A stretch of 64,000 nucleotides of DNA from Eutreptiella sp. 'Long Island Sound 2002' (Eukaryota > Euglenozoa > Euglenophyceae > Eutreptiales > Eutreptiaceae). The stretch is taken from assembly GCA_964036045.1 (NCBI GenBank), contig OZ038378.1:145045767-145109766 (forward strand), given 5' to 3'. The position numbers and the translations under genes are program-made. The first letter of the stretch is position 1; each line of letters starts with the position of its first letter. The notes under the pieces were generated by a model, which was given only the letters and a program-made list of their open reading frames with translations, searched no databases and was not told where the DNA came from. This document shows, one piece after another, positions 1-64,000 of the stretch.

Positions 1-3000
1 GTCGGCCACGGATCGTCGTTGTCGGGGAAGGGGTGGCGTGGTCCGTGGTGCCCATGCCACGGCGTTGTGTGTGGCACCGTCAGGCGGCACGTGTCGCGGT
101 GTCGCAGCTTGGCGGTGCGCAGCGTGACGATTTTGCCCGGCGGGGACTGTAGTTGGACATGGGCCGCCCTGGGGCACGTGATGGGGTTGTACATCCCCAC
201 TCCCAGGGCGGCCAGGGCCCGGGGTATGCGGTGGACCCAGTCGCCTCCCGCCAGAGTTGCGAACTCCGGGACGGGGTAGTGCACCTCGGGACATATTCCG
301 TGCGCGCCGGCTATCTCCCAGAACATCTTGGTGACCTCGGCGCGCGCGGAGGTTGCGCGGTGGTGGACGAGTGTACCCACGAGGGCCACCGCTGCCTGCT
401 GGCACCGCGTGGGCACCCGTGTGAGCCCCAGGGTCCGGTCATCCTGCAGGCTGTCCCGCGAGGCGTCGAAGGCATACCGCGCCCTGTCCTTCGCGACCTG
501 GACCGTGATGTGGTCCAGGTGGCGTGCAGTGTCGGAGTCGTCGGCGATGAAAGGGGCGACGTACTGCGTCACCCCTCCGAGGATCGCCAGGATGACGTCC
601 TGCACCACTTTCGGTGGCGCGAGGGTGTTGAGGCACCAGTGGTGCACCGCCGCCAGGCGTAGCCGGTGCTTGCGCTGCAGGGAAAACTGCCCGTCCGGCT
701 GCAGCTGGAGTCCCAGGTAGGGGACGGAGTCCGCCGCTGGTACCCAGTACCACGGGTTTTCCAGGTGGGGGCAGAGGCGCAGCTGCAGGCCCGGGACTCC
801 CTCCGTGGTGGCCATGGCGCACTTGCGGGGGTTGAGCTCCATGCCCATCATCCCCAGGTACGCGGCCACCGCCTCCACGCCCTCGACGAAGTGCTGCAGC
901 GTGTGGGCCACCACCAGCAGGTCGTCGATATAGGCTTGGATGAGGCCGTGCTCGGCCCCTCCCGGCGGGCGCGGGCGGTGCCCCTGTGCCCTGAGCAGGG
1001 GCTCCAGGAGGAGCGCGTACAGCAGGGGGCTCTCGGGGTTGCCCTGCCGGACGCCGCGTAGCATGTAGACGGGCTGCGTTAGCCCGTGTGCTGTGACGAT
1101 GCGCAGCCTGGCGCACGTGTGGAGGAAGAGCAGGAGGTCGATGACGTCCGGCGGCACGGAGAGGTGGCGCAGGATGAGGTGGAGGGCGCCGTGTGGGGCG
1201 GTGTCGAAGGCCTTGCGGGCGTCAAAGGAGAAGACGTAGTTGGGCCTTCCCCGCTGGAGCTGCCGCTGCGCCATGAACAGCAGGGGGCCTGTGTTGGAGC
1301 CAGGGAGGGCCCCCTGCTGCCAGTCGCTGACCACTCCGTGCCGTGTGAGCACTTCCGTGATGCGCTGGGTGAGGGGGCCCGTGAGCAGCTTCATGTCCAG
1401 CTGGCCCAGGGCTATGGGCCTGTAGTCGTCCAGTCTGGCAGAGCCCGGTACCTTGGGGCTGAGCCAGATGTGCGCGTCTCTCCAGTGCATCGGCAGCGGG
1501 GCGCCGCGGAGGATGGCCCGGTAGGAATGGACCAGGAGCCACTGGACGGGTGCCGGGAGGGCCTTGATGAAACGGGCCTCCACGTGGTTAGGACCTGGGG
1601 CCTTGCCATCGGCCTTGTCCAGGGCGGACTTCAGGTCCTGCATGGAGTACTGCTGGACCTGTGTCCAGGCCCCCTCAGGGACCCGGGGGACGTGGCGGCC
1701 GAGGACCGCCTGGAAACCCGGGAGGTCCACCGGGCGTTTGTCATACAGTTCTCGCCAGAAGGCGCGAACTGCGAACATCACGTCGTGGGCCTCCGTGAGG
1801 AGCGTTTGGGTGTTGGGAACCCGCACGTTCCAGAGGCCTGACGGGCCTGGGGCCTCTACCTCTATGGCTCCCCGCACGGCTTTCCATCGCTGGGCGATGT
1901 CGGGGGCGTGGCGGCGCCAGAAGTCCTTGATGGCGCGCTTGCGGTCTGTCGCCAGGAGGGCGCGGAGCTGGCGAATGTCCTCCTCGAGGGCGGCTGCTTG
2001 CCTCTCCAGCTCCTCCTGTAGCTGGCCCTGCGTGGTCGGGCAGAACCAGGGCGACACACCCTGCAGCTCCTCCGTGAGCCGGAGCGCCGCCTCGGACCGG
2101 ATGCCATGCCTGGCCGCGTCCGCCTGGTACGCTGCCGGCGCGCGCGCTGCCAGGGTGTCATAGCGGAGGACCGCTGCCTGGAGCTGCTTTCCGCTCTCCG
2201 GGAGGTCCCCCTCAGCCGGGTCCGTTCCCGCCGGAGACGGCTGCCGGCGTCCCACCACGCGCGCCAGGGCGTCATGCGTCGCGTGGAGGTGTTCGAACAC
2301 CTTGTCCACCGCGGCCGCGGGCATGGACCCGTAGTCGTGCTGCTCTGCGGGACCCAGCCAGGGCGCCAGGGAGGGTTCATCCTGCGCGGCGGTGACCGCC
2401 GCCCACAGGCAGTGTTGGACGGGCGCGGCCTCGGCATCGTACGGGAGGAGGCGGCCCTCCGTGTGGCTGTAGGGGGTGGGCATCGCCGCGCGCCCCGCTG
2501 CGCTGAGGAGACCCGGCAGGGCCAGGCGGACCGGGAGATGGTCCGAGCCGACCACCTGGGGGTGTGCCATGCCGCGAGCCCAGACGCTTTCCCGCAGGGA
2601 CCACGGCAGGAGGGGCTCGTTGACCAGGAAGGTGTCCACCCTGTGCTGGGACGGGTGGAGCGTGGGGGTCATGTCCTCCTCGCCGCCTGCCGCGGCCCTT
2701 CGGAAGCCGCAGGCCTCCCAGCCCGCTCGGAAATGCTCCGTGGCCGGGTTGGCGGGGATATCCATGTAGATGTTGGTGTCGCCGGCGATGACCACCGGGT
2801 GCCTCCCGCCGAGGCTGCGTGCCGTGGCATACATTTGTATGTCGGCCCAGAACGCCGCCCGTCCCGCCCACGGGGAGCAGCCTGCTTGCGGCCCGTGGAC
2901 GTTGATGAGGGTGAGGCCTCCCCCGTCCGTGCGGATCTCTAGGGCCGCGGCCTTCCCGGGGACAATTTCCGTGAAGCTGAGCACCTCGTGCTCCGCCACG

Positions 3001-3332
3001 TACTTGCTGCTGACCGCGGTGAGGAGGCCCCCCCCTCTCGAGGTGGAGGTGGCTCCCGTCTCCGCCAGCCGGCTGCTGAAGAAGGCGGTGTACCCCTTGT
3101 CCCGGAGCGCTGCGGCCACGTGCATCTCCTGCGCCCTGGTGGCGATCCCCGTTTCCTGGAGCATGATGGCAAAGCCCCCCTTCTGGGGCAGCATGCCGGT
3201 GATGAGGTGCTCCTTGTCGGTGCAGGCCGCCGGCCCCCGGCGCCGCCGGAGTGTGTCCCGGAGGGACCGGTCTGGCGACACGAGGCCGTTGCGCAGGTTC
3301 CACGAGAGGAGCCACAGGGCGTCGCCCGTCAT
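1..3332 (-). CDS. LINE-A ORF2: apurinic endonuclease plus reverse transcriptase (3' partial)
   Basis: ORF2 nicks target DNA and reverse-transcribes the element RNA. From the ATG at 3332 the frame stays open for about 1,110 codons and leaves the window without a stop. The N-terminal 280 residues carry APE motifs: WNLRNG, the QETG glutamate, GDTN and a closing GSDHLPV. The RT follows, with motif A FSFDARKAFDTAPH, motif B GVRQGNPESP and the catalytic YIDD near nucleotide 925. A 250-residue post-RT region reaches the edge, so no RNase H domain can be judged. The ATG lies four codons after an in-frame TGA that ends ORF1. All catalytic residues seen are intact, so this copy could be functional if its missing end is complete. 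The family is secure; the clade is not. Confidence 0.88.
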   Translation of the reverse strand, partial: MTGDALWLLSWNLRNGLVSPDRSLRDTLRRRRGPAACTDKEHLITGMLPQKGGFAIMLQETGIATRAQEMHVAAALRDKGYTAFFSSRLAETGATSTSRGGGLLTAVSSKYVAEHEVLSFTEIVPGKAAALEIRTDGGGLTLINVHGPQAGCSPWAGRAAFWADIQMYATARSLGGRHPVVIAGDTNIYMDIPANPATEHFRAGWEACGFRRAAAGGEEDMTPTLHPSQHRVDTFLVNEPLLPWSLRESVWARGMAHPQVVGSDHLPVRLALPGLLSAAGRAAMPTPYSHTEGRLLPYDAEAAPVQHCLWAAVTAAQDEPSLAPWLGPAEQHDYGSMPAAAVDKVFEHLHATHDALARVVGRRQPSPAGTDPAEGDLPESGKQLQAAVLRYDTLAARAPAAYQADAARHGIRSEAALRLTEELQGVSPWFCPTTQGQLQEELERQAAALEEDIRQLRALLATDRKRAIKDFWRRHAPDIAQRWKAVRGAIEVEAPGPSGLWNVRVPNTQTLLTEAHDVMFAVRAFWRELYDKRPVDLPGFQAVLGRHVPRVPEGAWTQVQQYSMQDLKSALDKADGKAPGPNHVEARFIKALPAPVQWLLVHSYRAILRGAPLPMHWRDAHIWLSPKVPGSARLDDYRPIALGQLDMKLLTGPLTQRITEVLTRHGVVSDWQQGALPGSNTGPLLFMAQRQLQRGRPNYVFSFDARKAFDTAPHGALHLILRHLSVPPDVIDLLLFLHTCARLRIVTAHGLTQPVYMLRGVRQGNPESPLLYALLLEPLLRAQGHRPRPPGGAEHGLIQAYIDDLLVVAHTLQHFVEGVEAVAAYLGMMGMELNPRKCAMATTEGVPGLQLRLCPHLENPWYWVPAADSVPYLGLQLQPDGQFSLQRKHRLRLAAVHHWCLNTLAPPKVVQDVILAILGGVTQYVAPFIADDSDTARHLDHITVQVAKDRARYAFDASRDSLQDDRTLGLTRVPTRCQQAAVALVGTLVHHRATSARAEVTKMFWEIAGAHGICPEVHYPVPEFATLAGGDWVHRIPRALAALGVGMYNPITCPRAAHVQLQSPPGKIVTLRTAKLRHRDTCRLTVPHTTPWHGHHGPRHPFPDNDDPWP

Positions 3333-3344
3333 GTCCTCCTGGAG

Positions 3345-4304
3345 TCAGCCATCCCGCATCGGCATCGCCGCCGGGTTCGCTGGCGCAGCCAGGGCATCTG
3401 GGTGCGCCGTATCCGCTGAGCCCGTTCCCAGCGGGGCCCACAGGGGGGCCCGGGGGACCGGGGGAGCCGGGGGGGCCAGGGGGGCCAGCCCCGCGGGGAT
3501 GGACATGGACCCTGGTGGGGCCGCACCGCCGGCCCCCGGGGCCGCTCCGGGTGCCTCCTCATCTCCATCTGCGTGGTCGGCTGCCTGGGGCGGGGGGCGC
3601 CGGGTGTACGGGGCGTGCCATGGGAACCTCCGTGCTCTCCCCTGCAGGATGTTGGTGGCCGCCTCCTTGTCGTCCGTCGGGGCCGCGGCGTACACCGCGT
3701 GCCACGCCAGGTGTTCCAGCATTGCCCCGCTGGTGTAGTACTTGTCCGCACACAGGGGGCATTTCGTCGGCTCCGTGGCCCCTCGCGCCGGGGGGAGCGG
3801 CGCCGACTTCCAAATGGCGCCCTCCGCCGCTGGTTCGAAGGGCAGGTTGGCCAGCGGCCCCGTGTGTGGTGCCAGCGTGCGGCCCGGGGCCGCCGCATTG
3901 AGGGCTCGCGTCGCGGGCGCGGGCCCGAGACGTCGGATGGCATCGCGCTGCGCGTCTGCTTGCAGCCACGTTTGCCAGTGCGTGGAGCCGATTTGGCGGT
4001 CGGGCTTGCCCCTGCATCACAGGTCGTTGAAGGCCTGTAGCCAGTGGTACACCGCGGTCGGGACCGCCAGCTGGAGCTCCAGGTCGGCGGGGTGCGCCGC
4101 TGCCGGCCACACTCCCGGCCTCGCCGCCCGGGCGTTGTCCTTCAGCCTGACCTGGAGCAGGAGGGCGTGGTGTTCGCCCTCCCGCAGCGCCTTGATGATC
4201 ATGCGGGTGCAGTCTGCCACGCGGATCACGGCTTCGGGCCCCGGCAGGCGTTCGGGGTCGCAGGCGACGATGTGCGCGTCCGCCGGGCTGAACATGCAGA
4301 CCAC
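3345..4304 (-). CDS. LINE-A ORF1-like protein with C2H2 zinc finger, interrupted by one TGA
   Basis: This frame is the same as ORF2 and precedes it. An ATG at 4304 opens 95 codons ending in TGA at 4017-4019. The frame then stays open for 223 codons to a second TGA at 3345-3347. The second part contains a clean C2H2 finger (CPLC, 12 residues, HLAWH) near nucleotides 3705-3762, followed by a Pro/Ala-rich tail. LINE ORF1 proteins bind element RNA or DNA, and zinc fingers occur in several clades, so an ORF1 role is inferred from position and the finger. The TGA at 4017 may be a mutation, or the finger ORF may start downstream at a non-ATG codon. Amino-acid composition and GC match ORF2, supporting one element. 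Confidence 0.6.
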
Positions 4305-4319
4305 CTACTATGCGCGCGT

Positions 4320-5244
4320 GCGGCCATTTTTTTTGCGCCTGTGACCACCTGATGCGATGACTTGTGCGGATGAGCTGCAAGCCACTATATTTATCCTGCA
4401 CATGCTTTTGCATACACTTTTGCAACTCCTTCCACTGCCGTGCCCCATTGTACAAGCCTCTATGCCAATTGACGGCCGCCAAGTAATCAACATGGGTTGG
4501 GCCAGCAGCCGCCAATGCAAGACCCAACTTGCGCTGCAACACGTGGCACGGCTCACCGAATGGTGTCATCAACACTAACCAATTCCCAATCAAGGCAAAC
4601 ACATTGCTCTCAATGATAGAGACATCAACAACCTGCCGCGCGCTGGCACCTCGCACACCAAGGTTAGAAGCCCCGTCCACTGCAAAGGTCACTACCCTCC
4701 TTGCCCACCAATCCCGGTCAGGAATCCAGGACAGCAGGACGCATTCCAGCTGCGTTGCAACCTCATGCGCATCACCACAGGCCACATCCACGACACCAAG
4801 GAACACCTCACACATGCCCCCAAGGCCAGTCCCCGGGAAAAAAAGCACAATGGCGTACTCATTGATGCGATGCCTCTGCCTATCCGGGCCGTCAAGCAAC
4901 AGTGCAATGAACGGTGCCAAAAATAAGGTGTGCGTTACCTCAGCTTGCATGGCATCATGCATTGCTGCAATAGCCTTCTCAACTATCCACCGCCGTGATG
5001 CATGGTGCCCAGGGGCAGATGTCAGAGAGCAGTGCAGAAGGATGCGCTCACTTATAGCACGGATGGAAGTGCACTTGCTTAACCCAATATACACCTCAAC
5101 CAACCGTGACAGAATGGCTGCCTCAGCATCCGACACTGCCACACCAATGTCCATGGCTTCCCCCGTGAGGAAATCAACGTTCCCTCTCACCACGTCAGCT
5201 GTGGCACCAGCAGTGGGCACAATGCGCGATATCGCTCTGCACAA
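4320..5244 (-). pseudogene. hAT-like transposase fragment (ZNF862/DUF4371 type), truncated
   Basis: An open frame of about 300 codons runs from 5244 to the LINE-A junction. It resembles the RNase-H-fold core of hAT-superfamily transposases and their ZNF862-like relatives. A segment reading RVVTFAVDGASNLGVRG matches the conserved TDGA-type strand carrying a catalytic Asp. A PCHVLQRKLGLALA segment follows about 55 residues later, like the Cys-His block of hAT proteins. The first codon is TTG, so no true start is visible and the N-terminus lies in broken frames to the right. The C-terminus is cut by LINE-A; beyond about 4320 the same frame is only a shadow of LINE-A. The hAT assignment rests on motif order and could be wrong. 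Confidence 0.45.
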
Positions 5245-5880
5245 TGCAGCTTGACACTGTCCTCGGCTAGTCGGTGGTGGTGCCCTGGCCTACGCAGATT
5301 CTTTCGCGTTGATGTTGTGTCACGTGATAACCCCAAGTGGCTTTCCAACACCTCCTTCAGCCACGTTTTTGGGCCAGAGGTCTTCATGCGCATCCCTACA
5401 GCATATGTTTCCAGTACCAAGGCTTCACTGTTCTTAGGGGGATGCGCCACCCCAGGAATGCCACACACATTAGCGCACGCAAAACATACACACTCAACAC
5501 CCCCACTTGTCGTGAACTAATACTGCCAATGAGCGGCTACAAACATTTGTAGTGTCTTCGGACCACTGTCAAGTTGCATGGGAGTGGCTCGCATCAACAC
5601 GCACAATGCATCCTTCCCTGATGCGGCCAATGCAACAGACCTCAACCTGTCCTGCTCCACCGACTGTGCCACTGACGATTGTGACATGCCATGCTCTGCA
5701 TGGGGCGCATCCCACTCTTTTGCATGCCGTGCCCTAAGCTGCATCTGGTGTGCTTCAACACGCACTCTCAGATGCCTTGCCACTCACACCTTGCGCTTCT
5801 GCAGCAACTGTGCCACTGCCTGAACAAATTTTGAGGACGTTTGTAGCGTCGCCGAGGCGGCCACACACAGCTCATCAGGC

Positions 5881-6122
5881 ATGCTCTTGGCATGCATACT
5901 CATGTTCCGGTCCCCTACCCTTGATGCACTCTGTGTTGCAGTTGGGGAAGGGGGGGGTGCGCCTCGTGCCAGCGCTGTGGCTGGCACAGAGGCGTCCATA
6001 GGCACGCTCTGGGCATGCATAGGCCTGTTCTTCCTGTACCCAACCCTTGATGCACCCTGTGTTGAAGGAGGGGGGGGGGGGCGCACCTGGTGCCAGCGCC
6101 ATGGCTGGCACCGAGGGGTCAA
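5881..6122. repeat. Tandem duplication, two units of about 122 bp
   Basis: Two adjacent units share 'cccttgatgcac', a G run, 'gtgccagcgc' and 'tggctggcac'. The G runs (9 and 14 bases) encode proline on the minus strand. The second unit ends at the target duplication of LTR element 1. Confidence 0.7.
6118..6122. repeat. Target-site duplication of LTR element 1, left copy (GTCAA)
   Basis: GTCAA directly precedes the left LTR and recurs at 33661-33665 directly after the right LTR. A 5-bp duplication is normal for Ty3/gypsy elements and fixes the outer boundaries. Confidence 0.8.
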
Positions 6123-6909
6123 AGTAAGAAAAAGTGCTTTTCCAATGCTTTGAGGCATACGCTAGTTGTATTAGAGATGCACTGAGCACACAGGCATTTG
6201 TATCTTAGTATTGGCCCAACCAAAAGTGGTGATAACACATTTTGACCTATGGAACCAAACACTAAATCAGGTTATGGAGTGGACCCCTTAATCCCCTATC
6301 AATGTGAGGCAATGCATCTTTTCCTGAGTTGACTGAGAACTGACATATCCAGGGCAGAGCCTATGAATTTATCTATGTTTTCTCATGAACTCTTAGCTGT
6401 CCTAGTGGTATGCACCCTAGGGGGCTGGGCACCTCTTTTTGAGAGGTCCTGGGTTCAATTCCCGGTCAGCCTAGCTAGGTAGGAAGATCCCATGTGACAT
6501 GGCAGTGACCTCATCGCCACATGCCCTGCCACCTCAGCACATATGGGACCTGAAACAAAGAGTGCACATCTCCTGAGATTGCACTATGGAGATAGAGTGA
6601 CCATTGGGCAGTTTTCGAACTCTTTTTCCAAAACATTTCAGCTATCTTTTTGAATATGCAATCAGATGTGCCTTGAGTTGCAGTTTCTGTGAATATCCTT
6701 TCATCGTTCACTGTTTACACTGCAGCCCTTCATGCTTTGATCCTGATTCTCTTCTACTTGCTTACCTCTGGCTTGGGCCATCCTGGATTGATTGTATTTC
6801 AGCAACCAAAACATTTTCATCTTCAAAAACAAGCAGCAGGAAACCCTACACCAGCAGCAAGCAACAGGAGAGGCACAAACACAGTGTTGAAAGCACTAGA
6901 AAACCTTCT
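6123..6909 (+). repeat. 5' LTR of element 1
   Basis: This 787-bp copy matches 32874-33660 without net indels (constant offset 26751). It does not show the usual TG...CA ends; it begins AGTAAG and ends CTTCT, next to the primer site. It carries a tRNA-like module near 6394-6465. The last base of the LTR and the first of the primer site overlap by one, so the end may be 6908. Confidence 0.88.
6394..6465 (+). promoter_or_regulatory. tRNA-like module (A- and B-box-like sequences) within the 5' LTR
   Basis: An A-box-like TAGCTGTCCTAGTGG (6394-6408), a 5-bp hairpin ACCTC/GAGGT with a 7-base loop (6431-6447) and a T-arm CTGGG-TTCAATT-CCCGG (6449-6465) occur in tRNA order. The B-box-like GGTTCAATTCC is at 6452-6462. 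The flanks do not pair as an acceptor stem and the spacing before the first hairpin is too long for an ordinary tRNA. I therefore call it tRNA-derived, possibly a Pol III promoter or a SINE remnant, not a tRNA gene. Confidence 0.5.
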
Positions 6910-6920
6910 GGTAGCAGAGG
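6909..6920 (+). promoter_or_regulatory. Primer-binding site, initiator-Met tRNA type
   Basis: TGGTAGCAGAGG abuts the LTR. It is complementary to the 3' end of eukaryotic initiator methionine tRNA, a common primer of LTR retrotransposons. It marks the start of minus-strand DNA synthesis. Confidence 0.75.
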
Positions 6921-7008
6921 CGGACTGTCTCTGCGTACCGGCAGCAACCCCGTGCCGTACAACCAGTGCACCGAGAGCAGTCACATATAAGCAGAAGGGC
7001 GAACGAAG

Positions 7009-7497
7009 ATGGACACAAGGAAAGAGGACGCCGACGTGAAGACAGCGCCTGAGGCACCAGCAAGGCCAGCACCTGGTGAACCTGGACCTGGACCTAGCGC
7101 TGTACCTTCGGAGCCCTTACATGGGCCAGTGGACGTGGCGGAGGACTCGTTGGAGGGACTGCAGTCGGCCTTCCGGGCCCTCTCAGTCGAGGAGGTGGTC
7201 ACTCATCCTGTGAAGAGGAAGAGAGAGAGCGAGGAGGATGCTGGAGAAGGCATAGCAGACGAAGGAGAAGACCAAGGGCAAGACCTGACGAATGAGCCTA
7301 CCTTCGAAGGCGCACCAAGCGCTTCTGGCCTCCACGCATCACACTCTCCTATGACCACCACACTCCCAATTCCAGACCCAGCCGCTGCAACATCCACACC
7401 CATGACCAAACCCACGCTAGTGGACGGGTCAAGTGCGATCTGCTCCTGCAGTGCTGCAAGACCAAGTACCTGGAGAAGCAGGTCGGGCAGATCGTGA
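7009..7497 (+). CDS. Element 1 gag, N-terminal part (acidic, Pro-rich)
   Basis: This ATG-started frame encodes 162 residues, rich in Pro, Glu and Ala with an acidic patch (near 7225-7290). It lies where Gag should begin, about 90 bp after the primer site. Near 7430 the coding sense moves to another frame: the Cys-rich text KCDLLLQCC leads there without a stop into the main Gag segment. The last 20 residues of this frame are therefore probably shadow. Either a one-base frameshift mutation or a programmed shift separates the two parts; given the other damage, mutation is more likely. Confidence 0.6.
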   Translation: MDTRKEDADVKTAPEAPARPAPGEPGPGPSAVPSEPLHGPVDVAEDSLEGLQSAFRALSVEEVVTHPVKRKRESEEDAGEGIADEGEDQGQDLTNEPTFEGAPSASGLHASHSPMTTTLPIPDPAAATSTPMTKPTLVDGSSAICSCSAARPSTWRSRSGRS

Positions 7498-8594
7498 CTA
7501 ACTCCGCCACCTTTGCCGATGTGTTGGTTGCCTTGGAGAGGCAGTACCCGACCTACGAAACCGACCTCTCCATCAGGGCCGAGATCCAGAGCCTGCCCGT
7601 GCTGCCCAACAATCCCAAACCTGGCAGGGTCTCTGAGTCGTTGGCTGACCTGGATCACTGGGCTAGGCGATTGACGCCCGGTTCCTACAGCAGCGACAAC
7701 CTGCTCTTCTGGTTGGTGGCTAAGCTCCCTCGAGAGCTGTGGGACGAGTGCCGTTCAACGGCAGAGCGCAAGGCTAGATCCCTCCGCTACAAGGATCTGT
7801 GCGTGCTACTCCTGGAGCTGGCGCTGGGGAAAGAAAGCGACCAGCACTTGAACAACTACCGTCCTGGAGGAGGAGGCTCTGGAGGTCATGGCAAAGGGTA
7901 CCAAGTGGCCAGACCTGGGCAGGGGACTACCCCCAAACACGCTCACGCCCGTATCATGGAGAACGTCAAGGAGCTCTTCTGGTGTGATGCCAGAGACGAG
8001 CAGGGCCACCTGCAGCATGCCCCTGACTGCGAGCAGCGAGACTGCTTCGTAGTCCAGGGGAAGCAGCAGGAGAAGAACACCGGCGCCAAAGCAAAGCTGC
8101 CGGATCATTACAGATGCACCATCACGTGTGCCTTCTGTGGGAAGAGGAAGCACTACGAGGATGAGTGCTACCATAAGCAACGCCTATCGGCGAAGCTTAA
8201 GGGTGAAGATCCTGGCAAAGGCTCAGGCAAAGGTGGAGGCAAAGGCAAAGGCAACGACTCCGGCAAGGGCAAGTCGAAAGGACGTGGACAAGGGCAAGAC
8301 AAGAGTCAAGGTGGACGAGGAGGAGGCGCTAACCGCCAGCCAGACAAGGACAACAAGAACCAGGACAAGAACGGAGGCAACCCCAACCCTAATCCAGGGG
8401 GGAACTCCGAGCCCTCTGGAGGGCAGTCTGGTCTGACCACACGCTCACAAATGCAGTCCCAGAAAGAACAAGGAGCCAAGCGGGAGCACGAAGGTGGTGA
8501 TGACGGCAACGCTAAGAAGAGAAGCCGTTTCATGCGGATGGCCCGCAAATTGCGGAACAAGGGGTTCGAGGTGACCTGTCCCGCGAGGTTCTGA
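7494..8594 (+). CDS. Element 1 gag: capsid and CCHC nucleocapsid
   Basis: The protein packages element RNA into virus-like particles. A helical capsid-like region (first 120 residues) precedes a classical zinc knuckle CAFCGKRKHYEDEC (C-x2-C-x4-H-x4-C, near 8130-8172). A long Gly/Lys-rich basic tail follows (about 8205-8340), typical of nucleocapsid RNA binding. The listed first codon is GTG, so translation really enters from the 7009 frame. The frame ends with TGA at 8592 and continues in phase directly into the protease. Confidence 0.75.
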   Translation: MTNSATFADVLVALERQYPTYETDLSIRAEIQSLPVLPNNPKPGRVSESLADLDHWARRLTPGSYSSDNLLFWLVAKLPRELWDECRSTAERKARSLRYKDLCVLLLELALGKESDQHLNNYRPGGGGSGGHGKGYQVARPGQGTTPKHAHARIMENVKELFWCDARDEQGHLQHAPDCEQRDCFVVQGKQQEKNTGAKAKLPDHYRCTITCAFCGKRKHYEDECYHKQRLSAKLKGEDPGKGSGKGGGKGKGNDSGKGKSKGRGQGQDKSQGGRGGGANRQPDKDNKNQDKNGGNPNPNPGGNSEPSGGQSGLTTRSQMQSQKEQGAKREHEGGDDGNAKKRSRFMRMARKLRNKGFEVTCPARF

Positions 8595-9431
8595 CAGGGA
8601 CTCTCCGGTGGCACCCAAGACCTGGTGTTTTGGGTACGTATCCGACTAGGGGGACGCAAATACCTGGGGGTATTGGATACTGGCGCCACCATATCTATAG
8701 TGGCCAAGAAAATTTTACCTTGTGGGAGCCTGAAGAACACCATGACCACCGCGGCTATACGCATGGGGGATGGACATGTGGTGCACAGCTGCGGGGACTG
8801 TGAAGTGGAGGTACCTATGGGCTCCCGGACTATCGCCCATCGGTTCTATGTGATGGACACTGAGGCCTTCGACTGTGTATTGGGGACTGACTTCTTCGTG
8901 CAGCACTCCCAGATACAATCCCTGACGCTGCAAGCGCCCTACCTCCTCTACGTGGACCACGGCAGTGGCAAAGAGTCTGTGCCACTGGAGCAGTCGGAAC
9001 ATACCTCGAGTTACCTGAGGCTATCGAAGGAGGAGCCCTCGAACATGATGGCGGCCTCCAAAACTGAGGACTATCAACTATTGGGGGAAGTCCTAGACCA
9101 AGGTCTGAAGGAGTTGGGTTACTCTAGAGAAGACCTGAGTGTGGAGTTGTTCGCCAGCGACAAGCAGCATGTACTGGACCTTTACTGCAGCAAGGGGAAG
9201 AACTGCAGCTACAAATTTTACTGGCCCTCTTTCGGTAGGGCCTACGGGAACCCCAGGTTCCGTGAACTGGGGAAGGTCCTGACCAAGGTGGCCTTGGAAC
9301 GTTCCCGTATGGTCCTGTGTTCCCCCGATTGGGGAGCCCATGGGGGCAACGAGTACTGGCAAAACCTCTTGGACAGGCTGACTATCAGCTCTGTTCGGCT
9401 ACCTGATGAGGCCATCTACGTGCCTCTGTGA
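8595..9431 (+). CDS. Element 1 aspartic protease and following segment
   Basis: The in-phase continuation after the gag TGA encodes a retropepsin-like protease that would cleave the Gag-Pol polyprotein. The catalytic triad is seen as VLDTGATISIV (near 8672-8705), followed by a flap-like Gly-rich region and CVLGTDFFV (near 8874-8900), the usual second conserved block. About 150 further residues of unknown role reach a TGA at 9429. There is no clear ATG at the start, so expression presumably needs readthrough or reinitiation. The domain is intact by eye. Confidence 0.7.
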   Translation, partial: QGLSGGTQDLVFWVRIRLGGRKYLGVLDTGATISIVAKKILPCGSLKNTMTTAAIRMGDGHVVHSCGDCEVEVPMGSRTIAHRFYVMDTEAFDCVLGTDFFVQHSQIQSLTLQAPYLLYVDHGSGKESVPLEQSEHTSSYLRLSKEEPSNMMAASKTEDYQLLGEVLDQGLKELGYSREDLSVELFASDKQHVLDLYCSKGKNCSYKFYWPSFGRAYGNPRFRELGKVLTKVALERSRMVLCSPDWGAHGGNEYWQNLLDRLTISSVRLPDEAIYVPL

Positions 9432-9635
9432 CGTAAGACGCCTATTGGGAAACCCGGATGGGGGAGTATGCTCAGCGTGGTGGACGGAGGTCTTACCTCC
9501 ATCCCCTGGGAGGATCTGGACCCGACTCTGGTCCAGGCTATACAACGAGAAAGCGATGGACTCGCCTTGGGTGACTTGAAGGATCGACTAGGACCTCAAG
9601 ATGCTATTGAGACTATACCCGGAGCAGATGAGTAA
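9432..9635 (+). CDS. Element 1 short in-phase segment between two stops
   Basis: This 67-codon stretch stays in the frame of protease and pol, bounded by TGA (9429) and TAA (9633). Its composition looks coding (for example LSVVDGGLTSIPWEDLDP). It probably belonged to one continuous polyprotein before the stops arose, or is read through. Confidence 0.45.
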   Translation, partial: RKTPIGKPGWGSMLSVVDGGLTSIPWEDLDPTLVQAIQRESDGLALGDLKDRLGPQDAIETIPGADE

Positions 9636-9638
9636 GTC

Positions 9639-12404
9639 GTGACTGACACCAACGCCCCCAACTCTCCCTGCCATGTACCTGTTCCTGATGGAGTCTCTGA
9701 GTGTGGACTATCTGAGCTACCTAGCTCTATCCACTCAGATGACGAAACTGAGCACGACGCCTTCTTCGTGCAGACCTGTGTGGAGGAAGTGGAGAACGCC
9801 GAGTACGTCGCCCCACTGAAACCCCTACTCTCCATGAGGGTGGAAGACCCCGTGCACGAAGAGCTGGACCCTCGATCCAGGCTAAGGGAGCATGTGGACT
9901 CCAAGAGGAAGTTGGTGGCGAAAAAGCTATGCTACGCTAAGCCTACCCGCAGCTCATGGCCACTGAAGCAAGGACGTATGGGAGATCTATCCCAATTGAA
10001 GGAGGACCTCGAACAGAAGATCACCACCTGGCAAAGGGAGGTACATCTTAAGCTCATGAAGAGCGTGTGGGGCGCCCATGTGAATACCCCGGAGGAGGAC
10101 GACCTCTCGGAGGAATGTGTATGTGAACCCCCTCGAGCGTGCCTATGTTGCCATCGTCCACCGGAGATGGTTGAACAAGACCTTCTATATGCCTACCAAG
10201 GGCTGAAGGACACTACCGCAGGCGAAGAGTCGGTGGAGGATCACCTCCCGACGTCTATTACTCAGGGGGCAAGCAACTTACACTCTGACAAGGACATGGA
10301 GGACAAGATCAAGGTATTGGACCCGTGGGTACAGAAGCTTATAAGGACCTATCTGGAGGTGTTCGGAGAACTACCCCCTCCAGCCTCATGTGACAAGCTG
10401 GTACAGATGGACCTCAAGCTGAAACCCGAGTCCGTGGGTCACAGGATCCGGAGGAGACCCTATCCAGCTCCTAAAGAGCAGGCTGACGAGATCGAGCGAC
10501 AGATACAAGAATGTATCGACGCTGGCCTAGTCCTGGAGTACAAGGACGGGGACTACCCCCTACACTGCAGCCCCTGTTTCCTGGTGGCTAAACCTTGGTC
10601 TACAGCCAAACGGCTGGTAGTGGACTACGGAGAGCTGAACAAGAAAACGTTGAACCACTCAGGGTCCATTCCCAATATGGAGTCTACCCTTGAGAAGATA
10701 GCCTCCTGTCGCTACAAGACCAAGATGCACAAGAGGAGCGGATTCTGGCAAGTGGACCTGACGCCCAACGCTCAGGAGCTACTGGCCTGCATCACCCCTC
10801 AGGGGAGGGTGTTCAAGTGGAAGGTCATGCCGTTCGGCGTGGCCAACGCACCCGCTCTATTCGAAGAGCTGATGAACAAGATCTTGTCCATCCTACGAAG
10901 GAGACCTAAGGTGCAGGAGCTTATATCCCGTGCGGCCCAGATGGAGGCTCACATCGACGATGTATGCCTCGGGACCAATACCCAGGAGGATCACCTAATC
11001 CTCTTAGGTGAGTTCTTTGCGGTCTGCCAGGAGAACCACACACGACTCAAGCTGCAGAAGTGTGAGTTCATGCAGGAGACCATGCAGTACCTGGGGTTTG
11101 ACGTTGGCCATGGGTGGTGGACCCCAGCGGCCTCTAAGGCCAAACCCCTGATGGATGCTAAGGTACGACACGAAGACCCCAAGAAAGGACTTCATGATGT
11201 ACGCAGTTTCATTGGGGCGTGCAACTTCTATCGCCGCCATATCAAAAACTTCACCTACACCGGCGCCATTCTGACGGACTTGATCAAGAAGAGTACTACT
11301 TGGCGCTGTGGCCCACAAGAGCAACAAGCGTTTGACGAGCTCAAAGACAAATTCGCCAACGCTAAGTGCTTGGGCGTGCCTAGAGCACAAGGGGAGATTA
11401 TCCTGGTGACCGATGCCAGCAATGTGAGCGGTGGTGGAACGTTGTTCCAATGGCAAGCACTAGAGAAGGAGGAGTTCGACTCGGCCATTTCCCAATGGGG
11501 GACGGAAGGTCTCAACCAAGATGGAACCCTCAAGCACAGCTACCCTGACGACAAGTGGGTCCTAGTACCTCTGGGCCACTGGAACTGGAAGTGGAACCAG
11601 GCCAGGGGGAACTACTCTACCTATGACCAGGAACTGCTCGCGGGTAGGCTGGTGCTATCCTCAGAAGCACGACTGTTGGGGAGTAACCCTGTGGTCTGGC
11701 TGTGCGACGAAGAACCGGTCCGCAGTTTCCAGAAGGGCCCCCCACCTGAGAAGGCCAAGCTACGGCGCTGGTGGACCTACCTCAGTCAACTACGGCTGAC
11801 GGTACACCATATCCAGGGAGTGAAGAACGAGTGTGCAGACTACATCAGCCGCAACAACTTCGACGCCCTGATTGGTGCCCAGTCTGAAGCGCTGGCTAAG
11901 GAGGCGTTCAGCCGTATGGACGTCCACTTGGACCTCAACATGACGATGATACGCCCCCTGGATGGACTCCAACAGTCTGAGTACCTGAAGGAGTTTGGGG
12001 GTATCTACAAGCGCCTGGAGAAACGCCTTGAACCCCTCCTGGTCAACCAAGATCAGTGGAAGAGGGACAAGAGCTACCTCTGGCACGAGGATCGCATCGT
12101 GGTGCCTAGTGACAGAGTCCCAGCGCTGCTGAAGTGGACCCATGAGTCCAGCGGTCATGTGGGTGCTGACCGTACCCTGAGGCTGTTCAAGCAGTGGTTC
12201 ACACTACGTGGACTGACGACCAACTGCGGAAAACCCTCCAGCCTATCGTGGACAAGTGCCCGTGCAGGTCCTGCAAACCAGGGGATATCAGGGACAGAGG
12301 TCTCTACTCGACCCTGCCCATCCCTCACTGTGCTAACGGTGTTCTATACCTGGGGTACAGGGAGATGCCGAAGTTCAGGGGCTATGACTTCGCCCTTGTG
12401 GTGA
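9639..12404 (+). CDS. Element 1 pol: reverse transcriptase and RNase H, RT catalytic Asp lost
   Basis: RT blocks run from VVDYGELNKKT (near 10617) through MPFGVANAPALF to the catalytic HIDD (near 10950-10961). RNase H follows (ILVTDASNVSGG near 11400, then YSTYDQELL). A His-rich HESSGHVGADRT near 12140 begins the integrase zinc-binding domain. At residue 364 the block that should read LDLRSG-type is MHKRSGFWQV: the first catalytic Asp is His, a single G-to-C change. Near 12200-12220 the true frame shifts, so the last 60 residues here are shadow. The enzyme is predicted inactive. The domain order is Ty3/gypsy type. Confidence 0.85.
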   Translation: MTDTNAPNSPCHVPVPDGVSECGLSELPSSIHSDDETEHDAFFVQTCVEEVENAEYVAPLKPLLSMRVEDPVHEELDPRSRLREHVDSKRKLVAKKLCYAKPTRSSWPLKQGRMGDLSQLKEDLEQKITTWQREVHLKLMKSVWGAHVNTPEEDDLSEECVCEPPRACLCCHRPPEMVEQDLLYAYQGLKDTTAGEESVEDHLPTSITQGASNLHSDKDMEDKIKVLDPWVQKLIRTYLEVFGELPPPASCDKLVQMDLKLKPESVGHRIRRRPYPAPKEQADEIERQIQECIDAGLVLEYKDGDYPLHCSPCFLVAKPWSTAKRLVVDYGELNKKTLNHSGSIPNMESTLEKIASCRYKTKMHKRSGFWQVDLTPNAQELLACITPQGRVFKWKVMPFGVANAPALFEELMNKILSILRRRPKVQELISRAAQMEAHIDDVCLGTNTQEDHLILLGEFFAVCQENHTRLKLQKCEFMQETMQYLGFDVGHGWWTPAASKAKPLMDAKVRHEDPKKGLHDVRSFIGACNFYRRHIKNFTYTGAILTDLIKKSTTWRCGPQEQQAFDELKDKFANAKCLGVPRAQGEIILVTDASNVSGGGTLFQWQALEKEEFDSAISQWGTEGLNQDGTLKHSYPDDKWVLVPLGHWNWKWNQARGNYSTYDQELLAGRLVLSSEARLLGSNPVVWLCDEEPVRSFQKGPPPEKAKLRRWWTYLSQLRLTVHHIQGVKNECADYISRNNFDALIGAQSEALAKEAFSRMDVHLDLNMTMIRPLDGLQQSEYLKEFGGIYKRLEKRLEPLLVNQDQWKRDKSYLWHEDRIVVPSDRVPALLKWTHESSGHVGADRTLRLFKQWFTLRGLTTNCGKPSSLSWTSARAGPANQGISGTEVSTRPCPSLTVLTVFYTWGTGRCRSSGAMTSPLW

Positions 12405-13283
12405 CCTGTGGGTTGACCAGGTTTACCAGGGTGTTCCCATGTACCAAGCACATTACCGGGGAGGAGACTATCAAGATACTCCTGGAGGAGTGGTTTCGTG
12501 TCTATGGGGCGCCCAAGGATATCAACTCCGATGAGGACGTACGAGTACGCTCGGATACCGCCTGGTACAAGAGGGTCCTGAGACTCCTCAATGTCCAGGT
12601 GTCTACGGGGATTCCTTACTCGCACGCGAGCAACCCCGTATGTGAGCGACAGATCCGTGTCCTGAAGGAGAATGTACGGATATAATGCAAAACTGAACGC
12701 GCCAGAGACTGGGTGAGACTACTCCCCGTCATATCCTTGATGATGAACTCCAAAGAGAGTTCAGCTACTGGCTACTCGCCCCATGAGGTATTTCTAGGGC
12801 GCCCGGCATGGTTCCTACATGCCCCCTATCCAGAGGACACCCATTCTTCTGTGGGTGAATGGGTCCGAGAGCAACAAGCGAAGGTGGACAAGGCCAAGGC
12901 TATGCTCCAGAGAGTGAGGGAGCGTCAGTGGAACGAGAAGAACAAGCACCGAGTACCGGCCACCTACCAAGAGGGGGACTGGGTGCTGGTGCACCACAGT
13001 CCACTACCCGCCTGGCCACGCTCTACCAGCGATGACCCATACTTCGGGCCGTACAAGATTCTATCAGTGGATGGACACCGTATCACCGTGCGGTGTTCTC
13101 CCCGGCTAGGGGGGACCCTGGTGTGCGCTGCTCAACACCTGAAGCGCTACTATGATCCTGAAGACCTCTGTGGGGAGGAGTGGGAGCTGAACGACGAGGA
13201 AATCGCCGCACTAGACCTGCAAGGGGCTGCCAGCCCTATGGAAGTTGAAGGGGAACTCCCCGACATGAACGCCGAGGAGATGG
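12194..13283 (+). pseudogene. Element 1 integrase core, broken by frameshift and TAA, cut by element 2
   Basis: After a one-base shift near 12210 the integrase continues: CPCRSC completes the HHCC finger, the core follows, and SDEDVRVRSD and NPVCERQIRV supply the second Asp and the Glu of the DDE triad. The first Asp appears lost: YLGYREMP where a D before Y is expected. A TAA at 12683 interrupts the core, and the same frame resumes with a module near 12960-13160 resembling the GPY/F region (EGDWVLV, FGPYKI). Reading stops at 13283, where the LTR of element 2 starts; the missing chromodomain is at 30453. Not functional. Confidence 0.8.
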
Positions 13284-13529
13284 TGAAGCGGTACCCAGAA
13301 CCCCATGGCTAGGTTACGGCATACAACCGGTCTCCGGTCCACTAACCCTATGTACGGAAGGGAAGACGCCCATTGACGCTCCGTTCCGTGCCGTAGAGCC
13401 CCGCATCGGCAACCGATGCACCGCCAGCGGAGATTTGTATATCAGAATATCAGGAATCAACAGGGTTTTATTTTCATATTGTTTCCGTCAATTCTTACGC
13501 TTCCGTTCTCATGTTCACTGTTTTGACTG

Positions 13530-13565
13530 CTGGCGGTTGGATCGCGACTTTACCGTAACCGCCAG
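13530..13565 (+). other. LTR hairpin 1
   Basis: CTGGCGGTT (13530-13538) pairs perfectly with AACCGCCAG (13557-13565) across an 18-base loop. Both arms are unchanged in the 3' LTR; one LTR difference lies in the loop. Confidence 0.6.
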
Positions 13566-13689
13566 TTTAACTGTTTATAATGGAAATTTTAACGCAATCC
13601 GTCACGCAGGCTCCAAAGCCTTCAGGAACTGCATGGACGCTTCCGCAATTTTCACATCTTACACTCGCAACCTTAATCCGAATTTTTCA

Positions 13690-13723
13690 GGATGTCGAAA
13701 TCGGATTTTCGACTTCGACATCC
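13690..13723 (+). other. LTR hairpin 2
   Basis: GGATGTCGAA (13690-13699) and TTCGACATCC (13714-13723) form a 10-bp perfect stem with a 14-base loop, conserved in the 3' LTR. Confidence 0.6.
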
Positions 13724-13772
13724 CCGCATATGATTTGACCTCTTTCGAGTGGACCTACGTGCTTCCCTATGC

Positions 13773-13842
13773 ACGAATCAACTTTCCTTTTATCCTGCCC
13801 TCCATTTGTCTCAAAGATATGGGCAAAACAAAGTTGATTCGT
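13773..13842 (+). other. LTR hairpin 3
   Basis: ACGAATCAACTTT (13773-13785) and AAAGTTGATTCGT (13830-13842) are a 13-bp perfect inverted repeat with a 44-base spacer, conserved in the 3' LTR. Confidence 0.6.
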
Positions 13843-14083
13843 GAGGCCACTTGTAAGGGTCATATCTCGTGCCGCTTGCGAGGAATGACAATAAGGAAAC
13901 GTGGGATGTATTCACAATACTCCCGACGTAATTTAGGAAGCTTTATATGCCTTGCGTTTCCACACGTGCGCGCTAGTGTAATGGATCATGGTCAAGAGGG
14001 TAGAGTTTGCGTTATAACTCTTTGGCCATGACATTGCGTGCGTTAGGATAACTTTCGAGTGTAGCGCGCAAGTGTTGGTGTTG

Positions 14084-14110
14084 CATAGGAACTCTCCTTG
14101 AGTTCCTATG
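14084..14110 (+). other. LTR hairpin 4, compact
   Basis: CATAGGAACTC (14084-14094) and GAGTTCCTATG (14100-14110) form an 11-bp stem with the 5-base loop TCCTT. It is the most stable-looking structure of the LTR and could act in transcript ending or packaging; no function is shown. Confidence 0.65.
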
Positions 14111-14601
14111 AGCGATTGACACAAAGTTATGCCCTTGGAGGGGCATGACATATCGTGGGGGGAGCTACCTTTTTGGGCAATATGGAGTATGTGCCCTGTG
14201 TTGTGTTGCGTGCCCATTTGGCGGGTCCATCGCTCCAAGCCAAGCCCGCCAATGGACTTCATATTGTGCAAGCCCCTTCTCCATACTCCCTACGATCAAT
14301 TGCAAGCCTAACCTTCGTGAAGGGAAGCTTGTGTGGCGATCCCGAAGCGATGCGTTGGGAGTAAGGTGTGTGTTTTGCAATTTTCCATATTTTTATGTGC
14401 CCACTTGGGAAGTAGCGCTCGTAACCTTTCAAGGCGCCCCAAGAGGAGCACATATGTGGGATCGAAGGTCATTGGTGTCAAGTCATTGTGTTTAGAAGGA
14501 TTAGTTAATTGCACGATCCGAGCCGAAGATATTATAATATAATTGTGCACCTTTCAAGGCACTTTTGTGTGTCTTTGTGCCAATTTTGCCGTTTTTGGCT
14601 C

Positions 14602-14659
14602 GTCATGATGTCAAGTGGCGACCGTATATCTCAACGTTGCGCTCAATTGACATCATGAC
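14602..14659 (+). other. LTR hairpin 5
   Basis: GTCATGATGTCAA (14602-14614) and TTGACATCATGAC (14647-14659) are a 13-bp perfect inverted repeat with a 32-base spacer, conserved in the 3' LTR. Confidence 0.6.
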
Positions 14660-16250
14660 CCAAGTATGTTATGAGGGTACATACTTCGATCCCCAACATA
14701 TCTTGGACCCGGCGAATAACTCCTCTTGAGCTTGGCATACCGTGGCCGCCATGTTGGCGATTTGGGACTATCCCAAATCATGGGCTCACTTGGCGACCCT
14801 GCCATTCCCAAAACCGGAGGAGTTGGGCGACGCCCAAAAGATATGTTGGACACATAGGACTTGATAACAATCCTATGGCACACTCCGGTCCAAGTCGGGC
14901 ATGTGCCTCATTTGCCCCAACCATGAGTGTGCGCATTTTTGGCCATTTTGAGCAATTTTCCACTTTTGCTGCCCGCCGTGCCCCATGTTCTAACCCTCGT
15001 GCACGCCGGACGCATGGACCAATGCACCATATATGGCATGGGTGTTATGGGTAATGGTCCCCATGGTCCACACACCACGTGGGCGAAGCGGAGCCACCTT
15101 CGTTAAGGCGCTAGCCCAAAGTGAGTGTGGGCAATTTTGCCATTTTGGCATTTGTGGACCCAATTGTGATCGTCACCACGCCAAGTGACATGGAGATCTT
15201 TGAGAGCCAAGGGCATGGGAGTCTCCGTTGGACTCCCGGTGGATTGCGTGTGGAATGGCAGATCCGATCTCCAAGCCGGCGTGGAGATATACTATTGGGA
15301 GCACCCCGAATTTTGGCTCATTTCAGGCAGCCAAAATGACCCCATTTTGGGACCCCAATTTCCCCCTTCCGTGTGGTCAATTGGCGGCCCCATTTCTCTA
15401 AGCCCATAGGGAGCCCGGACCTAATTCCAAGTTGTACACTCAGATATAAGTCCTAGGTCCTGCCTCCTACCCTGTGAGCAATTGGCCTTACCTTGGCCGA
15501 GCGAGCCGCGCGTGGGAATGACGCCAATTTTGGTGATTTTGGCATCATGACCCCACTTGACTCATTCGTGTTGCCCTGATGCCGGGACCTCAAAGGGAAC
15601 CAGGTTGGGTGAGGGCTCCAGGGAGTTTGTACTCGAAGGGCATAGGGTCAGTTGCCTCGTCCTTACCTCTGGCGGGTCCGGACGAGGGGTCAATTTTGGA
15701 GATTTTGAAGCTAATATCAGTTTGGGCTGAAACAGCCCATCTTCAGCTACCAACTCCTGAGGGATAATGGCGGGGCCATATCTCTGGCTCAGAGTGGAGT
15801 TGGGACCTGCCGTTAAGGGAGCATAGGGAGCCACTGTCGGTTGGTCTTGGAGCCCATTGGTTCCGAGGAACTCGCCTGTGGCTGTGCGGGACACCTCTCC
15901 CATTGGCAGGGTTTCAGGGTCCGGACTGAGCAGGGCATGGGTTGTGTTTGAGCCCCCGCCCCCACCAGCCACTGAGAGGGTCGGACCTGGGATTGGGATA
16001 CGAGTTAGGATAGAGTGTCTATTGTCCTGTGATGCCCTTACCCCAGTCCAGTCTTAACCCCATGTGAACATATCCTGATGTGTTGCTGTACATACTTTCG
16101 TTCCCTTGTTGCAGAGTGGCAAGGATCCTGAAACGCTTTGTCACATGACATGAGCGCATTGATGCCCCTGTGAGCGTAGTGCCTTGCCTGCCTGCTCACT
16201 TGTGCGTGTCCCGCAGCGTCCCGTGGCCGGCCCCCCACGGGAACGCGTCA

Positions 16251-16689
16251 AAAGCGTTTCACCGCCGCGGGGTTACCCAGCCCCCGCGTGCCACTCCGGG
16301 CCACCAACCCCGAGCAGCGCGGCGCAGCTCGCGGCTCGCAGCGCAGCGCAGCGTCTCGCAGCGCAGCGCAGCGGCTCGCAGCGCCACTCAGCGACAGCGC
16401 CGAGTTCGTCACGGAGCCCGCAGCGCCGTCCAGAGCATCGCCCTGACCGCGCAGCAACCGTGAAAGAGGTGCACAGACCAGGACTCCTGCATCAGCCCCA
16501 TCGGCCGACCTGGAGTCCCATCGGCCGACCAGCAAGGCCGCGTCAACCACCTCCACAACCACCGGCTGACCAGCACCAGCCGCACTTCCAATCCAGTGCT
16601 GCAGCACCCGCCTCAACAACCACCACCAGTTCGTTGAGTAGAACGAGTGCACACCAAGGACCTCAAGACCAAGTACGCCCCCCGCTGCC
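16251..16689 (+). other. Element 2 leader with short tandem repeats; no clear primer site
   Basis: The sequence after the LTR starts AAAGCGTTTCACC and has no TGG-initiated tRNA match, so the primer is unidentified. At 16331-16385 a 21-bp unit containing CTCGCAGCGCAGCGCAGCG occurs about three times. The leader reaches the gag ATG at 16690. Confidence 0.6.
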
Positions 16690-19600
16690 ATGGTAAACTG
16701 GCAGGAAGCGGGCAGGACGTGGCCGCGGCCCCACCCCCATGCGGCACGCCTGCTGCGTGGGTTGGTCTGGGACCAGCACTACCGCCACAGCCACCCCCAG
16801 TGTGAGGGCGGCATGCCCAGGAGCTTCGAGCTCCGCACGGACATCGCCCCCGACCGCCTGCAGGCCGTGGAGGACTGGCTGCGGGCGGAAGGGTACGAGT
16901 ACCGCCACCAGCAGAGGCGCTGGAGGACGTGGACCCGGCCGGACAGGCCCGGCGAAGGCCTGCGCCCCGACGGGATTGAGGAGGACGAGGACCCCAACGC
17001 CTACCCGTCGGGCGCCTGGATCAATGTCTCCCTGTGGGACATGATCGAGAAGACCTTCCCGGAACCGGGGAGCGAGCGCAGGCTGCAGGGCAGCAGCAGC
17101 GCGTCTCCGGGGAAGGAGAAGCGGTCCGCCGGGGACAAGAAGCGGGACCGGAAGTGGCGGGAGTACCAGGAGTCCCTGGCCGCCGAAGCCGCCCAAGGCG
17201 CCAAAGGCGGAACCCCAGCCCCCAGTCCCCAACGGGCCAATGGTGGTCACCACCCCTGCTCCACCACCCTTGGCGACTACATCCGAGTCGCCAGGCAGAC
17301 CAAGGCCAAGCCCCGTCAGCTGCTCCTGAAGCCCCAGCAGGCCTCAGCAGGCCCCAGCAGCGACGTGGAGTCGGCCCACCGCGGGAGGATGCCGGCCGAC
17401 CAGGCCAGCTCCAGCAGCAGCGTCGCTCACGACAGGGACGTGGCGCGCGCCTGTGAGCGCGTCTGTGGGGTGCCCTGCAACCTTCGGGTTGTCCGGCAAC
17501 GGGCCAGGCAGCACGACGCTGCCGTGGAGGGCGCCGTCGGCATCGCCCAGGAGGAGGCTGCGGAGTGGGCGCATGGCATGGCCATCCACGCCCGGAGCGT
17601 GGCAGCCATTGCGGCCGGACTCACGGCCGTGGCCGCCCATGGGGCAGCGACTGCCCAGGTCAACGGTGAGTTGGCGGCAGCCGACGAGGAAGCCCGCCTG
17701 ACGCAGGAGGCCATTGCCTGCAAGGAGGCCGAGGTGAGGGCGCTGGAAGAGGCGCTTGCCCAAGAGAGGGCAAAGAAGGAGGCGGAGGAAAGGGCCCACG
17801 CCGAAGCGACAGCCAAGGCCCAGGCGGACGCCGCCAAGAAGGAAGCCATCGAGGCCGCGCGACGGAAGGTCGCTGAGGAGAAGGCCAAGACGGAGGCGGA
17901 GCTGGCGGCGTTGGAGGCGCAGAAGGCGCGGCTGCAGCAGGCCCGGGAAGCCGAGGCGGCTCGTGCTCGGGAAGAAGCCGAAGTGCGGGCTGCCGCAACC
18001 ACCGCCGCCGCAATGGAGGAGGCAGAGGCCAAACTCCGCCGCGAGACTCCCCCGGGAGGATCACGAGTGGAGACCCTTCGAAAGCTTTTCGAAGGGGACG
18101 CCTCCTCCAGGATGACGCTGGATGAGGCGGACACGGGCAGCAGTGGGAGCAGTGGCCCCACCGCCCGTAGACGGAGGAAGGGTAAGGGGAAGACCCCCGA
18201 GAGGCCGCGGAGGCCAGCGGGTGGACACCCCCAAGACAGTGACCCCTTCTTCACCGCCAGTGACGGGGATGAACGAGGCCGCCGACATCGCCAAGGGGTG
18301 GCTTGGACGGGCGAAGGCGGCGGAGACGTCCCCATGGAACCGGAAGGTGAGGATGAGGATCTCCCTCCTCCCTACCGGAGCTCGGAGTCTTCCGTGACCG
18401 AGACGCCCAGGTGGGGCGACATGGACGAGGATGACGACATGGACTTCGGCATCACGAGGAAGCGCCCATCCTCGGACCCACCGAGGCGACCCGGCGGAGA
18501 CCCACCGGGACCCCCTGGCGGAGGACCATCAGGACCCCCTGGAGGACGCCCACCAAGTGGACCCCCTGGAGGCGGACCACCGGGCGGGGGAGGACCCCCT
18601 GGACCGGGCGGACCCGGCGGAGGCCCTCCTGGAGGACCCCCTGGGGACCCCGACGACCCACCAGGGGACGGCGACCCGGATACCACCTGGCGGTGGATTG
18701 TCTACCTCCGCAGGAGAGTCCAGTTGCTCGAGCTGGAGGTAGACACGGGCAAGGGCGAGATGGCTCGCATCTCCAGGGTCGCCGCGCGCGCGCAGAAGGA
18801 GCTGGACATCGCCAGGGCCGAGACCAAGTCGCTGACCAACGTCGTCAGCGGCCTGCAGGAGAGGCTGGACGCGCTGGAAGCCCGTGGGAGCGTCGGCAGC
18901 GACCACCCACCCCTGGAGTCTGGCTCGTCCGACGACGGCTGGGGACCCGGACCAGGTCCAGGCAGACCCCACGCCCCCGGCGGAGCCCCCAGGAGTCGCC
19001 CCAGCGCCAGTGCCCCCTCTCTCACCGCCCCCTCTCACCACAGCGCGGGCCGCCGCAACGAGCGCGTACCGCCCGGCAGTGGCAGTGAGGAATGGCGTGA
19101 TGAGTGGCTCAGCGCGGAGTACCGCAACCGCCGTGCTCCACCGCGGACGCCTGTACGCCCCCGACGCCCCGCACCAGCCCCGGAGCCAATCCCCATCGCT
19201 GGTGGACGTTATGGTGGACTCAGGGATGAGGTCCCCAGAGGAGACGTGGAATGGGATGTCGGTGAAGGTGAGGACCTGGATCTGGACCTGGAGGAGTTCG
19301 ACATCAGCCCGCCGCGTGGTGTACGATGGGAGGCCGCTGAACTCAGCCGCCGGCGCCGTGATGAGGATGCGTACATGGAAAGAGTACGGCGTGAACATTT
19401 TGGTTCAGCGTACGTGGAGGAACCACGGCGTAGCCACAGGGATTCCATGGAGGAGATGGACGTGGCGGCCGTGGGAGTCCGTGGGCGAGGCCGATGGAAA
19501 CCTCGGTCGACCTCGCGGCCGGCATTCATGGTCTCTAAGGCCGCGGATGCCGCGGTGTTGGAAGACTTGAAGGACATCAAGCCCCCCATGTACGATGGCA

Positions 19601-20388
19601 ACCCCCTCAACCTCGACCGCTTCTTGGAGAAGCTGGACGATTGGGGGCTGACCGTCACTGAAGACCTGCCTCCCGCTGATGCGGAGAAGTATGTCTTCAA
19701 ACGGTTCAGGTACCGCCTGCCGGAAGTGCTCGGAGAGCTATACTTCATGGCGACCAAGGAGGGGAAAATCAAGACCCTCAAGGAAGCCAAGAAGTGGCTC
19801 AACGAGCAGGAGCGGGTAGACGCTCCGCAGGTGGCGGCCAAGCGCTGGAAGTCCATCAAGCTTGAGCATGATGGACGGGAGATCCGCCTACGAGAGTGGC
19901 GAGACTTCCGAGGGAAATACACCCTCTTCCGCCGCAACGTGGAGGATTGGAACGAGGGTGACGAGCAGGCTCGCCTGCTCTCCATGCTGCCGGAAGCATG
20001 GATCAAGAGGGTCACCAAGGAGGAATCCAAGCGGGCCAAGTCCAACCACACGGTCAAGATGATGCTCCCCAAAGAGTATCATACGAACGTGGTAACTTGG
20101 GCGAAGAAGAACGTGGCCCGGGATGTCAAACGGCACTCCCTGCGGAACGCTCTTCTCATCACCGTCTCGGGCGATCGCGAGAAGACCGCGATGTGGCGCC
20201 TTGACGATTGTGAGTTGAGCGGCCAGACCATCCGTCTGCAGCCCATCCCGGCGCGGATGAGCTGCGACGAGATCCTGGAGTGGGTTGGCGAGGAAGTACT
20301 CAGGGAGTACCGAAACCTCCACCACACCCGCGGGTTGAGGCCCGGCGACCGCGACGTCAACTACGTTGGCGAGGGACCTGGCGGGTAA
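16690..20388 (+). CDS. Element 2 Gag: coiled coil, collagen-like linker, capsid
   Basis: The 1,232-residue ATG-started protein is far longer than a usual gypsy Gag. Residues 1-120 are a basic, Trp-rich head. Residues 340-450 are an Ala/Glu/Lys-rich heptad-like coiled coil. Residues 597-658 are almost wholly Pro and Gly in PPGG repeats, a collagen-like linker. A second short coiled coil lies near 670-735. Residues 953-1203 are a helical region resembling retrotransposon capsid (VLEDLKDIKPPMYDGNPLNL, then FLEKLDDWG). It ends with TAA at 20386. The zinc knuckle is not here but in the next in-phase ORF. The capsid call rests on position and the PPMYDGNPLNLDRFL-type start. Confidence 0.8.
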   Translation: MVNWQEAGRTWPRPHPHAARLLRGLVWDQHYRHSHPQCEGGMPRSFELRTDIAPDRLQAVEDWLRAEGYEYRHQQRRWRTWTRPDRPGEGLRPDGIEEDEDPNAYPSGAWINVSLWDMIEKTFPEPGSERRLQGSSSASPGKEKRSAGDKKRDRKWREYQESLAAEAAQGAKGGTPAPSPQRANGGHHPCSTTLGDYIRVARQTKAKPRQLLLKPQQASAGPSSDVESAHRGRMPADQASSSSSVAHDRDVARACERVCGVPCNLRVVRQRARQHDAAVEGAVGIAQEEAAEWAHGMAIHARSVAAIAAGLTAVAAHGAATAQVNGELAAADEEARLTQEAIACKEAEVRALEEALAQERAKKEAEERAHAEATAKAQADAAKKEAIEAARRKVAEEKAKTEAELAALEAQKARLQQAREAEAARAREEAEVRAAATTAAAMEEAEAKLRRETPPGGSRVETLRKLFEGDASSRMTLDEADTGSSGSSGPTARRRRKGKGKTPERPRRPAGGHPQDSDPFFTASDGDERGRRHRQGVAWTGEGGGDVPMEPEGEDEDLPPPYRSSESSVTETPRWGDMDEDDDMDFGITRKRPSSDPPRRPGGDPPGPPGGGPSGPPGGRPPSGPPGGGPPGGGGPPGPGGPGGGPPGGPPGDPDDPPGDGDPDTTWRWIVYLRRRVQLLELEVDTGKGEMARISRVAARAQKELDIARAETKSLTNVVSGLQERLDALEARGSVGSDHPPLESGSSDDGWGPGPGPGRPHAPGGAPRSRPSASAPSLTAPSHHSAGRRNERVPPGSGSEEWRDEWLSAEYRNRRAPPRTPVRPRRPAPAPEPIPIAGGRYGGLRDEVPRGDVEWDVGEGEDLDLDLEEFDISPPRGVRWEAAELSRRRRDEDAYMERVRREHFGSAYVEEPRRSHRDSMEEMDVAAVGVRGRGRWKPRSTSRPAFMVSKAADAAVLEDLKDIKPPMYDGNPLNLDRFLEKLDDWGLTVTEDLPPADAEKYVFKRFRYRLPEVLGELYFMATKEGKIKTLKEAKKWLNEQERVDAPQVAAKRWKSIKLEHDGREIRLREWRDFRGKYTLFRRNVEDWNEGDEQARLLSMLPEAWIKRVTKEESKRAKSNHTVKMMLPKEYHTNVVTWAKKNVARDVKRHSLRNALLITVSGDREKTAMWRLDDCELSGQTIRLQPIPARMSCDEILEWVGEEVLREYRNLHHTRGLRPGDRDVNYVGEGPGG

Positions 20389-20394
20389 GATGCC

Positions 20395-21012
20395 ATGGAC
20401 CCAGCGGGAGCCGGCGGCGATGAGACTCTCGTCGACGATGACGACGACGATGAGCCCGCCGAAGTGGCCGTTTGTGCCTTCGTGGCCAGGAACCTGAGCG
20501 CGGGGAGCAAACCGGGAAACTGGAAGCCCCTGCAGCAGGGTTGGAGGAAGCAGGAGAAGAGGGACCCTCGCCGCATTGGCGACCCTCCGCTGTCCTTTGG
20601 GGAGTTCATACGAGCTCACCCTCAGGGCTGTTTCGTGTGTTATGGGAGGAAGCGAGGCTTCAACCATGACCACCGAACATGCCCCGTCCACAAGGCCGAC
20701 ACGGAGGCTTACAAGAAGGCGCACGGGTCGAAGAAGCGTGCGCCCGCGGGTATCCGGGAAGCCAAAATGGAGGTCGACAAGGACGAGCTGGCCAAGCTGA
20801 TGTCGTCGGTGGGGACCGAGTTGGCCAAGGAGATCCAGGAGATCAAGCGGAACTGGGTCCCCAGGTCGGACAACAAGAACAAGGAGAACAACCAGATCAA
20901 CCAGAACAAGGACAAGGACAAGAAGCCTACTCGTAGTGAGAGGAGGAAGAAGGGCGTCAACGACGTTGAGGCCGAGGAGAACACCCCCTCTTCCACAACC
21001 GACGCCCCCTAG
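20395..21012 (+). CDS. Element 2 nucleocapsid ORF with CCHC-like zinc knuckle
   Basis: This 205-residue ORF lies in the frame of gag, two codons after its TAA. An acidic N-terminus is followed by a CCHC-like knuckle (CFVC, eight residues, HDHRTC, near 20632-20685; C-x2-C-x8-H-x4-C). A Lys/Asn-rich basic tail runs to a TAG at 21010. It plays the nucleocapsid role normally at the end of Gag. Pol continues in the same frame immediately after the TAG. The sequence context TAG CGG is worth noting because CGG after a stop favours readthrough in some systems (best known for UGA). Confidence 0.7.
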   Translation: MDPAGAGGDETLVDDDDDDEPAEVAVCAFVARNLSAGSKPGNWKPLQQGWRKQEKRDPRRIGDPPLSFGEFIRAHPQGCFVCYGRKRGFNHDHRTCPVHKADTEAYKKAHGSKKRAPAGIREAKMEVDKDELAKLMSSVGTELAKEIQEIKRNWVPRSDNKNKENNQINQNKDKDKKPTRSERRKKGVNDVEAEENTPSSTTDAP

Positions 21013-24000
21013 CGGAGCCCCTGCAGCCAAGGGCCCCAGCTAGGGCGATCGCAGGATGGTGACGTGGGAAGCGCCGAACCATCCCAGTCGGGAGTCGATA
21101 AGCACAAGGGGACTGCCGCGGGCGGAAGGCCCGGTCCGGCGCCCAGTCGCGGAGGCGGGGTGAGGGCAAGTGGGGGCACGAACCCTTGCACCCGTCCGTC
21201 CTTCGCGACCAAGAATGTGTTTGATGTACTACAGGATCTATCCGAGAGTATCGGAGGATCACCCGGACCGCAGCTGGATGCTGCAGATGGGCAGCCTGAG
21301 CCCATTGTCCACGCCCTGCACCAGTCGCTTGTGGAGCTTCTGGAACGGCCGGAGATCCTGAGTTTGCACGCCGTGCGCCGTGTCGGTCGCGAGCGGCAGT
21401 TGCATCTTAAGGTCCGTGCCCTATGCGGGGAAGTGGAAAAGGTTTTCGACGTGTTGGTCGACACGGGAGCTCAAGTCAGCTTGGTCAAGGCTGGCCTACT
21501 TCCACCAGAGTGTCTGACCGACAGTCGGAAGCCTGTCAGGCTGAAGGTGGCGAACGGCCAGTACATGGTGGGAGGCACGAAGGAAGCGGCCATCGGGCTG
21601 CAGTTCATGAACCATCGTGAGCTGAGCCGCCCAGACCTCGGCAAGGAAATCCTCCTGCACGGTCGCTTCTACGAGGCCGAGATGGACTGGGACATGATCG
21701 TCGGGTACGACTTCATGATGGAGACGGACTCCGGCGTCCTCCCGGCCCAGGCCTCCATGACCCTGTACCAGGACGACCAACTCTCGTGGCTTTCGTCACC
21801 TGAGCACCATGTGGAATGCCAATGGATCCACCCCGAACGCAATCAGCTCGAAGTGGCCGCGCTGGACACTGAGCCAACTGGTCCCGCAAACCAGGAGTAC
21901 GGCGTAAGGCCGGAAGTGGCGAGCCGAGTTGTCGTGGACTTGGGAGCTTCGGATCTGGCCCTGGATGCGTTCTCTTCAGGAACCTCCGCCCATCTGCGGG
22001 TGTGTGAGAAGTACTTGAGCGCACAGGACTCCGCGTGGAAGAAGCACTGGGGTCCGCATCAGGGATTGATGTGGATCCATTGCCCCCGTTGGGACATTCC
22101 AAGAGCGATAGCGAAGATTCGCAAAGACCGCTCCAAGGCAGTGCTGGTTGTTCCTATGGGATGCACCGAGGAGGAAAGTACCCGACATTGGGTAGCCTCA
22201 TTGACCAACATGACCTTAAACAAGGTCGTCCTACCGTCTGGAGAGAGTGTCTATCAGGACGCTAAGGGACAGCCCATGCCACCCCAGAGATGGCCAACGG
22301 AATTCCACTATGTGGATGGGGGCCTTGATCAGGCCGACACCACGGACTTCGTGTGTGTCAACCGCATCATAGCGGAGCCTTGGAGGCAATGCTTTGCGGT
22401 TCCACCTGTTGACATCGAAGAATCGGAATCGGAAGAGCCCCTCACTGAAGAGGAGTGGGATCTGGTTCAGGGGTATATGGATCAGCCCTTTCACGACTGG
22501 GGAAACCAGCGTGAGGGCAAAGGCCAGGACAAAGCCTGGTGGGAAGTGGACTCGATCGTCTCTGGTTCCTATGATGGAGATACCTTCGTAAGGAGGGTAC
22601 TGGACCACATGTCCAGCCAGGACGAGCCAATCGGGGGTAACCCACCCACCTACGGCGATCTATTCCGAGGCAAGACCAGAGATGGCCCTTTGGGCCACCT
22701 GGGAAGACCGCCTGAGCCGAAAGCGAGCGGGGTCGCTACCCCTCAAGTAAGCTCCGTGGTTCAAGTGCCCGGAAAAGCCAAGGCGGAGTCCGATGACTGC
22801 CCCAAGATCCAGGCATTGAGGACCAGGCTGAAGCAGAAGTATGGTGATACCTTCTTCAGCGGAAAGCCTGTGTTTCCGCCACCGGTGCGTGGACCGTATG
22901 GCGAGGCCAAGATACGACTGAAGCAGGACCCCCGTGTGTATCGGCACCGGGAGTTTGCCCTGAGGGGCGAGAGGAAAGAGGCCATGGAGAAGATCCTCCG
23001 TGACTTCATCCAGAGAGGCTGGCTTGAGCCGTGCCACTCCGAGTGGGCCTCTCCCTGCTTCGTCGTCCCCAAGAAGGTTGCCGGTGAGTGGCGGCTCGTG
23101 GTCGACTACCGCGGCCTGAACGCCCAAACGCAGCACGACAGCTATACGCTGCCCCTCATTGAGGACATGCTGCAAAAGCAACACCGGCGGAGAATCTTCA
23201 CGGTGATTGACCTGAAACATGGTTATCATCAGATGCCTCTCGCCGAGGAGTCCCGTGCCTGCATAGCCATGAGCACCCCACTTGGACCTCTCCAGTGGAA
23301 GGTGATGCCCATGGGCGTTACCAACGGCAATGCGGCTTTTCAGCGGATGCTGGAGAACCTGCTTGAGCCGGTGCGTGACTGTGCGGACCCCTTCGTGGAC
23401 GACGTGATCATCGCGTCCGGGAACCCCAGCATGAGCTACGATGAGCTCCTGGAGGCACACGAGAGGGACGTCACTCGAGTGCTGGACCTTCTGGTTCGGC
23501 ACAAACTCACGGGCAGCAGTGACAAGGCCACCATTGCGGTAAGCGAGGTGGTCTTCGCTGGCCACGTAGTCGGGAACGGGCAGCGAAAGCCCATACCTGG
23601 CAAGGTGGCTGCGATTGAGCACTGGGAAAAGCCCAAGACGGTCTCTGAGCTACGGGCGTATCTGGGGTTCTGCAACTACTACTCGGGGTATATCAAGATG
23701 TATGCCGAGTATGCAGCCCCCATGACGACCATGCTCAAGGGCAACCGAGAGGAGACCAAGAAGGGGTCCAAGAAGGCTCTGGTCTGGACAGCTGAGTCCG
23801 ACCGTGCCTTTGAGGGGATGAAGCAGGCGCTGCTATCCGCAGTGGGTCTGCACCTCGTGGATCCCGACCGAGGGTTCGTCCTGCCCACCGACGCTTCCGA
23901 CTACGCCATTGGCGCTGTGTTGGAGCAAGTGCTTGACGATGGGAGGCATGTGCCCGTGGCCTTCTCGAGCCGAGTCCTGGCGGAAGGCCAGAGACGGACG

Positions 24001-25995
24001 TGGACGCCCCGAGAAAAGGAGGCGTATGCCATCGTCATGGCTCTCAGGAAATGGGCTGGGTACATAGCCCTCCATCCCGTCACCGTCTGCACCGACCATC
24101 AGAGTCTGCAGTCGTGGCACAAGGAGCACGTGGACACCCCCTCAGGTCCCGCCTCCCGACGGGCAAGATGGCATGAGACCTTGGCCAAGTTCGACCTCAC
24201 GGTTGTGTATATTCCTGGAAAGGATAACACCGTGGCGGACTGTCTCAGTAGGTGGGCCTATCCCGCCAGCAAGGGCATGCAGGATATCTCTGCCCATGGC
24301 GATGAGGCTGAGACCGCTGAAGCCAAGAGGATCATCGAAATGGAGCGCCTGATGGAGGAGGAGGGTGCAAAATGCTTCGTCGTCATGGCCGCGGATACCC
24401 CCCTCGCAACGAGGGTGAGCAGAGCGGTCAGAGTACTCGCCCCTGGGGGAGCTGAGTCCGACAAGCACCTCTTCCCGGAGTCTTGCCTCCAGGACGACTG
24501 GACCGACGATTACGCCAAGTCTGAGGCCTTTGCGGCCGAGTATAGGGCTGTGACCGACCCTGATGACGGGCAGAAGTTGCCAAAGGGGCTGACTGAGGAA
24601 GATGGCAAGCTCTACCGGAATGGTAAGCTGCTAGTACCAGAGTCCCGGGTGCTCGAGCTGTGTGAAGCTTGGCACCACCACATGCTGCACCCAGGGGTCA
24701 AGAAGCAAGCTCTTGACATGCAGCGTCGGTTCGAGATCGACCATATCGTTCTCTACACCGCCATCAAGAAGGTCAGGAAGGGTTGCTCGGTCTGCCAGGC
24801 CTGCAATCCCGACAACCGGAACGTCAAAGGGGAAGCCCAATGGACCCCGGTTCCTGACCAGCCCATGGAGAGCGTGGCCATGGACGTCTTCTCCATGCCC
24901 GAAGTGCACATTGGCAAGGAGACCTTTGACTGTGTGGTTCTCTGTGTGGACCGCCACAGCGGCTATGTTGTAGCCGTTCCGGCACGCAAAAAGGGGTTGC
25001 TTGCCAAGGAAGTGGCAGTCATGATGATTCGTCATTGGCTGACCGTCTTTGACATCCCCCGCACCATTTGCAGTGACCGAGGGCCCCAGTTTACTGGTGG
25101 CTGGTTCAAGGCTATGTGTTCCCTCATGGGGATACGTCATGCCAAGAGCGTCGCCTATCTCAGCCGGTTAAACGGCCGTGCTGAAGTGGCTGGACGGCAG
25201 CTGTTCGAGAAGCTGCGCAAGATCCACATCACCAATCCACGTCGGAACTGGTTTGAGGAGATGTGGCCTGCTCTGAAGGCCCATCATGACACCCCCACTC
25301 CGGGCGGTTTGTCCCCTCACCAGATTCTGTTCGGCAGGGACCCCCTGGGTAGGGGACTTCCCTTGTCTGGTGATGGCATGGCCATGGATGCCAAGGAGTT
25401 CTTCGCGCGGCAAGAGCAAACGGCGCGGGACATCCGCCAGCAGCTCGAGAAGGAGCATGCTGAGCGTCAGAAGTCCGCCCCAAGCTCGACAGCGCAGAAG
25501 TTCAGGGTGGGAGACCCGGTGTGGGTGATCAGACCCCGCCCTATGGGCACCCACCGCACCAAGACCTGGTTCACACCCGGCGAGGTGGTGCGCAGGATTG
25601 GTGAGGACACCTACCGCATCAAGGTGGGTCACGGACAGTTCCGGGAGCGCCACGAGAGTCAACTCCGTGTGCGGGAACCCGACCTCCGTGGCCAACATGT
25701 GTCCCTGAGCTACGCCGCACATGAGGCTGATTCGGACGATGACTATGCTGAGCAGGACGACTATACCGTCGAGAAGATCCTGGCTCAGCGTCCGAAAGCC
25801 TCGGCACCCGGAGGTCTGGAGTTCAAGGTTCGTTGGCGAGGTTATGGGCCGTCCCAGGACACCTGGGGACCCGTCTCCTCGTTCGTGCCGCGGGTCAATA
25901 CTCCCTTCATGGAGTACATCCGCAAGCACAAGACCAAGATCCACGTTTCGGACTTGGCAGCACTCAGCCGGGCGATTGCAGCCAGGGGTGCCTGA
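21013..25995 (+). CDS. Element 2 Pol: protease, RT, RNase H, integrase, chromodomain
   Basis: The frame opens directly after the TAG; the first listed start (21064) is GTG, so translation may need readthrough. Numbering from 21064: protease LVDTGAQ (Asp 133); RT with FTVIDLKHGYHQ near 715 and FVDD at 777-780; RNase H with LPTDASDYAIGAV near 940 and TDHQSLQSW; integrase with HHCC finger near 1205-1245 (CSVCQAC), then Asp 1274 (AMDVFSMP), Asp 1338 (CSDRGPQF) and Glu 1374, the D,D-35-E spacing. The C-terminus has a chromodomain (YTVEKIL, VRWRGYGPSQDTWGP, near 1565-1615). A chromodomain defines chromoviruses and can direct insertion to marked chromatin. All catalytic residues are present. Confidence 0.92.
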   Translation, partial: RSPCSQGPQLGRSQDGDVGSAEPSQSGVDKHKGTAAGGRPGPAPSRGGGVRASGGTNPCTRPSFATKNVFDVLQDLSESIGGSPGPQLDAADGQPEPIVHALHQSLVELLERPEILSLHAVRRVGRERQLHLKVRALCGEVEKVFDVLVDTGAQVSLVKAGLLPPECLTDSRKPVRLKVANGQYMVGGTKEAAIGLQFMNHRELSRPDLGKEILLHGRFYEAEMDWDMIVGYDFMMETDSGVLPAQASMTLYQDDQLSWLSSPEHHVECQWIHPERNQLEVAALDTEPTGPANQEYGVRPEVASRVVVDLGASDLALDAFSSGTSAHLRVCEKYLSAQDSAWKKHWGPHQGLMWIHCPRWDIPRAIAKIRKDRSKAVLVVPMGCTEEESTRHWVASLTNMTLNKVVLPSGESVYQDAKGQPMPPQRWPTEFHYVDGGLDQADTTDFVCVNRIIAEPWRQCFAVPPVDIEESESEEPLTEEEWDLVQGYMDQPFHDWGNQREGKGQDKAWWEVDSIVSGSYDGDTFVRRVLDHMSSQDEPIGGNPPTYGDLFRGKTRDGPLGHLGRPPEPKASGVATPQVSSVVQVPGKAKAESDDCPKIQALRTRLKQKYGDTFFSGKPVFPPPVRGPYGEAKIRLKQDPRVYRHREFALRGERKEAMEKILRDFIQRGWLEPCHSEWASPCFVVPKKVAGEWRLVVDYRGLNAQTQHDSYTLPLIEDMLQKQHRRRIFTVIDLKHGYHQMPLAEESRACIAMSTPLGPLQWKVMPMGVTNGNAAFQRMLENLLEPVRDCADPFVDDVIIASGNPSMSYDELLEAHERDVTRVLDLLVRHKLTGSSDKATIAVSEVVFAGHVVGNGQRKPIPGKVAAIEHWEKPKTVSELRAYLGFCNYYSGYIKMYAEYAAPMTTMLKGNREETKKGSKKALVWTAESDRAFEGMKQALLSAVGLHLVDPDRGFVLPTDASDYAIGAVLEQVLDDGRHVPVAFSSRVLAEGQRRTWTPREKEAYAIVMALRKWAGYIALHPVTVCTDHQSLQSWHKEHVDTPSGPASRRARWHETLAKFDLTVVYIPGKDNTVADCLSRWAYPASKGMQDISAHGDEAETAEAKRIIEMERLMEEEGAKCFVVMAADTPLATRVSRAVRVLAPGGAESDKHLFPESCLQDDWTDDYAKSEAFAAEYRAVTDPDDGQKLPKGLTEEDGKLYRNGKLLVPESRVLELCEAWHHHMLHPGVKKQALDMQRRFEIDHIVLYTAIKKVRKGCSVCQACNPDNRNVKGEAQWTPVPDQPMESVAMDVFSMPEVHIGKETFDCVVLCVDRHSGYVVAVPARKKGLLAKEVAVMMIRHWLTVFDIPRTICSDRGPQFTGGWFKAMCSLMGIRHAKSVAYLSRLNGRAEVAGRQLFEKLRKIHITNPRRNWFEEMWPALKAHHDTPTPGGLSPHQILFGRDPLGRGLPLSGDGMAMDAKEFFARQEQTARDIRQQLEKEHAERQKSAPSSTAQKFRVGDPVWVIRPRPMGTHRTKTWFTPGEVVRRIGEDTYRIKVGHGQFRERHESQLRVREPDLRGQHVSLSYAAHEADSDDDYAEQDDYTVEKILAQRPKASAPGGLEFKVRWRGYGPSQDTWGPVSSFVPRVNTPFMEYIRKHKTKIHVSDLAALSRAIAARGA

Positions 25996-27472
25996 TCAGC
26001 GCCCTGAGCTCTCCCCTGATGCGTCTTGAGCGCTTGTGAGGCCGACGAATCGTCCCTTACTTGCTTGCTCTCTTCCATCTTTCGGTGACAGAGTGGCCAT
26101 GTGCCCCCCCCTGCTGAATCCAGAGGAGGATGGCCCCTCTCTTTCAATTCCATTCGTCACTCACCCCCCTGCTGAATCCTTGGGAAACCAGGTAGGGCGA
26201 CTGACCTTCATATTTCTGAGCTCTTGGGGCCTTGAAGCCCATACGACGTTGCGCAACGGATGCCGCTGTCATCGGCATTGCGATTTTTGGTGTGTGGTCT
26301 GGTCCCATGGCATTTGCGGGATCCAGACCAGTCGACGTGTGTCTCGAGACTATATATGGCCTGAACTCAGGCGTTCTCCTGTCCACCCTCCTGCATATGC
26401 CTTATCCTAACCAGGGCGTGGTTTGGCACTCTGTCCAGAGTATGTTTACACGCCTGTTTACCCGATTATTGTTTACTTTTTCTGCCCTCCAGGATATGTG
26501 CATCTGTATGTTGCTGTCTTCAGCCCATCACCGGAGTGTGGACTGTTTTTCCCCTCCGAAGGGATGCGAATCGTATACAAAGGCGCCTTGAGTCGCCGTG
26601 TACATGTTCATACAGCCTGGTCCAGCCTGGACCAGTACTTGATTGCAGATTCTACTGTTTGGGTGCTCTAATACCGTGTTGCCCTATTCGCTGTGATGTG
26701 TGGAGATCCTGATGGCGCCAGGCGGGAAGCCCAGTTGCCTGACTACACTCCCAGCGGTCCGCCACTGTCAGTCCCAGTGTGAGCCTACCGATTCGCAGAC
26801 GCACTTGCATTCGGATGGCGGCCTCCGGTGCTCCTGACCTCGGTCAGTCTGCCTGGGAAACTGGTGGTTTGAGGAGTCGACGCCTCCGCCCACACTGCAT
26901 GAGGACTCCCTCATGTATGGCCTTCGTGGCAGTAGGGCGAGGGAAAAGACGGCCTTGATGCCCGATCCCTTAAGGAGGAGCTCCCTTAAGATCTGGGGTT
27001 CTTAAGGAGTTCGACTATGGCACTCTGGACTCGCGTCGTATGGATATGGACATGGTGCGCCCGAGGAAGGACCCGTGGGGACTCTCCCCAGTCGGCGGGC
27101 CTTGGGAAGCTTGGGGTAGCCTGATGGATTTTTGTGGTCGTCCTCGACCTGTGGGACCACCTCGGTCGTCGTGTGTCGCCTATGTTGGCCGTGTATGCCA
27201 CTGGCACTGTGGTGGTGACCGTAGCAGCCGGCACCCGGTGCGCCTGGTATGGGTTAACGGGTCCTTTGGATGCCGAACAATCGCCGCCAGGACCCGGGAC
27301 TTGATACTTGATACTTAATACTATACATGTGCTACGAGCTTATACAACATCATACCTATCTTACTGTGACTTACTGAAGTGAGGATGTGACACCCCCCCC
27401 CCTTTCAGGAAGTGGTCCTGGGTACCCGCTGCCATGCGTGGGTGTTATCGAGCCCCCCCCAGGGTTTCCTCT
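25996..27472 (+). other. Element 2 3' non-coding region
   Basis: These 1.5 kb between the pol stop and the purine tract hold no convincing ORF. A C-run lies near 27390 and a short inverted repeat (CTTAAGG...CCTTAAG) near 26970-26990. No env-like gene is visible. Confidence 0.6.
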
Positions 27473-27483
27473 AAGGAGGGGGG
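27473..27483 (+). promoter_or_regulatory. Polypurine tract of element 2
   Basis: AAGGAGGGGGG directly precedes the TG of the 3' LTR, the expected place for plus-strand priming. Confidence 0.8.
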
Positions 27484-30450
27484 TGAAGCGGTACCCAGAA
27501 CCCCATGGCTAGGTTACGGCATACAACCGGTCTCCGGTCCACTAACCCCATGTACGGAAGGGAAGACGCCCATTGACGCTCCGTTCCGTGCCGTAGAGCC
27601 CCGCATCGGCAACCGATGCACCGCCAGCGGAGATTTGTATATCAGAATATCAGGAATCAACAGGGTTTTATTTTCATATTGTTTCCGTCAATTCTTACGC
27701 TTCCGTTCTGATGTTCACTGTTTTGACTGCTGGCGGTTGGATCGCGACTGTACCGTAACCGCCAGTTTAGCTGTTTATAATGGAAATTTTAACGCAATCC
27801 GTCACGCAGGCTCCAAAGCCTTCAGGAACTGCATGGACGCTTCCGCAATTTTCACATCTTACACTCGCAACCTTAATCCGAATTTTTCAGGATGTCGAAA
27901 TCGGATTTTCGACTTCGACATCCCCGCACTTGATTTGACCTCTTTCGAGTGGACCTACGTGCTTCCCTATGCACGAATCAACTTTCCTTTTATCCTGCCC
28001 TCCATTTGTCTCAAAGATATGGGCAAAACAAAGTTGATTCGTGAGGCCACTTGTAAGGGTCATATCTCGTGCCGCTTGCGAGGAATGACAATAAGGAAAC
28101 GTGGGATGTATTCACAATACTCCCGACGTAATTTAGGAAGCTTTATATGCCTTGCGTTTCCACACGTGCGCGCTAGTGTAATGGATCATGGTCAAGAGGG
28201 TAGAGTTTGCGTTATAACTCTTTGGCCATGACATTGCGTGCGTTAAGATAACTTTCGAGTGTAGCGCGCAAGTGTTGGTGTTGCATAGGAACTCTCCTTG
28301 AGTTCCTATGAGCGATTGACACAAAGTTATGCCCTTGGAGGGGCATGACATATCGTGGGGGGAGCTACCTTTTTGGGCAATATGGAGTATGTGCCCCGTG
28401 TTGTGTTGCGTGCCCATTTGGCGGGTCCATCGCTCCAAGCCAAGCCCGCCAATGGACCTCATATTGTGCAAGCCCCTTCTCCATACTCCCTACGATCAAT
28501 TGCAAGCCTAACCTTCGTGAAGGTAAGCTTGTGTGGCGATCCCGAAGCGATGCGTTGGGAGTAAGGTGTGTGTTTTGCAATTTTCCATATTTTTATGTGC
28601 CCACTTGGGAAGTAGCGCTCGTAACCTTTCAAGGCGCCCCAAGTGGAGCACATATGTGGGATCGAAGGTCATTGGTGTCAAGTCATTGTGTTTAGAAGGA
28701 TTAGTTAATTGCACGATCCGAGCCGAAGATATTATAATATAATTGTGCACCTTTCAATGCACTTTTGTGTGTCTTTGTGCCAATTTTGCCGTTTTTGGCT
28801 CGTCATGATGTCAAGTGGCGACCGTATATCTCAACGTTGCGCTCAATTGACATCATGACCCAAGTATGTTATGGGGGTACATACTTCGATCCCCAACATA
28901 TCTTGGACCCGGCGAATAACTCCTCTTGAGCTTGGCATACCGTGGCCGCCATGTTGGCGATTTGGGACTATCCCAAATCATGGGCTCACTTGGCGACCCT
29001 GCCATTCCCAAAACCGGAGGAGTTGGGCGACGCCCAAAAGATATGTTGGACACATAGGACTTGATACCAATCCTATGGCACACTCCGGTCCAAGTCGGGC
29101 ATGTGCCTCATTTGCCCCAACCATGAGTGTGCGCATTTTTGGCCATTTTGAGCAATTTTCCACTTTTGCTGCCCGCCGTGCCCCATGTTCTAACCCTCGT
29201 GCACGCCGGACGCATGGACCAATGGACCATATATGGCATGGGTGTTATGGGTAATGGTCCCCATGGTCCACACACCACGTGGGCGAAGCGGAGCCACCTT
29301 CGTTAAGGCGCTAGCCCAAAGTGAGTGTGGGCAATTTTGCCATTTTGGCATTTGTGGACCCAATTGTGATCGTCACCACGCCAAGTGACATGGAGATCTT
29401 TGAGAGCCAAGTGCATGGGAGTCTTCGTTGGACTCCCGGTGGATCGCGTGTGGAATGGCAGATCCGATCTCCAAGCCGGCGTGGAGATATACTATTGGGA
29501 GCACCCCGAATTTTGGCTCATTTCAGGCAGCCAAAATGACCCCATTTTGGGACCCCAATTTCCCCCTTCCGTGTGGTCAATTGGCGGCCGCATTTCTCTA
29601 AGCCCATAGGGAGCCCGGACCTAATTCCAAGTTGTACACTCAGATATAAGTCCTAGGTCCTGCCTCCTACCCTGTGAGCCATTGGCCTTACCTTGGCCGA
29701 GCGAGCCGCGCGTGGGAATGACGCCAATTTTGGTGATTTTGGCATCATGACCCCACTTGACTCATTCGTGTTGCCCTGATGCCGGGACCTCAAAGGCAAC
29801 CAGGTTGGGTGAGGGCTCCAGGGAGTTTGTACTCGAAGGGCATAGGGTCAGTTGCCTCGTCCCTACCTCTGGCGGGTCCGGACGAGGGGTCAATTTTGGA
29901 GATTTTGAAGCTAATATCAGTTTGGGCTGAAACAGCCCATCTTCAGCTACCAACTCCTGAGGGATAATGGCGGGGCCATATCTCTGGCTCAGAGTGGAGT
30001 TGGGACCCGCCGTTAAGGGAGTATAGGGAGCCACTGTCGGTTGGTCTTGGAGCCCATTGGTTCCCAGGAACTCGCCTGTGGCTGTGCGGGACACCTCTCC
30101 CATTGGCAGGGTTTCAGGGTCCGGACTGAGCAGGGCATGGGTTGTGTTTGAGCCCCCGCCCCCACCAGCCACTGAGAGGGTCGGACCTGGGATTGGGATA
30201 CGAGTTAGGATAGAGTGTCTATTGTCCTGTAATGCCCTTACCCCAGTCCAGTCTTAACCCCATGTGTACATATCCTGATGTGTTGCTGTACATACTTTCG
30301 TTCCCTTGTTGCAGAGTGGCAAGGATCCTGAAACGCTTTGTCACATGACATGAGCGCATTGATGCCCCTGTGAGCGTAGTGCCTTGCCTGCCTGCTCACT
30401 TGTGCGTGTCCCGCAGCGTCCCGTGGCCGGCCCCCCACGGGAACGCGTCA
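27484..30450 (+). repeat. 3' LTR of element 2 (2967 bp)
   Basis: Direct repeat of 13284-16250 at constant offset 14200. About 27 substitutions were counted by eye and no net indel. Ends GAACGCGTCA, after which element 1 coding sequence resumes. Confidence 0.92.
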
Positions 30451-30452
30451 AT

Positions 30453-30695
30453 GCCTCAAGATGCTTCTACCTGGTGAAGTCTGTCCTGCGCCACCGCTAT
30501 CGCCAGGGTTGGCGCTTCCTCACCCTCTGGGAAGGGTTTGGAGTCAAAGAGGCCACCTGGGAGCCCTTCTCTGCGTTTGTTCTACCTGAGGGACGCCTAA
30601 ACTCAGTTCTGGTTGACTACTTGTCCCAGAACAACCTTGGTGAGTTGCTGAGGCTCGCTGAGACGCTTGCCTCCAAGACTAAAGCTAGGGACTGA
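30453..30695 (+). pseudogene. Element 1 integrase chromodomain, displaced by element 2
   Basis: The open frame after the right LTR reads CFYLVKSVL, then FLTLWEGFGVKEATWEP and a helical end, ending TGA at 30695. This is a chromodomain: the ATWEP block and the preceding aromatic-rich strand match the family. It completes the integrase broken at 13283. Its frame fits the left part if a 4-bp ATGG duplication has lost one G on the right. The apparent ATG at 30384 lies inside the LTR and is accidental. Confidence 0.8.
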
Positions 30696-32865
30696 ACCTT
30701 ACCTTACCCCTAAGTGTGCTACGTATGTCTGTGTGTGTCTCACTTCTCTCCCGGGCGTGGCTCCCGGAGACCGGGCTCCGCTGATGTCGGACCGAAGGTC
30801 CTAGTCAGGTACTGGTACCACTCCTATGGCGCAAAATTTCTGTGCTAGCGCCTATCCTTTGGGGAAGACGGCAAAAGCCCTACCTACTAAAGGGGAGGGG
30901 TGGCCAAGTGTGCTAAGGGCATAAAAAACGCCCATTTTTGCTACAGGCCAAAAGCTAACAAACTCCCCTGCCCACGAGGAAAAGCACGCGGGACAGGAGA
31001 CACCACTACACTACACACCCTACCTACAGTGGCACCATCCTGGTGGGCGAGCACTTCTGCAACTGGCTCAAGCCCCCACTCAGGACTACCACTCCTACAC
31101 GCACACTCTACTGGGTGTGGTTGAAGACCATGTCGTGGGCCCTAATGACCCTCCTGTGAAGAAGACAAGAGAACACAGCGCTGCTAAGCAACTGTGGCCT
31201 AACAGGGGACGCCACAACGCGTTTCCCCTGCTAGGGCTTGGAGGGAAGAGGTGCTCATGATGCGTGCACAGCGTGAATGTCGATGGAGTCGAACTGCCCT
31301 CGCCACTCCTGGCGGAGGTGCAGTCAATTGTTTGTGTGATCTGCGCCCTTGTTTAGCAGGGCTGGAAAAAAAAATGGTATGCTGCTGCACCAATCACCCT
31401 ACCTGCCCACCTGTAAAGCAAAGGCAAATGAAGGGGTGTTTGCGGCAGAGGAACCAAGCCACACTCCACGTATTATACGCTTCTCAGTGTGACCTATAAT
31501 ACACTGTCCGCAAACACGCCCTGTCAAGCAAGCAAGCGTTAAGAGACTCCTCAGGTTCTCTTAAAGAACGTACCCAGGAGCCCCTGGGTAACCTAAACAA
31601 GGTTTACCGTGCGCATTTCGCGTGGCCTACCCTTTAATGCGTGTGTGAATGCACGAGCATGCACGAGTGGACGAGGTGTGTTTGGCACACCTACCAATCT
31701 GACCCACAATCACGAACTCTACCAGGGGGTGGCCCCACCTGGGCTTACCTACCTTACCTACCGCTGGAGAGAGAGAGCAAGTGGGCACGTGAAACGAGGC
31801 GCAAGCGAAAAACGTCGCTATGCACTTGTGTGTATGTCTAATCACCCTGATCTGACCTGTAATCATCTGCAATCTTTCTAATCTAGCCCTCTATCGTTTG
31901 TTAGCGCAGCTACAAGACTCGTTCACGGAGACACGAGACGAGCAATGTGCATGCTGCATACGAGACGAGCACACCTGTAGTTTATACCTGATTCATTGAA
32001 GTCTTTTCGTTGATTTTCGGATTCTTGGATTTTTTGATTCTTCTATCAGTGTGGCCGGAATCTGTATGTTTATTTATTAATGTGTGTCTCGTCATTTTCT
32101 AGTCTACGTGAGACATACGTTTATAATCTCATTATTTCTGCATTTTCCGGCGCTTCGCTAGGAGCCGCTCTTGCGCGCCGCCTTTTTGTGCGTAGGAATT
32201 TCTTGATTTAAAAAAACGAGAGATGACTATAATTTTTATAAAAATGTGCTTCTGATGCACAATTGGATTCTGCTGAGGTGTGTTGTCTTAGAAAAATTCT
32301 AGGCCGTCATTTGGCGGATTTAGGTGTTGTCGCTTCGCGTTTGCGTGGATTCGTCCATAATTCTCCCATTCCTGCCTCTGCAGATATCCTCGCGAAAGCG
32401 TCGCTGAGTAGGCCGTGTTCGGGCCGAAAAGCAGCAGCCAGGAGACTGAGCAGAACCCAAGACCCCAGCAAGGGGCAGTTTAACTTTTTTTAACGACTCC
32501 CTTCGCCCTAAGACAGGGCACAGGTCGGCAGCAAGTTTACGATAACCCATGCAAGTGTGTATATTGTGTCTTGCGTTGGGTTCATGTCGCGCTGCGTCTT
32601 GGAGGGAGGGATGCACATGCACATGTTTTGGCATGCTCCCAAACTAACCCAACCAAGCCACAGGAACCCCGGCAGCGCCATGAGCGCTGAGCTTTCTCTA
32701 GGAAATGTCATGAACAAAGCAGCAAAAAGGCGCCAGCAATGGTGAGCGCCCATTTTTCTGTGTGAGGGAAACTATAGGTATTTTAAAGTAGATGTGGAAA
32801 CCAAGGAAAGGCCAAGAAAAAATCCCTTTTTCCTGAAAATGCGACAGTGGTGGCCACCACAGCAC
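30696..32865 (+). other. Element 1 3' non-coding region
   Basis: These 2.2 kb hold no convincing ORF on either strand. Part is A+T-rich (32000-32260). The region may carry further old insertions that I cannot delimit. Confidence 0.55.
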
Positions 32866-32873
32866 AAGGGGGG
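32866..32873 (+). promoter_or_regulatory. Polypurine tract of element 1
   Basis: AAGGGGGG directly precedes the 3' LTR. Confidence 0.7.
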
Positions 32874-33660
32874 AGTAAGAAAAAGTGCTTTTCCAATGCT
32901 TTGAGGCATACTCTAGTTGTATTAGAGATGCACTGAGCACACAGGCATTTCTACCTTAGTATTGGCCCAACCAAAAATGGTGATAACACATTTTGACCTA
33001 TGGAACCAAACACCCAATCAGGTTATGGAGTGGACCCCTTAATCCCCTATCAATGTGAGGCAATGCATCTTTTCCTCAGTTGACTGAGAACTGGCATATC
33101 CAGGGCAGAGCCTATGAATTTATCTATGTTTTCTCATGAACTCTTAGCTGTCCTAGTGGTATGCACCCTAGTGGGCTGGGCACCTCTTTTTGAGAGGTCC
33201 TGGGTTCAATTCCCCGTCAGCCTAGCTAGGTAGGAAGATCCCATGTGACATGGCAGTGACCTCATCGCCACATGCCCTGCCACCTCAGCACATATGGGAC
33301 CCAAAACAAAGAGTGCACATCTCTTGAGATGGCACTATGGAGATTGAGTGACCATTGGGCAGTTTTCGAACTCTTTTTCCAAAACATTTCAGCTATCTTT
33401 GTGAATATGCAATCAGATGTGCCTTGAGTTGCAGTTTCTGTGAATATCCTTTCATCTTTCACTCTTTACACTACAGCCCTTCATGCTTTGATCCTGATTC
33501 TCTTCTACTTGCTTACCTCTGGCTTGGGCCATCCTGGATTGATTGTATTTCAGCAACCAAAACATTTTCATCTTCAAAAACAAGCAGCAGGAAACCCTAC
33601 ACCAGCAGCAAGCAGCAGGAGAGGCACAAACACAGTGTTGAAAGCACTATAAAACTTTCT
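32874..33660 (+). repeat. 3' LTR of element 1
   Basis: Direct repeat of 6123-6909 with about 22 substitutions and no net indel. The tRNA-like module recurs at 33145-33216, with one T-arm pair lost. Confidence 0.88.
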
Positions 33661-33665
33661 GTCAA
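33661..33665. repeat. Target-site duplication of LTR element 1, right copy (GTCAA)
   Basis: Matches the left copy at 6118-6122. Confidence 0.8.
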
Positions 33666-34640
33666 TAGGTATGCTGTGGGCATCCCCTGTCTGACCAAGG
33701 GCTGGAGGTCCTGTCCGTTGGGAGGCAGACTGCAACATGTCTGATACAACCAAATCTGTTTGTTTGCACTTGTATAGCAGAAACGTTGCTTTTCGCGGGT
33801 CTGGAAGGTGGTCATGACCTTCACCGTGGTGTCATTACAGAGCCACCACCTGTCCTTGAAGAGGACATACACCACAAAGTGACCCTCCTCCCTCGTCGAT
33901 CCAATGTGCAACACCATGGCATGCAAGGACCATTGCCATCCCAAGCAATCGAGAAACCTATGGTCCACAACCAACTTGTAATCCTGTTGGTTGTGCACAT
34001 GTAACCCCACGACTCCCTTAGGTCACTCCCGGACGGACAAGGGGGGGGTTTATCACGTAACCCAACCGGTCGCCCCTTCATTCCCTCCTTCACGCGCTGT
34101 CGCACACTCTGCCCCTGATTCGTCACATGCAATACCTGCGCTGGCATGCCTTTCTCCCTCCCCTCCCGCAAAACCTTCGCCCCACACACACCACAATATT
34201 GCCAGAACTGCTCGTAAGACAAACAACATGACAAAGCAACCACCCCAGCGGCCGTGAGCTTGGGCACCATGTACTTACAACATTCGGCCATCTCTGCCTG
34301 CCGCATCCATTGGAATTTCGGTGCAGGGGCTTTGCACTTGCATCGCCCGCTGCATCGGCACACCGTCTCACACATGGCATCCTCCATGGCCAGCCTCTCA
34401 GCAATGTCCTGTGGATTGTATGCACCACCTCCTCCATGTGCCACAACACCCTGCCACAATGGTCCCCAGACACCCTCCTCGTCAAGGCATCCTGCATGCT
34501 GTCCTCCATGTCCACCCGACGCCACCAACGGGCCTTGCAGCGTGGTACGCAACCGGCACCAGTTGTATCCATATGGATTCTCCATTCCCCATGGTCGCCG
34601 CGTTGCTCCACCAAGTGGCCCACTATGCACGTGCATTTAA
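33666..34640 (-). pseudogene. Ubiquitin-specific-protease-like fragment, frameshifted, interrupted by element 1
   Basis: On the minus strand one frame gives a Cys-rich region (YCGVCGAKVL, then PAQVLHV), like the zinc finger and following strand of USP catalytic domains. A second frame, from about 34010, gives HAMVLHIGSTREEGHFVVYV and then WWLCND. This matches the USP His box (HxG...GHY..Y..., W....ND) that supplies the catalytic His and Asn/Asp. The Cys box was not found; it would lie upstream of 34640. A frameshift near 34010-34060 separates the halves and element 1 cuts the C-terminus at 33665. USPs remove ubiquitin from proteins; this copy is broken. The family call is moderate. Confidence 0.5.
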
Positions 34641-34879
34641 GCGGAATGCGGTCTCATTGACGAATGCACGGTCCCACGGCGGGACTGTCCGCCAGTCACC
34701 ACGGGAGTACAACACCACCAACCTCCTCTCTCCGTGACACCCTTGCCATCCTTGTACACGGGGTGCAAAGGGTGTGCCAAATTCTTAGACACGGCGAGGA
34801 GATATTCCAAAATCTCATCCTCTGTTTTTTTGTTCTCCCTCGCAACCTCTTCCGCTGTGTACTCTCTTTCCGTGGAAGG

Positions 34880-34985
34880 TTCAACAGGGTTGGGCTAGGG
34901 CTTGGGTTTGCCTTTCGCGGACTTAGATTTGCGTTGAGGTTTGGGTTGGGGTTTGGGTTCAGGTTTCGGTTGAGGTTGGGGCCCA
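34880..34985 (+). repeat. Degenerate GGGTTTGGG-type simple sequence
   Basis: Interspersed GGGTT, GGGCTT and GGTTTGGGTT units run for about 100 bp. They resemble worn telomere-type (TTTAGGG) sequence but no perfect telomere unit array is seen. Confidence 0.5.
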
Positions 34986-34995
34986 AAAGAGGGGG

Positions 34996-35163
34996 GAAAT
35001 GCTATGTCACTCCTGCATTCTCGGGGGTCCCCAACAAAAGAGACAAAATTGAAAGTCAAAACCTACGCTACGGGTCACCATGATGCTCCTAGTATCTCAA
35101 AGTGTGGGTCTCTAGTACATCCAGGCGCCCAAAAAGCTGCACTGTGCTAAGTGCGCCCCCTTA
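34996..35163. repeat. Dispersed repeat R, copy 1
   Basis: It shares with 49263-49464 the order 'gcattctcgggggtcccc', 'gtcaccatgatg', 'cctagtatctcaa', 'gggtctctagtac' and a closing 'gcgcccccttag'. Copy 2 has an extra GC-rich stretch. Nature unknown; perhaps the end of a DNA transposon. Confidence 0.6.
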
Positions 35164-35325
35164 GCACACCCCCTAAAAGGCCACTAGAGGGGCACGGGTC
35201 CAAAAAGATGCCCGGCGCGCGCCCGGCGCGCTAACGTTCCCCCAAAACACCACAGATTCACTGCTGCAGCCCAAACAGACAAGTTGCACAGCAAAACACA
35301 GCACTCAGTAATTGCTGGCGACATA

Positions 35326-35587
35326 CTCTAGTGTCTAAAATAGAAGACCAGTAGCTAATAAGCGACCAGGGTTGCCTGGCGGAATTTGATGTCGAACCTG
35401 GGGGGGTGATGATCCCCTATTCTAAAGGGAAAAAGTGCTCCAATCAACTTCAGTTTTCAATCCCGGGCCTTTCCGAACCAGCGGCAGCCCTGTTGCGACC
35501 ATAGCGTCCGGGAAATTAGTGACCACGGCCGGCGCGAAACCCCTAAAATAAATAAGCGACCAGGGACATCTATTTTGGACACTAGAG
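35326..35587. mobile_element. MITE with 18-bp inverted repeats and TA duplication
   Basis: CTCTAGTGTCTAAAATAG (35326-35343) is mirrored by CTATTTTGGACACTAGAG (35570-35587), one mismatch. TA flanks both sides (35324-35325, 35588-35589). The 262-bp size, short perfect ends and TA target suggest a non-autonomous Tc1/mariner-type element. 'ataagcgaccaggg' occurs near each end inside. Confidence 0.75.
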
Positions 35588-35606
35588 TAACTCCTTCACC
35601 CGAACT

Positions 35607-36100
35607 TCAGTTCGGTGGCACTATGACGCGTACCAAACCTACCGTTGGTTGTGGTGTGGGGCTCGTCTTGGACTGCCCACCTACACGCCATCTAAGATCG
35701 AGCAGGACCAGAGAGTGGTCCGATATAGGCATATGGATGATGCCATAGTAATTCCATAGAACTTTGGGTATTCGTTGTCGGATTAGAATAGCATCTAGTT
35801 GGTGTGGCTTGCCATGGCGAAGGATGCAGGTGTAATATTGTGCCACGTCATATTTAAATTCTTCCATAAGATGTTGTAGAGTGTCATGGAGTGAATGAAT
35901 TGGTCCACCTCCGCCTTGTCGCGTGGGGTGAACTTTGAGTAGACACACACTACGGTGTGTCTAGGTCTGTGTGGGACCTGCAGGCATAGGGCCGTTGCGA
36001 GTCCCCGCGGGGTGTACACAATAGAGGCCTCAAAATCAAGAATCCATCGGGGGATGGTTTTGTTGGGGAAAATAATGATTTTACAAGGGGTTGGACACCC
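35607..36100 (-). pseudogene. LINE endonuclease fragment, frameshifted
   Basis: Minus-strand text reads VYTPRGLATALCLQV in one frame (near 36000) and HQLDAILIRQRI then ISDHSLVLLDL in another (near 35700-35800). This is the order of the C-terminal half of a LINE APE domain, with the RG-A strand, the D.I.I block and the catalytic SDH. Frames shift between blocks, and no RT follows on the left. A dead 3'-truncated piece. Confidence 0.6.
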
Positions 36101-36317
36101 AATGTCACGCCTTGGGGTATGCTACGCGAATGACCCCCAAAAAGGGGGGGCTGTATGGCGTCCGCGCCTGCGCTTGATGAAACAACCTCTCTTCGAGGTG
36201 ATTGATGTCTCTTCGATTCAAGAAAAGTGGCAATTCGCAATGCCCAACAGCCTTGTTATGCTTCTCTTCAGAGAAGCAGGGGGGTTGTGCTAACTTTTTT
36301 GGTGAATGCCCCAACAC

Positions 36318-39300
36318 AAGGGTGTTGTGCTATGTGTGGTGCACAAATGCTGAAATACAAGCTGTGTGCATTGATCAACGCTTAGGATAGGTTGCGTACA
36401 AAAATGGTCCATGTACAGAACGACATCTGGCACAAAAATTGGCTTGCTGGGGTTTAGTCATTGATTATTGGCAGGGTGTGGCGTGGCATGAAAAAAGGCC
36501 GTTGCCTGGCGGATGAATTGGCAACACCGCGAGTCCTGCAGCTCAAATGCCGTCGCCCACTATCGCCTGAAGGTCGCGTTCACAAGTGGCATCCCCCCCC
36601 CCCCCCCCGATCCCCACCGCCGTCCAACTTACCGGGTCTCCGGATGGGGGGATGGCGACCACCCTTTCGTCCAACTCACTGGAACTCCAATTAGGGAAAT
36701 CCGCCTTTGAGTTCCCTGTTCCAGAACTCTAGCGGACCTCACCTTTGCATCGCCACTGCCCAACGTCAAATGACTCGTTTTATCCCCCAGCGCAGCATCA
36801 TCTCCACCAGGCAGCGCTTTACCCGACTCAAAACCGTCCACAGCTACCCCAGATTTGGGTTTCTGCGATAGAGTCGACACTTGGGCCGCTGGTTGAGGGG
36901 TCCTCGTGCTCTGCACCTTTTCCAAAAATACACTCGTATACTGTTGAAGCTGCAACACCCAACCAGTCTCAATCACACTGTTGGGGCCATACTTTATGAA
37001 TTTTATGTCAAAACCTCGCATGATATGGCCAGACCACAGTTCATAAGCCGTCAGGAGGTTCCATAATTTTTGTTGTTCACCCTCATGGGCAGGAAACACA
37101 CTTGCCAGAGCTTTAGACACTGAGCCAGCACCACCATCCATCGAGTTCAAGTGTCTCTAGGTGACATCTGCCGCGTCTCCTAGATACTCTGCCCACATGT
37201 CGAATACGTTGCTTGCAAACTTGAGCAAGACTTGGGCCTCTAGAGCATCTGACCCATCCACCACGACAGCAACTCAAATTACAGACTGGCAATAAAAACA
37301 CAGCACGCACATTGCATGCCAACCAAACCTGCCTTGACAGTTGACACCCCTGTCTGTGTGGACATTCCGACGGCAGTTCAAAACCTTTGTTTTTATGCTA
37401 AAATCATCACTTTTGAACTGGCCCAAGTTCAAGCCTGTTTGAAGATTTTTTTTTTGGCGCATCCGCCAGTCCTCTGTACGGCCCCAGCTAGGGAGCAGAA
37501 TCATGGCAACGCCACGGTCCACAATGGTTGTACATGCTCGTCTGTCTGGGGCATTTTACAAAACATTCCCTCCAATTCCTAGTAGTGGTACGTGTAACCA
37601 TCAGGGTATGCCCTACCGGCCACACATCTCAATGAGACGCTAGGACTTCTTAGTCATGGGAGTCATCTCACCTAGAATCGTCCCTCTCAAGTACTGCTCT
37701 TTCACTCCCTGGCTGAAGTAGCGCTCTCCTTCTCTCCAGACCCACGCAACATCCTTGGCATCCCCTGTCCCACTTCCCTCTTCTCTTGCCCTCTCGTCCT
37801 GTTAGCATCACCCAAACCATTCCCAGAAACGTTCTTGTGCTTGGTGTGGCTGCTCCGGTTGTTGTGTCGGTGGCGTGGCAGGTCTTCTGGAAACGACCGT
37901 GTCCCTCCGGGTCCTCCTCAAATTATAAAACAGGCACGCCGGGTCGGTACGCCGGGTCAAGCCTGTTTGAAGTTTTTTGGGGGGGCGGGGGGCAAAGTGG
38001 GGCAACATGGGCTCAAACCAGGTTCAAAATACTCGTTTGACCTTTTTTTACCTACAGGTGACCCCACTGACCCTTACCCTCGCAGGTGCACAATGGTCCG
38101 CTCCTGTGCACAATGTTCCGCTCCTGGGTGCCAAGCAACACTACTGCAACACAATGGGACATTTCCTCCGTTGATTCTTTTTTTGCTCAGACTCACGTGT
38201 GCCTCGCAAGCGCTCAGTCAAACGGACCGGATCATGCTGACAGTCTAAGTACAACAGATGTGTCCCGTGCAAAGAAATTCACATGCCGCTTGCTGCAGTG
38301 GGACGCATATTTGGACTCTGGATTCCTGTCACCTGAGTATGTAGCTGCACGTTAGCGTGTCGAAAATTCCAACAACCATCAGCCTGTAGTGTCCTGGCTG
38401 TCCTGGTCTGTGGCTATGATGTGGGTTCTCTGGTGGGTATCTTCATGGGGATCCTGTCTCTCGCGGGACGTTTCCTCTTCGATTCTCTTTTTGTCTAAGC
38501 CCAGGTGAGCTCGTTGAGCCCTCTCACCAGGTACTACTCAAGCAAAGTCTTGGAAACAAGATGAGGTGACCCATCCCTTGATTCACAATGTCTTGCTAAT
38601 CAATACTATTGCCAAGAAAGATTGACCTACAACAACCTGTTGAACGCACAAATGGACACTTCCCCAAGGTAAGGGTAATGATAGGAAAGGAAATCCTTTT
38701 CACAGATTTTCACAAATTCACAAGGGTAATGACACACTGCATTTACCTGTGAAGGTAATCTTCACTGTTGAATCTTGTAAGTGTTGGGTTACTGCAAATA
38801 GTCTCGTGTCTGCACAGCGCCTACTATGTCCCCTCAACATCGGAAATAGCTCATACGGTCGCAGCATGGACAAGAGCGACCGGCGTCAAATGAAAAATTT
38901 AGGGTGTATACTTGTGTTGTTCTGCTAGGGAAAGGAGAAACAAAGAGTTGTGATGCCACCGAAACATCTTCAGCAAGAGGGACAAACTCCCACAAGGAAA
39001 GTGGACCGGGGAAACACCCAGCCCATACCAGTGACCTAGGCCAGAAAAGATTCACTTGTCTGAAATCTTAAGATGCACCTGAAGGTAATGTGTAATGTCA
39101 AAAGACGGGGGCATCATCAACGACTGGATTCATGCTGCTCCAATCCGCGACACACAATGACATGGTACAGATTGGTAAACTCCACTGGCTCTGCTCTGTA
39201 TCCCCACAGACGCATGGTGACGATTCTCCAGGGTTGATTCCAGGTGACCAGGTGACAGAAGGACCAGCGTCGCCGAAGTGGGGTCCCATGACTGGCACCG

Positions 39301-39660
39301 CTGCAGGGGTGGCGGAGGTGCAGTTCAGGACCCGTTGAAGGCCTCGGACTTGACACTGCTGCAGCCCAGCCTGCCATAAGGCTAGCACAGTATCTAATTG
39401 TTAGTGTATGTGCCATCCACCACATTGATTTCCGGATACCTCCGCAGTGGTTGACTTGTGCTGTTTGTTTGTGGGTGCAATGTCATCAAAACAGGTGTTG
39501 ACTCATGAGCAAAGCAGTGCTGCAATTTGTGGTTTTGGTGTGCATGCAGGCCCTGAAATTCCTTTGAAGACCCGACCAAGATCTGCGCCTCAAGCTAATA
39601 CACCAAGCTCTGCTGATTCAAACATTCCAGTTCAGTCTTCTGATGCTTTGGACTTGTGCT
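36318..39660. other. Stretch without recognisable genes
   Basis: Only low-quality ORFs occur. The longest, minus strand 36629-37150 (173 codons), shows no motif I know. C-runs lie near 36594-36608. A phrase 'aagcctgtttgaag' next to a T-run occurs at about 37433 and 37967. Confidence 0.5.
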
Positions 39661-39669
39661 TGGCCTATA

Positions 39670-39772
39670 TACCCCCCCCCCCCTTGTATAAGCTACGCCA
39701 ATGTACGGAATTATTACAGTCCCTACGCCTACTGTAGCTTGGACACGGGCGTAGCTTATACAAGGGGGGGGG
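39670..39772. mobile_element. Small inverted-repeat element with C/G-run ends, split by LINE-B
   Basis: TA then 12 C and CTTGTATAAGCTACGCC (39670-39699) is mirrored by GGCGTAGCTTATACAAG plus nine G (39748-39772). The LINE-B insertion separates the rest of the right end: at 46161-46176 the G run continues to 14 and ends in TA. Joined, the ends are TA-C(n)-CTTGTATAA and its mirror, so this looks like a TA-flanked MITE of about 110 bp. Confidence 0.65.
39756..39772. repeat. LINE-B target-site duplication, left copy
   Basis: TTATACAA followed by nine G recurs at 46153-46169. The 17-bp match brackets LINE-B exactly. Confidence 0.8.
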
Positions 39773-39799
39773 TGTGAAGCAACGGATACTCAGCTACCA

Positions 39800-39824
39800 T
39801 ATGACCCCCGTGACACAGGTCATA
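39800..39824 (-). other. LINE-B 3'-tail hairpin
   Basis: TATGACC (39800-39806) and GGTCATA (39818-39824) form a 7-bp stem around a GTG(A/T)CAC-centred loop. Four more copies of this tail (60433, 60532, 61280, 61519) keep the stem despite different bases. It is a likely RT recognition structure, as in stringent LINEs such as UnaL2. Confidence 0.7.
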
Positions 39825-39926
39825 GGTCATCGCCAACAACATTGTTCTACTGCACTGCAGCACTGTTTGTTCACAGACATAGCATTGTTCGCAGGTCACC
39901 TCACTCTGCCCTCCCCATGGCCCCGA

Positions 39927-42900
39927 TTAGCTGTACCGACACCTCTTGGGCCAGTTCTCTGAGTTGTCCTCATTTAATTCCTCTGAAATGTGGGACCCCC
40001 CCGAGCAGTTTGAATCCGTGTCATACGAGTCAGGCATTTCCTGCAGTCCCAACTCCCCCCAGATATCCTGCACTGATTTTTGGTTCATGACACATTCATA
40101 TGCCTTTCTCGCTCCCTTGGACGCCTTGGCGTCTGCATGCTCATTTCCCGTGACCCCCACATGTGACGGCACCCATAGCACATCGACATTGTCCCCTAGT
40201 AGCTGCCACTGCCCCCACAAATCCTCCCACAGATCAACATGCGCCAGCGGTCCCCTGGAGCCCGCCCATTTGTGCCTGGACCACTTGTTGCATTTTCCTG
40301 TTAACCCTTTATACACCAGTTCCGAGTCTGTCACCACCAGGAGAGGCCGTCCGGGGCATTTATGATATACAGCCCGAAGGGCTGCTCTCAGCTCTGCCCG
40401 AGTTATAGATTGCCGCTCTGTGTTCAATAGCGGCAGCTCCTCATTGCGAGCGTCATTGTCCCCAAACCACACACCATAGCCTGCATGATGCACACCACCT
40501 GTCTCCTGCTTGGACCCATCTACAAAAGCCACATCCCATCCTTGCTGTGCTTTAGCGTCAATTCTCTGCAGCAGGCCCGGCAAAACCGATGCCCATTTTG
40601 CCTTTTTTGGCACTTGTACCCCCCGTCCTCTGACAATTGCCCCCTGTGGCTGCATGGAGGGAAATGGCTGATCTCCATCCAAGAATTTCCTTAGACAGTT
40701 GCACAGATGCTTGGCCTCTTGCCTCACAAATGATGACTGTGGTGCTGACGCCCACACCTCTACAAGTGTCATCCAGGCTACTACAAAGTCAGGCATTGCC
40801 ACCGACAGCGATCTAAATTTTGCATCACATCGCAGGACCCAGGACGCTCTCGCCGCCGCCCATAGCGCCAGTCCTTGCGTGGTGCTCAGCGATAACAGTG
40901 GCTGAGCCACAAGCAACGTATCCATGGGGCACATGGCCCCGTCTCGGCCCCATACCGGGCCAAAGGCTTTACGCACAATATCCACGGCCACTGGCCAGAA
41001 TTTGCACGCTGCAAGCACATGTTTGATAGTTTCGGGTACAGAGCATAAAATGCAGTTGGGCTGATGATATGCGTGCTGCGTGCGCGCCCCCACTGCTAGC
41101 TTTTTCCACAGCGCCCTTGGCATGAAATCTCGTTGCGCCCCCGGTAGCTTGAGTTGCGCTAACTGTTCCCACACCTCTGGCTCCTGCCGTTTTTGTGGCG
41201 GCTCCAGCGGGCAAAGCAGTGCTAGCATTTTCTGATTCGGTTGCGTCCACACTTTAGGCAAATCCTGCACCGGTAAAGCAAGCACTTGTGGTATTTTCGT
41301 CCGATACACCGGCGTCCATGTCGGAGGTAGTTTCACCGCCGCCTGCAACTCTCCTCCCTCCACAATTTGTGCCAAAGTGCTAATCCCCTTGCGCACGAGA
41401 CTCGGAGAATAATAGGTATGCCCCAATTTGTTTCTGAAGAGCACGTTGTGCCACAGCGGCATGTTGCTGGGTATTCCCACCAAGGGCGGAGCTGCCGCCC
41501 GCTGGCGCAACCGCGAAAACATGAGCACTGATGCTTGCAGCCACGTTCGCGCGCTCATTTTTACCACAGCTAGCTGCAGATATGGCAAGAAAGATGGCCT
41601 CAGGGACAGCCCAATTGACTCCGCCCACTGTTCGAAATTCGCTACCCATTGGCCTGAGAAGCACACTTTATCCTTTAGAACAGTTTGGAACAAGCGCCCA
41701 TACTGAAATCGCACCCAGACAGCCAGTGGGTACGTCCACACTCCACCCTGGTTGTACGGCAGCGCCAACATCGCTGGGCTGAGGTCCCACGTGGAGATCC
41801 CCAAGGCAATTTTGAATATAACATTGAGAGTCGTCAACACCTTCTGTGATGGTTCATACACTTGTGCTGTTAACTGCACCACAGGCTGCACCCACACCTT
41901 GTAGATTTCAGCACGTTCCCACAGATCCAATGGTAATGTTTTCAGAAAAGTCGCCCTGGACTTCATTTTAGCCATTGGACCAGCATAAGCCTGCTCCGCA
42001 TTCACCTGTCCAATTAAAACACCCAGGTACTTGACTCTTTCCCGCACTTCCAACCCAACATAGCGCTCTGGCAACGGACCGCACACCCGTTTGAGTACCG
42101 CAAAAGACTTGGACGGATTGACATGTAGTCCCGAGAACTTCCCGAACTCATTGAGCAGACTCATAGCTCGTTCTGCCTGTTTCAGAGCTTCCTCATCCCC
42201 CCCAGGTATCCATATTAATAAGTCATCTGCATACAGCATTAGCTGCGCTTCCGGACACCGTTTCCGGAACTGGAACACCAGGTAGACTGTTAGTAACGCA
42301 AAGATTGGCGGAGATAGTGGGTCGCCTTGGCGAATCCCAGACTCCGGCTGCATGGAAATGCCAGGAACCACACCATTGTCCACACAGAACTGCACCTGTC
42401 CTGACAGTGAATGCACTAGAAGCTCTGTGATCTCAGTCGGCATTCCCAAGAACTGCATGCCTGCTGCAAAGAAGCTGTGTGATACTGAATCATAAGCTTT
42501 GGCGAAGTCCACTGACAGAAATGTGCCCTCTGTCTCCGAGTGCCACAGGCCCTTGGCGTTTATTATGTGCTGGAGCATTTGTCTATTTTTTAAAAACCCC
42601 TTTTGGGCTGGTGGCACTGCTACCTGCAACGCGTCCTCTATGAGGACTAGGATGGTTGTAGCCATCCATTTCCAAATCACCGTCTGTAATGCAATAGGTC
42701 GCATCTCGCCAACTGTGTCCGCTGCCCGACCCTTTGGTATATTTTGCTGCAAGCTCACCAGCCATTGTGCTGGCACCTGACGCTGTTGAAGACAACTTTT
42801 GATCGCCATAGTCATAGGAGGGATGAACACCTCTGCCATTGCTGAGTAGACCTCAACCGGGATCCCGTCTAATCCCGGCGACGATCCCTTCTTCATGCGC

Positions 42901-44453
42901 TCGAGCGCAGCCTGCACCGTGTCCTCGGACACTTCCTTTGTCAGCTTGGGCAATGCCTGTCGCACCCTGCGCGGTATCCCCAGACCTTCCATCCACTCTC
43001 TGCACTGTTCTACCGACTGGTCTGGTTTTTTCATGACTTGCTCCCAGAATTCCTTAAATGCGGTCGCGATGTCTTGCGGTCGTGTGCAGTACACCCCCTG
43101 TTTGTTCTTGATACCATACGGCTGCCTCTTGGCTTGCAACTCCCTCAATTGCACATGTACCTTCCTCCGGCGTTCAGCCTGTGCAGCAGCCTCTTGCCGC
43201 TTGCTGAGAAGCTCCTCCTTGAGCATATGACACAGTGATTGCCTTTGAGAGTCTTTGGCCTCCCGGTCAGCATATACCACCAGCAACTGGTACGCCTGAG
43301 CTGATGTTTCAGGGCAGACCCCTTTGTCTGCCAAATATTCCCACCCAGCCGGGACCACCCTTCCGGGGGATGACAATCGCAGAATGCCCTGTATCGGCAA
43401 GTGATCTTCTCGTGGATTCATTCGTCGCCACTGGACCCCTTGCTCTTGAATGATTGCCTCAGCTTCTTTTTTTTTTTTTTTTTTTGACTGAATGACTGCC
43501 TCGGCTTCATTCCACCACTGGAACACATTTTGCGAGTCTGGCGCCTGCAATCCCTGCAACAGACCTCGTAGGTTGTCCACTGCTGACTGATCACTTAACA
43601 TTTCTGTTGGGAACCGCAGACGCGGTTGCACCCTGCGCATCGGCGGTTGCTCAAATTGCACCACCACTGCCTTGTGGTCGGAAGCCACTGCTGTTGTGGT
43701 GTACACTCCTTGGACATATTCCCGTAGGGAGTCTGCCACATGCACCCTGTCTAGTCGTCTGGGCTTCCATCTCACCTCAGGCTTCTGCACCCACCCGTAC
43801 GTGAACCCATTCGGGCGGTCATCACACTCGCCATACAGGACATCCCACGCATCATGCAACTTACACTTTTCCAGTACCTGGACCTCCTGCTGCCTAGCCT
43901 TGTCATTGAGCTGTGTTTTTAATTTACTTTCCTTCATTCCTTCACTGTCCACTCCCGGAATTATATGGGAGTTGTGATCGCACAGCGCGATCAGTGGGGC
44001 CCCTGCTGGGCTCAATCGCCTTCCAAGTTGCTCCCATTGTTTTTGTCGCTGAGGCGCATCGTGATGTAAATGCCCCGCGAGCACTTGTATGGAGTCCCCC
44101 GACACATGCTTGAGCACAGCTACAATAAGTCGATGTCCAATGTACTCCGCCGACTGCAATTCCCACACTGGGGTCCTCCACATTAATAACACCCCACCAC
44201 GCATGTTAGTTGGGGTCGGCACTGCCGCCAACCCATACCCTCGCTTCTCCGCCCACAGCTTTTGCGAATCGAGCACCGGTTGTGTGGTGATATGGTGCTC
44301 CTGCACTGCCGCTATGTCCACATGATGCTGTCTCAGCATACGGATCAACACAACTTTACGCATTTCCGCCTTATCCGGTGGCTTCCTATGCCACCCATTG
44401 ACGTTGGTGGTTACCGCCGCCCAACGTCGGCTCATTAAGGAAAGAGAGATCAT
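39927..44453 (-). CDS. LINE-B ORF2: APE endonuclease, reverse transcriptase, CCHC, RNase H
   Basis: The 1,508-residue protein starts at an ATG whose ATGA overlaps the ORF1 stop. Residues 1-260 are an APE nuclease (TTNVNGW, AVQEHH, CDHNS, VASDHKAVVV). The RT spans about 530-770, with FLSVDFAKAYDSVSH, GIRQGDPLSPPIF and the catalytic YADD near 743. A CCHC knuckle CILCSVPETIKHVLAAC lies near 1134. RNase H follows near 1313-1460 with FVDGS, TRAELRA, VVTDSELVY and VPSHVGVTGNEHAD, all four acidic residues and the final His present. A Lys run near residue 325 is encoded by a long A tract. This order fits RNase-H-bearing L1/I-group LINEs. The enzyme looks fully functional. Confidence 0.93.
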   Translation of the reverse strand: MISLSLMSRRWAAVTTNVNGWHRKPPDKAEMRKVVLIRMLRQHHVDIAAVQEHHITTQPVLDSQKLWAEKRGYGLAAVPTPTNMRGGVLLMWRTPVWELQSAEYIGHRLIVAVLKHVSGDSIQVLAGHLHHDAPQRQKQWEQLGRRLSPAGAPLIALCDHNSHIIPGVDSEGMKESKLKTQLNDKARQQEVQVLEKCKLHDAWDVLYGECDDRPNGFTYGWVQKPEVRWKPRRLDRVHVADSLREYVQGVYTTTAVASDHKAVVVQFEQPPMRRVQPRLRFPTEMLSDQSAVDNLRGLLQGLQAPDSQNVFQWWNEAEAVIQSKKKKKKEAEAIIQEQGVQWRRMNPREDHLPIQGILRLSSPGRVVPAGWEYLADKGVCPETSAQAYQLLVVYADREAKDSQRQSLCHMLKEELLSKRQEAAAQAERRRKVHVQLRELQAKRQPYGIKNKQGVYCTRPQDIATAFKEFWEQVMKKPDQSVEQCREWMEGLGIPRRVRQALPKLTKEVSEDTVQAALERMKKGSSPGLDGIPVEVYSAMAEVFIPPMTMAIKSCLQQRQVPAQWLVSLQQNIPKGRAADTVGEMRPIALQTVIWKWMATTILVLIEDALQVAVPPAQKGFLKNRQMLQHIINAKGLWHSETEGTFLSVDFAKAYDSVSHSFFAAGMQFLGMPTEITELLVHSLSGQVQFCVDNGVVPGISMQPESGIRQGDPLSPPIFALLTVYLVFQFRKRCPEAQLMLYADDLLIWIPGGDEEALKQAERAMSLLNEFGKFSGLHVNPSKSFAVLKRVCGPLPERYVGLEVRERVKYLGVLIGQVNAEQAYAGPMAKMKSRATFLKTLPLDLWERAEIYKVWVQPVVQLTAQVYEPSQKVLTTLNVIFKIALGISTWDLSPAMLALPYNQGGVWTYPLAVWVRFQYGRLFQTVLKDKVCFSGQWVANFEQWAESIGLSLRPSFLPYLQLAVVKMSARTWLQASVLMFSRLRQRAAAPPLVGIPSNMPLWHNVLFRNKLGHTYYSPSLVRKGISTLAQIVEGGELQAAVKLPPTWTPVYRTKIPQVLALPVQDLPKVWTQPNQKMLALLCPLEPPQKRQEPEVWEQLAQLKLPGAQRDFMPRALWKKLAVGARTQHAYHQPNCILCSVPETIKHVLAACKFWPVAVDIVRKAFGPVWGRDGAMCPMDTLLVAQPLLSLSTTQGLALWAAARASWVLRCDAKFRSLSVAMPDFVVAWMTLVEVWASAPQSSFVRQEAKHLCNCLRKFLDGDQPFPSMQPQGAIVRGRGVQVPKKAKWASVLPGLLQRIDAKAQQGWDVAFVDGSKQETGGVHHAGYGVWFGDNDARNEELPLLNTERQSITRAELRAALRAVYHKCPGRPLLVVTDSELVYKGLTGKCNKWSRHKWAGSRGPLAHVDLWEDLWGQWQLLGDNVDVLWVPSHVGVTGNEHADAKASKGARKAYECVMNQKSVQDIWGELGLQEMPDSYDTDSNCSGGSHISEELNEDNSENWPKRCRYS

Positions 44454-46084
44454 CGCTTTCGCTTGTTGAACTTCAGATCCACATCACACTCCATGGCAGC
44501 CGACGACGCCACTGACGTGGAGGCACCAGACGATGCCACTGAACTGTAGCTACGCGACGAGGACACGAACGCACTACTGGAGCCTGCTCCCCCTTTGCCT
44601 CTTCCTTTGCCTCCACCTTTAGGATTGCCTCGCTCCCTACGCATGGCATACTCAGGTTGAGAAATGACCTGCATCAGGAAGTCTCCTTCGGATCCTCGAA
44701 ACACAGATCCCAGAATTTTGGGCGTTTCTGCCTGCGGCACACACACTTTCCACGTGAGGGTGCGTATCTCACCCACCAACCATCTCATGCGTCGCACAAT
44801 AAGTTTCTCAACTTCAGAGGTTTGCATGATTGCCACGATCGCCTTTTCCCCCCACCACGGCGGCACATTGATCAGGAACAAGTTATCTGCCGGTCCCCAC
44901 TCAGCTGGCGGCTGTATGTACGTGTCACCCTGGCCAACAAACTCTCCTGAACCCTCATCTTTGAATTTAAGGCCATACTGCGAGGAGCACTTGTCCAACT
45001 GTTCCACCAGCACGTTGTGCGCAGCGTCAGACAGTCCCAGTCGAACTTTATTGTACCCGACCACTTGAATAGCCACACCCGATTGTGCTGCCAAGAGCCC
45101 ATTGGGCCGGAGCTCCCAAAACAGCGACAGCAGACAGGCAAACATAAACGGTGCGTGTTTCTCACGTACCTCCGCACCGACGTAAACTTCAAACCTTCTT
45201 GGAAGATCGTCCACCGCGTCCCCCTGATACCATTTCAGCGGCATGATGCCAAACCGGGCTCTATTGCCATACAGTCGCACAAGCTCGTGCGCATGGTCTA
45301 AAGACAATTGGCAAAATAGGTATTTGGACTGTCCCGGATCTGCCCCAGGAACCAGCACCGCCTCCGTTTTCTGAATAGACAGACTGTCAAAAAGTTCCTG
45401 CTCCCACTGTACATGGTACTGAAGTACCATCATCTTCTCTTCCTCCTTTGGCACCTTGAAGACTATAACATTGGGCTCATCCCCCGGGGCAAACATGCGA
45501 ATTTGCCGGAATTTAGGCTGGGCACGCGTCAGCCTGCTCGCAGTTGTGGTATGAATTACCCATACTGAATACTGCTGTTTCTTGGTAATCAGAGGCCTGT
45601 CTGCCAGCTGTAGCATCGCTGGATTGACTGTCACGCTCTCCTTGACAGTCAGAGCTCTGTTCAAGAACACATCTGGATTGTCACAGACCCCTTCAAGCAG
45701 CACCAATGAGATTTTCCCCACCGCTCGCAGATTCTCCGTAAGCATAGCAACAGCCCTGTTGATATTCGCAATTTCAGACATATGAGCACATAGAACAATG
45801 TAGGGCTCCTGGCCCCGGAAAGCTTTTTGTACCGTGGCGGAGTCAGACTTTAGCAGAGATGCCAGCTTGTAGGACGGGACAGTGTCCGCAATGGAAGTAC
45901 CAGCCCTCAGAAAAAACTCTTCTTGAATGAAATAGTCAGCATCATCAATCCCAGTGAAAGTAGCAAGCTGCTTGCTATCCGTCTCCACGAGAACATCTTC
46001 TCCCTGAGTGCGATCCATCACTCGGGTGTCGGCACTGGCGCGGCCTGTGGACCCGGGCGCTTTCGCTACGGTTGTACGTTTCAT
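44450..46084 (-). CDS. LINE-B ORF1 protein
   Basis: A 544-residue ORF sits where LINE ORF1 (an RNA-binding chaperone in known families) belongs. It ends in a Gly/Lys/Arg-rich stretch (GGGKGRGKGG, near residue 490), then a Ser-rich tail and a basic KFNKRKR end, consistent with nucleic-acid binding or nuclear import. I recognise no RRM, zinc knuckle or esterase. The stop TGA and the ORF2 ATG overlap as ATGA, suggesting termination-reinitiation. The start ATG at 46084 overlaps the stop of an upstream ORF in the same way. Confidence 0.75.
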   Translation of the reverse strand: MKRTTVAKAPGSTGRASADTRVMDRTQGEDVLVETDSKQLATFTGIDDADYFIQEEFFLRAGTSIADTVPSYKLASLLKSDSATVQKAFRGQEPYIVLCAHMSEIANINRAVAMLTENLRAVGKISLVLLEGVCDNPDVFLNRALTVKESVTVNPAMLQLADRPLITKKQQYSVWVIHTTTASRLTRAQPKFRQIRMFAPGDEPNVIVFKVPKEEEKMMVLQYHVQWEQELFDSLSIQKTEAVLVPGADPGQSKYLFCQLSLDHAHELVRLYGNRARFGIMPLKWYQGDAVDDLPRRFEVYVGAEVREKHAPFMFACLLSLFWELRPNGLLAAQSGVAIQVVGYNKVRLGLSDAAHNVLVEQLDKCSSQYGLKFKDEGSGEFVGQGDTYIQPPAEWGPADNLFLINVPPWWGEKAIVAIMQTSEVEKLIVRRMRWLVGEIRTLTWKVCVPQAETPKILGSVFRGSEGDFLMQVISQPEYAMRRERGNPKGGGKGRGKGGAGSSSAFVSSSRSYSSVASSGASTSVASSAAMECDVDLKFNKRKR

Positions 46085-46107
46085 TCACCCCACACGGGGT
46101 TGCACAT
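46081..46107 (-). promoter_or_regulatory. Eight-codon uORF overlapping the ORF1 start
   Basis: ATG at 46107 opens a uORF (MCNPVWGE) whose TGA overlaps the ORF1 ATG as ATGA. It is the first ATG after the leader, so ribosomes would meet it first. Its translation is inferred. Confidence 0.5.
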
Positions 46108-46124
46108 GGCAGAAAAAATACAAC

Positions 46125-46152
46125 CGAAAAAAAATGGACACTCAGAAAGTGT
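46125..46152 (-). other. Spliced-leader sequence at the 5' end of LINE-B
   Basis: The first 28 bases are ACACTTTCTGAGTGTC, CA, eight T, CG. From memory this equals the Euglena spliced leader except one T-to-C at position 17. The first A lies directly against the target duplication, so the whole leader was reverse transcribed. Confidence 0.85.
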
Positions 46153-46169
46153 TTATACAAGGGGGGGGG
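46153..46169. repeat. LINE-B target-site duplication, right copy
   Basis: TTATACAA plus G run, matching 39756-39772. The G run extends to 46174 and then TA, completing the interrupted small element. Confidence 0.8.
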
Positions 46170-46176
46170 GGGGGTA

Positions 46177-47486
46177 CACACCTCAATGCCTTGTTGATAT
46201 TCATCGGTCAGTGGACAGCCAACATGTGAGCGATGGCAAGCCAATACCTCAAGACCCGGCGGGGATCCATGTCACCAGGCAGCCAGGGAGGATTGTGCAC
46301 CTCCCAGTGTGCCCGAATTCCTCGATAACTAATCCACCTTGCCCTAACGCCACTTTGTTTGGTACCCGGTGTAGCCACAGCACCGGACCCCCCTCCGCAC
46401 AACGCTGGACCCCCTCCGCACAGCGCCGGACCCCCTCCGCACAGCACCGGAGTGCTCTTTTTTTTTGGAGGGCAAGGGGGGGTCAAGCCATGATGAGCTG
46501 CCGGAGCTTGCTCACCAGAAGGCACTCAAGCAATCTCTCGGAATCAGGGATCAGAGCTGTCCAGTGCTACGATTGTCCCACAAGTCGTGGTAGCGGACAT
46601 CACACGTAGTAAGGATAAGCTGTATCTGATTCCAGGAAATGCAATGGGCACTGCCACGCCCGAAGGCATCCCAGTGTGCTACCGGAGCCCAAGACAAACT
46701 GGAACGCTGAGTGAATAACAGCGGTGGGCTACGCACAGAAAAGGCAGTCTCGAAGAAAGAGGTTCAGGCTGAGATGGAGGGTTGTCTGCCAACGTTGCCC
46801 TGAAGTGCCTCACTCTGGCGGTTTTTTTTTTGGGGGGGGGGCATGGGAACTCCTTTTGGTTTGGAGTTCGCGGAGTTGCAGGGTTGTGAACGCTTTTTGA
46901 AGTGAAGTACTGTGGCTTTCTGGAAAAGATCTCAGGGCAAGGGTGCTCTCGCAAACATAAAAGACTTGGCAATGTACATCAGAGTCGAGCAGCACAGCCG
47001 CACCGGCAGGCTGCATCTGAATGGGCCGCACAAATGCTGCACATCACTTTGTGGGCAACATATCTAAATCCTTATGTTGTGAAACCGCTGGATCCCGCAC
47101 TATTCCACACCCCAAACACCACTCCGTCCGTCCCACAGGCTCCTCCGGCTGATGTGAGGTGCACTCTGTGCCAAGGCAAAAGCTGTGGCTGCAGGCCAAT
47201 CCTGAGTGCCTAAGTTGCGAGGCAGGAGATCACAGAGTGCCCCTCTTTATGCAGCCACGCTCTGATATTTGAACAGACAACACCCGAAAAAGAGGGAATC
47301 CTTTGAAACCAGCAGCAGACCCCGTGTGTCAGTATATGGGGGCTGAAGGACGCAGCACCTCTGAGATGCTGATGGACGTCATAAAGGCACCCGGAAGAGG
47401 CCTGGGGGCCTGCAAGGACGACACAGGGATGCCAAATGGGCCGGACTCTTGTCCTTGGACCTGAAACCTCCACTGCAGTATTTGAT
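46177..47486. other. Stretch without recognisable genes; minisatellite inside
   Basis: At 46377-46452 a 24-bp unit 'ggaccccctccgcacagcgcc' occurs about three times, followed by a T run. A T9G9-type junction lies near 46822. No convincing ORF is seen. Confidence 0.55.
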
Positions 47487-47567
47487 CGGGCCCATGGTTC
47501 CAGGAGACATGCCAATGTGTCTGGCAGGTGAACTGTGTCCCAGTTCACAACTCATTGGGGTCGAGCC
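47487..47567. repeat. Direct repeat A, copy 1 (81 bp)
   Basis: Matches 50313-50393 almost perfectly, from 'cgggcccatggttcc' to 'gtcgagcc'. It is itself bracketed by two copies of 'ggacctgaaacctccactgc' (from 47455 and from 47575). Confidence 0.75.
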
Positions 47568-47843
47568 TTGTCCTGGACCTGAAACCTCCACTGCAGAATT
47601 TGTTTTGCATGTGTCTCTCCGTTCCCCCCCCTGGGTGTCCTGTGGCAGGCCACGACATATACCTCAGCCCTGGCACCCCCAATGTCCCGAACACAAAGCT
47701 AACATCAGCTCACACACAATATGGGGAGATTTTTTTTTGTTCGGCTCTAGAAGAGCATGATGGAGCCAGAAGATGGCTCAGCGCCTGGGCAAGCAGTGCC
47801 CATTTTGTTGGCGCGAAATAGTGGTGTACGGGCGGGCAATTTA

Positions 47844-47917
47844 TAGCTGACTGGCAGCTCACCTCAAAACATCAATTGTGGACAGAAGTCACCATGCGGC
47901 GTGGCCTGATCACTCGA
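47844..47917. repeat. Direct repeat B, copy 1 (74 bp)
   Basis: Matches 50146-50219 with about five differences, starting 'tagctgactggcagctcacc'. Confidence 0.75.
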
Positions 47918-48431
47918 GCATAAGCGGGTCACCCCGGACTGGGGCAGGGGCAGGATGGTCATATCTCCGGTCTGTGCCGGCAGACATTGCCCAGTGGATT
48001 GGGCACACAGTGGGGGAGATAAGGCCAATCTTTGCACATAGGCGGACTCCACTGACAAGTCCACGCAGGGTAGCGGACTTCTTCCCTTGTGCAGCCATGA
48101 GTTGAAGGTGCTGAGCAAGGGTTTGGGATATGTTGAGCTCAGGGTATTTGGTGGCGGTAACGGACAAACCCCGTAAGAGGCATGCCCATGTATCTACTGT
48201 ACCGGGAGCGCATGTGCCAATGGCCAGGGCTTGATCGGAAATGACCAGATCTTCTGCTCTGGCATCAAGCAGTCGGGAGCTGAGAAACCGGAGGTCATTA
48301 GCCGAGCTGCCGCCATCGACCGCCCCCACGGCAGCATATGAAACAGCGGGGGCGGGGCCGGTTGGGCTACCCATGAGGCCCCAGCACACCATTGTTGGCC
48401 GGGGAAGGGGACTAGGAGCCTGACGGCCCAC
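47910..48431 (-). CDS. Possible tyrosine-recombinase N-terminal domain, truncated
   Basis: The 173-residue ORF has a helical core resembling the core-binding (SAM-like) domain of tyrosine recombinases from DIRS/Crypton-type elements: GTVDTWACLLRGL, then LAQHLQLMA, KSATLRGLVSGVRLC and a final PTVCPIHWAMSAG. The catalytic domain with its R-H-R-Y residues is missing; the frame ends inside repeat B. It lies between the two copies of direct repeats A and B. If correct it is the remnant of a recombinase-encoding retroelement or Crypton. The similarity is by pattern only. Confidence 0.35.
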   Translation of the reverse strand: MGRQAPSPLPRPTMVCWGLMGSPTGPAPAVSYAAVGAVDGGSSANDLRFLSSRLLDARAEDLVISDQALAIGTCAPGTVDTWACLLRGLSVTATKYPELNISQTLAQHLQLMAAQGKKSATLRGLVSGVRLCAKIGLISPTVCPIHWAMSAGTDRRYDHPAPAPVRGDPLMLE

Positions 48432-49262
48432 GGACAGAAGCTGAAGGCGCAGGGCACCCCTACCAAGACCAGTGCATCAGGCCACATTTACTACATGGAT
48501 AAGGGGGAGGACCAGAAGCGTCATAGGTCCTGCCTGTCGAGAACGCAGTATACAAAGTCCGGGCACCAACCAAGCCGCCTTTCCTCCCGGGGGCCGGTAC
48601 GTTGACTGGCACGTGTTGCGAAAGTTGCGTAGGGCCCTGCGACGGCTAAGATGACGAAGCTGCTTGCTACGGCGGAGCTGGGGACGGTTGAGGCCCGAAC
48701 GCCGGCGCACCGCGGTCGCAATCACGCGCCCAATGGCCATAAAGGCCACATCGAAAGCATGCTCCAGGCGGGCCACCACTAGGTCGAAGAGGCGCCTTAG
48801 GGGGAACCTTTGCACTGCGCGCACATTGCGCGCTACTTTTAGACTATGTTCCCCCCGAAGAGCCCGCAAGCACACCCCTTAGAAACGCCCTTAGAATTAG
48901 GTGACCCAAACTGCCCCAGCTCAAGAAAGTTGCAAACTACCTTCCCTTCCCACTACACACATCATGCACCATTTTTAGCGATGGAGGTTGGGTTGGGGCA
49001 AACTTGCATGTAACATGATCCATGAATGCCCTTTCCCTTACGTACATGGTACTCACACTCACACTCATACTTAATCGCGTCCTTGTATCGGATAATCGGA
49101 CTTGCTTCAATACTTCCACTTCCCTATGGAATCTTTGGCCGTCCAATGCGTGCTTGTCCCCCTGAGTGGAAATGGCTCTTCGCCACTCTGCAGAGATATA
49201 ATGTAAAGCATAAACACAATCAAGGCAAGAGAGTCGCAAACGGCATTGTAGTAAAGAGGGCG

Positions 49263-49464
49263 GAAATGCTACGTCACCCCTGCATTCTCGGGGGTCCCCA
49301 AACAACGGGGGACAAAATCAGAAGTCAAAACGTACGCTAGGGGTCACCATGATGCCCCTAGGGGCCCCTAGTATCTCAAGGTATGGGTCTCTAGTACGGC
49401 CAGACGCCCAAATAGTTGCACTGCGCGCGCACTGCACGCGCACTGCGCTTGAGGCGCCCCCTTA
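49263..49464. repeat. Dispersed repeat R, copy 2
   Basis: Related to 34996-35163, with an additional alternating GCGC-rich insertion near 49420-49445. It overlaps the C-terminal codons of the ORF at 49391-50164. Confidence 0.6.
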
Positions 49465-50164
49465 GTCGGCGCCGGCACTTGCTGCCGGCCGGAAGCCGCA
49501 AGAGCCGGAGAGTCACATGATCGATACAACAGCCTCCAAACATCTTCAACCAACGTCCATCCAGCTCACGCAACCTTGCTGGTATCCGTTTTGACAAAGC
49601 GCTGGAGTGAGTGGACAGCGTCTCGCTCAGTTGTCCTCCTGCCAAACGGGTCATTGCTTCATGCGAGAAGGCCGGAACACGCGGGCCGCAGAGCTCCTGC
49701 AAGCGGCGTTCACATTCGTCGATTTGGCTTTGAAGATCACCTTCTCCAACAAGCTGGGCATCATCATGGGCATCATCAGATGAGGCACTGGCAAACGCAT
49801 GAGTGCCCTGTCGGATCCACTCCCCACAAGTCACATCAAGGACAAGACCGGACACACGCTCAAACATTGCCAACAGCAACAGCACTTCATGGGTCTCCAT
49901 GTCAGGGCCTGCCCATCTGGTCAGAAGATCAACACCCTGTAAGTCGCCTTCAAGAAGGAGACGGGCATGATGTGCCGCCGCCATCGCCCCACCATCTTCG
50001 AGCGAAAGAAACACAACAGCAGACGAAGAAAGCCCACCCCTCCAATTTTTCCACTGGAGATACGGGGCAGTGTCAGCAGAAGGCATCTCAGCATTGGCTG
50101 AAAACACGACCCGTCGTCGTTTAGCCTCTTGCATGATAAAATTTGTAGCTGACTGGCAGCTCAC
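49391..50164 (-). CDS. Unidentified 257-residue ORF within the A/B-repeat element
   Basis: The ORF is ATG-like at 50164, just inside repeat B copy 2. It begins with a Cys/Lys/Arg-containing stretch, has an acidic helical middle (near residue 140) and a very basic end that overlaps repeat R. I recognise no family. Its place beside the recombinase-like ORF, on the same strand and within the same repeat pair, suggests it belongs to that element (for example a Gag-like or accessory protein). It could also be a chance ORF in GC-rich sequence. Confidence 0.3.
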   Translation of the reverse strand: MSCQSATNFIMQEAKRRRVVFSANAEMPSADTAPYLQWKNWRGGLSSSAVVFLSLEDGGAMAAAHHARLLLEGDLQGVDLLTRWAGPDMETHEVLLLLAMFERVSGLVLDVTCGEWIRQGTHAFASASSDDAHDDAQLVGEGDLQSQIDECERRLQELCGPRVPAFSHEAMTRLAGGQLSETLSTHSSALSKRIPARLRELDGRWLKMFGGCCIDHVTLRLLRLPAGSKCRRRLRGRLKRSARAVRAQCNYLGVWPY

Positions 50165-50219
50165 CTCAAAACATCAACTGTGGACAGAAGTTGCCATGCG
50201 GCGTGGCCTGATCAGTCGA
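50146..50219. repeat. Direct repeat B, copy 2 (74 bp)
   Basis: Same orientation as 47844-47917. On the + strand the order is A-B ... B-A, all direct. Confidence 0.75.
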
Positions 50220-50312
50220 TGGTGTCCCGTCCCCCCTCCCTGACCCTGGTGAATGCTGTACTGTTGCTGTGACTGCTGTGGCAAAACTAAAGTTATTTGC
50301 TTAACTTTAGTT

Positions 50313-50393
50313 CGGGCCCATGGTTCCAGGAGACATGCCAATGTGTCTGGCAGGTGAACTGTGTCCCAGTTCACAACTCATTAGGGTCGAGCC
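50313..50393. repeat. Direct repeat A, copy 2 (81 bp)
   Basis: Same orientation as 47487-47567. Confidence 0.75.
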
Positions 50394-53033
50394 CCATCTG
50401 ATCATGTCCGTATGGCGGACGCCAAGTGCGCCGATCTGCAATGCATGCCACTGCAGATCAACACTACAGCAACGGCAATGGAAACTGGAAGCAGTCACAG
50501 AACAGATCAGAAGGGGGTAGTTCCTGCATGGGAGGCGTGGACAGAGTCTGCAATACCGCGATCAGCATCCACTAGCAACGCAGTAAGAGCCCTTGCTCAT
50601 TCCATGAACACCAGCAGCTGAATTGTCTCAACCACTCGGGTTGCGTCAGGGCAACAAGGCCCGATTACAGCCATGCATCTGGCCCACGCAGGAGTGTGCA
50701 ATGCAAGAGCAACCGTAGTACAAAGAGGGGGTGGGGTGATCCTTTTGTTCTTGTTCTGACACCAGAATAGTGCGTGCCGTCAAGGCGGTGGGTGTTCATG
50801 GGCATCCTGGCCCAGGTACTATGTACAGCGGCCAAAACGGCAAACGAAATGGCACAAGTGTGTGGGGAGGGCCTGAAGGGCTGTCCTTAACAGAAAGAGG
50901 TTTTAGGCTTCTTAAGGACACCCCTGGCCTTGGTCCAGAGCCCCGGGCATGGAACACCGTTCAGCGTGACGGCCCTTGGCCCATGTGGGGAGGTGAAGGA
51001 GGGACAATCGCGGGTGCATGGGCACAGAAGATTCCGGTGCCGCTCTTCTCTTTTGCTTTGGGGTTCAATGGTCCACGTGGGGCTCACATAGGGCACACCC
51101 ACCGCACTGCTCCCACTCTCTTCCCTCAGCAGACCTGAGGGGCCTTGGCAATGCCGCTGGGGGGGCACCCTCAAAGAGGGGCCCGGCAGCGGTTGCACAT
51201 CAGAGAGGACGCATAGAGCGAAGCAAAAAACCACCAAAATGAACATCACCGCTGGAGCACTGCACTGACCGAGGGGGCGACAACGTGACATGCAACGCTG
51301 GCACTCAAGACAGCGATTGCAATACAGTGGGTTGAAGCCCATGTAAGGCAAGCGTGATGGAGGACTACAAATACAAACCACGGGACCCGCTCATCGGGGC
51401 AGTGGCAAAAGCAGGGGTCAGAGGTAAGAGGCGAAGAAGCGAAGAAGACCCAGCGGCAGAGCTTGAAGCAAGGAGGCCTGAACAAGGCAGGTGCGTGACG
51501 GTGCAGAGACAAAGAGAGGGGGAGGGGGCGAGAGGGGAAGCAGAAAGGCGGGAAGAAGAAAGCACAAAAAGGGAAGAGGGGCGTTCTGTTTGAAGGGGGA
51601 AAGCCAGATAGAGGACTTCCAACCGTTCCCTCCCAAGCAGAGGGCCGGAGAGGGGCACAACGGCTGGTCTTTGCCTTCACACTGCCATGTGGCCACCCGG
51701 CGTTGTGTGTGTACCTCCGCGTGCGTTGCGTATCTGCGCAAGGTCCTACGCGTGCATGCGTGCGTGAAGCGCCGTCACTGCAGGCGACCCAACATAACAT
51801 GGTCTCCATGGGGGATGGGCAGCACAAGAAGCATGCCTCCTCTGACATGTGCCCTTCTGTGTGTAGGACGACAAAAGGGGGACTGCCACCGTCCTGAGCA
51901 AACAACAGCACCACAATGGCCTTTTGGCCTTTCTAATCTGAAACGAGTCTGTGGGCATACCATTCAGCCCGTCTCAAGGGGGGCATGCGGGTGACAATGA
52001 AAGGAGTTGGCGCGGATGCATTCCTGCCCTCGGCATAGATTCACTTGCTGACAAGACGCTGTGCGCGTGGGATCAAGCCAGGCTGTCCTTCGTGTAGTGT
52101 GAAACCAATGAAACCTGGGGTTCTGTTCTGTGACTGAAGTGGCATGCAGCGAAGTTGGTCGCAACGGCAAAGGGCTTGAGGAATGGTCAGGGCAGCAGCG
52201 GCAAAGGTGAAGCGGGTGAGATCTCAGAATCGTTCAAAGCAGTGGTGTTTCATTCGGATAAGCTCGTAGGTTTTCTTATTGATCCAAGCAAAGCAGTGCC
52301 TTCAGCTGCATGCACGTATAGCCACACGCAGTGGGCGGTTTTTATAGATGCACCGCACTTCGACTTGATCAGTAGAGTAGATGGTCCACCAACAAACTTC
52401 ATGGAGGTCTGAAGCACCAGTCCACCAGATTGCAGCAGGGACTAGGCAATGACCAATACGCCAGCTTCAACACCATACACAGCTGCTGGAAGCACTTTGT
52501 ATTTGAAAGTGTGAAATGAGAAAGTCTGTGTGCGCTGCTGCGTTAGCCTTCTGAGCCTCAGGTTGGGGATGGGGAGGAAGAAGAGGCTTACTACCAGAGG
52601 CACCCCCAGAGCCCTCGTCAGCATGAGGTGTCCACAATAGATGAAGAACCACGGAATTGTAATGCTCTTGGGAGTTATGTTGCATGTGCTACAGTTTTGC
52701 TGTATTCCCCTTCGTCAACAGGACGGTTGAAGTGGTGCAGGACTAGTGCTTCAGATCAATGGGGTCATGGTTGGGTTACAGCATCGCCTGAATCCAACCC
52801 CAAAAAAGATACGCCCCAAAAACAAAACCCCAGACCCACAAGCACTGCGCCACGGTGGCGGTAAAACAAACTTACACACATGTGCAGGGTGCCTTTTGGG
52901 TTCCTCTTTCAGCAAGGTGCATGGGAAGCCGAACTGATGAGGGGCCTCTGCCAAGGAGGTCAGGTACGTAGGTATTAAGTGTGTAACCTCTCGGGTTGCA
53001 GGCAACAAAAGAATTGTGCGACCAGCCACCAAA
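50394..53033. other. Stretch without recognisable genes
   Basis: ORFs here are short, overlapping and of low complexity (for example the purine-rich 51400-51600). No domain or RNA gene is recognised. Confidence 0.5.
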
Positions 53034-53053
53034 CGAAAAGACACTCAGAAACG
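53034..53053 (-). other. Possible third spliced-leader relic
   Basis: On the minus strand TTTCTGAGTGTC is followed by TTTTCG. This is the leader core with six bases of the T tract missing. About 150 bp of open frame follow on the left, with no family recognised. It could mark another processed insertion or be chance. Confidence 0.35.
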
Positions 53054-53221
53054 CACACACACGCACACGATTGCAAGACAAACGGGCACAACTCAGGTTC
53101 CGAGTGTCAGAATCCTCGTCAGTTGGATCGTCAAACAAAACAGAGCATGTCCGATGCCAAGAGGCGCCTTTCTGCAGCACAGGTAATGGGCAGAGGTGGG
53201 TACGCATTGTGGGGGATGCAG

Positions 53222-53256
53222 ACACACACAGAAACACACACACACACACACACACA
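53222..53256. repeat. (CA)n microsatellite
   Basis: About 35 bp of CA repeats with one interruption. Confidence 0.85.
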
Positions 53257-53447
53257 GCTGCCAATGCTGCTCCGAACAGCTCTCGACCAATAAAACCTGC
53301 GAGGCCAGAGTGCAACCCACACACCCACCCACGCTTTGATCACAAGGATACTGGTTGCCTGTACAAGCCACAGAACCAACACGCTAGCGTGCCATGGCCC
53401 TCTGGCAATGCATGGCAATGCAGTGCCGCTGCATGTCTGCCTGCTTT

Positions 53448-56400
53448 TTAGACCGCTGACTCAAGGGCAGGGGGACGCAGCCCCTCTAGGGCCGCGGTCA
53501 GGTCCGGGTTGTCATGCTTATGCACCCACTCTTCCAGGCACTCCTCACAGACCACCGGGTAATAGTCGGTGTCCCGCATCAACGCAGGCCATTCCGTGAG
53601 GATCCACATGTAGAACTCCTCCGGCTCCATCCAGTCGCCCCCATTGCAGAAGGACCACCCACAAAAGGGGCAGCGGTGCAGCACCGACGCCACATCGCCC
53701 GCCATAAAGCTGACGGGCACTTGGTGTGGGCTCTCTGCCACCGTCACGTTGGTGAACAGCAGCGAGTTCCCAAAGCGGTACACAAAGCTGATCATTTCCC
53801 GGCGGTTGTCCGGGTCGTCGCAATACCACTGGAACTGGGTGTGGCACAGGTCGCCATCCCAGACCAACGAGCACAGGGTGTGGTAGAATCCTGCGAGTCG
53901 GTGCTCCATGAACATGGTCAGGGGCTGACCCTGCACGGCGGAGGGGGTCGGGACCGGGGGATCGAGGGGAAGGTCGGCAAAGCGGATCCACTCCTCCGGG
54001 GTCATGACCTCCTGAATGATGCAGGCACGGTCCACACTGTAGACAATGACGCGGTGCAGGTCCGGGTTGTACTCGTACAGCTTGTGCTTGCAACGAGTGC
54101 ATGCAAACGGGTGGTTCTTGATGACCTCTACGTTCTTCGTGTGGATGCCAGCCTTGACGGTGACGGTAGTCTGCACACCGGCACCCACGCACAGCTCTGA
54201 GCCGGCCAGCTGCAGGTCATTGAACGTGCAGGAGGCCTGCATGGCCTGCACTAACGCCTCCGTCCCCTGCGGTGTGACCGCACTGTACTCCAGGTCAAGA
54301 CTCTGGAATGCACGTGCAAACCGGATCCCATGTGCCAGCGCCTGTGCGCCCTCCTCCCCAACGTGATTCTGCCGCAGGTTCAGCCTCTCAAGCTGGCGCG
54401 CCTGCGCCAGCGCGTGTGCCAAGGCCGTGACACCCTCGGCGCCGATGCCGCAGCCCTGCAGATCGAACTGCCGCAGGGATTGGGAGCGGGCGAGTCCGGA
54501 GGCCAGTGTCTTGGCCCCTTCATCGGAGATGGGCACATGAGTGAGTGTCAGGCTTTGGAGCGAGGCCGACTCGGCCAGGGCCTGTCCAAGCGCCTCAATG
54601 CCCTCTGGCTCTGCCTCGCAGCATCCCACGTTGAGGCTCAAGAGCTGCGTGGCCAAGCGGGCAACTGCGGCCATGGCCTGGGGCTCCAAATGGCAGGACT
54701 CGAAGTTGAGGTGTTTCACCGTCTTGCACTTCCGGAAGGCCTCGGCGAGCACGCGGGCGGTGCCGAGCTGCAGGACGTTGTGCGACAGGTCAACGCTCTC
54801 CAGCGACGGCGCTACTTCGACCGCGCGGGCGAGTGCCTCTCCCCCTTCTGCGTCCACGCCGACTCCAGAGAGCCCGAGGACCCGCAACTTTTTCGCGCGC
54901 GCCACGCCCTCGGCGAGGGCCTTCGTGCCGGGCGCGGCGAGCGTGTTGGTGTTCAGCAGCAGCTCCTGCAGCCGCGAGGCGCCGGGGAGGGCCTCGCCCA
55001 GGGCCATGGCGCCGAAGTGCGTGATCTGGTTGTCGGAGAGGTTGAGGCGCTCCACGGAGGACCCGGGCAACGCCTCCGCGAGGCACTCCGCGCCCCCGTC
55101 CCCCAGGGAGTTGCCCTTGAGACTCAATCCGGACAACGCTGGGGAGGCGGTGATGCCGCGCTTCAGCAGCGGCAGTCGCATGCCGATGTTGGTGAAGTCC
55201 AGGTTCACGTACTTCAGCGTCGAGGAGCCCTCGAGGCACTCGCTCAGGCCCTCCAGCGCGGCGTCGGACAGCGGCGTGAAGGCCATGTTGAGGCTCTGCA
55301 GCGTCGGGGCGTTGGACAGACCCTTCGTGATGTGGTCCGTCTCGGCGGGGCTCAGCGTGCACGCCCTGAAGGCCAAGGCCCGTAGGCTCGTGGAGTGCCC
55401 CAGCGCCCGCGTGAACTCCTCCATCCCCTGATCACCGAAGGTGCAGTTCTCGAACTCGACGGACTTGATGCGTTTGGAGTGCGTCACGAGGTCCCCGAGG
55501 GCCACGAGGCCCTCGTCGCCGATGGCGAGGCCGCCGAAGCTCCAGGTCTCGATCGAGTCCTGCGCCATCGCCGCGAACGCCAGCTCGACGATGTCGGCGG
55601 CGTCAGTGCCCGTGTGATGAAGCGACACCGACCGGAGTGACTTGCTGGTGGAGATCCGGTCGCCCACGCGGGAGGCGTCGAGGCCCCAGTCCACAACATT
55701 GAGGCTTCTGCAGTGGGCGTTGGCCAGCAGGTGATAGAGGCGATGCTCCTGCTTTGAGTTCAGCGCCTTGGCGACGGCGATGTGGATGGGGACGCACCGG
55801 GCAAACTTCTTGTTCACCAGCCGCCACTTGCGCTTTGCGTTCTCAAACAGGAAAACCTCCGACAGGATGTCATCCGGGAGGAGGCCGATGCTACAGCGCG
55901 TGTGCTGAACCAGGTACTGCTGCCGCAGCTCCTGGGGGACGTAGGGCTGCGACAGGCTGAGGCCCCTCGGCGCCTCCGGTGTGGCGGCCGTGGGACTCGG
56001 TGCGCCATCCTCTCCGCCTGCATCGGCCTCGGCCTCGCTCCCCCGCGACGCGTGACGGGCGGCACTGCGCGCCAGCCCCTGCGCCGCCTCTTTGGCCGGG
56101 CCGGACCACGACGCAGGGGGCGTGCTCTCCGCGACGGCCTTTGCGGCAGAAGGAGGCAGATCCAGCGGCCGGTGGTTGATGTTCGTGACGTTGGGCACAC
56201 CGCCCCATTGCAGCTGCTGTGGAACGCTCTTCCGGAACCACATGAATGCCACGTCCTCAGAAGGCGCCTCGAGCAGGCATCCGACCGCGCTGTCTGCCAC
56301 CTCCTCCGCCTTTGGGTACACCTGCGCCAGGGAAGTCACCGCCAGCCGGCCGCAGCAGCGGTTGATGGCGTACTCCACCAGCTCCCGGATCTGGTCTTCT

Positions 56401-57593
56401 TTTGGGGTGCAGCCCCTTGCGACCACTTGGCCATTGTACACCGCGGCTGCCCCATCGCAGTCCATCAACGACTGCAGGCCGCTGTCCCCTGCCGCGAAGG
56501 CCTGGACGGGATCGTTGGACTCCCGCAGGCGCTGCAGAATGGCCGCGCGGACGGACCGGGTGCGCTCGCGCTCACGGGCCTCGTCGTTGATCTGCAGCTG
56601 CTTCACCTGCTGCGCAAGGACCTCAGTGGCCATCTGACACGCCACACGGCGCTCAAAGGGCACATAGAGGGGGCTCAAGTGATGACAGTATAGCAGACCC
56701 CAGAGCTTCGCGTCCACGATGATGGCGTGGCACATGGAGCTCTGGACCCCCTGATTGGTCAGATGCGTGAGGTGGCAAGGTGCCACGGCCCGGATGCCCA
56801 CCATAGACATATCGGGCCGCCGGCCTGTGTCCACGTCATTCTCAGGGATCAGCGGGACCTCACCAGCCCTGACATCAGGGAAATGGGTGAAGAGGTTCCG
56901 GAGAAACAGCTCCCGGGTGTACTTGGGGGTGACCTGTGCTGGCCACTGCTTTCTGTAATACACCTCCACGCCCTTGCCCTCGTTGATCTTCTCTGCAACG
57001 ACTTCGCAGTGCTCGGCCTCATGGAACTTCAGGACCATCACCCGATCATATCCCGTGTCCCTCTGGATGGCCTCCACCGCCAACTGACAGGCATGATCAC
57101 TGGTGGTGGTCCCTGGCAGCTGCTTGCTGACGTTGTGCACCAAAGCGCCCATCTTCAACTTCGACACGGCCTCACATGGTTCCAACTCTAAAAATGACAC
57201 GTTGTCGCGAGTATGGAAGACTCCAGTGAAGGCACTTCTGCAGTCGCCTTTGCCCATTTCAATGGGGATGCCCGACATGGCCTTGTATGACGCGTGGCTC
57301 AGTTCAGTCTCCAAAATGGTGTTGTAAGCAGCCTCCCCAATGATGGTCTTGAGTTTCTGCAGCAGGACCTCTTCGACTGTGAACCCCAGGTCTGTGATAT
57401 TGGCGCTCACTTGGTTGATGATGAAAGTCTTGCTGCACATGATCAGCAAGTATCCGTGCGGCTGCACGGCACTGTGCAGCCCATCGCGAGAGCGCGTGTT
57501 CCATCCTGCTTTATGGTTCTTGCTGTCTTTCCGGGACTGCGGCAAATGAGGAGGCGCCCACGGCTGTATTGCATCCAGATTGCGGGAGCTCAT
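53448..57593 (-). CDS. Phytochrome (PAS-GAF-PHY) / F-box / leucine-rich-repeat fusion protein
   Basis: The intronless ORF gives 1,381 residues from the ATG at 57593; an upstream in-frame GTG (57635) lies in the leader relic. PAS (37-145) has VQPHG. GAF (160-335) has GYDRVMVLKFHE and CHLTHL, whose Cys273 matches the bilin-attaching Cys of Cph1 and plant phytochromes, then KLWGLLYCHH. PHY (345-470) has MWFRKSVPQQLQWGG but stops inside the tongue. A Pro/Ala/Glu linker (475-560) leads to an F-box-like LLPDDILSEVFLF...RLVNKKFARCV (571-601). About 18 RNI-type LRRs follow (625-1145), then a Cys-rich tail with CxxC pairs at 1165, 1308 and 1349. Photosensors switch partners with light; F-box proteins dock substrates on SCF ligases. 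A light-gated SCF receptor is inferred. Phytochrome and LRR calls are firm, the F-box moderate. The GAF DIP motif is VTP. Confidence 0.88.
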   Translation of the reverse strand: MSSRNLDAIQPWAPPHLPQSRKDSKNHKAGWNTRSRDGLHSAVQPHGYLLIMCSKTFIINQVSANITDLGFTVEEVLLQKLKTIIGEAAYNTILETELSHASYKAMSGIPIEMGKGDCRSAFTGVFHTRDNVSFLELEPCEAVSKLKMGALVHNVSKQLPGTTTSDHACQLAVEAIQRDTGYDRVMVLKFHEAEHCEVVAEKINEGKGVEVYYRKQWPAQVTPKYTRELFLRNLFTHFPDVRAGEVPLIPENDVDTGRRPDMSMVGIRAVAPCHLTHLTNQGVQSSMCHAIIVDAKLWGLLYCHHLSPLYVPFERRVACQMATEVLAQQVKQLQINDEARERERTRSVRAAILQRLRESNDPVQAFAAGDSGLQSLMDCDGAAAVYNGQVVARGCTPKEDQIRELVEYAINRCCGRLAVTSLAQVYPKAEEVADSAVGCLLEAPSEDVAFMWFRKSVPQQLQWGGVPNVTNINHRPLDLPPSAAKAVAESTPPASWSGPAKEAAQGLARSAARHASRGSEAEADAGGEDGAPSPTAATPEAPRGLSLSQPYVPQELRQQYLVQHTRCSIGLLPDDILSEVFLFENAKRKWRLVNKKFARCVPIHIAVAKALNSKQEHRLYHLLANAHCRSLNVVDWGLDASRVGDRISTSKSLRSVSLHHTGTDAADIVELAFAAMAQDSIETWSFGGLAIGDEGLVALGDLVTHSKRIKSVEFENCTFGDQGMEEFTRALGHSTSLRALAFRACTLSPAETDHITKGLSNAPTLQSLNMAFTPLSDAALEGLSECLEGSSTLKYVNLDFTNIGMRLPLLKRGITASPALSGLSLKGNSLGDGGAECLAEALPGSSVERLNLSDNQITHFGAMALGEALPGASRLQELLLNTNTLAAPGTKALAEGVARAKKLRVLGLSGVGVDAEGGEALARAVEVAPSLESVDLSHNVLQLGTARVLAEAFRKCKTVKHLNFESCHLEPQAMAAVARLATQLLSLNVGCCEAEPEGIEALGQALAESASLQSLTLTHVPISDEGAKTLASGLARSQSLRQFDLQGCGIGAEGVTALAHALAQARQLERLNLRQNHVGEEGAQALAHGIRFARAFQSLDLEYSAVTPQGTEALVQAMQASCTFNDLQLAGSELCVGAGVQTTVTVKAGIHTKNVEVIKNHPFACTRCKHKLYEYNPDLHRVIVYSVDRACIIQEVMTPEEWIRFADLPLDPPVPTPSAVQGQPLTMFMEHRLAGFYHTLCSLVWDGDLCHTQFQWYCDDPDNRREMISFVYRFGNSLLFTNVTVAESPHQVPVSFMAGDVASVLHRCPFCGWSFCNGGDWMEPEEFYMWILTEWPALMRDTDYYPVVCEECLEEWVHKHDNPDLTAALEGLRPPALESAV

Positions 57594-57618
57594 AATGGAT
57601 GGCACAAAAAGTAGATCT

Positions 57619-57646
57619 CGGAAAAGAATAGACACTCAGAAGGTGG
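57619..57646 (-). other. Spliced-leader relic upstream of the phytochrome/F-box gene
   Basis: Twenty-four of 28 positions match the leader seen at LINE-B, including CTGAGTGTCTATT. It lies 25 bp before the ATG. A leader added in trans is not normally encoded at the gene, so this indicates a reinserted cDNA. The flanking minus-strand CATTGCCA (57649-57656) recurs after the gene (53403-53410 and 53413-53420), a possible target duplication. Confidence 0.75.
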
Positions 57647-57800
57647 TGTGGCAATGTTCTTTTGCGTTGGCTCCTGTGGGGAAGGGGAAGGCTCCCATGG
57701 GTACTTGGTTGACAATTCTATGTCCAAAGCCTCAGCACTCCTTTCAAGCAAAACCTTTTTTGTGGGCAACACACCAAGGGCTGGGTGGAACTCTAACTCA

Positions 57801-57840
57801 CCCTAATCAAGACTGAATATTGGGACCGAGCTGGTGGGGG
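57801..57840. repeat. Left arm of a long-range inverted repeat (about 40 bp)
   Basis: 'aatcaagactgaatattggg' then 'accgagctggtggggg' is mirrored at 63442-63480 with two or three differences. G runs follow inward on both sides. Confidence 0.65.
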
Positions 57841-57855
57841 GGGGGGGGATAATAG

Positions 57856-58743
57856 CGACAGGCGGGAATAAGGATGCATGTTGAGGGACACAAAGAACGA
57901 TTCCCACCCTTCAAAACCTTCCTCACTCGCTTCGCTCACTAGAGAGACATGCCCCCTAGCACTCTTCTCGCACCCCTCCCCCCGCATTCCCCCCTGGATC
58001 CCCTTGTGCTGCACTGGTCCAAAATTGCCCATTTCAAGGCTCATTGGACCAATTGAGGTGCTCAAACAAGCGAGTTTAGGCTATTTTGAGCCATATTTGA
58101 CCCATAGTAGCCAAATGCAACTCCCCCAAACCCTTGAAATGCGCAATTTTACGACCAACGAATGGTCCGGGGGTCCAGGGGGGATATGCTGCGTTTGAAT
58201 ACCATGGATTGGGTTGGGCACCCTTGTGGTGATACATATGATGAAGGGGATGAGCTGCAAGCTATCTCCACGCAGTCAACACCTTTCATGGCCCTATTGG
58301 AGTGGTGTAGCGTGCACAGTGCATGTGCTAGGGTAGGGTTAAGGGGTCACCGGTGGATGCAAAAGCAGTCAACAATGATTTTTCCACAGTGGATCCTAGA
58401 CCACTTGGGGAGCTCAAACAAGTGGTTTAAGGCTATTTGGAGCCACCAGGGGGCATGCCTCTTCAGCGAGCGGAGACATTTTGCAAGCCATATGAGCGCA
58501 TATAAGCTCACAAAACATCCTTGAAATGTGCAATCTTGGGACTGACAGTGCTGCAAACGGGGGTTCCATGGGGAATGCGGGGGGAGGGGTGATAGGGCAG
58601 GGGTGCGAGAAGAGTGCTAGGGGGCATGTCTCTCGAGTGAGCGAAGCAAGCGACGAAGGGTTTCGAGACCGGTATAAGGGGGGAAAGTGGCGGGAATCGT
58701 ACTTTGTGTCCCTCAACATGCATTCTTACTTGGCCTTGTCGCT

Positions 58744-58752
<9 letters not shown>
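57856..58752. mobile_element. Foldback element with about 200-bp inverted arms
   Basis: The left arm (57856-58042) and the reverse complement of the right arm (58522-58752) share 'gcatgttgagggacacaaag', 'gagagacatgccccctagca' and 'ctcttctcgcacccct', with indels. Inside are two direct copies (58038-58100, 58390-58450) of a unit related to the tandem repeat at 62640-63400. No coding sequence is recognised. Confidence 0.7.
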
Positions 58753-58775
<23 letters not shown>

Positions 58776-58779
58776 GAGA
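58743..58779. repeat. (GA)n microsatellite
   Basis: About 37 bp of GA repeats with one GACAG interruption, abutting the foldback element. Confidence 0.85.
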
Positions 58780-59600
58780 ACTGGCGATGGCCGCCACCCA
58801 GAACAACTACGAAAGTTCCATCTTTAGTCCTTCTGGCATATGAACAATCAAAAGCTTATGTACATTGATGACAAACCTATTCAGGATTTTCCACTGACAG
58901 CTGAACACGTCACCCTCGAAAATAAAACCTCCCTCTTGAGCAGCACCCTGGATTTCCGAGGGCCAAACTCCTCACCTACCTTGGTCAAATACCACCGACT
59001 TTCACCTCCACCAGAAGCAGGGCTGTCAAAACATGCACCACAGGCCACCGGGACAAGAACATTCAGTCAAATGGGACTGAAGAAAGGAACCAATGTCTCG
59101 TCAGAACTCAATGCTAGAAGGACAAGAGCTGTAGGGAGCCAGAGAACGCTGAAAATCACCAAACTCAGCTTGAGTTCCAAATACAGAGAGAGTATTCACG
59201 ACTCTGTGAAGAGGTGGCTACGCACCATAGTTGTCCTGTGACTCGCATGAAGTAAATGCTGAGACAGAAGATGATAGTTTGCCAAGGAGGGAGGAGACAC
59301 ACTGCACCAAATCAGGACAAATCATGTCACTCAAACGGACAGAAAACCGCCTGAAAGTGAAAAGGCAAACAATTGTTTGAGCACAAACAAGGGATTCCAT
59401 TAGGAGCTGAAATACTTGAGAGGCAATGCAGAGACCAGGTACCACCAGCCTTTGGCCTGGCAGAAGCATTATTGTCAAACAGCTGGAGAGAGTGGCGATT
59501 GCGCACCACACTGATCCCGTGACTTGCACGAGGCAAGCGGAAGAAGTTGTCTCCGGACACTGCATAATCAATTAGCGGAACCCCGCACTTCGGGGGTAGC
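58780..59600. other. Stretch without recognisable genes
   Basis: A 133-codon plus-strand ORF (58840-59241) has no recognisable motif and low coding quality. Confidence 0.45.
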
Positions 59601-59666
59601 TCCTACAGGGGAACCCAGCCAAACTCACACTCCGGATACTGACTCATCAACAGGTCTTTTTCCGCA

Positions 59667-59918
59667 ATGGCACCGAACAGCAAACCATACGCGTACTCTT
59701 TAGGTGAGCTCCTAGCGGCCGTGGACGCATCTCGCTCCCTAATACATTGTGACAAGCTGCTACTCGTCATTGATTCTAGGTATGCGAAGGATGGTTTCTC
59801 TTCAGTCTCCAAATGGAGAGCTAACGGGTGGCGCCTTGCTTCAGGGGCTCCATACAAGGAACTCTGGGAGGAAGTACTCTTCATCTTGGATAAATTTGGG
59901 GATCGTCTGACTGCATAG
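59667..59918 (+). pseudogene. RNase H type 1 domain fragment
   Basis: The 83 residues fit the middle of an RNase HI fold: LGELLAAVDASRSL (the catalytic Glu helix), LLLVIDSRYAKDG (the catalytic Asp, usually TDS) and KWRANGWRLASG...YKELWEEVLFIL, which matches the NGWKT...DLWEEL block. The first strand with its Asp is not found upstream and a stop follows at 59916. This is either one exon of a host RNase H gene or a piece of a retroelement. The wording of the Trp-Gly region is closer to cellular RNase H1 than to the LINE-B domain. Confidence 0.55.
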
Positions 59919-60398
59919 CCCGCGGTGGCCCAAAAGCCACGTTCTCCTTTCTCTGCTTCAAGCGCTCTCGTATTCTGGACGGCCACAGCTGCTCAAGTCA
60001 TAGGGATGCTGTGCGCCTGCGCCATCGTCCTCCTGGCCCTTATCTAGGAGGCCGCAGCCAGAAGCCTTTGGCTTGTATGGGATGTGTCTCTGTCGGATGC
60101 GCATACCACCGCGCGGTGGAATCTCGTGCGCAGCAACCCCATATTGTGACAAGCCGAATTGCGGCCCCAGCTGTCCACATGGCTCGGGCTCTAGCTCTCC
60201 TCCACGCATGCCGGCGTGCTCCTTCAAAGGGAGATCCGTTAAGTAGCCTCTGCATGCCCTTCTCGAGCTGTTGCTTTGTCCACGGTCACTCTCCTTCCGC
60301 CACAAGCTCAAGGAAGTACCACACCACAGGGGGGATGTCTCCTCGCTTTTGTACGTGACCCCCCCCCCAAAAATTAGAAATGGGCCGAATGCCCCCGA
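59919..60398. other. Stretch without recognisable genes
   Basis: No convincing ORF. C-runs at 60360-60368 lead to the first LINE tail. Confidence 0.45.
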
Positions 60399-60408
60399 GG
60401 GGGGGGGG

Positions 60409-60490
60409 CATGAGCAACGGATATAGGACTCGCATACACCCCCGTGACACAAGCATATGGTCATCGTCACCACTCTCAGTTCATTGTTTG
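60409..60490 (-). mobile_element. 5'-truncated LINE-B-family tail, copy 1
   Basis: Starts right after ten G with 'gagcaacggatata'; the hairpin arms are 60433-60440 and 60452-60459. Pairing on the minus strand uses several G-U pairs. Confidence 0.65.
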
Positions 60491-60506
60491 ACCTGTTGCT
60501 CTGGGC

Positions 60507-60649
60507 CATGAGGCAACGGAAACTGGGCTCGCATACGCCCCCGTGTCACAGGCGTATGGTCATAACCACATTGTTCAGTGTTTTCCTTGCTGCACTGCAG
60601 CGCAGACCAGTTCTGTACCACACCAGGTGGTTGCTGACTGTGCTTTGGC
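60507..60649 (-). mobile_element. 5'-truncated LINE-B-family tail, copy 2
   Basis: About 143 bp shared with copy 3, from 'catgaggcaacgg' to 'ctgactgtgctttggc'. Hairpin CATACGCC (60532-60539) / GGCGTATG (60551-60558). Confidence 0.7.
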
Positions 60650-61253
60650 TTCGGTCCTCTGGACTCTGAGGTCAGCTCGCACCCACCACCCTCCCACAGT
60701 GCCGGTTAGTCTCTAACCCTTGCCCTGCAGGTCGTGCCCCTGTCATGCACTTGCTCTCTGGCACGTGAGGACGTGTCGTACCCGATCCTCGGGGGCGCAA
60801 AGGCGCCTTTGGCGGCGCAAAGGCGTCTCAACATTTCAACACAAGTTCCGGCTGCCGGTCTCCTCAACAGATCATTGCTGTACTGTGTGTGGCGCATACC
60901 TTTTCAGTACCACACCATGCGTGCACATTCATGCGCATGCTGTTTGCTTTTTCTTGCCCGCTAACTTCCAGCTGTCTTACGTGGACCGCACTCTCGCAGC
61001 CCCTAGTCATGCTTTGGCTGTTCAACACGTGACGATGTGTCGAGCCTGTGGCTCAGGGGCGCTACGGCGCCCTGCTTTTTCATTTCTTGACTGTTCCGTG
61101 CTGCCGTGGCGTCCCATTTACCCTGGTCAGCTCGAACCCACCCTGGTCAGCCCGAACCCACCACCCTCCCTTTGCGCCGGTTAGCCCCGGTCTCTTGTTG
61201 CTCTTGGGGGGGGGGGGGGTCTTGAGGGGGTGGGTTCCGGGAGGGGCAATGGG
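60650..61253. other. Sequence between LINE tails, no recognised gene
   Basis: The stretch may be further LINE 3' sequence belonging to copy 2. A 14-base G run lies at 61206-61219. Confidence 0.4.
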
Positions 61254-61400
61254 CCATGAGGCAACGGATACTGGGCTCGCATACGCCCCCGTGTCACAGG
61301 CGCATGGTCATCACCACATAGTTCAGTGTTTTTTCCTTGCTGCACTGCAGCGCAGACCAGTTCTAAACCACTCCAGGTGGCTGCTGACTGTGCTTTGGCC
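61254..61400 (-). mobile_element. 5'-truncated LINE-B-family tail, copy 3
   Basis: Near-duplicate of copy 2. Hairpin CATACGCC (61280-61287) / GGCGCATG (61299-61306), with one G-U pair on the minus strand. Confidence 0.7.
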
Positions 61401-61491
61401 TGGGCAATGGGGCAATGGGGGGGGGGGGGGGGGTTCGGGAGGGTCGGTTGGGGGGGGGGGTCCAGGTGGGGCAATTTGGGGTGGTGGGGGG

Positions 61492-61555
61492 AATGAAGCA
61501 ACGGATACTCAGCTACCATATGACCCCCGTGACACAAGCCATAGGTCACAGCTCG
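61492..61555 (-). mobile_element. 5'-truncated LINE-B-family tail, copy 4
   Basis: The closest match to the LINE-B tail ('gaagcaacggatactcagct'), directly after a G run. Hairpin TATGACC (61519-61525) / AGCCATA (61537-61543). Confidence 0.7.
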
Positions 61556-62639
61556 AACCAGTGCTGAATGCTGCCTTGAGTTCGCCACGCTGGGCTATCG
61601 AATGTTTCATAGGCCGGTTCTTACCACAATCGAGGTTGTTTGGGCCAGACATCAGGATAGTCTTCATCCGAGTCGCTCGTGACACACGATCCTCCCGACC
61701 AGTCCCGACCAGAGTCTGTATCCCACGTGTGTGGCATTTCAACGAGTCCCAGGTTTGGGGTGGTGGGGGGGGGGGGCACAGGCTCCCCTCACCTCCCCTT
61801 GCCCTCCCTCTAAGCATACTAATACCATTAACCTAACCCTAACCTTTGTGGCCAGCTGGTTTGGCCATGCCACCCTTGTTGATTGGGGTGAAGAAGATCC
61901 CCCAAATTTCGTTCATGGCTGCTAGTGCCACATCATTGCTCTCCATTTTGAAGCCCAACAGTCCCTCTAACTCGAGCCTAGGGTGAGAGTTAGGGCTAGG
62001 GTCACCGAGCTGGTGGAACCAATCTTGGTTTTATAACCCTCTTTAGTGTCTAGGGTGGACCTAACAGGTTTGGCAAGCAAGCAGCAAGCGGCAAGCACGC
62101 GGGAAATGGAAAAAAATCACAGCTCCGTCGTGGTGCTTCAGATTCGGCCAAAATTTTGGTGGATGCTACCTATGGGTGTGAGGGACAACCACACAAAGTA
62201 TGAGCAAGAAACTCAACGGTGGCGGCCGGGAACGGGCGTCGCAAGTGCCCGACCTCAAATTCAAAATCTGCAGGTTGGGGCCAAAATCAACCTTTTTTTG
62301 CCCAAAACCGCCCTAGAACATGCTGAAAACGGCCAAATGAAGGGAAATAGACTTCCCTGTGCCTTTAGGGCCCCCCAACTCCACAATATGTCCGCGAACC
62401 GCCCCCAAAAGGCCCCCAAAAGCCCCAAAATTTGTGCACATTGGCCGCCGACAGCCCAAAACCAAAGACAGACCACATCTTGGGCTACGTGGCTCAAAAC
62501 GCGATTTCGAGCGCACCTAATCTACCCGCAACCACCCACTTTGGGTGGTTTCCACCCCTCAAAATTGCCCTAACCGACGCCTAGACCCCCGTACTTAGGC
62601 CTAGTGGGCTGCGGCAAGCTGTAGGAGGTAGCCCAAAGA
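61556..62639. other. Stretch without recognisable genes
   Basis: A plus-strand ORF (62046-62573) is open but shows no protein signature. CCCTAACC/TTAGGG-like words occur near 61826-61850 and 61980. Confidence 0.45.
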
Positions 62640-63400
62640 GGTGGATGCCAAAATGGGCCAACAAGGCCCACCGTGTGCAAAAAAATGACTCCTTTCAAAA
62701 ATGATCCTAGACCACATGGAATGCCAAAACAAGTGTTTTTGGCGCGTTTTGAGCTCGTGGTGGCCCGTTTTGGCCCTCCTAAAATCCCAAAATGCCTTGA
62801 AAATGGGCTGTTTCGGGACGAAAAATGGGTCAAAAATGGGTCCAAAATGCATTTTTCCAAATATGATCCAAGACCATTTGGGGTGCCTGAACAAGTGAAA
62901 TGAGCCCATTTTGGGCCCATTGCAAGCCATTTCAGCGCCTCCAAGGTCACAAAATGCTTTGAAAATGGGTTGTTTTGGGACAAAAAATGGGTCAAAAATG
63001 GGTCAAAAATGTGTTTTTCCAAAAATGATTCTAAGACCATTTGGGGTGCACAAACAATTGAAATGAGCCCTTTTTGAGCCCATTGTAAGCCATTTTGGCC
63101 ACTCCCGAGTCACAGAATGCCTTGAAAATGGGCTGTTTTGGGACCAAAAGTCAGTCAAAAATGGATCAAAAGTGTGTTTTTACAAAGATACTTTTGGACT
63201 ATTTGGGGTGCACAAACAAGTGGAATGAGCCCATTTTGACCCCATGTTGAGCAATTTTGGCCCCTCTCAAGGCCGAAAGGGCCTTGAAAATGGGCCTATT
63301 TGGGACCACGAATGGCTCAGCAACGGGTCAAACCCATGGTTTTCCAAAAATGATCCTAGTCCAGTTGTGGTGCCCAAACGGATGAATCTACTTTCGAGTC
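62640..63400. repeat. Tandem repeat, about 162-bp unit, 4.5 copies
   Basis: The phrase 'gaccatttggggtgc' with variants recurs at about 62708, 62871, 63034, 63197 and 63358. Each unit holds 'aaaatgggtc', 'gaaaatggg(c/t)tgttt' and 'tttttccaaa'. Copies are moderately diverged. Confidence 0.8.
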
Positions 63401-63441
63401 GTACCTCATTTGTCGTTGAAGTCTCCTAGACAATGTTCCTT

Positions 63442-63482
63442 CCCCCACCAGCTCGGTCCCAATATTGAGTCTTGATTGGGGT
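63442..63482. repeat. Right arm of the long-range inverted repeat
   Basis: Mirror of 57801-57840. The two arms enclose 5.6 kb and could be the ends of one large element or two independent copies. Confidence 0.65.
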
Positions 63483-63570
63483 TAGGGTCAAGGGTAAGGT
63501 TTGGGGGTGGGGTTAGGAGTATGCTGAGGGTTGGGGTGGGCGTTAGAGTCAAGGTTGGGTTCCAGGATAG
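63476..63570 (+). repeat. Degenerate GGGTTAGGG-like simple sequence
   Basis: GGGGTTAGGGTCAAGGGTAAGG-type words run to about 63560, again like worn telomere-type sequence. From 63571 to the right edge I see only G and C runs (near 63700 and 63738) and a short open stretch without identity. Confidence 0.45.
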
Positions 63571-64000
63571 TGTTGGGGTGCAAAGTGGACAAAATGGGCA
63601 AGGGGAATGAAAGGAATTTTTCGGGCACCTTCGGCGCCACCACATGTATGGCTAGTAGCTTTTGACCCTTGGCAACTAAGTGGGCCCGAAGGGCAGGGAG
63701 GGGGGGGGGGTTGCGTACTAGAACCGAGGAGATCCGCCCCCCCCCCCCCCCCGTGTACCGCGCAAGCCACTGGAACCACTCTCATGTGAGCGCCGTAGGG
63801 ATCTTTGCTGGCACGCCTACCTCGTCTTGGAGTCGAAAAACCGTACCGCATTATCCGCAACTGCCCGGGGCTGGAGGCTTGTCGCTTCCCCGACCCGCAA
63901 GAAGAGCTAGAACGAGACGATGGCCAGTCCAACAGCCGCCTAGTCGCCCAAGCTGCTAGCCTTCGCCACCATGTATAGCAGCATGACAGGGGATTCCCAG

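Follow-up and report, generated by a model that had tools for sequence, protein, structure and literature searches.

A phytochrome photosensor fused in one frame to an F-box-like, leucine-rich-repeat module in a euglenid: a candidate retrogene

Plants link light to protein breakdown via separate partners or via LOV-F-box proteins such as ZEITLUPE (LOV-F-box-Kelch), and in TIR1/COI1 an F-box is coupled to leucine-rich repeats (LRRs), the F-box being canonical in all of these. Among phytochromes, swapped outputs are known from neochrome, PEK and other sensors with eukaryotic outputs, for which the excerpted text of PMC4525182 gives kinase, phototropin, REC or RING (the RING domain in its legends), the term 'F-box' being absent from its main text, as it is from that of an algal photoreceptor review as excerpted (PMC12558739). 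An earlier note on the DNA considered here knew of no described phytochrome-F-box-LRR protein, and this agrees with our own search, which found no described phytochrome-F-box fusion in the literature covered, most subscription journals lying outside that coverage. Joining a phytochrome to an F-box-like/LRR adaptor would create a one-protein route for bilin-sensed signals.

One open frame and a spliced-leader relict

The window (the whole stretch of 64,000 nucleotides analysed) contains a fusion gene at 53448..57593 on the minus strand, which encodes 1381 amino acids from its ATG in a single open frame, and within that frame a phytochrome and an LRR module are truly fused. The earlier note had described an uninterrupted ORF through both halves, and the frame indeed stays open for 1395 codons (53448-57635, minus strand) when counted from a GTG inside a spliced-leader relict; its first ATG, M15, lies at 57593, exactly where that note had placed the end of the gene. 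Residue numbers below run from the GTG (1395 residues) and not from the ATG (1381 residues). A second copy of the gene, 99% identical and 143 kb away (G000:C1:145246476-145250660), shares the identical junction, and the frame is intact in both; a database protein search returned no full phytochrome-LRR fusion beyond the source organism.

The relict (57619..57642, minus strand) is a stretch of 24 bases with 3 mismatches to the E. gracilis spliced leader, as that sequence is printed in the relevant part of PMC6242988, and it ends 25 bases before the ATG. Shuffling the window 100 times by dinucleotides produced no such match. The spliced leader, together with a genome size of 2.28 Gb, rules out a prokaryotic origin of the window. 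The linker holds no further spliced leader: its best candidate has 14 mismatches, where shuffled sequence averages 13.8. The relict precedes the ATG in both fusion copies, and is also found before a stand-alone module (L005) and before an ORF adjoining a retrotransposon RT ORF; allowing up to 5 mismatches, it is absent from the module loci L003, L004 and L030 and from the other phytochrome loci examined (L006-L028). In the 1.2 kb that follow the stop, no trace of a poly(A) tract was seen. Of the two retrogene marks sought, the gene thus has one, a spliced-leader relict just 5' of an uninterrupted ORF, and this near-copy before the ATG points to descent from a mature euglenid mRNA. The retroposed mRNA may already have been fused and, judging by the retrogene evidence, both halves were probably carried by one mRNA.

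Comparison of the two copies reveals 7 silent and 2 replacement changes in PAS-GAF-PHY (Fisher p 8e-4), and 7 silent and 5 replacement changes in residues 585-1395 (p 0.013), a pattern indicating purifying selection on both halves after duplication. The fusion is thus real, because a spliced-leader near-copy stands before the ATG and because there is a second copy with purifying selection in both halves.

Descent and residues of the photosensory half

The PAS-GAF-PHY arrangement read by the earlier note is borne out by Pfam, all on the minus strand: PAS_2 at 57177..57473 (residues 55-153, E 3e-8), GAF at 56604..57095 (residues 181-344, E 1e-10) and PHY at 56169..56558 (residues 360-489, E 1.7e-21). 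This part matches solved phytochromes (FiDCB, 1e-54; Cph1, 8e-53), and its fold is recovered by a Foldseek match to PsBphP 8u4x (E 4.6e-42). In a tree, the fusion photosensor falls within the genome's own phytochrome clade with a support of 100/100, on a long branch (1.04), which indicates that the sensor half descends from the genome's own phytochromes. The source genome has 24 further phytochrome matches, pointing to a large euglenid phytochrome family, and HisKA, HATPase_c and REC are present in 7 of the 10 paralogues scanned. A remnant of HisKA is left in the fusion at 55902..55961 on the minus strand (residues 559-578, SLSQPYVPQELRQQY...), with the fusion junction after it. Its score against L009, L012 and L011 was reached by none of 2000 shuffles in each case, and against L023, L025, L019 and L014 by 2, 15, 97 and 170 of 2000, respectively. 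The acceptor-His segment is not recognisable at 559-578, and beyond this remnant no Pfam match to a HisKA with acceptor His or to HATPase_c was obtained in the fusion protein.

The bilin Cys that had been read in the CHLT motif at position 273 (from the ATG) is C287 in our numbering and aligns with Cph1 C259, so that one of the two known attachment sites has its Cys; at the other, the bacteriophytochrome-type site just before PAS_2, the fusion protein has Arg48. This plant/cyanobacterial-type GAF Cys is present in 0 of 17 paralogues, which have Gly or Glu there instead. The GAF domain keeps Cys287, His288 and His318, and equivalents of H260, H290 and R254 are kept along with the bilin Cys, as is the WGG of the tongue. 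Three conserved switch residues are replaced, by Leu202 (Cph1 Y176), Val235 (D207) and His291 (Y263), at positions where the compared phytochromes have D207, Y176 and Y263 equivalents in 39/39, 39/39 and 38/39 cases, and the PRxSF motif of the PHY tongue is not recognisable in the alignment. In the AlphaFold model, the PHY core and helix 512-538 are well modelled and the tongue (481-500) is not.

Of the genome's 24 other phytochrome matches, 17 entered these residue comparisons, whereas L018, L027 and L028, whose frames are split or short, were excluded and 4 further matches also lie outside; L006-L008 are repeats of L009-L011, and P0048 and P0049, identical to L010 and L013, are non-independent rows. 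For column conservation, near-copies among the G000 rows and P0048/P0049 were removed by hand, leaving 30 rows, among which the fusion protein departs at 4 of 18 invariant columns and at 9 of the 45 that show >=90% conservation, the latter being the highest count of all. Relaxed constraint acting on the sensor would be another way to account for the long branch and the departures at invariant columns.

According to PMC9737838, an Asp-Arg salt bridge links the bilin pocket to the tongue, and its cleavage is considered essential for Pr -> Pfr conversion, which is blocked in Cph1 Y263S; PMC11924222 describes a Pfr-like structure for Cph1 Y176H and activity in darkness for phyB Y276H. In the fusion protein, the salt-bridge Asp is gone, the Arg-bearing motif is unrecognisable and both pocket tyrosines are replaced. 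The earlier note had envisaged control by red/far-red or another bilin-sensed light; an ordinary red/far-red switch is not supported: with the D207, Y176 and Y263 equivalents replaced and PRxSF unrecognisable, simple red/far-red gating is doubtful. A natural phytochrome lacking these three residues would offer a direct test of how much of the switch can be lost with bilin binding, as predicted here, kept.

The F-box-like, LRR and Cys-rich module

The F-box-like stretch (55788..55880, minus strand, residues 586-616) is recognised by homology only: at E <= 10, neither the fusion protein nor the excised piece is matched by any Pfam F-box model. Among short pieces of homologues, L030 matches PF12937 (E 1.4e-4) and PF00646 (E 1.3e-3), with further F-box matches in L003 (E 0.03) and L005 (E 0.2; here two UPF/DUF models score above the F-box-like one), so that, in 3 of 4 members of the family, two related models match at one common position. 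The best homologue scores 22.0 bits against a Pfam cut-off of 24.3, every scanned member staying below curated cut-offs, and the matches span some 35 of 43-47 profile positions, missing the last quarter. Full-length relatives give an F-box-like match in 2 of 7 alignment members (best E 0.07), and none in full-length P0006 or in P0004 (without its start). AlphaFold has no confident fold at this stretch (pLDDT under 50). Profile searches of PDB with the region found no F-box protein, one of them returning 0 matches; the two matches obtained were both to sister chromatid cohesion protein 1 (best E 0.27) and were judged chance, and the L030 fragment matched almost exclusively LRR proteins. It is nevertheless supported, by homology, that the module starts F-box-like. 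The F-box of the earlier note survives to that extent, and of the domains it had proposed for profile searches, PAS_2, GAF, PHY and LRR were found in the fusion protein and the F-box was not.

The repeats that follow (54207..55787, minus strand, residues 617-1143; Pfam LRR_6, E 1.4e-28) are of the ribonuclease-inhibitor type, forming in the AlphaFold model an alternating strand-helix horseshoe with about 28 residues per repeat; array and type are as previously described, and the count is about 20 strand-helix units and not about 18. Ribonuclease inhibitor and NLRs lead their structural matches in two comparisons. In the first, the F-box-LRR protein COI1 comes only at rank 27; the second (VIA-align) hardly tests model residues <70, where the F-box-like stretch sits.

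A conserved Cys-rich domain ends the protein (53520..54110, minus strand, residues 1176-1372), with CxxC at 1179/1182, 1322/1325 and 1363/1366. Its predicted elements follow a PAS-like order in a low-confidence AlphaFold model only; Pfam offers no PAS model at E <= 10, only DUF7479 (E 0.23), zf-AN1 (0.33) and C1_4 (5.6), and profile searches of PDB gave no PAS match either. Comparable Cys motifs may occur in a PAS protein of bacteria, but no bacterial relative was confirmed. Such relatives were sought by tblastn on plasmids, which gave 3 chance-level matches (E 3 to 6), one of which was checked (H2) and contained no such gene, and by a contig scan for the Cys pattern, in which none of 70 pattern matches was confirmed. 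A protein search with 246 residues of the C-terminus returned two unnamed ENA proteins only. The C-terminal half also stands alone, both in the source genome (G000 C4, C8, C14) and among database proteins, Eutreptiella gymnastica providing one and further entries the rest, full-length stand-alone modules being 42-57% identical to that of the fusion.

Readings of the fusion and its place among known systems

The best explanation, to which we would give about an even chance with the retrogene origin included, is a bilin sensor of altered photochemistry coupled to an F-box-like/LRR adaptor. An endogenous euglenid hybrid histidine-kinase phytochrome would have been joined, within HisKA, to a euglenid F-box-like/LRR/Cys-rich protein, and the mature trans-spliced mRNA would have been reverse-transcribed into the genome, leaving the spliced-leader relict in a retrogene that was later duplicated and then kept. 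The sequence itself shows that the halves are fused, where each descends from, which residues have changed and that selection acted between the copies; the predicted protein would most likely bind a bilin via Cys287 and use its sensor to set the state of the adaptor (by light or otherwise), and the adaptor would probably serve an SCF-type ubiquitin ligase as a substrate receptor, binding SKP1 and promoting ubiquitination. Because the switch residues are altered, the sensor is less likely to be an ordinary Pr/Pfr toggle than to be locked, to convert in one direction only or to respond to a different input. We regard as improbable a more specific form in which a retrogene-born bilin receptor acts directly as ubiquitin-ligase substrate receptor with a rebuilt Pr/Pfr switch: the GAF Cys would have taken over bilin attachment from the N-terminal one and the link between pocket and tongue would have been dropped, so that the gate, whether light, bilin or redox, would differ from that of any known phytochrome.

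A working red/far-red-gated SCF receptor, with normal Pr/Pfr toggling in control of substrate choice or SCF binding, is the earlier note's proposal in its red/far-red form; it would account for the preserved bilin Cys and WGG and the retained counterparts of H260, H290 and R254, for the well-modelled PHY core and helix (though not tongue) and for the F-box-like homology, yet the three replacements, the unrecognisable PRxSF and the mutant and salt-bridge results cited above (PMC9737838, PMC11924222) make it very unlikely. The joint loss of the switch residues, the conserved-column departures and the long branch would suit a light-independent scaffold, its phytochrome part a dimerisation or ligand module (bilin, haem or other) and its LRR module doing the work; this is rather unlikely given purifying selection on the sensor half and a plant-type Cys where paralogues have Gly or Glu, together with loss of the N-terminal one, which looks like kept attachment. 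Somewhat unlikely, too, is an LRR module that has no part in an SCF ligase, whose F-box resemblance would be incidental and whose Cys-rich C-terminus would be the output: sub-threshold models that miss the last profile quarter, the unconfident fold and structural matches led by ribonuclease inhibitor and NLRs speak for it, but two related F-box models coincide in most of the family and an F-box followed by LRRs is a common domain order. Finally, that the full fusion is known from one organism only might suggest an artefact, either a dead retrocopy or two genes misjoined by assembly; the same junction and intact frame in two diverged copies, the selection between them and the HisKA remnant adjoining the junction rule out the misjoin and leave an artefact scarcely credible.

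As for the earlier note, its observation holds for the fusion, PAS-GAF-PHY, the bilin Cys and the LRRs and only in part for the F-box, and its interpretation keeps the one-frame fusion with an F-box-like start by homology and parts with the ordinary red/far-red switch; the spliced-leader relict, HisKA remnant, replaced switch residues, Cys-rich C-terminus and second copy are additions to it. If our preferred reading of an altered sensor joined to an adaptor is right, the gene would show that a new receptor can arise in a euglenid by retroposition of a trans-spliced mRNA.

The nearest relatives of the sensor half are the hybrid histidine-kinase phytochromes of the same genome (PAS-GAF-PHY-HisKA-HATPase-REC), of which the fusion keeps the HisKA remnant; unlike them, it has the F-box-like/LRR module in place of kinase and receiver, a GAF Cys and no N-terminal Cys, and has lost the D207, Y176, Y263 and PRxSF equivalents. 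With PsBphP (8u4x) and Cph1 (2vea) it has the PAS-GAF-PHY fold in common, whereas output, pocket and tongue residues differ. The euglenid stand-alone module (the Eutreptiella protein A0A7S1N8M4; G000 C4, C8, C14) has the F-box-like start, LRRs and Cys-rich C-terminus of the fusion without its phytochrome. ZEITLUPE and TIR1/COI1 likewise combine a sensor or ligand site with an F-box adaptor, their input being flavin or hormone and not bilin.

Architecture and origin of the fusion gene

The fusion gene is real and unusual, and its origin is clear. A single minus-strand frame of 1395 codons is open at 53448-57635 (first ATG at 57593, which is M15 when residues are numbered from the GTG), and in it Pfam recognises PAS_2 (residues 55-153), GAF (181-344) and PHY (360-489, profile positions 2-134 of 183), followed by LRRs in the C-terminal half, which bears out the uninterrupted PAS-GAF-PHY frame described in the earlier note. 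The sensor half aligns best with the solved phytochromes FiDCB (1e-54) and Cph1 (8e-53), and the structure that AlphaFold predicts for it from 18 sequences (mean pLDDT 77, poor for the tongue at 481-500) resembles PsBphP (Foldseek E 4.6e-42). For the LRR half (6 sequences) the model is good, and for the stretches before and after the LRRs it is poor. Ribonuclease inhibitor and NLRs rank highest among the structural matches of this half (the F-box-LRR protein COI1 ranks 27). The LRRs are of the proposed RNI type, and the model holds about 20 units rather than the claimed 18 or so. A further domain follows C-terminally; its three CxxC pairs are present in 6/6 aligned relatives (four independent, since P0003 and P0005 are near-copies of the stand-alone modules L003 and L005); the first pair is absent from the short relative P0045.

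The window lies in a 201-Mb contig of a 2.28-Gb genome that holds at least 37 matches to the fusion protein: the 2 fusion copies, 24 other phytochrome matches, of which three contain stops, 6 matches to the module alone and 5 to LRRs alone. HisKA, HATPase_c and receiver domains follow the sensor in seven of the ten phytochrome paralogues scanned (HisKA of L023 being slightly under the cut-off), which makes these seven hybrid histidine kinases, and the frames of the remaining three stop after PHY. Long uninterrupted phytochrome frames form a large family in this genome (e.g. L009, L012, L014, L019, L025). A midpoint-rooted tree of 40 rows places the fusion sensor within the genome's own phytochrome clade (support 100/100), grouped with low support (82/37) as sister to the C9 type with its C19 relative; the branch of the fusion is long (1.04), and the tree program warns of long branches meeting. 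Residues 559-578 resemble HisKA of the C9 paralogues: the number of shuffles out of 2000 that reach the alignment score is 0 for L009, L012 and L011, 2 for L023, 15 for L025, 97 for L019 and 170 for L014. Within the same genome, the identity of the C-terminal half is 57% with the C4 copies and 47% with the C8 module; with P0006 from Eutreptiella gymnastica it is 42%.

Spliced-leader relict, retroposition and duplication

The spliced leader (SL) is joined to RNA post-transcriptionally, so that a genomic SL copy 5' of an uninterrupted frame is the mark of a reverse-transcribed mRNA. Such a near-copy of the Euglena SL (as printed in PMC6242988) lies at 57619-57642 on the strand of the gene, 25 bases from its end to the ATG, and dinucleotide shuffles of the window (n=100) contain none. 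Together with the Eutreptiella gymnastica relative P0006, the leader identifies the organism as a euglenid. Dinoflagellate retrogenes are recognised by the same logic (PMC6050394). A second copy, with one mismatch, occurs at 46125-46148, 40 bases ahead of an ORF without Pfam match that adjoins, within 39927-46148 on the minus strand, a non-LTR-type retrotransposon ORF (endonuclease, RT and RNase H); perhaps a trans-spliced RNA of this element was itself retroposed. The plus strand carries Ty3-like retroelement frames with RT, RNase H-like and integrase parts at 9639-12404 and 21064-25995, and the latter includes a chromodomain.

The stand-alone module on C8 (L005) has an SL relict too, at L005:1438-1461, which differs from the SL at 4 positions and lies 33 bases ahead of the Met of this module, and is probably another retrogene; about 1 kb of short ACACCTCACGT-like tandem repeats starts shortly past its stop codon. 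With up to 5 mismatches allowed, no relict was found at L003, L004, L030 or the other phytochrome loci examined in the genome, so an uninterrupted frame by itself is no proof of recent retroposition. The linker of the fusion gene holds no second SL relict, and a C14 relative of the module consists of two matching pieces about 5.5 kb apart, an intron-like spacing, one with a stop. The simplest reading is an mRNA fused already before it was retroposed; the fusion may also have been made later, at the DNA level, onto a phytochrome retrocopy. No poly(A) trace is seen within 1.2 kb downstream of the gene.

The relict is common to both copies of the fusion gene, which form an inverted duplication (window 53448-57635 and G000:C1:145246476-145250660). 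About 143 kb separates them, and they share 98% identity across more than 5 kb. Silent and replacement changes between the copies number 7 (302 sites) and 2 (1002 sites) in the sensor (55-489; p 8e-4), 7 and 5 in residues 585-1395 (p 0.013), none in the linker, and 14 and 8 over the entire gene (p 1e-4). Small as they are, these numbers indicate constraint on both halves since the duplication, and would do so equally for alleles, should the two copies be alleles that the assembly put in the wrong place.

Altered photosensor and probable F-box-like start

The bilin Cys previously noted in CHLT is confirmed as Cys287, at the plant/cyanobacterial position, where 0/17 paralogues have Cys (Gly 12, Glu 5); all 17 keep the N-terminal bacteriophytochrome-type Cys, which is Arg48 in the fusion. 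With Cys present at the correct alternative position, bilin binding itself is probably retained. His288, His318 and the Arg preceding the Cys are also kept. Among 39 phytochromes (17 from this genome and 22 database rows, two identical to genome rows), the position of Cph1 Y176 is Tyr in 39/39 (Leu202 in the fusion), that of D207 Asp in 39/39 (Val235) and that of Y263 Tyr in 38/39 and Phe in 1/39 (His291), and the PRxSF motif is not recognisable in the fusion protein in this alignment. Across 30 rows, after removal of near-copies among the sequences of this genome, the fusion departs at 4/18 invariant columns (next highest row 2/16); of the columns with at least 90% conservation it departs at 9/45 (next highest 6/44).

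Breaking the D207-R472 salt bridge is considered a requirement for converting Pr to Pfr, a step blocked in Cph1 Y263S (PMC9737838). Cph1 Y176H is Pfr-like in structure and phyB Y276H active in darkness (PMC11924222); the variants described in these papers do not include Leu at 176 or Val at 207. With these three residues replaced and PRxSF not recognisable, an ordinary red/far-red toggle is unlikely, and the sensor's own sequence weakens a simple light-switch reading. In one subfamily of paralogues (L014-L017 and L019-L024), the GAF motif is PGCTQYY, PECTQYY or PGCIQYY versus G-H-L elsewhere, Cys replacing the conserved His (Cph1 H260) and the N-terminal Cys being also retained.

The F-box of the earlier note is likely an F-box-like stretch by homology to some stand-alone relatives; in the protein itself no Pfam F-box model matches at E <= 10. 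A 42-aa piece of L030 matches F-box-like (PF12937, E 1.4e-4) and F-box (PF00646, E 1.3e-3) at the expected place; PF12937 also matches L003 (E 0.03) and L005 (E 0.2), two unrelated models outscoring it in the L005 piece. F-box-like matches 2/7 full-length members of the family alignment (best E 0.07). As short pieces, three of four members match F-box models, every one under curated cut-offs, the fourth being the fusion protein. Pfam scans gave no F-box match in full-length P0006 or in P0004 (start missing), PDB profile searches with the region found no F-box, and its AlphaFold model is of low confidence. A diverged F-box-like start is thus likely by homology, and a ubiquitin-ligase role plausible.

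Comparison with known fusions

Protein searches returned the full fusion in no cluster other than that of the window's own protein, 42 other matches covering at most 58% each, and a further search returned no LRR domains among the matches listed (120 of 2061). PMC13422297 refers to phytochrome transcripts in E. gracilis. In agreement with the novelty proposed earlier, no report of a phytochrome-F-box or phytochrome-LRR fusion was found in the open-access papers searched; the known swapped phytochrome outputs include neochrome and kinase hybrids, and figure legends also list RING (PMC4525182).
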